Origin: an uncultured Cellvibrio sp.
GTDB lineage: Bacteria > Pseudomonadota > Gammaproteobacteria > Pseudomonadales > Cellvibrionaceae
Reading direction: 5' to 3'
Assembly (NCBI GenBank): GCA_946480695.1
Contig: CAMLKG010000046.1
Span: 1 to 24,959 of the forward strand
DNA length: 24,959 nt
The position numbers were made by a program, and so were the translations under genes. The notes below the pieces were generated by a model. That model saw only the letters and a program-made list of their open reading frames with translations. It was not told the origin of the DNA and ran no database searches. This document shows, one piece after another, positions 1 through 24,959 of this stretch. Position 1 is the stretch's first letter. Each line of letters begins with the position of its first letter.

Positions 1-1
1 G

Positions 2-886
2 TTTATCTCGGGCAAGTTTGAAGATGCTTTGCAACAGAAAAAAATCGCCGATTCATCTACTACTGGTGAAGAACGCCTTGGCGCACTGGAAAACCTGAAG
101 CAACAGCAAGCAGAACTGGATAGCATTCAGAAAAAACATGCCGAAGAAAATGAATACCTGAAAATGGCGCGGGAAGAAAAAGCGACAGCCGAAAATCAAA
201 AAGCCCTGCTGGAACAGAAAATTCATTTGGCCAAACAAGCCAAGGATGCCACAAAACTCCACGAAGACAATGTGGCGGCCATCATCAGAGCCAAGAGAGC
301 CGGCGCCTCCAACGATGAAATTGCCAAACTAATCGATAAAATGAACGCAGAAGTCAGTGCCGCCAAAGGCATGGACCGTAAACGGATTGATCGGCTTCGC
401 GACAGATCCCCCGGGGCAACCTTACGCCAGGATGTCCTTAACAATCCTCCGGATGAAGATAAGCATCTACTTGGAGGGCTCAGGGACTGGCTAACAGGAA
501 AACAATTAAACCCGGGCACCGTGGCGATAGATACCGGGCATATTTACCCGTTTAATAAAATCATTAACGAACCCGGATTTGCCGAACTGCCAGAGAGCGT
601 GCAATTGGCCATCCTTAACATAAGGAAGAACCTGGCACCACAGAACGAATCCGAAAACCGCTCAATGGGTGATGATTTTGTCGATGATTTCCTGAATAGA
701 AAAAGTTCATCCACCATAGTCCCCAAAGTAGACCCGGTCCAAAGGGATGCGGCAAGAAAACGGCAAGAAGATGCACAAAGGTTAATGCAAGAGGTCATTG
801 CAAAGGTCGTGGAAGCCTGGCGAAACAGAACCAGCCAACAACAATTCGAAGCCGAACTGGAAAAAATATTGGACAGTATCAAATGA
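2..886 (+). CDS. Putative polymorphic toxin, C-terminal part with HNH-like nuclease domain (5' partial)
   Basis: The frame is open to the left edge with no stop, so this is the 3' end of a longer gene; a TTG at 29 is the first possible start inside the window but has no clear ribosome binding site. Numbering from that codon, residues 1-75 are rich in Gln, Glu, Lys and Ala in heptad-like order and look like a coiled coil. Residues 160-220 carry DTGHIYPF (168-175), PGFAEL, LNIRKNL (196-202) and ENRSMGD (209-215). A His after Asp/Gly with downstream Asn residues is the pattern of HNH/beta-beta-alpha-metal nuclease toxins at the C-terminus of polymorphic toxins. A charged helical tail follows. 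The stop overlaps the next start (ATGA), as is usual for toxin/immunity pairs. I infer a secreted or injected DNase-type effector; the delivery system would be encoded in the missing N-terminal part. The nuclease call rests on motif appearance only. Confidence 0.6.
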   Translation, partial: FISGKFEDALQQKKIADSSTTGEERLGALENLKQQQAELDSIQKKHAEENEYLKMAREEKATAENQKALLEQKIHLAKQAKDATKLHEDNVAAIIRAKRAGASNDEIAKLIDKMNAEVSAAKGMDRKRIDRLRDRSPGATLRQDVLNNPPDEDKHLLGGLRDWLTGKQLNPGTVAIDTGHIYPFNKIINEPGFAELPESVQLAILNIRKNLAPQNESENRSMGDDFVDDFLNRKSSSTIVPKVDPVQRDAARKRQEDAQRLMQEVIAKVVEAWRNRTSQQQFEAELEKILDSIK

Positions 887-1497
887 AATTAACAATCTCT
901 ACAAATGGCAAATTACTGGAAGCTAACTGTTCGGAGGCTTATCAATTAGCGGCCGAACAATTGTTAAATGACATTGCATCCATGGATATTTCGCTTGAGC
1001 CAGGCACAACGATTCTTTACGGCTGGATATTGCTCAAGCTGGCACCGCGCGATGGGCATTTAGCAGTGACAGCACCTGATATTGCCCATGGGAACCCCGA
1101 GGCGTACCAGGATAACCTGGACATTACCCTCAAGGTACTCACCGAACAAGCGCATCTCCTAAAACGATTGGGTCGCGACGGCAAACCAGCATTGTTCCTC
1201 GAAAAAGTTGTCTTACACAAAAAAAATCGGGAGCACAGTCACTTGTATATGGAACGCCTACCCAAGGCTTCCACTGATGATTCGGGATGGTACATAGGCC
1301 CGGAAAATGTAGATTCACCTGTAAAGGAAGACCTGACATCGGTATATGTGTATGAGGTGTTATCCATGATGCCGGAAGTAACGGGCGCGTTAGCGTTACC
1401 GGAGGGATTTCTGGCAACCATAGAAACCCATCGGATAACCCAAATTTACGACACTGAAAATCATCCATTATTATCTGGGGATGATAGTTTTACCTAA
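883..1497 (+). CDS. Putative immunity protein, DUF2185/Imm33-like
   Basis: A soluble 204-residue protein without signal peptide or membrane segment, starting at the ATG that overlaps the TGA of the preceding nuclease gene by four bases. Translational coupling and position directly after a toxin-like C-terminus suggest that it neutralises that toxin in the cytoplasm. The N-terminal half has GWILLKLAPRDG (48-58) and TAPDIAHGNPEAYQ (63-76). The C-terminal part has DSGWYIGPEN (133-142), an EVL..MPEV stretch and ALPEGF (171-176); a Ser-Gly-Trp motif followed by a conserved Leu-Pro-Glu-Gly is what I recall of DUF2185/Imm33 immunity proteins. The family assignment is from memory of the pattern, not from a search. 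The gene ends at 1497, and no terminator with a U-run follows directly. Confidence 0.6.
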   Translation: MKLTISTNGKLLEANCSEAYQLAAEQLLNDIASMDISLEPGTTILYGWILLKLAPRDGHLAVTAPDIAHGNPEAYQDNLDITLKVLTEQAHLLKRLGRDGKPALFLEKVVLHKKNREHSHLYMERLPKASTDDSGWYIGPENVDSPVKEDLTSVYVYEVLSMMPEVTGALALPEGFLATIETHRITQIYDTENHPLLSGDDSFT

Positions 1498-1557
1498 GCG
1501 GCATACAGAAAGAATATAAAAATAAAAAACGTATATTTAATTTTTCGTGTTGAATTT

Positions 1558-1857
1558 TTACTGTTCGTTTTTAATGAAAAATGAATCTAAGTTTTCGCAA
1601 ATTTTCCTTTGATCAAAAATACATTTATGGTAATTTCTTTTTAAGGCACACTGCTGTGTCCGAACGGTCATTGAAGGGGTTCCAGGTTTGCCCCGGAAGT
1701 CGCAAAAATATCGAGTGCGAATTGAATAAGCGGTAGTACAGTAAGTTCCGTTGCAAGTGCATGTGTTGGTCCTTCGGTTAGTATTTCGGAGTTCCCCAAC
1801 GTTCAGTTCATTCTGCGTGCAATCCAATTGTTGCGTGCTTAAAGTCTCTGTCTGATG
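1558..1857 (-). pseudogene. Possible cysteine-rich gene remnant
   Basis: The minus-strand frame is open from 1857 (just after a stop at 1858-1860) to a TAA at 1558. It has only a TTG (1827) as a candidate start and no recognisable ribosome binding site. The product would carry about eight cysteines, including TCTCNGTYC, plus Tyr, Thr and Arg residues with a protein-like spacing, and no signal peptide. I do not recognise a family. The missing start and an overlapping open frame upstream (2002 to 1808, containing NDPPVNPPPIPL) suggest the 3' end of a decayed or frameshifted exported protein. It could equally be a chance frame. Confidence 0.25.
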
Positions 1858-1916
1858 TCATAGTAGTGAGTGGTATACCGAAAGGTCGAGCCGTCAACGG
1901 GATCGGTGGTGGGTTG

Positions 1917-1938
1917 ACAGGGGGATCATTCCCCCTGT
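1917..1938. repeat. Perfect 9-bp inverted repeat with 4-nt loop
   Basis: ACAGGGGGA, loop TCAT, TCCCCCTGT form a very stable hairpin. Neither strand has a following T-run, so it is not a typical intrinsic terminator. It lies inside the intergenic region, within the possible gene remnant read in the 2002-1808 frame. Confidence 0.6.
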
Positions 1939-2066
1939 TGACGAGCCTGCCTGCAAACGCCTTCCATTCCCTTCCCTTTATTCCTCCACTGAATTCATCC
2001 AATCAATTCGCCGCTTCCAGCTTTTAATTTCGCAGGACATTTGGAAACTGGCTGGGCTGGCCAATA

Positions 2067-2102
2067 AAAAAGCCCATCGATTTTCCAATAGATGGGCTTT
2101 TT
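2067..2102 (-). terminator. Intrinsic terminator of the xyloglucan cluster (bidirectional shape)
   Basis: AAAAAGCCCATC (2067-2078) pairs perfectly with GATGGGCTTTTT (2091-2102) around a 12-nt loop. On the minus strand the stem starts about 20 bases after the xyl31A stop and ends in a T-rich run. The plus strand also has T-runs after the stem, so it could stop transcription from both sides. Confidence 0.9.
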
Positions 2103-2122
2103 GTTTTTAGTAAATTACAAAA

Positions 2123-5080
2123 TTATTCGGATAACTTCACAGCCACCGCTTTGCCGTTGTAATCGATAGTTTCTTGCGGAACTGCATCAAAATTCGCCGC
2201 ATCTTTGGATGGGCCGGAAATAAAGCGCACGCTGATTTTGCGTTGCTCCGCCATACCGGTGAATCCGCCGATACGGTCGCCGATGGTTACTGTGCCCGTA
2301 GAATCGTCATAGCTAACCGGAATACGAGACCATTCACCTTGCTGGTATTTCACCGAGCTCCCGTCGTCTTCGTAAATGTCAAAATTGCCATTCGCACCGA
2401 TGTAAACATTTAAGGTGATGGGCGTATTCAAACCTTCGCCGACGTGTTGGATAAGCGGGCCAGTAGGCACGATTGAACCGGCCTTAACGAACAACGGCAT
2501 TTGCGCAAGCGGTGCATCCGCTTTAATGGTTTGGCCTCCCGATATTTTTTCGCCGGTATGGAAGTTGTACCAATCCGCACCCGCGGGTAAATAAACATCG
2601 CGTGCACGCGCCTTGTTTTCATACACCGGGTTGACCAGGAACGCGGGGCCAAACATATACTGGGTATTAATATTCCAGGCTTTTTTATCAGCAGGGAAAT
2701 CCATCACCAGGGGGCGCATGATGGTGCCGTCTTTATGGTAGGTATCGCCGGCCAGGGTGTAGATGTAAGGCATCAAGCGGTAACGCAATTTGATGTAACT
2801 TTCGAGCGTGTTGTAAACCTCGGTGCCTTCATCCGCCAGACTGAAAATTTCGCGATAGGGAAATTGGCCATGCGAGCGGAACAGGGGTACAAAAGTACCG
2901 AATTGGAACCAGCGCACATTCAATTCCTGCCAATCGGCTACCAGCTCCGGTTTGAGGTCATGAATATTTAGCGCGGGGCCGCCATTTTTATTGCCCCAGC
3001 GATATTTATCTTCCGGTGTAAATCCGCCGATATCAAAACTCCAGTTGGGCATACCCGCGATACCGGTACTCACACCCGCAGCGACTTGCTCGCGCAAATT
3101 ATCCCAGTCTGAAGAGGTGTCGCCGCTCCATATGGCAGCGCCGGTGCGCTGGATGCCGCCGAAGCCGGAACGAGTCAAAATAAAGGAGCGTTTTTCCGGG
3201 TCGGCTTTACGTTCGCCTTCGTAAACAGCCGTGGCGTTGGGAATTGCATAGGAATTAAAATATTCCGCACCAGAACCAATACCCCCTTCACGGCTCATCA
3301 ATTCCTTGCGCTTGGTGAAACTCAAATTGGAATGGATATCCGGCTCGGCCGCATCCAGCCACCAGGCATCAAAGCCCTTGCTGTTTAGTTTTTCATTAAT
3401 TTGCTTCCAGAAAATTTTCTGGGCTTCTTTCGGGTAGGGATCATAAAAGGCGTTGGGGTAGCCTTTACCAATCCAGTCGAGGTTACCTTCTTCCAGGTTT
3501 TTGTTGAACATGTAACCTTGCGCATTCAATTCCTTGTAATTGCCTGTGGTCGGATAAAATTTCGGCCACACGGAAATCATAATATTTCCATTCATCGCAT
3601 GGATTTTATCGTTCATGGCTTTTGGATCGGGGAAGAATTTCTTATCAAAATCATGGCTACCCCAGGCATCTTCCGGCCAATAGGACCAATCGAGGACAAT
3701 ATTATCGATGGGGATTTTTTTATCGCGGTAATATTTAAAGGTATTTACAATTTCATCTTGCGTTTTATAACGCTCGCGACTTTGCCAGAAACCATACACC
3801 CATTTTGGCAGCAGCACCGCTTTGCCGGTCAATGCGCGATAACCGGCAACAACTTCGTCTTTGTTATTGCCCGCAACAAAATAATAATCAATGGCTTTAC
3901 CGGTATCCGATGCCAGCGACAACTGTTGCTGCTCTGCAACGGGTAATGGATCGAGATGCGTCAAGCGGAAGAAGCCACCGCTGACGGTCCAATCCACTTT
4001 AATGGATTTTTTCTCCCCGGCATTCATATTTATTTTGTAGGTGTGATACCAGGGGTTCCAGTTCAAGCGCCAGCGATCCAGCGCCAATTGGCCATCCATA
4101 AATAATTTTGCGTAACCGGAATTGTACATTTTGAAATGGTGAGTACCCGATTCATCCGATTGGATCGAACCTTCCCATTCAATACGCAAATTTTTTGCGT
4201 CTTTTACTTCGTCCGGGAATGGAACTTCACGTACGCTGTTATTGCTGAAGAATTGATAGTTCAGGTCTGCTTCCACGCGCGTCAGCAGCAATTGATCACC
4301 ATCATAATAACGCGCAGTCAATCCGCCTTCCTTACCCTCGGCATCAAACAATTTGAGCGCGGCATTTAGCGGCCGGGTTTCGCGCGGATCGCCAAAACGC
4401 GTTACCGAATTATTGTCCCACAAGATCCCGTAATTACGGCTGGACACTACAAACGGAATGGAGATTACGAGATTGTATGTGGTCAATTCAACATTCTCGC
4501 CGGCGTAGTTAACCTGCCCGTTTTGATGCTGGCCCAAACCAAAGAAACCTTCATCGGTGCCGCGATTAAATTCCTGGCGAAGCGCAAAGGAATCTGCATC
4601 GGGTTTAACCGGGTCCGCCGTGACCGGTCCGAAAGTACCGCGATTTTCTTCCTGCAATAACAGATTGCCCTTGGCATCGCGGAAACTGACGGTGCCATCC
4701 AACAATGAAACTTCCGCACTCACCTGCGCTGTTTTCAGTACCAGCTTTTCGCCCGCCTGGTCAGCCGTAAACGGAATCGTGGTGGATGGCCTGGCAACAA
4801 CCTGGATGGATTCGGGAATCACATTGAAATCTGTACCGGGCAATGCCGTAACGCGAATAATTTTTTCGCTGATCACTTGCAGGCGAACTTTTTTTACTTG
4901 CCCCCCGGGTAAGGTCAAAACCACACCATCTGCGGTTTTTTCCACTTGGGCCAGCGCTTTCACCTGCTCGACAGGTGCCTGGGCCGGCGTCGTATTTTCC
5001 TGTTTTGAGCAGGCTTGCAACAGGGCGACCGAAGCCATCCCGACAATGCAATGTGCAATTATTTTTTTTGCAAACAGCAT
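2123..5080 (-). CDS. xyl31A: GH31 alpha-xylosidase with PA14 insert, lipoprotein
   Basis: Predicted retaining alpha-xylosidase that removes alpha-1,6-xylose from the non-reducing end of xyloglucan oligosaccharides. The start at 5080 is chosen because GAGGA lies seven bases upstream and the N-terminus is then a lipoprotein signal with lipobox LQAC (Cys24). Longer readings to 5137 put extra residues before the signal. The Cys is followed by Ser and Lys, compatible with outer-membrane anchoring. A PA14-like insert spans roughly residues 255-380. The GH31 nucleophile motif WWLDAAEPD puts the nucleophile at Asp576, and WSGDTSSDW puts the acid/base at Asp654. The 985-residue length and the layout match Cellvibrio japonicus Xyl31A as I know it. 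It is the last gene of the cluster, 69 bases after bgl35A, and is followed by a strong terminator. Confidence 0.93.
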   Translation of the reverse strand: MLFAKKIIAHCIVGMASVALLQACSKQENTTPAQAPVEQVKALAQVEKTADGVVLTLPGGQVKKVRLQVISEKIIRVTALPGTDFNVIPESIQVVARPSTTIPFTADQAGEKLVLKTAQVSAEVSLLDGTVSFRDAKGNLLLQEENRGTFGPVTADPVKPDADSFALRQEFNRGTDEGFFGLGQHQNGQVNYAGENVELTTYNLVISIPFVVSSRNYGILWDNNSVTRFGDPRETRPLNAALKLFDAEGKEGGLTARYYDGDQLLLTRVEADLNYQFFSNNSVREVPFPDEVKDAKNLRIEWEGSIQSDESGTHHFKMYNSGYAKLFMDGQLALDRWRLNWNPWYHTYKINMNAGEKKSIKVDWTVSGGFFRLTHLDPLPVAEQQQLSLASDTGKAIDYYFVAGNNKDEVVAGYRALTGKAVLLPKWVYGFWQSRERYKTQDEIVNTFKYYRDKKIPIDNIVLDWSYWPEDAWGSHDFDKKFFPDPKAMNDKIHAMNGNIMISVWPKFYPTTGNYKELNAQGYMFNKNLEEGNLDWIGKGYPNAFYDPYPKEAQKIFWKQINEKLNSKGFDAWWLDAAEPDIHSNLSFTKRKELMSREGGIGSGAEYFNSYAIPNATAVYEGERKADPEKRSFILTRSGFGGIQRTGAAIWSGDTSSDWDNLREQVAAGVSTGIAGMPNWSFDIGGFTPEDKYRWGNKNGGPALNIHDLKPELVADWQELNVRWFQFGTFVPLFRSHGQFPYREIFSLADEGTEVYNTLESYIKLRYRLMPYIYTLAGDTYHKDGTIMRPLVMDFPADKKAWNINTQYMFGPAFLVNPVYENKARARDVYLPAGADWYNFHTGEKISGGQTIKADAPLAQMPLFVKAGSIVPTGPLIQHVGEGLNTPITLNVYIGANGNFDIYEDDGSSVKYQQGEWSRIPVSYDDSTGTVTIGDRIGGFTGMAEQRKISVRFISGPSKDAANFDAVPQETIDYNGKAVAVKLSE

Positions 5081-5086
5081 GTTTGA

Positions 5087-5093
5087 GTCCTCA
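5087..5093 (-). promoter_or_regulatory. Ribosome binding site deciding the xyl31A start
   Basis: TGAGGAC on the minus strand, six bases before the ATG at 5080. It supports the lipoprotein start over the TTG/ATG codons further upstream. Confidence 0.75.
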
Positions 5094-5149
5094 TTCTGCG
5101 TTTTTACTGTATAAGTTTTTTGATCCATTGGATTCAATTGGAGAGCTTC

Positions 5150-6856
5150 TCAATGGGTTGTATAGCTGGCCATTTTTATTTTAAGCAGGTGCGCGCGCGC
5201 GGTGAAATTTAACCCCCAATCGGTTTGGTCACCGTTCCACACGCGCTCCATAATCCATTTACCGTTTTCGTAATGGCCCTCTTCCACCCGTTCAACCATG
5301 TATTTTTTGCCGGCCAGTTCAGCGGATGGTTTTAATTCCACACGCGCCTTATGGGCCGTTATCAAATATTCGTTGTCGTTAAGTTGTGCAATCAATGCAC
5401 CGCCTGCGGCGGGTATATTGCCCTCGGGCGGCGCAATCCAGAACATAGGGCGGCCATAGGTTATTTCAGCATTCCACAATCCCAAATCCAGGGTTTGGGT
5501 TAATGCGCTTGCGCGATCTTTCGCAAATTGTTCCTTTTCTTCCGGTGTCGCTTCGGCGTTCCAGATTTTTTGCGTATCGGTGGTCGTATCCAATGGTTCG
5601 GCAACACCCCATACCCTGCTTTCAAAACCCAAGCGCGCCCACTCGCGCATCGCCGGCGCAAGCGCGCGATAATGCTGGGCAAATTGTTCAATCGTATCGT
5701 CATTATATTGTTTCGCGCCCAGCGGATAATTAGTGTAATCCGTATCGTCCATTCCGAAAGGCGAGAATCCGATTCCGCCCTTACCGAAGGTTGGATAAAG
5801 GTAACGCGCATAGGGTTGGTCATTGCCTATTTCTGCGACAAATAGCGCATTGTCGGGGCGAGCATAGAGCTCGAGCACTTTGGAAACGGTTTTGTGATCG
5901 CGAAAATAAATATCCGGTGCAATCAGATCAATAGAGGGTGCAGCGGCTTTCCATATGTGCAGTACGTTATCGGTACCACCGCCGCTGGAATATTGCCCCG
6001 GCAAGCCGGGGTTAAACGGATTGCGTAATGCCACATTCACATACATCGGCAAATTCAGGATTGCCTTACCGGCGGCGGTTATCGCCTCGCAATATTTGGC
6101 AATGTGGTAAGCGTGGAAAAATTCATCGGCATCGTTACCGAACACGTGCGGCCAGGTACCGCTTTTCAATTTCAGGACGCTAACCAATTCCTGCGGCACC
6201 GGCGCGTTAAACAATGCTTGCGCGGCGACGGAAAAATCCCGCGCGCTGCCATAGGTGCCCACTTCGTTTTCCACTTGCACCATAATCACGGTGTGGTCTT
6301 TATCGGCTTTTTTCAGGTGCTTCATTAACTCCACAAAGGCTTTTTTATCTGCCTCAAGCGTATTTGCCCCCAGGGGTGACAATGAATTTAGTGTGTCGCC
6401 ATCTTGCTTTACAACGCGCGGAAAACGCTGGTTGTTTAATTTCACCCAGGAGGGCGCATAGTGAGGTGCATTATTTTTCCAGGTTGCAAACCATAACAAT
6501 ACGAGTTTCACATCGCGCTCACGCGCTTGTTTTAATAAAACGTCCAGGTAAGAAAAATCAAATTTACCTTCCACCGGTTCCACTTGTTCCCAAGCCACTG
6601 GAATACTCAAGGTATTAGCGTGCATTTTTTCCACGGAAGGCCAGACATCTTTTAATGCAGCCGGATAATTACTGGAATTATTGGTTTGTGCACCGAGCAT
6701 CCAGAACGGCGCACCATCGACAAATAAGGCATGTTTACCGTTTTTAGAAACCACTTGGGGAAGCTCTGCCGCATGGGCAGCAAAGGGCAGCAAGAATGCA
6801 ACAGAAAAGCAACCGAACCACTGGCTCCAGGATTTACAAAAAAATGTGTTTGCCAT
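5150..6856 (-). CDS. bgl35A: GH35 beta-galactosidase of the xyloglucan cluster
   Basis: 568-residue retaining beta-galactosidase, expected to release galactose from the side chains of xyloglucan oligosaccharides. The N-terminal 30 residues form a type I signal peptide ending AAHAA, so the enzyme is exported, probably to the periplasm. The GH35 signature IMVQVENEVGTYG (191-203) places the acid/base at Glu198. FVAEIGND (339-346) places the nucleophile at Glu342. The length suits the compact bacterial GH35 group; large eukaryotic-type GH35 enzymes are longer. It lies between the TonB receptor and xyl31A in the same direction. An intrinsic terminator sits between the receptor and this gene, only 24 bases before the ATG, so its expression depends on read-through. 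The ribosome binding site is weak (AAGG about ten bases upstream). Confidence 0.92.
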   Translation of the reverse strand: MANTFFCKSWSQWFGCFSVAFLLPFAAHAAELPQVVSKNGKHALFVDGAPFWMLGAQTNNSSNYPAALKDVWPSVEKMHANTLSIPVAWEQVEPVEGKFDFSYLDVLLKQARERDVKLVLLWFATWKNNAPHYAPSWVKLNNQRFPRVVKQDGDTLNSLSPLGANTLEADKKAFVELMKHLKKADKDHTVIMVQVENEVGTYGSARDFSVAAQALFNAPVPQELVSVLKLKSGTWPHVFGNDADEFFHAYHIAKYCEAITAAGKAILNLPMYVNVALRNPFNPGLPGQYSSGGGTDNVLHIWKAAAPSIDLIAPDIYFRDHKTVSKVLELYARPDNALFVAEIGNDQPYARYLYPTFGKGGIGFSPFGMDDTDYTNYPLGAKQYNDDTIEQFAQHYRALAPAMREWARLGFESRVWGVAEPLDTTTDTQKIWNAEATPEEKEQFAKDRASALTQTLDLGLWNAEITYGRPMFWIAPPEGNIPAAGGALIAQLNDNEYLITAHKARVELKPSAELAGKKYMVERVEEGHYENGKWIMERVWNGDQTDWGLNFTARAHLLKIKMASYTTH

Positions 6857-6879
6857 AGAAAAGAAACCTTGTTAAATGA

Positions 6880-6913
6880 AAAAAACCTTGCCCCTCGCGG
6901 GGCAAGGTTTTTT
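6880..6913 (-). terminator. Intrinsic terminator between the TonB receptor gene and bgl35A
   Basis: A 15-base perfect inverted repeat with a TCGC loop (arms 6880-6894 and 6899-6913), core CCTTGCCCC/GGGGCAAGG, flanked by A- and T-runs. On the minus strand it begins 13 bases after the receptor stop, and the T-run leads towards the bgl35A start 24 bases further on. There is no room for a promoter between hairpin and ATG, so it probably acts as a partial terminator that lowers expression of the downstream enzymes, or protects the upstream mRNA 3' end. Confidence 0.9.
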
Positions 6914-6926
6914 ATCCCACGATCAC

Positions 6927-9839
6927 CTAGAATCTGGCGCGCAACCCAACAGCAAAGCGGGCATCTTGTGCGTAAGAGTAGGCTACATGATCCCCGGCAC
7001 CATTCTGGTCAATAATGCCAACAGTTTTTTCTTTCAATAGATTACTGGCTTCCGCCGTTACTGTGTAATTCTCAAGGAATGTGTAGCTGATTGAAGCATC
7101 CAGTTGGCCGTAATCATCGTTATATACCGGAATGCGAGCCTTACCGCCTAATCCATCGTTAAAATCCGGATCAAAACCATTACCGCCCCAGGAAATCAGG
7201 TATTTACTGCGCCATGAGTAAGCCAGGCGTGCGGAGAAGCCATCTTTTTCATACATACCGACAATGTTGAATGCATTCTTTGACAACTGGTCGATAGGCA
7301 ATTGTCCGTAAGAAGAACGATCCGTATCCAAAGGTGCCGCACCGGCTTGGGTGTCACCTGTTGTTGGCTGACTATTTAATGGAATGTCTGCGCTGCTATC
7401 GATATAAGTGTAGTTTGCTTGAATGCCCAATCCATCGAATGGAGCGGGCAACGCGTCAAAGAATTTATTAACACCGATTTCCACACCATTAATATCACCG
7501 GTACCGACGTTGTCTAACCATGTTGCTTCACCGGTGTAATCGCCAATGGCATAAGGTGCTGTTTGCTTCTTAAAGAAACCTTCCACCTGTTTGTTAAATA
7601 GCGCGGCGTAGGCCATACCTCCATTTTCGTCGAAGTACCATTCAACCGAAAGATCGAATTGCGAAGCCTCCATTGGCTTGAGGTAGGGGTTGGTGTCCTG
7701 GTTCAAATTGAAAGAGCGGATGGTTCCGGTCTCCTGGTCGATATTTGGGCTGGCAGTGACAAATGCCTGCATATCGGCGAAAGACGGATTCCAGATAGCT
7801 TTGGATGCAGCAAACCGCACATAAACATCCTCGGTGGCTTCCAGGCGCAAGTTAAAGCTCGGCAATACATGGGTGTTATTAGTCTTGGCTTCCAGGGGTT
7901 CTGTCGAACGAGGCACTACTACAACACCATTTACCGTCGCTTCATTAATAACCAAGGTACCCGAGGCGGTATTGTCGGTTTGTACAACACGCACACCGAT
8001 ATTACCGTCAATGGGCATAGCCAAATCATCAAAACCATAGTTGGTCATGATATACATCGCCACGGTTTTTTCGTCTTGCAGGTTTCTATAATCCGGATTT
8101 TCCAACCGCGTCCAATCGGAATATACGCTGCCCTCGCACCACCATGCACCGGGCACCTCACAATCCGCGTTAACAGCATCTGTCGTTGCACGGAAATTTC
8201 TGGTTGCAGCCGAAGAATACAAATATCCAGCTGCCGGAACTGTTACATCACCGCGTTGGAAATCACCAAACGAATACAAGGTCAGATAATCGGCTGCCTG
8301 GTCAGGCGTCACTTTTGGCAACGTGTTTTTGTCGAAACCGAACCAGGTTGCGTAGCGGGTATTCCAATCGTAGAGAGTGTTAATGTTATCGGCCGATTTC
8401 TCGGAATATCTCATCCCGGCTTTTACAGATTTAATCACCGCGCCTTCGAAATCGTATTCTGCATCAAAGCGCGCCGTTTTTGCTTCTGCCTCATTTCGCT
8501 CGAAGTGGGTCATCGCCTGGCCCAGGCTGTAATTGGCGAAATTGGACATGTAAGAAGGATCAACAATAATCGATGGAGTTTCCGAACCTATGCCGTCCAT
8601 ATAAGCTTCAGCAGGAATAACTTTCAAACCCAGGGTGTAGTCATCAATCGTTGCATCCGCTTTTACGTACTGTAAATCGGCAGAGAATTTCCAATGGTCA
8701 TCGGGCGACCATTTGATTCCGGTAGAGTAATCCGTTGTTTTTGAAACATTTTGCGCCCAGCGTGTACTGGTGCCGAAATCCAGCCCCCATTGCGCAGGGT
8801 TGGCAACCGTAACGGTTCCGGATTCCATCGCACCATTTGCGCTGTACACCCAATCGTTATCGCTGGTAGGCAAGAGTGCCTGATCACCGTTATGCCCTTC
8901 CAGGAAAAATGCGTTTTCGTCATATACATTGTCGTGTTTGGTTTGGAACGCAGTGAAATAAAGTTCAGTGTTTTCGTTTGGAGCCCATTGCAACGCAAGG
9001 TAACCACCTTCGCGAGTGCTTTCATGGTCATTGCGACGCCAATCCACGCCCTTGGAAACCCAAACATCATCACCGTTAATTGTTCGTGGCAAATAAGGGC
9101 GTGAATACACTTGATCTGAACGCGTCGCCAAATCAGAGGTTGATGCGTTTACAAGAATACCGAATTCCCCGGCATCAGTTTCCCAGCGGTTGCTGTACAA
9201 ACCGGAAAACTCACCATTGGTTTCTTTCAGTTGATCACCGTAATTCGCCTTTGCCGACAGGCTAACCAATTGACCATCGGAATCGAATGGCATACGCGTG
9301 CGCAAATTTACAGTGCCGCCAAGGCCACCTTCAATCATATCGGCAGACGGGCTTTTGTATGTATCAACGGCGTACATCAATTCCGCGGGTACGGATTCAA
9401 AACTAATACCGCGACCACTTGCCGCCGAAAAAACATCGCGGCCATTTAATTCGGAACGCACCTGCGTTAAACCACGAACAGCAACACCACTACCTTCTGC
9501 GGCGGGATGCTCTGCATCGTTACTGGTATAACGGCCAACAGTTACACCAGGTACGCGTTGCAATGCTTCGGTTACGCTGCGGTCCGGTAATTTACCGATA
9601 TCTTCGGCAACGATGGAATCCACTACAACGCTTGCATTTCTTTTTAATTCCTGCGCCGATTGGATACTGGCGCGCTGGCCACTCACGAGCACCTCTTCAA
9701 CTTGCTCGCTACCCGATGTGCTTTGCGCAACGCTGTGGCCAGCTATACCCATAGTACCTACAACCAACGAAACGCCGGATGCCAGTTTTATGTAAGCCGG
9801 TAATGTTTTTTTTATGAACCGTTTGCTGTTCGATGACAT
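6927..9839 (-). CDS. TonB-dependent outer-membrane receptor, probable xyloglucan-oligosaccharide transporter
   Basis: 970 residues: signal peptide (1 to about 39, ending GHSVAQ), TonB box EEVLVSG (48-54), plug domain with ASVVVDSIVAEDIGKLPDRS, ALQRVPGV and a VRGL element, then a long beta-barrel ending in an aromatic residue (RARF) as required for outer-membrane insertion. The plug layout is that of the Caulobacter-type TonB receptors associated with carbohydrate uptake. It should import xyloglucan oligosaccharides through the outer membrane using TonB/ExbBD energy. The start at 9839 has GGAGAAG five bases upstream. It begins 38 bases after the afc95A stop, so the two are very likely co-transcribed, and it is followed by an intrinsic terminator. 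Substrate assignment is from context, not from the protein itself. Confidence 0.92.
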   Translation of the reverse strand: MSSNSKRFIKKTLPAYIKLASGVSLVVGTMGIAGHSVAQSTSGSEQVEEVLVSGQRASIQSAQELKRNASVVVDSIVAEDIGKLPDRSVTEALQRVPGVTVGRYTSNDAEHPAAEGSGVAVRGLTQVRSELNGRDVFSAASGRGISFESVPAELMYAVDTYKSPSADMIEGGLGGTVNLRTRMPFDSDGQLVSLSAKANYGDQLKETNGEFSGLYSNRWETDAGEFGILVNASTSDLATRSDQVYSRPYLPRTINGDDVWVSKGVDWRRNDHESTREGGYLALQWAPNENTELYFTAFQTKHDNVYDENAFFLEGHNGDQALLPTSDNDWVYSANGAMESGTVTVANPAQWGLDFGTSTRWAQNVSKTTDYSTGIKWSPDDHWKFSADLQYVKADATIDDYTLGLKVIPAEAYMDGIGSETPSIIVDPSYMSNFANYSLGQAMTHFERNEAEAKTARFDAEYDFEGAVIKSVKAGMRYSEKSADNINTLYDWNTRYATWFGFDKNTLPKVTPDQAADYLTLYSFGDFQRGDVTVPAAGYLYSSAATRNFRATTDAVNADCEVPGAWWCEGSVYSDWTRLENPDYRNLQDEKTVAMYIMTNYGFDDLAMPIDGNIGVRVVQTDNTASGTLVINEATVNGVVVVPRSTEPLEAKTNNTHVLPSFNLRLEATEDVYVRFAASKAIWNPSFADMQAFVTASPNIDQETGTIRSFNLNQDTNPYLKPMEASQFDLSVEWYFDENGGMAYAALFNKQVEGFFKKQTAPYAIGDYTGEATWLDNVGTGDINGVEIGVNKFFDALPAPFDGLGIQANYTYIDSSADIPLNSQPTTGDTQAGAAPLDTDRSSYGQLPIDQLSKNAFNIVGMYEKDGFSARLAYSWRSKYLISWGGNGFDPDFNDGLGGKARIPVYNDDYGQLDASISYTFLENYTVTAEASNLLKEKTVGIIDQNGAGDHVAYSYAQDARFAVGLRARF

Positions 9840-9877
9840 GCTCTTCTCCAGTTAGAATTATTAACCTACCCCTAATG

Positions 9878-12310
9878 CTATTTTTTGTTGCCGGACAAGA
9901 GATATTTCCCTCCTGCCCTTGCGTTAAATGTCCCTGTTGTTTTATCAGCGCCCGGTTTATCGGTAACCAGGGCCAAGGTTCTTTTCCTTTGCATATCCAC
10001 CACCGTTAAATCCGCAACGGAAGATGACGTTCTGATGCGAACCGGGTTCGCGTGTCGGGTATTGATCATTGCGCGGGTTAATGCTCCCCGGTGCCATTCA
10101 ATGTCCAGCGTTATACCGCCGCGCGCGCGCAAACCGGTTACTGACCCGGAAGGCCAGGCATCCGGCAACGCCGGCAATAAATGCAATTCACCGTTATGGC
10201 TTTGCACCAGCATTTCCGCAATGCCAGCGGTTGCGCCGAAGTTGCCATCAATTTGGAACGGTGGATGGTTATCCCACAAATTACCCAACGTGCTCCGTTG
10301 TAGCTGTTCGCCCAATACTTTGTGCGCGCGATTGCCATCCAGTGCGCGCGCCCACATGTTGACTTTCCAGGCCTGCGACCAACCCGTGCCGCCATCGCCG
10401 CGCGCGTTCAGGGTGGTGCGCGCCGCGTTTAATAATTCCGGTTTTTTGTGGGCATCAATCTGGCGGCCGGGATGCAAGGCAAATAGATGGGAAATATGGC
10501 GGTGGTCATTATCAGGATCGTCGAGGTCCTCCTTCCATTCCTGCAATTGTCCCCAGGAACCAATGCGAAGCCCCTGATCCAGGTGCGAAAGTTTTTCAGC
10601 AAGTTGCTGCGCAAATTTTTTATCGCCCAATGTTTCAGCGGCTTCACGGGTGTTGCGCAATAAATCAAACACTATCTGCTGGGACATGGCGGCACCCCTG
10701 GTGAAAGGTCCATGCTCGGGGGAAAAACCGGGCGATACAACCCATAAGCCATCGCGTGGATCCTTCACCAAAAATTCCAGCCAGAATTGCGCAGCGCTTT
10801 TCATAATCGGATAGGCGCGTTTACGGAGGAAACGTTTATTGCCGGAAAATAAATAATGCTCGTAATAGTGTTGTGCCAACCAGGCGGATGCTTCCGGTTG
10901 CCAGAACGCGGTGGGCCAATCAATAACGCCGGTGAAACCCCAGATATTGGTATTTAAAAATAAAGTCCAGCCCTGGTTCACTCCCGCAACTTTTTGCGCG
11001 GAAATTTTTCCCGGCTCGACCAGGCTGTCCACGAAATCAAAATAAGGCCCCATGAGTTCCGACAGGTTTACGGTTTCCGCCAGCCAGTAATTCATTTGCA
11101 GGTTGATATTTACGTGGTAGTCATCATTCCAGGGCGGGGTGATGGAATTGTTCCAGACACCTTGCAAATTGGCCGGCAATGAACCGGGGCGCGATGATGC
11201 GATTAATAAATAACGCCCAAACTGGAAATAGGTTGCTTCCAGGCTGCGATCCAAACCGGCATCGCCCCTTTTGTAACGCTGCAATAATTGCGCAGTGGGG
11301 AATGGTTGTTGTTGCTGACCTATATCCAGCGCTACGCGCTTGAATAATTGTTGATAATCGTTGCGGTGATCTTGTTGCAACCGGGTAAAACTTTTTTTGC
11401 CCGCGTTATCAATTAACTTTTGCAAACGCGCATGGGGATGCTCACCGCGATAGCCTGGGTACTGTTGCGCGTAACCGGTGCCGGCAACCAAAAGCACAAC
11501 CACCGCATCGGCATTGGCGACGGAAATTTTTTCGTTTTCGACTGTTGTTCGTTCGCCGCCCTGGTTCATCACCAGTACCTGGGCTTCAAACGGCAGGCCG
11601 TTACTGTGCAATTCACCCCGGGCAAGCAGACGATTATTTTTTACCTGGCGATTAAAGGTCCGGTTATCCGGGGCCTGTAAACCGGCAACCAGTGAAACCT
11701 TTCCCGGCTGGTCGGCGCTGAACCGGATAGCGATCACCCCATCCGGATAACTGGCGAAGTATTCGCGGCGATAACGCACACCGCCCTGTTCATAACTGAC
11801 GCTAACCTGGGCGTCCGCGAGTGAGAGTTCGCGGCGATAACGGGTGACATCGCTGTCATTTTTGGGCAGGTCAAGGACGAGATCGCCGAAGGTTTGGTAG
11901 TCCCCATAGGCGGTGACCTTGCGCCCTAACTGTTTAGCCGCCGCTTCCGGGCTGATCGAACCTTCGCGGTTAATGGCATCGCGCACCTGCGCAATAGCAC
12001 CCGTTTGCGGTTGGGCAGGCCAGCCAAAGTCATAGCCTTCCGCCCCCGGGCCGCCCGTCCACAGGGTCTTTTCGTTGAATTGGACCCGGTCCTGTTCTAT
12101 TCCGCCGGCAATTACAGCGCCCATCGCACCATTGCCGATAGGAAGCCCCTCGGTCTCCCAATGGCCTGCCGGACGGTCAAACCAAATAACCGGAGGCACC
12201 GCAGCCCATGCCGGCAGACTGACCAATAGGAGGAGGACGGCAGCCGCCAGCAGGTTTTGCTTATTTCCTCGCCAGGAACAGGGGTGCAGGTTAACCCCGG
12301 AAGTGCTCAT
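9878..12310 (-). CDS. afc95A: GH95 alpha-L-fucosidase of the xyloglucan cluster
   Basis: Inverting alpha-1,2-L-fucosidase, expected to remove fucose from fucosylated xyloglucan oligosaccharides before the galactosidase and xylosidase act. The ATG at 12310 gives 810 residues; a TTG directly before it is ignored. The N-terminus carries a hydrophobic signal peptide ending PAWAAVPP (about residue 36), with no lipobox. GH95 hallmarks are visible: the N-terminal GLPIGNGAMGA block, HVNINLQMNYW with Asn401 and Asn403, SPEHGPF with the likely acid residue Glu532, and PPFQIDGNFGATAG with Asp688, corresponding to the catalytic Asn/Glu/Asp set described for the family. The ribosome binding site is weak. 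It is the first glycosidase gene of the run, 38 bases before the TonB receptor gene, and 141 bases downstream of the halogenase-like gene. Confidence 0.92.
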   Translation of the reverse strand: MSTSGVNLHPCSWRGNKQNLLAAAVLLLLVSLPAWAAVPPVIWFDRPAGHWETEGLPIGNGAMGAVIAGGIEQDRVQFNEKTLWTGGPGAEGYDFGWPAQPQTGAIAQVRDAINREGSISPEAAAKQLGRKVTAYGDYQTFGDLVLDLPKNDSDVTRYRRELSLADAQVSVSYEQGGVRYRREYFASYPDGVIAIRFSADQPGKVSLVAGLQAPDNRTFNRQVKNNRLLARGELHSNGLPFEAQVLVMNQGGERTTVENEKISVANADAVVVLLVAGTGYAQQYPGYRGEHPHARLQKLIDNAGKKSFTRLQQDHRNDYQQLFKRVALDIGQQQQPFPTAQLLQRYKRGDAGLDRSLEATYFQFGRYLLIASSRPGSLPANLQGVWNNSITPPWNDDYHVNINLQMNYWLAETVNLSELMGPYFDFVDSLVEPGKISAQKVAGVNQGWTLFLNTNIWGFTGVIDWPTAFWQPEASAWLAQHYYEHYLFSGNKRFLRKRAYPIMKSAAQFWLEFLVKDPRDGLWVVSPGFSPEHGPFTRGAAMSQQIVFDLLRNTREAAETLGDKKFAQQLAEKLSHLDQGLRIGSWGQLQEWKEDLDDPDNDHRHISHLFALHPGRQIDAHKKPELLNAARTTLNARGDGGTGWSQAWKVNMWARALDGNRAHKVLGEQLQRSTLGNLWDNHPPFQIDGNFGATAGIAEMLVQSHNGELHLLPALPDAWPSGSVTGLRARGGITLDIEWHRGALTRAMINTRHANPVRIRTSSSVADLTVVDMQRKRTLALVTDKPGADKTTGTFNARAGGKYLLSGNKK

Positions 12311-12353
12311 CAAATTTATCGCTCTTATATGGTATATATGACTATTTGGTCCA

Positions 12354-12382
12354 ATATTAAGACAATGTTTTTATACGTGCAA
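12354..12382 (-). promoter_or_regulatory. Weak candidate sigma-70 promoter for afc95A
   Basis: On the minus strand TTGCAC and TAATAT are separated by exactly 17 bases, about 45 bases before the afc95A start. Each box has only partial consensus matches (3/6 and 4/6). The surrounding 12314-12451 region is AT-rich and is the only gap wide enough for an afc95A promoter. Confidence 0.25.
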
Positions 12383-12451
12383 TATAAATCACCTATGACA
12401 AAAACTTGCTTCAACCGTTGATACCAAAAGAAACAAACCCCAATTGAAGCG

Positions 12452-13930
12452 TCACAAGGACCGCAGGAATTCCGCATGCGAGCCGGCATAGTGACAGCCC
12501 TTTTCAATCGCTATTCTCATTCTGTCCATGAGCACGACAGACCTTTCCCGGTCTCCCAAAGGCGGCAGCGCCTCGGGCGATAGGCCGAATCCGTAAAACA
12601 TACTTACCCAGCTATCTTCCTTAAACGATTCCTGCTCCAGCAGGTTAATGTGGCCCGACCTGCGGAAGGCGGCGATTTTTTCGGCCAGTGAATCCGGTAT
12701 ATCCATCTCCCTGGCGCATTTCCAGAATGCACCCTCGCGCCCGTTCAATTTGTAATGCAGGATGATGAAATCCCTGATGCGCTCGTACTCCAGGCGATTC
12801 AGGCGATTGGCTTCCGCAACCTGCTGTCCATGGATTTCAAAATTCACCAGGTAACCCGTCATTTTGGCGATGCCGGTTTGGATCAGCGAAATACTGGTGG
12901 ACTCCAGCGGTTCCAGGAAGCCGCTCGACAAGCCGATCGCCACACAGTTCTTGTGCCAGAAATCGCGCCGCATCCCGGTAGTGAACCGAATCAGGCGCGG
13001 CTCGGTGACGCGCTCGCCCCCCAGGTTATCCATCAGTTCCTGGTGCGCGCGGTCGTGGGAAATAAATTGACTGGCATAAACATAGCCATTGCCCACCCGG
13101 TGTTGCAGGGGGATGTGCCATTGCCAGCCCGCTGACCGGGCCGAGGATCGGGTAAAGGGGTCCGGTTCGGCGACGCATTGGGTTTGCACAGCGAGAGCGC
13201 TATCACACAACAGCCAGTGGCTCCAATCCTCGTAGCCCACACCCAATGCCTGGTGGATTAGCAAGGCCGGAATGCCCGTGCAATCAACAAACAAATCGCC
13301 TTCGATAACCTGCCCGGCCTCCAGCGAAATGGATTGGATAAAACCGGTGGATGCATCCAGTTGCACATGGTTAACCCTGCCTTCAACCCGGGCGACACCC
13401 CGTTTTTCCGCGTAATCGCGCAAGAACCTTGCAAACAGGGAGGCATCGAAATGATAGGCGTAGTTGTACCAGGCTAAACGGCTCTGCTCTTCAAAGCTGG
13501 GTAATGCAAATTTTCCGGCCCTGGCGAGTTGGGTGCAAAGGCAGAATTTATCCAGCTCCTGGGCATAACCCTGTTGTTTGGCTGCCCACCAGGTTTTGTA
13601 GAAAGGCTCCCCTCCAATATCGACCCCGTATCCCGCAAACGGATGGAAAAAGTGCTTGCCCTCCCGTGCCCAATGCGCGAACTCGATACCCAGCTTAAAG
13701 GTCGCATGGGTGGCTTTGATAAACTCGCTTTCCCTGATACCCAGGTCCTTGATGAACTGGTGAATCCCCGGGACGGTCGCTTCACCGACACCGATGGTCC
13801 CTATCTGGTCTGATTCGACCAATGTGACCTGGATATTAATGTTTTGCAGCCAGCGCGATAAAAATGCCGCCGTCATCCAGCCCGCCGTCCCGCCGCCAAC
13901 AATGACTATTTTCCGAACCGGTTTAACCAT
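12452..13930 (-). CDS. Flavin-dependent halogenase-family protein (tryptophan halogenase-like)
   Basis: 492 residues starting at the ATG at 13930, which has GGAG nine bases upstream; earlier in-frame codons would place residues before the nucleotide-binding motif. GGGTAGW (12-18) is the FAD-binding Rossmann loop. GWQWHIP (268-274) is the halogenase WxWxIP signature. The family's catalytic Lys is present in FKLGIEF (Lys79) and the active-site Glu in FLEPLEST (Glu343), so the protein has the main residues for generating and holding HOCl with FADH2 from a reductase. After EST there is Ser, where PrnA-type enzymes have Gly at the chloride site. Halogenase-like genes are often found beside TonB receptor genes in carbohydrate-degrading proteobacteria, where no substrate is known. 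It sits upstream of afc95A in the same direction, with a 141-base gap, so co-transcription is uncertain. No signal peptide. Confidence 0.88.
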   Translation of the reverse strand: MVKPVRKIVIVGGGTAGWMTAAFLSRWLQNINIQVTLVESDQIGTIGVGEATVPGIHQFIKDLGIRESEFIKATHATFKLGIEFAHWAREGKHFFHPFAGYGVDIGGEPFYKTWWAAKQQGYAQELDKFCLCTQLARAGKFALPSFEEQSRLAWYNYAYHFDASLFARFLRDYAEKRGVARVEGRVNHVQLDASTGFIQSISLEAGQVIEGDLFVDCTGIPALLIHQALGVGYEDWSHWLLCDSALAVQTQCVAEPDPFTRSSARSAGWQWHIPLQHRVGNGYVYASQFISHDRAHQELMDNLGGERVTEPRLIRFTTGMRRDFWHKNCVAIGLSSGFLEPLESTSISLIQTGIAKMTGYLVNFEIHGQQVAEANRLNRLEYERIRDFIILHYKLNGREGAFWKCAREMDIPDSLAEKIAAFRRSGHINLLEQESFKEDSWVSMFYGFGLSPEALPPLGDRERSVVLMDRMRIAIEKGCHYAGSHAEFLRSL

Positions 13931-14134
13931 TATTTTTATCTCCGGGTACTGATTACCGCGATGCACGCGCATAAATATCATAAATCATATATTAGATGCC
14001 ACCATTGTGGTTATGCGGTTGAAAAAGAATATGGCATAGCAGTTGCTGCACAGCAGGCAGACAGTTGGTCTCCCCTTGTGACAGGCCGAATTGGCGTAAC
14101 AAGCGGCTTTAGATGATCGGAGCAAAGCAACGAA

Positions 14135-15103
14135 ATGGCAGCGAGCACCATTAATTCCCAGGGCACCCCGTCCACTGCACCATCACGCAGCAATAATCCA
14201 GGGCAGTTTGCACACTTCTGCGACCTCTACCACCAGCGCCTGGACGCATTGACGCTGGCCAAGCAACTCATCCATATGATTAAAGCGGTACAGCGCCACC
14301 GGGGTATGACCATGGGAACCCTGGGGGGAAACCAGCAGTTTCGCGACGAGTTAAGTCATTTGCAGGTGCAACTCGAGCGCCGATTGCAGTTGCTGCAAGC
14401 CTTCTCCGCGCGGTCGGTCAATCTCCTCAGCCCGCGCGACCAGGACAATCTCAATAATGCCTGGCTAACCATCAGCCGCAACTGGCAGGAGGATTCGGTA
14501 ATCGACAACTATGAGTTGCATTGCCATCTGATTGAACAATTACTGAGTATGGTGGCGGCCCTGGGCAAGCAACTGGAACAACCCACTTCGCAATCCATGC
14601 CGGATACGCAGGGGTCCAGCGCCATCCGCACCGATGACCCCCGTTATCCCAATCGCTTCAAGTACCTGGAAGTCCTGCACTTTGCCACCCGTTTAATGCC
14701 CGCGGTTGCCGAGCAAATCGGTCGCATACGCGCCTTGGCCACCTATGCCTCGGCCTTGGGGTATTGCGATAAGGATTTTGCCGGCAAGTTGCGCTATGTC
14801 ATCCAGTGCACCCGGGTAAACAATGAAAAACTTCGCCACCAGACCAAACGCCTCGAAGGCTTGCTGGATAGCGATTTAACCCTGTTGAGCCAATTGAAAA
14901 GCTATGAAATCAAACTGGAGTTTTTATTGTCCATGGTCGAGGCCGATGTAGTGAATTCACACCAGATCAATGCGGACAGCAATCGCCTGTTCAGCCTGGC
15001 CACCGACATTATTGATGTCTATTTGAAAGTTGTAGATGAAGGTGTGCAGTTGCTTACCCAATGGCATGAGCAGGATATTGAAGTCTGGGTGCAATCCTGG
15101 TGA
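14135..15103 (+). CDS. Helical protein of unknown function, possibly NIT-sensor-like
   Basis: 322 residues, no signal peptide or membrane segment, almost entirely alpha-helical in appearance. Residues about 40-95 (IKAVQRHRGMTMGTLGG followed by an amphipathic helix) resemble the opening of NIT (nitrate/nitrite-sensing) domains, where an Arg-Gly pair after a helix is conserved. A second similar block is AEQIGRIRALATYASALG around residues 191-208. Unlike usual NIT proteins it has no attached histidine kinase, methyl-accepting or output domain. The ATG at 14135 is preceded by GGAG at a rather long distance, so the start is moderately sure. It is divergent from the halogenase-like gene and 72 bases upstream of pldA in the same direction. 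I do not assign a function. Confidence 0.6.
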   Translation: MAASTINSQGTPSTAPSRSNNPGQFAHFCDLYHQRLDALTLAKQLIHMIKAVQRHRGMTMGTLGGNQQFRDELSHLQVQLERRLQLLQAFSARSVNLLSPRDQDNLNNAWLTISRNWQEDSVIDNYELHCHLIEQLLSMVAALGKQLEQPTSQSMPDTQGSSAIRTDDPRYPNRFKYLEVLHFATRLMPAVAEQIGRIRALATYASALGYCDKDFAGKLRYVIQCTRVNNEKLRHQTKRLEGLLDSDLTLLSQLKSYEIKLEFLLSMVEADVVNSHQINADSNRLFSLATDIIDVYLKVVDEGVQLLTQWHEQDIEVWVQSW

Positions 15104-15175
15104 TTGTGGACCACCTCACTTGCCAGGTGCCGGACAATCCCTACAATAGCGAAAAGCCATTTCCGGGGTATCTCC

Positions 15176-16264
15176 ATGCGTTATATCTGGCCGCTCATCC
15201 TGTTTGCCCTTGCCACTACCGCCCGCGCCGAATCCTATACCGCTACCGAAGCATTTACCTCCCAAGCCACACTTACCGAAGACGCCATGAACACCTGTTT
15301 ACAAGCGTCCGTTGTCAGCGCAGCGGAAGGCATGACGATCCGGCAACTAAAAGAAGCGTGCCAATTGCTCCATGAGCAGCAACGGAGTGAAGAACCGCAA
15401 GGTGAAATAAAGGAAGGATCACCAGCCATTGTCCAGGCGGATGAAACACCGCTGCTAAAAAAACGAATGACCCTGGAAGCATTGAATCGCTCCAATCGCT
15501 TCATGCTGACACCGCACAAACGCAATTATTTCTTCCCTGTCAGTTACACCCGCCATCCCAATATTGTGCCCTATCGCAATACCGATTCAGGCTCACTGAG
15601 TTCATTGAGCAAAACCGAAGCTGAATTCCAATTGAGTGTGAAGATACTTATTCGTGAAGACATTTTCGGGGACAACGGCCACCTTTACCTCGGCTACACC
15701 AACCATTCCCTTTGGCAGGTTTACAACGACACGGACTCCGCGCCATTCCGCGCAACGGACCATCAACCCGAATTTATTTTGAGTTTTACCAATGATTGGG
15801 AAATCCTGGGTTTCCAAAACCGGATTAATGAATTTTCCTTGACCCACCAATCCAACGGTTTGGGAGGATTATTATCCCGCAGCTGGAATCGCATCATGTT
15901 GAACTCGGTATTTGAGCGGGGCAATTTTGCATTCGGGATTTCCCCCTGGTACCGCATCCCTGAACCGGAGCAGGAATTTCCCGGCGATCCGCACGGTGAT
16001 GATAATCCCGATATTGAAGACTACATGGGCCATGTGGAATTTAACGCGGCCTATCAACATAAGGAAAATATTTTTAACGCGATGATGCGCAACAATTTTG
16101 ACAGTGATAACAAAGGCGCAATTGAATTGGGTTGGAGTTTTCCAGTCAGTGCCAACTTGCGCGGACAGTTCAAATATTTTAAAGGCTACGGACACAGCCT
16201 GATTGATTACAACACCGATATGGAAATTTTTGCGCTCGGGATTGTGTTTACCGATTTATTCTAA
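15176..16264 (+). CDS. pldA: Outer-membrane phospholipase A (OMPLA)
   Basis: Outer-membrane beta-barrel lipase that hydrolyses misplaced phospholipids in the outer leaflet. The ATG at 15176 begins a clean signal peptide (MRYIWPLILFALATTARA, cleavage near residue 18); the frame extends upstream but would bury the signal. The family active site is visible: LTHQSNG gives His224 and Ser226, and SWNR gives Asn238, the His-Ser-Asn triad of OMPLA. YLGYTNHSLWQVY and NEFSLTHQSNG are the typical strands, and the protein ends in FTDLF with an aromatic C-terminus for Bam-dependent insertion. Residues 20-110 form a variable periplasmic extension. The 362-residue length is normal for non-enteric PldA. It faces the PilZ gene tail to tail, with 18 bases between the stops. 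Confidence 0.93.
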   Translation: MRYIWPLILFALATTARAESYTATEAFTSQATLTEDAMNTCLQASVVSAAEGMTIRQLKEACQLLHEQQRSEEPQGEIKEGSPAIVQADETPLLKKRMTLEALNRSNRFMLTPHKRNYFFPVSYTRHPNIVPYRNTDSGSLSSLSKTEAEFQLSVKILIREDIFGDNGHLYLGYTNHSLWQVYNDTDSAPFRATDHQPEFILSFTNDWEILGFQNRINEFSLTHQSNGLGGLLSRSWNRIMLNSVFERGNFAFGISPWYRIPEPEQEFPGDPHGDDNPDIEDYMGHVEFNAAYQHKENIFNAMMRNNFDSDNKGAIELGWSFPVSANLRGQFKYFKGYGHSLIDYNTDMEIFALGIVFTDLF

Positions 16265-16267
16265 TTT

Positions 16268-16281
16268 TCAGGGAAGCCTGA
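16268..16281. terminator. Small hairpin between convergent genes, weak terminator
   Basis: TCAGG, loop GAAG, CCTGA, followed by TTT on the plus strand and AAAATT-side T-richness on the other. It lies between the pldA and PilZ stops. The five-base stem is short, so termination is only plausible. Confidence 0.35.
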
Positions 16282-16282
16282 T

Positions 16283-16645
16283 TTAAAACGTTTCACCCAA
16301 CCGGTTTACCAATGCCCGGATGGATTCGGATGATTGGGGCGAAACATCTATGATGGAAAAGCCCATCCAGTATTTTCCGGAAAAATCCGCATCGCGCCGC
16401 CATAAGCAATCAACACCCAGTTGGATAACCATTTGCCCGTTCACCGGTTCGGGCACGTGCAAATCCAGCGTATAAATGCGGTCTTCTTCCAGCGGTATAT
16501 CACCCACGACCATCAGCCCCTGCGCATGGATATTTACCAACCGGCCTACGTACAAATCGCGCAGGTTATCGTATACCTCTACATCGCCATCGACAGTGTG
16601 GCGTTCCAATTCCCGATCATGTTCACGCGAGCAATTATGGGTCAT
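16283..16645 (-). CDS. PilZ-domain protein, probable c-di-GMP receptor
   Basis: 120-residue single-domain protein. The c-di-GMP binding elements are present in order: RELER (Arg11 and Arg15, the RxxxR motif) and NIHAQG (38-43), corresponding to the (D/N)xSxxG motif but with His in place of Ser. The remaining beta-barrel strands (GQMVIQLGVDCLWRRD, YWMGFSIIDVS) fit the fold. Its ATG overlaps the TGA of the upstream DUF1631 gene by four bases, so the two proteins are translationally coupled and probably work together. The His substitution may alter ligand affinity, but the two Arg residues argue that binding is kept. Confidence 0.87.
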   Translation of the reverse strand: MTHNCSREHDRELERHTVDGDVEVYDNLRDLYVGRLVNIHAQGLMVVGDIPLEEDRIYTLDLHVPEPVNGQMVIQLGVDCLWRRDADFSGKYWMGFSIIDVSPQSSESIRALVNRLGETF

Positions 16646-19041
16646 GATTCACTCCCGGTGTTATGCGTATCTGCGCGTTCGTTAAGGGTGTGATAAATAT
16701 TTTCCAGCGCGCGCTCAAAGAATGGTTTGGTACTCCCGGCAATAACTTTCGCGCGCCCGGCAAGCATATCGCGCGCAAGTTGTAACCCGGCGGCTAACAA
16801 TACCTTGCGTCCCTGCTGGTCCACCAGCATGTAATGCTGGGTCTTCTTGTTGTACCAGGCTACCTTCAAACGCTTGCCGCCTTCAAACTCAAACCAGGTA
16901 CCGAACTCAACCATTTTCAAACTATCGACAATTTTCGCTTCTTCCGGTGAAAGCGGTTGCGATTGTTCCGCGGAATGCCCGGCCTTTTCCGCCGCCAGCG
17001 ATTCCAATTTGCTGCGCATTGGCGCCGGCGCCGGTTCGCCCTTGCGACTCAACAATGCCATGCGTTGCAGGGAAGTTACCGCCTCCAGCAATTTACTCCC
17101 TTTGGAGCGTTCGTAACCAATGGTTTCAAAACCGCGTTCAAGCGCCGCCAGTAATTCATTTTGCATTTCCATTTGCTTGACTTTATCCGCCTGTCTGGTC
17201 TTGGGCTCCAAAGACCAGAGCAGGTCATCAACAACCTTCAGCGCCCGCGTCCAACTGTCGGACTTATCGCCATAACGCAGCAAGATAAACGATAAATAAT
17301 CAGACCAGGGTTGCAATAACAACAACAGGATCGCGGAAGGCATTTCGCGATTATCCGTGCGGCTGCGCACTTCAGCGTTTACCTGGATCTTTGCTTCGCG
17401 CAGTTTTTCCTCGCCTTGCGCTTTTTCAAGGGCGCGCCGCTCCATCAACTCCTGACGACGGGCAACATTGTGGGTGTAGGCATTAAATTCGATTAACAGC
17501 TCGGCGAAAATCCGCACATCATTTTTAAATTCCTTTAACAAACGAAATACGGTGGTTTTTATTTTGGTAAAGATATCGTATTGATCGCTGCCATCGTTGC
17601 TTACCCAGCGCACCCCCGCTTCGGCAAGGCTATTAAGCAGCACCCGCGCGGGGTGTTCGGGCTGCTCAAAAAAATTCTTGTCAATAAATGCAATTTTTAA
17701 AAAAGGCGTATGCAAATAACTTAAAAGGGCCTTCACCGAATCGGGCAAATGATCGTCGGAGAGCATGTATTCAAACAACATCCCCACCAGGTCTATGGTT
17801 TGCATATCGCCCGCTTCGACCGCAGCATTTTCGTTCTCACCGGCGATGGTTTCCATCATTGTGCGGCTGACGTCGGCAGCACTTTGAAGCGGGATTGCAA
17901 CTGGCCCGGATTCGTGACTCGCCAACGCCTGGCGGGTAAAGTTCAGGGCCCGGGTTTGCATATGCTCCAATACCCCGACCAATTGCGGCTGGGTATAGAC
18001 TTGCAAACTGGCTGGCAGTACAGGGGTGGGCGGCGCTTGTTCCGGACCACTAGCTGTCGCCTGGGAGCGAATCACCTGCACGGCCTGGACTGCCGGCAAT
18101 TGCCGGGCCACATGGGCCTGCAACAACCGGATCGCGCCTAACAAGCTGTTTTGGTATTCAATGTCGTTAGGGTTCAGTGAACCGCTGAGTAATTTGTCAC
18201 TGGCGCGACGCTGGTGTTGCTCCGCGTCCTGGTCTGCTTGCAGTTCACTTTCCGGCAGCACACTTGTATCAAACGCGCCCGTTTCCTTGCGCTCACCCGT
18301 TTTCTCATTATTCGCAGGTACAAAGCGCAAGTTGGGTAATAGGTTCTGGCGGATTAAATAATCGTTTAATTCGGCATAAAGTTCGTCCAGCGCGCCAATA
18401 ACATCCTGGTCAAATAATTTGTACCCGATAATTTTGGTTTTTACATCCACTTCCAAATTGCTTAGCAACTTGCGCAGCGCCTCGCAGAATTGGACCGGGC
18501 TCACCGGGTTACTTCGCTCGTCAATTTTTTCGCCGTCGTTGAGCAGCGCCAGGCGTTGCTGGAATGCCCAAAGCTGCTCGGCAAAGAAATTATCCGCGCG
18601 ATGGGTAATAGAGGTAATTGCAATGGTTTCCTCAAGGTCCGAATGTTCCACCAGGGAAAGGATATCGCCGCTGAAACGCTCTTCACCGGTCAGGGTATTC
18701 AATGCTTTATTTTTGAATTTGACAAAGCCATTGGCAAGGTGCTGGCTGAATTCCTGTTCAGCGGCGTGCTGTACCGCCGCGATCAGATTTTGGATTTCGT
18801 AAAGTGCTACCTGTTCTTTATTGGATTTAGCCTGCTCGGCAACTTCCAGGATTTGCTTGCACCATTGCCGCCAGAAATTGGGGAAAACCCGGTACGCAAA
18901 GCTGCGCGTTAAATCGCGGCATTGTTTTAGATGTTGGATAACCAACTGCTCTGACATGGCAACCGTGGAATAGGTTGATGCCTTTGGGGAGTCAGAGCCT
19001 GGTAAACCTGAGTTGCGCATAATGGTTCCAAGTTTTTCCAT
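16642..19041 (-). CDS. Large cytoplasmic DUF1631-family protein
   Basis: About 799 residues from the ATG at 19041; a TTG at 19101 would add 20 proline-rich residues, and ATG codons at 19020 and 18957 are further candidates, none with a strong ribosome binding site. The body is helical with no membrane segments. Features that I associate with DUF1631 are the N-terminal helices with a VKTKIIGYKLFDQDVIGAL block, the central PFLKIAFIDKNFFEQPEHPA block, and the C-terminal small barrel with WFEFEGGKRLKVAWYN and QQGRKVLLAAG. Members are sometimes mislabelled thymidine phosphorylase; nothing here supports that enzyme. The molecular role is unknown. Coupling to a PilZ gene through ATGA suggests a c-di-GMP-linked process. 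Confidence 0.82.
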   Translation of the reverse strand: MEKLGTIMRNSGLPGSDSPKASTYSTVAMSEQLVIQHLKQCRDLTRSFAYRVFPNFWRQWCKQILEVAEQAKSNKEQVALYEIQNLIAAVQHAAEQEFSQHLANGFVKFKNKALNTLTGEERFSGDILSLVEHSDLEETIAITSITHRADNFFAEQLWAFQQRLALLNDGEKIDERSNPVSPVQFCEALRKLLSNLEVDVKTKIIGYKLFDQDVIGALDELYAELNDYLIRQNLLPNLRFVPANNEKTGERKETGAFDTSVLPESELQADQDAEQHQRRASDKLLSGSLNPNDIEYQNSLLGAIRLLQAHVARQLPAVQAVQVIRSQATASGPEQAPPTPVLPASLQVYTQPQLVGVLEHMQTRALNFTRQALASHESGPVAIPLQSAADVSRTMMETIAGENENAAVEAGDMQTIDLVGMLFEYMLSDDHLPDSVKALLSYLHTPFLKIAFIDKNFFEQPEHPARVLLNSLAEAGVRWVSNDGSDQYDIFTKIKTTVFRLLKEFKNDVRIFAELLIEFNAYTHNVARRQELMERRALEKAQGEEKLREAKIQVNAEVRSRTDNREMPSAILLLLLQPWSDYLSFILLRYGDKSDSWTRALKVVDDLLWSLEPKTRQADKVKQMEMQNELLAALERGFETIGYERSKGSKLLEAVTSLQRMALLSRKGEPAPAPMRSKLESLAAEKAGHSAEQSQPLSPEEAKIVDSLKMVEFGTWFEFEGGKRLKVAWYNKKTQHYMLVDQQGRKVLLAAGLQLARDMLAGRAKVIAGSTKPFFERALENIYHTLNERADTHNTGSES

Positions 19042-19295
19042 ACTGGTCGTTCCCGCTCCCGCGCTGGCGACAGGTGCCGGTGGGGGATGCAGGACTTGCA
19101 AGCCCGCAGGTGGGGGTGAGTAAGCCTTATCAGGTTGTCCTATGCGCCAATCTTAACAGCTTGGGAAAATAGTTCCACTGGCCGGCGCTTAGACACAATT
19201 GCTTAAAAATAGCACGATATATCCGTAACTTCCTGATGTATCGATATAAATTACCTACCGGGAATCCTCCCGGCGCACGGGTCCCCGGCGAACAA
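19042..19295. other. Intergenic region between the DUF1631 gene and the guanidine operon control region
   Basis: Contains the undefined 5' end and presumable promoter of the minus-strand DUF1631 gene. The only structure I see is a perfect 6-bp inverted repeat CCGGGA-ATCC-TCCCGG at 19258-19273 with no T-run. No convincing gene. Confidence 0.4.
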
Positions 19296-19345
19296 GGCAC
19301 CAAAACAGAACATAATGCACCCCTGGAAAGCAACAAAATAGTGCA
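19296..19345 (+). promoter_or_regulatory. Candidate NtrC enhancer sites
   Basis: AGCAACAAAATAGTGCA at 19329-19345 matches the NtrC palindrome TGCACY-N5-RGTGCA at 10 of 12 defined positions. A weaker site, GGCACCAAAACAGAACA, lies at 19296-19312. Their centres are 33 bases apart, about three helical turns, and about 99 and 132 bases before the predicted transcription start, the usual geometry for NtrC enhancers at sigma-54 promoters. The consensus is recalled, not computed. Confidence 0.45.
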
Positions 19346-19409
19346 ACAGATTCCGGGGTCGAGGGATTAACCGCAGCCAATCCCGTTATAAATCAGCGCA
19401 TTAACGACT

Positions 19410-19424
19410 TGGCACTCATATTGC
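19410..19424 (+). promoter_or_regulatory. Sigma-54 (RpoN) promoter of the guanidine operon
   Basis: TGGCACTCATATTGC matches the -24/-12 consensus TGGCAC-N5-TTGC at every defined position, with GG at 19411-19412 and GC at 19423-19424. Transcription would start near 19436, about 70 bases before the riboswitch and 250 before the first gene. This fits nitrogen-limitation control of a nitrogen-assimilation operon. Confidence 0.75.
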
Positions 19425-19441
19425 GATAGCCCTGATGTAAT

Positions 19442-19492
19442 AACTGATCCGCACTCAGGGTGGTTTTAGCTATTCGATAAACTGATCCACAC
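19442..19492 (+). repeat. Direct repeat in the leader
   Basis: AACTGATCCGCAC (19442-19454) and AACTGATCCACAC (19480-19492) differ at one of 13 bases and start 38 bases apart. They sit between the predicted transcription start and the riboswitch aptamer. Role unknown; a protein or RNA site is possible. Confidence 0.5.
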
Positions 19493-19504
19493 AATTTGTT
19501 AATA

Positions 19505-19622
19505 GGAAGCTAGGGTTCCGGTCGCACGATTAACCACGTGTCGATGCCTGGTCCGAGAGCTTTCGACCTCAACCGAACCTTCGGCATCGAGGTTACACGG
19601 CGGGATAAAAGCCCGGGAGATG
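19505..19622 (+). ncRNA. Guanidine-I (ykkC-yxkD) riboswitch
   Basis: The conserved ykkC blocks occur in order: GCTAGGGTTCCG at 19509-19520, CTGGTCCGAGAG at 19548-19559, and ACGGCGGGATAAAAGCCCGG at 19597-19616 followed by GAGA. Between them a nested hairpin can form (CCTC pairing with GAGG around CCGAA-CC-TTCGG, 19566-19592), and a second hairpin lies upstream. This RNA binds free guanidinium and usually turns expression on. It is placed about 70 bases before the ABC transporter gene, which with the downstream genes fits guanidine use. The expression platform is not obvious. Confidence 0.93.
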
Positions 19623-19678
19623 ATTGGCCTAACCGCCAGAGTGCTCCCTATTAAAAACGCCGATGTCACCATACCGCT

Positions 19679-19683
19679 GGAGG
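19679..19683 (+). promoter_or_regulatory. Ribosome binding site of the binding-protein gene
   Basis: GGAGG six bases before the ATG at 19690. It selects that start over the in-frame ATG at 19663 and could be the target of the riboswitch if control is translational. Confidence 0.8.
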
Positions 19684-19689
19684 TTGCCC

Positions 19690-20766
19690 ATGTTGCACCA
19701 CGCTCGCCTCACCAAGACCCGCCTCATTAATACACCCCTTGCCCTGGCATTGTTGCTTTTTTCCGCACTGACCCCTGCGGCGGAACCCTTCAAGGTTTGT
19801 TGGTCAATTTATGTCGGCTGGATGCCCTGGGGTTATGGCGCGGAACAAAAAATTATCGACAAATGGGCAACGAAATACGGAATTGAAATCGAGGTTATAC
19901 AAATCAATGACTACATAGAATCCATCAACCAGTACACCGCCGGTCAGTTTGATGGCTGCGTAATGACAAACATGGATGCCCTCACTATCCCGGCGGCGGG
20001 TGGAGTTGATTCCACTGCACTGATTGTTGGCGATTTCTCTAATGGTAATGACGGAATTGTACTCAAGGGGAAAAACAAAACCCTGAAAGATATTAAAGGC
20101 CAACATATCAATTTGGTTGAACTCAGCGTGTCGCACTATTTACTTGCGCGCGCATTGGAAACTGTCGGATTAAAAGAAGCGGATGTAAAAGTGGTGAACA
20201 CCTCCGATGCGGACATGGTGGCTGTATACGGCACAAAAGATGTAACCGCTGTGACTACCTGGAATCCGCTGCTAAGCGAAATCCTTACCCAGCCCGACAG
20301 CACCAGGGTTTTCGATTCCTCACAAATCCCCGGCGAGATTATGGATTTAATGGTGGTGAATACCGCAACGCTGAAAAAAAATCCCGCCCTTGGTAAAGCC
20401 TTGGTAGGCGCGTGGTATGAAATCATGGAAGTCATCAATGCAAATGACAAAGCCGCTGTAGCAGCCAAAAACGCCATGGCAACCGCATCGGGTACTGACC
20501 TCCCCGGTTTCGAATCCCAACTCGCCAGCACCAAAATGTTTTATACCCCAGCCGCCGCACTTGAGTTGGTCAATAGCGATGAGTTGCTAAAAACCATGCA
20601 CAAAGTCGCCGGGTTTTCCTTCGACCATGGTTTGCTGGGCGAAGGCGCCCCGGATGCGAAATTCATTGGCGTTGAAGGTCCGAGAGGCGTTTACGGAAAC
20701 AAGGAAAATATAAAACTTCGCTTTGACACTACCTACATGCAATTGGCCGCTGATAAAAAACTGTAA
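19690..20766 (+). CDS. ABC transporter periplasmic substrate-binding protein, probably for guanidine
   Basis: 358 residues with a signal peptide (hydrophobic LALALLLFSALTPAAEP) and an NMT1/SsuA-type solute-binding fold. The start at 19690 has GGAGG six bases upstream. The sequence FKVCWSIYVGWMPWGYG at the mature N-terminus and the FDGCVMTNMDALTIPAAGGVDSTALIVGD block are typical of proteins annotated as urea-carboxylase-associated ABC binding proteins. Because the gene follows a guanidine riboswitch and precedes carboxyguanidine deiminase genes, guanidine is the more likely ligand than urea. It is the first gene of the operon; the permease follows after 66 bases. Ligand identity is inferred from context. 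Confidence 0.88.
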   Translation: MLHHARLTKTRLINTPLALALLLFSALTPAAEPFKVCWSIYVGWMPWGYGAEQKIIDKWATKYGIEIEVIQINDYIESINQYTAGQFDGCVMTNMDALTIPAAGGVDSTALIVGDFSNGNDGIVLKGKNKTLKDIKGQHINLVELSVSHYLLARALETVGLKEADVKVVNTSDADMVAVYGTKDVTAVTTWNPLLSEILTQPDSTRVFDSSQIPGEIMDLMVVNTATLKKNPALGKALVGAWYEIMEVINANDKAAVAAKNAMATASGTDLPGFESQLASTKMFYTPAAALELVNSDELLKTMHKVAGFSFDHGLLGEGAPDAKFIGVEGPRGVYGNKENIKLRFDTTYMQLAADKKL

Positions 20767-20832
20767 CGCAGAATAACAATCGAACGGATTCCCTCGTGTG
20801 GAACCCAAACCTTACAGGCCGGTAGAAAACCT

Positions 20833-21651
20833 ATGAAACGTTTGATTAACCTGACGCCCTCAAAACCGACCCGGTTATTGCTAGGGCTTGTCCCGTTTTT
20901 GCTAATCCTGTTTATTTACCTGGTCGCCTCAGACGCGCGCCTGGCCGAAAACGCGACGGATAAACTTTTACCCAGCTTTGCGCAAATGGGCGATGCAATC
21001 CACTCACTTGCCTTTGAGCCCAGCAAACGCAGCGGCAATTATTTATTTTGGCAGGATACATTCAGCAGCCTATACCGCCTGGTGCTGGGAATTTTTATCG
21101 CAGCCATCATAGGCTTTACCCTGGGTTTATTAACCGGCGCCATTCCCGGTATCCATTCGCCTATCGCCCCCCTGCTTACGATCATTTCGCTTGTGCCCCC
21201 CATGGCGCTGTTGCCGATCCTTTTTATTGTGTTTGGTTTGGGGGAGTTATCCAAAATCGCACTGATTGTGATTGGTGTTGCACCTTTTATCGCACGCGAT
21301 ATCCAACGATGCGCGCAGGAAATCCCGCAGGAACAATTGGTTAAAGCGCAAACGCTCGGTGCCTCCACCTGGCAAATACTGGTGCGGGTTTTAATTCCCC
21401 AATTGCTGCCGCGCCTGATTAACGCAGTGAGATTATCGCTCGGCGCCGGCTGGCTATTTTTAATTGCCGCCGAAGCCATTGCTTCTACAGATGGATTGGG
21501 CTATCGCATTTTCCTTGTGCGTCGCTACATGTCCATGGATGTCATTTTGCCTTACGTAGCCTGGATAACCTTATTAGCGTTTTTGATCGATTGGCTACTG
21601 GCCAAAACCAGTCGCAGATGCTTCCCCTGGCATTATCCGGCGGCCAAATAA
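20833..21651 (+). CDS. ABC transporter permease (guanidine/urea-type uptake system)
   Basis: 272-residue inner-membrane permease of the SsuC/TauC type. Hydrophobic segments are visible at about residues 15-33, 85-105, 110-145 and near the C-terminus. The cytoplasmic loop that docks the ATPase (EAA loop) is seen as VKAQTLGASTWQILVRVLIP. The segment AAEAIASTDGLGYRI is typical of this subfamily. It lies between the binding-protein and ATPase genes, with 16 bases to the latter, and would form the membrane pore of that uptake system. Confidence 0.9.
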   Translation: MKRLINLTPSKPTRLLLGLVPFLLILFIYLVASDARLAENATDKLLPSFAQMGDAIHSLAFEPSKRSGNYLFWQDTFSSLYRLVLGIFIAAIIGFTLGLLTGAIPGIHSPIAPLLTIISLVPPMALLPILFIVFGLGELSKIALIVIGVAPFIARDIQRCAQEIPQEQLVKAQTLGASTWQILVRVLIPQLLPRLINAVRLSLGAGWLFLIAAEAIASTDGLGYRIFLVRRYMSMDVILPYVAWITLLAFLIDWLLAKTSRRCFPWHYPAAK

Positions 21652-21667
21652 ACAGGTGGGAAACTCC

Positions 21668-22489
21668 ATGACCATTGTTCCTTTCAATAAAAAAATACCC
21701 GATGAAAAAACAGCCCACACCATGCCCCTGATCAAGGCTAAAAATGTGTGGAAGCATTATGGCGATAACCTGGTGCTTGAGCGCCTGAATATCAGCGTTA
21801 ATGCCGGTGAGTTTATTACCATGGTCGGCACATCCGGTTGCGGCAAAAGTACTTTTTTAAAAATGTTGCTGGGAATGGAAGCGCCCAGCTCGGGTGAATT
21901 ATTGCTTGAAGGAAAGCCCATTCCCGATGAGCCCGACCAATCGCGCGGCATAGTGTTCCAACAATATTCGGTATTCCCACACCTTACCGTGCTGCAAAAT
22001 GTCAGCATCGCGCGTGAATTTGAACATTCGCCATTGCTGGGAAAATTATTCGGCAACGCAAAACGCAACCTGGTTAATGAAGCGAAAGCGCTGCTCGAAT
22101 CCGTGGGCCTGAGCCACGCGCTAAATCGTTACCCGCACGAGCTATCCGGAGGCATGAAGCAGCGCCTGGCTATCGCGCAAGCGTTGATTCGCAAACCCAG
22201 GATACTGTTATTGGACGAACCCTTTGGCGCCCTCGATCCCGGCATTCGCGCCGATATGCATCAATTAATTTTGCAGTTGTGGCGCGAGCACCAACTCACG
22301 GTGTTTATGGTGACCCATGATTTAAGCGAGGGATTTTATTTGGGAACCCGTTTATGGGTATTCGATAAAGTACGCCACGACAACCAGGCACCCAACGCCT
22401 ATGGCGCAAGCATCACTTACGACCTGCCCGTCACACGCCGTACCAGCGACATTCCTGCACAATTACAGACATTCGCTAACGAGACTTAA
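21668..22489 (+). CDS. ABC transporter ATP-binding protein (guanidine/urea-type uptake system)
   Basis: 273 residues from the ATG at 21668; a GTG twelve bases earlier is a less likely start. All ATPase motifs are intact: Walker A GTSGCGKST, Q-loop VFQQYSVFPH, signature LSGGMKQRL, Walker B ILLLDEPFGALD, and the switch His in VTHDLSEG. The C-terminal extension (DKVRHDNQAPNAYGASITYD) is characteristic of ATPases next to urea-carboxylase-type genes. It should energise the permease encoded just upstream. The next gene starts 25 bases after the stop, indicating one transcript. Confidence 0.92.
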   Translation: MTIVPFNKKIPDEKTAHTMPLIKAKNVWKHYGDNLVLERLNISVNAGEFITMVGTSGCGKSTFLKMLLGMEAPSSGELLLEGKPIPDEPDQSRGIVFQQYSVFPHLTVLQNVSIAREFEHSPLLGKLFGNAKRNLVNEAKALLESVGLSHALNRYPHELSGGMKQRLAIAQALIRKPRILLLDEPFGALDPGIRADMHQLILQLWREHQLTVFMVTHDLSEGFYLGTRLWVFDKVRHDNQAPNAYGASITYDLPVTRRTSDIPAQLQTFANET

Positions 22490-22514
22490 GGCCTTTAATA
22501 TTCCGGATAAAACC

Positions 22515-23249
22515 ATGAGCAAAACTATTTACACCACAACACTTCCCGGCAACGGCCACTGGTCGCTGGAATTACGGCGCGGCAGTTTTTTGAAAATTAC
22601 CGATCTGGACGGCGGAGCCAATGTCGGCATGTTGTTTTACAACCCGCGCAATTTATTGGAGCGCTACAACGCCCCGGACACACTCAAATGCCAACACACA
22701 TTTAAATTGCAACGCGGAAATTGTTTGTATTCCGATATGGGACGAATTTTTGCCTCTATTATTGAAGACTATTCAGTCAATAATGAAGGCAACTGGCACG
22801 ATACGATATGTGGCAACAGTACCGCGCAGATAGTTGAATCCCGTTGGGGAAAACGCGATTACCAAAAAGATCGCAACCACTGGTTACAAAACGGTTATGA
22901 CGCTTTCCTGGTCGAGCTTGCAAAATACGGTCTGGGCCGCGCCGATATGGCATCCAACATAAACTGGTTCAGCAAGGTCGTTGTGGATGATAAAGGCAAC
23001 ATTGCTCTCGACACCAGGAACCAATGCGCGGGCAACAGTATTACCTTGCGATTTGAAATGGATACGCTGGTGATCATGCACGCATGTCCGCATCCATTAA
23101 ACACCTCCGCACAATACCCCTTTAAAGCCGTACAAATTGAATTGGGCGCGGCGGATCCTGTGACCAATGATGATTATTGTAAAAACTTCAGGCCGGAAAA
23201 CCAGCGTGGATTTAACAACAACGATCTCTATTACCTTTCAGTCATCTGA
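22515..23249 (+). CDS. DUF1989 protein, carboxyguanidine deiminase subunit (urea-amidolyase-associated protein 1)
   Basis: 244 residues from the ATG at 22515; the frame is open further upstream, but that reading would overlap the ATPase gene. The protein belongs with the paralogous pair long annotated as urea-amidolyase/urea-carboxylase-associated proteins, shown to act together as a deiminase turning carboxyguanidine into allophanate and ammonia. The N-terminal ITDLDGGANVGMLFYNPRN motif is shared in pattern with the next gene. Cys60, Cys99 (DTICGNST) and Cys191 (IMHACPHP) are candidates for a metal site, by appearance only. It is followed after 15 bases by its partner. Assignment as subunit A or B is left open. 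Confidence 0.88.
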   Translation: MSKTIYTTTLPGNGHWSLELRRGSFLKITDLDGGANVGMLFYNPRNLLERYNAPDTLKCQHTFKLQRGNCLYSDMGRIFASIIEDYSVNNEGNWHDTICGNSTAQIVESRWGKRDYQKDRNHWLQNGYDAFLVELAKYGLGRADMASNINWFSKVVVDDKGNIALDTRNQCAGNSITLRFEMDTLVIMHACPHPLNTSAQYPFKAVQIELGAADPVTNDDYCKNFRPENQRGFNNNDLYYLSVI

Positions 23250-23264
23250 GTTGAGGCATCGATA

Positions 23265-23906
23265 ATGTCACTCGTCCAAAGCAACTTGCACCCGGAAACC
23301 GCAACTGGGCGCCACCATGTAAAGGCCGGGGATTATTTCCTTGGCGAAATAAAACAAGGCCAAACCTTCCGTATTGTAGACCTGGAAGGAAACCAGGCAG
23401 CGGACGTTTTGTTTTATAACGCCAACGACACCAGCGAGCGCTACAGCGCAATGGATACTATTCGCACCCAGGGCAATTTATATTTAAGCGCGGGAACAAA
23501 ATTAATTTCCAATACGGGAAATGAATTACTGGAAATTATCGCGGATACCTGTGGTCGTCACGACACACTCGGCGGTGCCTGCGCAACAGAAAGCAACACC
23601 GTCCGCTACAGCCTGGAAAAAAGATGTATGCACGCATGCCGCGACTCCTGGATGCTCGCTATTGCGGAACATCCGGAATTCAATATCAGCAAACGCGACA
23701 TTACCCATAACATTAATTTTTTCATGAACGTTCCGGTCACAGCCCAAGGCGGGCTTACCTTTGAAGATGGTATTTCCGCACCGGGAAAATATGTGGAACT
23801 CACAGCCAGAATGGACATCCTCATGCTGGTTTCCAATTGCCCGCAACTGAATAATCCATGCAATGGGTACAATCCCACACCTATCGAAATCATTGTTTGG
23901 GGCTAA
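23265..23906 (+). CDS. DUF1989 protein, carboxyguanidine deiminase subunit (urea-amidolyase-associated protein 2)
   Basis: 213 residues, ATG at 23265 with GAGG about nine bases upstream. It is the second member of the deiminase pair. The [15 protein letters not shown] block (38-52) mirrors that of the preceding protein, showing common descent. Conserved Cys/His clusters [17 protein letters not shown] (95-111) and [11 protein letters not shown] (119-129) probably bind metal. Together with its partner it would convert carboxyguanidine, the product of the carboxylase encoded downstream, into allophanate plus ammonia. Seventy bases separate it from the carboxylase gene, and that gap holds a second riboswitch. 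Confidence 0.9.
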
Positions 23907-23920
23907 TAAAAAATCACGCC

Positions 23921-23970
23921 TCAGTGGACGACCACTGTTGTAAAAATCCCTGCGGGACGACCCGCCGGAG
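23921..23970 (+). ncRNA. Guanidine-II (mini-ykkC) riboswitch before the carboxylase gene
   Basis: Two perfect short hairpins with identical ACGA tetraloops: CAGTGG-ACGA-CCACTG at 23922-23937 and GCGGG-ACGA-CCCGC at 23952-23965, with a 14-base linker. Both share the GGACGACC/GGGACGACCC core. Two consecutive stem-loops with ACGR loops are the defining mini-ykkC architecture. The second hairpin is followed directly by the ribosome binding site GGAG (23967-23970) and the ATG at 23977, the usual position for translational control by freeing the ribosome binding site when guanidine is bound. Confidence 0.88.
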
Positions 23971-23976
23971 CAGACC

Positions 23977-24959
23977 ATGTTTACCAAAGTACTCATCGCC
24001 AACCGTGGCGCCATCGCTACGCGCATTATCCGCACCTTAAAAAAATTAAATATCCACGCAGTCGCGGTGTATGCCGAATCCGATCTTGATTCGCTACATG
24101 TGCGCCTTGCCGATGAAGCTTTTTCGCTCGGCGAAGGCGCGGCTGCCCAGACTTATCTGGATCGCAAAAAAATAATTGCCATTGCCCAACAAGCCGGTGC
24201 GCAAGCAATACATCCCGGATACGGATTCCTCAGTGAGAATGCCGGTTTTGTTGCGGACTGCGAAGCTGCGGGCATCGTGTTTATCGGCCCTACTGCGGAA
24301 CAAATGCAAACGTTCGGTTTAAAGCATAAAGCGCGCGAACTTGCGCAAGCAGCTAATGTTCCGCTCTGCCCCGGCACCGACCTTTTAAAAGATATTGATG
24401 CAGCCCAAACGGCAGCCGCAAAAATCGGATACCCCGTAATGCTAAAAAGCACAGCCGGCGGCGGCGGTATAGGAATGCAATTGTGTAACAACGAACAGGA
24501 TTTGCTATCCGCTTTCGATTCGGTCAAACGCCTCGGCAAAAATAATTTTGCGGATGATGGCGTTTTCCTGGAAAAATTTATCGCCGCCGCACGCCATATT
24601 GAAGTACAAGTCTTCGGCGACGGCAAAGGTACGGCGGTTGCTATTGGCGAGCGCGACTGCTCGAGCCAAAGGCGCAACCAAAAAGTGGTGGAGGAATGCC
24701 CTGCACCCAACTTGCCAGAGGAACAACGCAATGCCATGCAAAAAGTGGCTGAGCAATTGCTAGCCTCGGTAAATTACCGCAACGCCGGTACAGTCGAATT
24801 CATTTACGATTCATTTGAAAACCAATTTTATTTTTTAGAAGTCAATACGCGCCTGCAAGTAGAGCACGGAGTAACGGAAGAAGTGTATGGAGTTGACCTG
24901 GTTGAATGGATGCTAAAACAAGCCGCTGGTGAGCTAGGTAATATTCGCACCTTGCGAAG
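23977..24959 (+). CDS. Guanidine carboxylase (urea carboxylase family), biotin-carboxylase part, 3' partial
   Basis: The first 327 residues of a large biotin-dependent carboxylase; the frame runs off the right edge. The N-terminal KVLIANRGAIATRIIRT is the start of the biotin-carboxylase domain. The ATP-grasp glycine loop is STAGGGGIGM (158-167), and EVNTRLQVEHGVTEE (288-302) is the active-site signature. ATP-dependent carboxylation of biotin is therefore certain by family. Whether the acceptor is guanidine or urea depends on the carboxyltransferase domain outside the window. The riboswitches and deiminase genes argue for guanidine carboxylase. GGAG six bases before the ATG lies right after the mini-ykkC hairpin. 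An allophanate hydrolase would be expected downstream. Confidence 0.92.
   Translation, partial: MFTKVLIANRGAIATRIIRTLKKLNIHAVAVYAESDLDSLHVRLADEAFSLGEGAAAQTYLDRKKIIAIAQQAGAQAIHPGYGFLSENAGFVADCEAAGIVFIGPTAEQMQTFGLKHKARELAQAANVPLCPGTDLLKDIDAAQTAAAKIGYPVMLKSTAGGGGIGMQLCNNEQDLLSAFDSVKRLGKNNFADDGVFLEKFIAAARHIEVQVFGDGKGTAVAIGERDCSSQRRNQKVVEECPAPNLPEEQRNAMQKVAEQLLASVNYRNAGTVEFIYDSFENQFYFLEVNTRLQVEHGVTEEVYGVDLVEWMLKQAAGELGNIRTLR

Follow-up and report, generated by a model that had tools for sequence, protein, structure and literature searches.

The 24,959-nucleotide stretch of an uncultured Cellvibrio genome analysed here (the window; contig CAMLKG010000046.1) raises the question of whether one run of guanidine-assimilation genes reads the same ligand twice, through two unrelated RNAs. 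The preliminary description of this DNA proposed that the operon begins with a guanidine-I (ykkC) riboswitch and that two hairpins with ACGA loops, standing directly before the ribosome-binding site of the carboxylase gene, form a guanidine-II (mini-ykkC) riboswitch, and it set a covariance-model search at 23921-23970 as one test. Both class assignments held (Table 1): each model matches above its gathering score, the stems of the internal element covary among relatives, and its second hairpin abuts the CGGAG site of gca. We are confident that a guanidine-II riboswitch occupies the space between cgdB and gca in the guanidine-assimilation operon of a Cellvibrio-like bacterium.

Table 1. Features of the guanidine operon in the window
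Feature	Position	Strand	Basis
Guanidine-I (ykkC) riboswitch aptamer, operon head	19499..19621	+	Rfam RF00442, 82.3 bits, gathering 63
Terminator-like hairpin GGGAG...CTCCC, candidate expression platform	19615..19648	+	fold of 19596-19665, z -3.25
ABC transporter substrate-binding protein	19663..20766	+	NCBIfam TIGR03427, 550.7 bits, cut-off 333.9
ABC transporter permease	20833..21651	+	best NCBIfam match TauC-like, below its cut-off
ABC transporter ATP-binding protein	21656..22489	+	NCBIfam ABC ATP-binding matches; listed ones below cut-offs
cgdA, carboxyguanidine deiminase subunit (urea amidolyase associated protein UAAP1)	22515..23249	+	TIGR03425, 310 bits, cut-off 205.95
cgdB, carboxyguanidine deiminase subunit (UAAP2)	23265..23906	+	TIGR03424, 332.1 bits, cut-off 284.7
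Guanidine-II (mini-ykkC) riboswitch	23922..23965	+	Rfam RF01068, 34.2 bits, gathering 32; covariation
CGGAG Shine-Dalgarno-like site of gca	23966..23970	+	sequence; MFE and centroid folds
gca, probable guanidine carboxylase; 327 codons present, gene runs past the window end	23977..24957	+	TIGR02712 urea_carbox, N-terminal part

The genes between the two RNAs encode an ABC importer, whose substrate-binding protein more likely starts at 19690, after a GGAGG, and the products of cgdA and cgdB, which match the UAAP1 and UAAP2 models above cut-off as a pair and which we take to be the carboxyguanidine deiminase subunits. The pair is named cgdA/B in the available text of PMC12508155. Among the best 80 of 573 confirmed relatives of cgdB in the genome collection, Cellvibrio mixtus J3-8 (L001) comes nearest: its cgdB is 94% identical, and its gca agrees with the window at 303 of 327 residues.

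The match of gca to TIGR02712 covers profile positions 1-320 of 1201 and lies below the full-length cut-off; the NCBIfam name of this N-terminal part, urea_carbox, would fit a true urea carboxylase whose switch belongs to a urea system. Such a reading is very unlikely: at the column of yeast urea carboxylase N1330, presumably the specificity site for urea versus guanidine, the L001 protein aligned to yeast urea amidolyase has Asp (VDFTGDMP) where yeast has Asn (INFTGDEP), and Asp stands there, always in a DGPS context, in all 76 readable relatives (4 of the 80, L006, L012, L058 and L077, are unreadable at this column, and the window ends before it). In addition, three Cellvibrio-group genomes (L088, L089, L090) carry a second, Asn-type (urea-type) carboxylase beside an allophanate hydrolase, separate from a guanidine locus with no match to the hydrolase gene atzF. 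An atzF-like gene lies within 46 of the 80 loci; no atzF match was found in the Cellvibrio-group loci L001-L007, among which L001, L002, L003, L004 and L007 extend for more than 4 kb beyond gca; further loci of the set are also without the gene. The separation of allophanate hydrolase from gca in these five Cellvibrio-group loci is possibly a new detail. Each of seven genomes (five of the Cellvibrio group, L009 and L029) has one atzF match over cut-off away from the guanidine operon, which suggests that in the Cellvibrio group allophanate derived from guanidine may be consumed by an enzyme whose gene is not part of the guanidine-switched operon.

The internal element consists of two G+C-rich stem-loops with ACGR tetraloops, P1 (CAGTGG-ACGA-CCACTG, 23922-23937) and P2 (GCGGG-ACGA-CCCGC, 23952-23965), joined by a linker of 14 nt (23938-23951), in keeping with the at least 13 nt that most guanidine-II RNAs have according to the available text of PMC5486947. 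The CGGAG is followed after 6 nt by the gca ATG at 23977, leaving 11 nt between P2 and the start codon. The neighbourhood likewise suits a class that precedes guanidine export or carboxylase genes: the carboxylase gene is directly 3' and cgdA/cgdB are 5'. Two ACGR-loop stem-loops also characterize the RF01068 RNAs of E. coli sugE and Gloeobacter violaceus, the latter sharing the 14-nt linker (available text of PMC5486947), whereas the sugE element precedes an exporter gene rather than standing inside an operon before a carboxylase gene. The RF01068 match (E = 0.0017 when the entire window is searched with 4227 Rfam families) is only 2 bits above the gathering score, and the folding energy of the wider gca leader is unremarkable (z -1.22), that of the core being better (z -2.86). 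So narrow a score would be compatible with hairpins that arose by chance or are a decayed relic, a reading that we regard as extremely improbable in view of the position-specific conservation (73 of 80 loci) and strong covariation described below.

Conservation was assessed in the best 80 of the 573 cgdB relatives, from bacterial and archaeal genomes, and the rates accordingly describe near relatives only. A plain search for two GGACGRC motifs 19-79 nt apart locates the paired hairpins no more than 300 bases past cgdB in 73 of these loci; with both strands counted, the 1,250,778 bases that the loci comprise contain 85 such pairs, 73 at this site and 12 elsewhere. The Rfam guanidine-II model (E at most 0.001, matches assigned to loci by coordinates, without contig names) finds the element within the same distance in 65 of 80 loci, with the gathering score reached in 58 of the 65; the motif-positive loci lacking a model match at this threshold number eight (L005, L006, L007, L017, L050, L070, L072, L074). 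Guanidine-I matches lie upstream in 71 of 80 loci, those of L006 and L064 not being counted since they fall on the wrong side of cgdB and probably belong to other contigs. Where at least 5 kb of upstream sequence is available (74 loci), guanidine-I is present in 71, guanidine-II in 61 and both, in this order, in 58, which shows that the two-switch layout is usual among the nearest relatives sampled.

Covariation was evaluated in an alignment of 60 distinct hairpin pairs, picked by loop motif alone, against 500 shuffles. Standard pairs fill 90.7% of pair cells, compared with 70.8% in shuffled and 24.7-50.8% in slid alignments; the covariation score is 0.498 versus 0.135 in shuffles; and 143 cells are changed on both sides versus 46.6. 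None of the 500 shuffles reaches the observed value for cells paired, double changes or covariation score. Two controls are weaker: both-side changes occur at 8 of 12 stem pairs, a number reached by 40 of 500 shuffles, and the observed number of pair types is reached by 7 of 500.

The novelty that the preliminary description implied for the two-class layout did not survive comparison with the literature. The guanidine operon of Vreelandella boliviensis carries both classes, and in-line probing demonstrated guanidine binding by both RNAs (available text of PMC12508155); in common with the window, it has guanidine-I at the head, guanidine-II between cgdB and gca, an ABC importer, cgdA/cgdB and gca. 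It differs in the addition of mgdH, mgdL and atzF, the last giving no match in the loci L001, L002, L003, L004 and L007 (the window ends inside gca). In three enterobacteria, according to the accessible portion of the review PMC12186494, guanidine-I accompanies importer and deiminase genes, as in the window, and guanidine-II accompanies the carboxylase, there together with the allophanate hydrolase. Because these two sources already describe the layout, the finding is ordinary, and the window is a further case of a published arrangement; what it adds is a Cellvibrio-group example of a gene run in which two unrelated RNAs each sense the one ligand, no literature linking Cellvibrio with guanidine and a riboswitch having been found in the collection searched. 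The comparative set departs from one published statement: according to the available part of PMC9788540, A. dieselolei and A. xenomutans are the sole Alcanivorax species in which guanidine-II was detected, there preceding a SugE-like gene, whereas all 11 Alcanivorax-titled loci among the best 80 of 573 relatives (L013, L019, L024, L027, L028, L031, L040, L042, L043, L049, L068) have a guanidine-II match just after cgdB (36.8-49.6 bits).

Guanidine-II is described as a translational ON switch, in which a guanidine-driven loop-loop contact frees the ribosome site (available texts of PMC9094411, PMC5486947 and PMC12186494). In the window, guanidinium held between the two ACGA loops would join P1 and P2; this contact would pull the linker taut and so keep it off the CGGAG just below P2, and with the CGGAG free in the presence of guanidine, gca would be translated. 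Translational ON control of gca by the element is likely on this analysis, in which guanidine binding, cooperativity, ON direction and level of control are all presumed from published relatives. The linker/Shine-Dalgarno step is the least secure part of the mechanism. In the predicted MFE and centroid folds, linker CC/UCC (23947-23950) pairs with GG/GGA of the CGGAG, extending P2, and with the linker constrained to stay unpaired, exposing the ribosome site costs 2.93 instead of 4.63 kcal/mol; because a collinear kissing complex needs a stretched linker, the bound state would be expected to be incompatible with this pairing.

A general anti-Shine-Dalgarno role of the linker is not supported among 52 non-redundant leaders, 25 of which score above their shuffled linkers (mean z 0.20; z 0.72 for the window). 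These 52 were drawn from 71 leaders (70 loci and the window), to the exclusion of three loci that have the motif and in which no start codon or no hairpin pair at the required spacing was recognised (L015, L067, L070) and of the seven loci without the motif. The linker contributes more than 0.5 kcal/mol in 31 of the 52 (median 0.96), shuffled linkers being equal on average, and the leaders of L008, L037, L048 and L050 lie well above their own shuffles. This test was negative across leaders; action on translation is probable, with the linker route as a candidate. The same null result would suit an aptamer acting through mRNA decay or Rho-dependent polarity within the operon instead of ribosome access, and translational switches and mRNA level can be linked (available text of PMC12508155). 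We consider this unlikely: P2 ends only 11 nt before the start codon, the element keeps within 300 bases of cgdB in 73 of 80 loci, and a pattern scan detects no plus-strand terminator-like site after the element up to 24100.

If the internal switch indeed governs translation of gca, guanidine-I at the head would act first, on the whole transcript, leaving importer and deiminase under one switch and the carboxylase under two in series. The separate control of import/deiminase and carboxylase levels that the preliminary description anticipated would follow from such an arrangement, and the two switches may respond at different concentrations; in the one measured pair found, that of V. boliviensis, the apparent KD values given in the available text of PMC12508155 are 44 µM guanidine for guanidine-I and, for guanidine-II, 93 µM guanidine and 83 µM methylguanidine. 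The last value bears on the tentative idea that methylguanidine or another guanidino compound is among the natural ligands of the internal switch, its input thus differing from that of the head switch: in V. boliviensis guanidine-II binds methylguanidine as well as guanidine, and guanidine-I does not bind methylguanidine in the tested range (same source, available text). That idea is doubtful for the present operon, however, since in L001 the next ORF of at least 150 aa after gca lies on the opposite strand, so that this gene run contains no methylguanidine-demethylating genes beyond gca; in the window, gca itself is cut off by the end of the sequence.

Seven of the 80 loci have no element after cgdB (L011, L016, L030, L035, L046, L058, L079), and among them only L011, L030 and L046 have a full-length gca there. 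Four of the seven nonetheless carry another guanidine switch among the genes of the same-strand run: L016 and L035 have a second guanidine-I before cgdA; L079 has an internal guanidine-II before a desaturase-like gene and a guanidine-I before cgdA, its head guanidine-I lying just outside the locus examined; and L030 has an internal guanidine-II, again before a desaturase-like gene. A split carboxylase gene occurs in L016, L035 and L079, where the ORF following cgdB (661-666 aa, about 8600-10680) matches only L001 residues 454 to about 1120, the N-terminal biotin-carboxylase part being absent, and an atzF-like gene is next. L058 has guanidine-I before cgdA and no gca match in the locus, and on another contig of its genome guanidine-I and guanidine-II share a strand at a distance of about 4.5 kb, which matches the usual layout. 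L046 has guanidine-I before cgdA and a full-length gca followed by a binding-protein gene; in L011, whose contig starts about 4.7 kb before cgdB, no switch was found.

Retention of an internal switch at a different site in some exceptions, of which three have a split gca, is possibly a new detail; the switch appears to move where the carboxylase is split, because L016, L035 and L079 combine a relocated switch with a partial gca. It is conceivable, at rather long odds, that the conserved trait is a second guanidine checkpoint inside the operon, and not guanidine-II itself, with selection acting on the gate rather than the RNA fold. As part of the same speculative proposal, the serial switches might constitute a staged or AND-type gate, keeping the ATP-consuming carboxylase in check until there is plenty of imported guanidine. 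The two-switch layout being usual among the sampled relatives makes the idea of staged control testable.

The L030 locus includes a larger guanidine run (3245-7255) with creatininase-family, glutamine-synthetase-like and desaturase-like genes and a further ORF, as identified with Pfam. Similar ORFs occur in L079, and the creatininase-family and glutamine-synthetase-like genes also in L016 and L035, judged by ORF starts; no literature joining guanidine, a riboswitch, creatininase and glutamine synthetase was found in the collection searched.

At the operon head, the candidate expression platform of guanidine-I is a hairpin that overlaps the 3' edge of the aptamer and is followed by TATTAAAAA, with no clear T run; it is identical in L001 and L002 and shows small changes in L003, L005 and L007. 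A terminator pattern scan of the window does not list this hairpin. A scan for sigma-70-like promoters on the plus strand at 19110-24100 returned none and carries little weight, as no such site is listed for the operon head either. In the predicted fold of the guanidine-I leader, the segment 19676-19685, containing the GGAGG ribosome site of the first gene, is paired with 19576-19585 of the aptamer; because of this pairing, guanidine-I could also affect translation of the first gene, in a model fold that as a whole is not unusual (z -1.07).

Other observations concern the surroundings of the operon. In Cellvibrio mixtus (L001) the gap between cgdB and guanidine-II holds an extra GC-rich, palindrome-like stretch (8660-8718), perhaps a small repeat element. 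At the start of the window (2-1497), a protein with an Imm33-like immunity domain comes after a partial ORF that has no Pfam match, a pair suggestive of the end of a polymorphic toxin and its immunity gene. On the minus strand at 2123-13981, a domain search identifies GH31, GH35/GH42-like, TonB-dependent receptor, GH95 and tryptophan-halogenase-like genes, a block that presumably resembles a xyloglucan-use locus.
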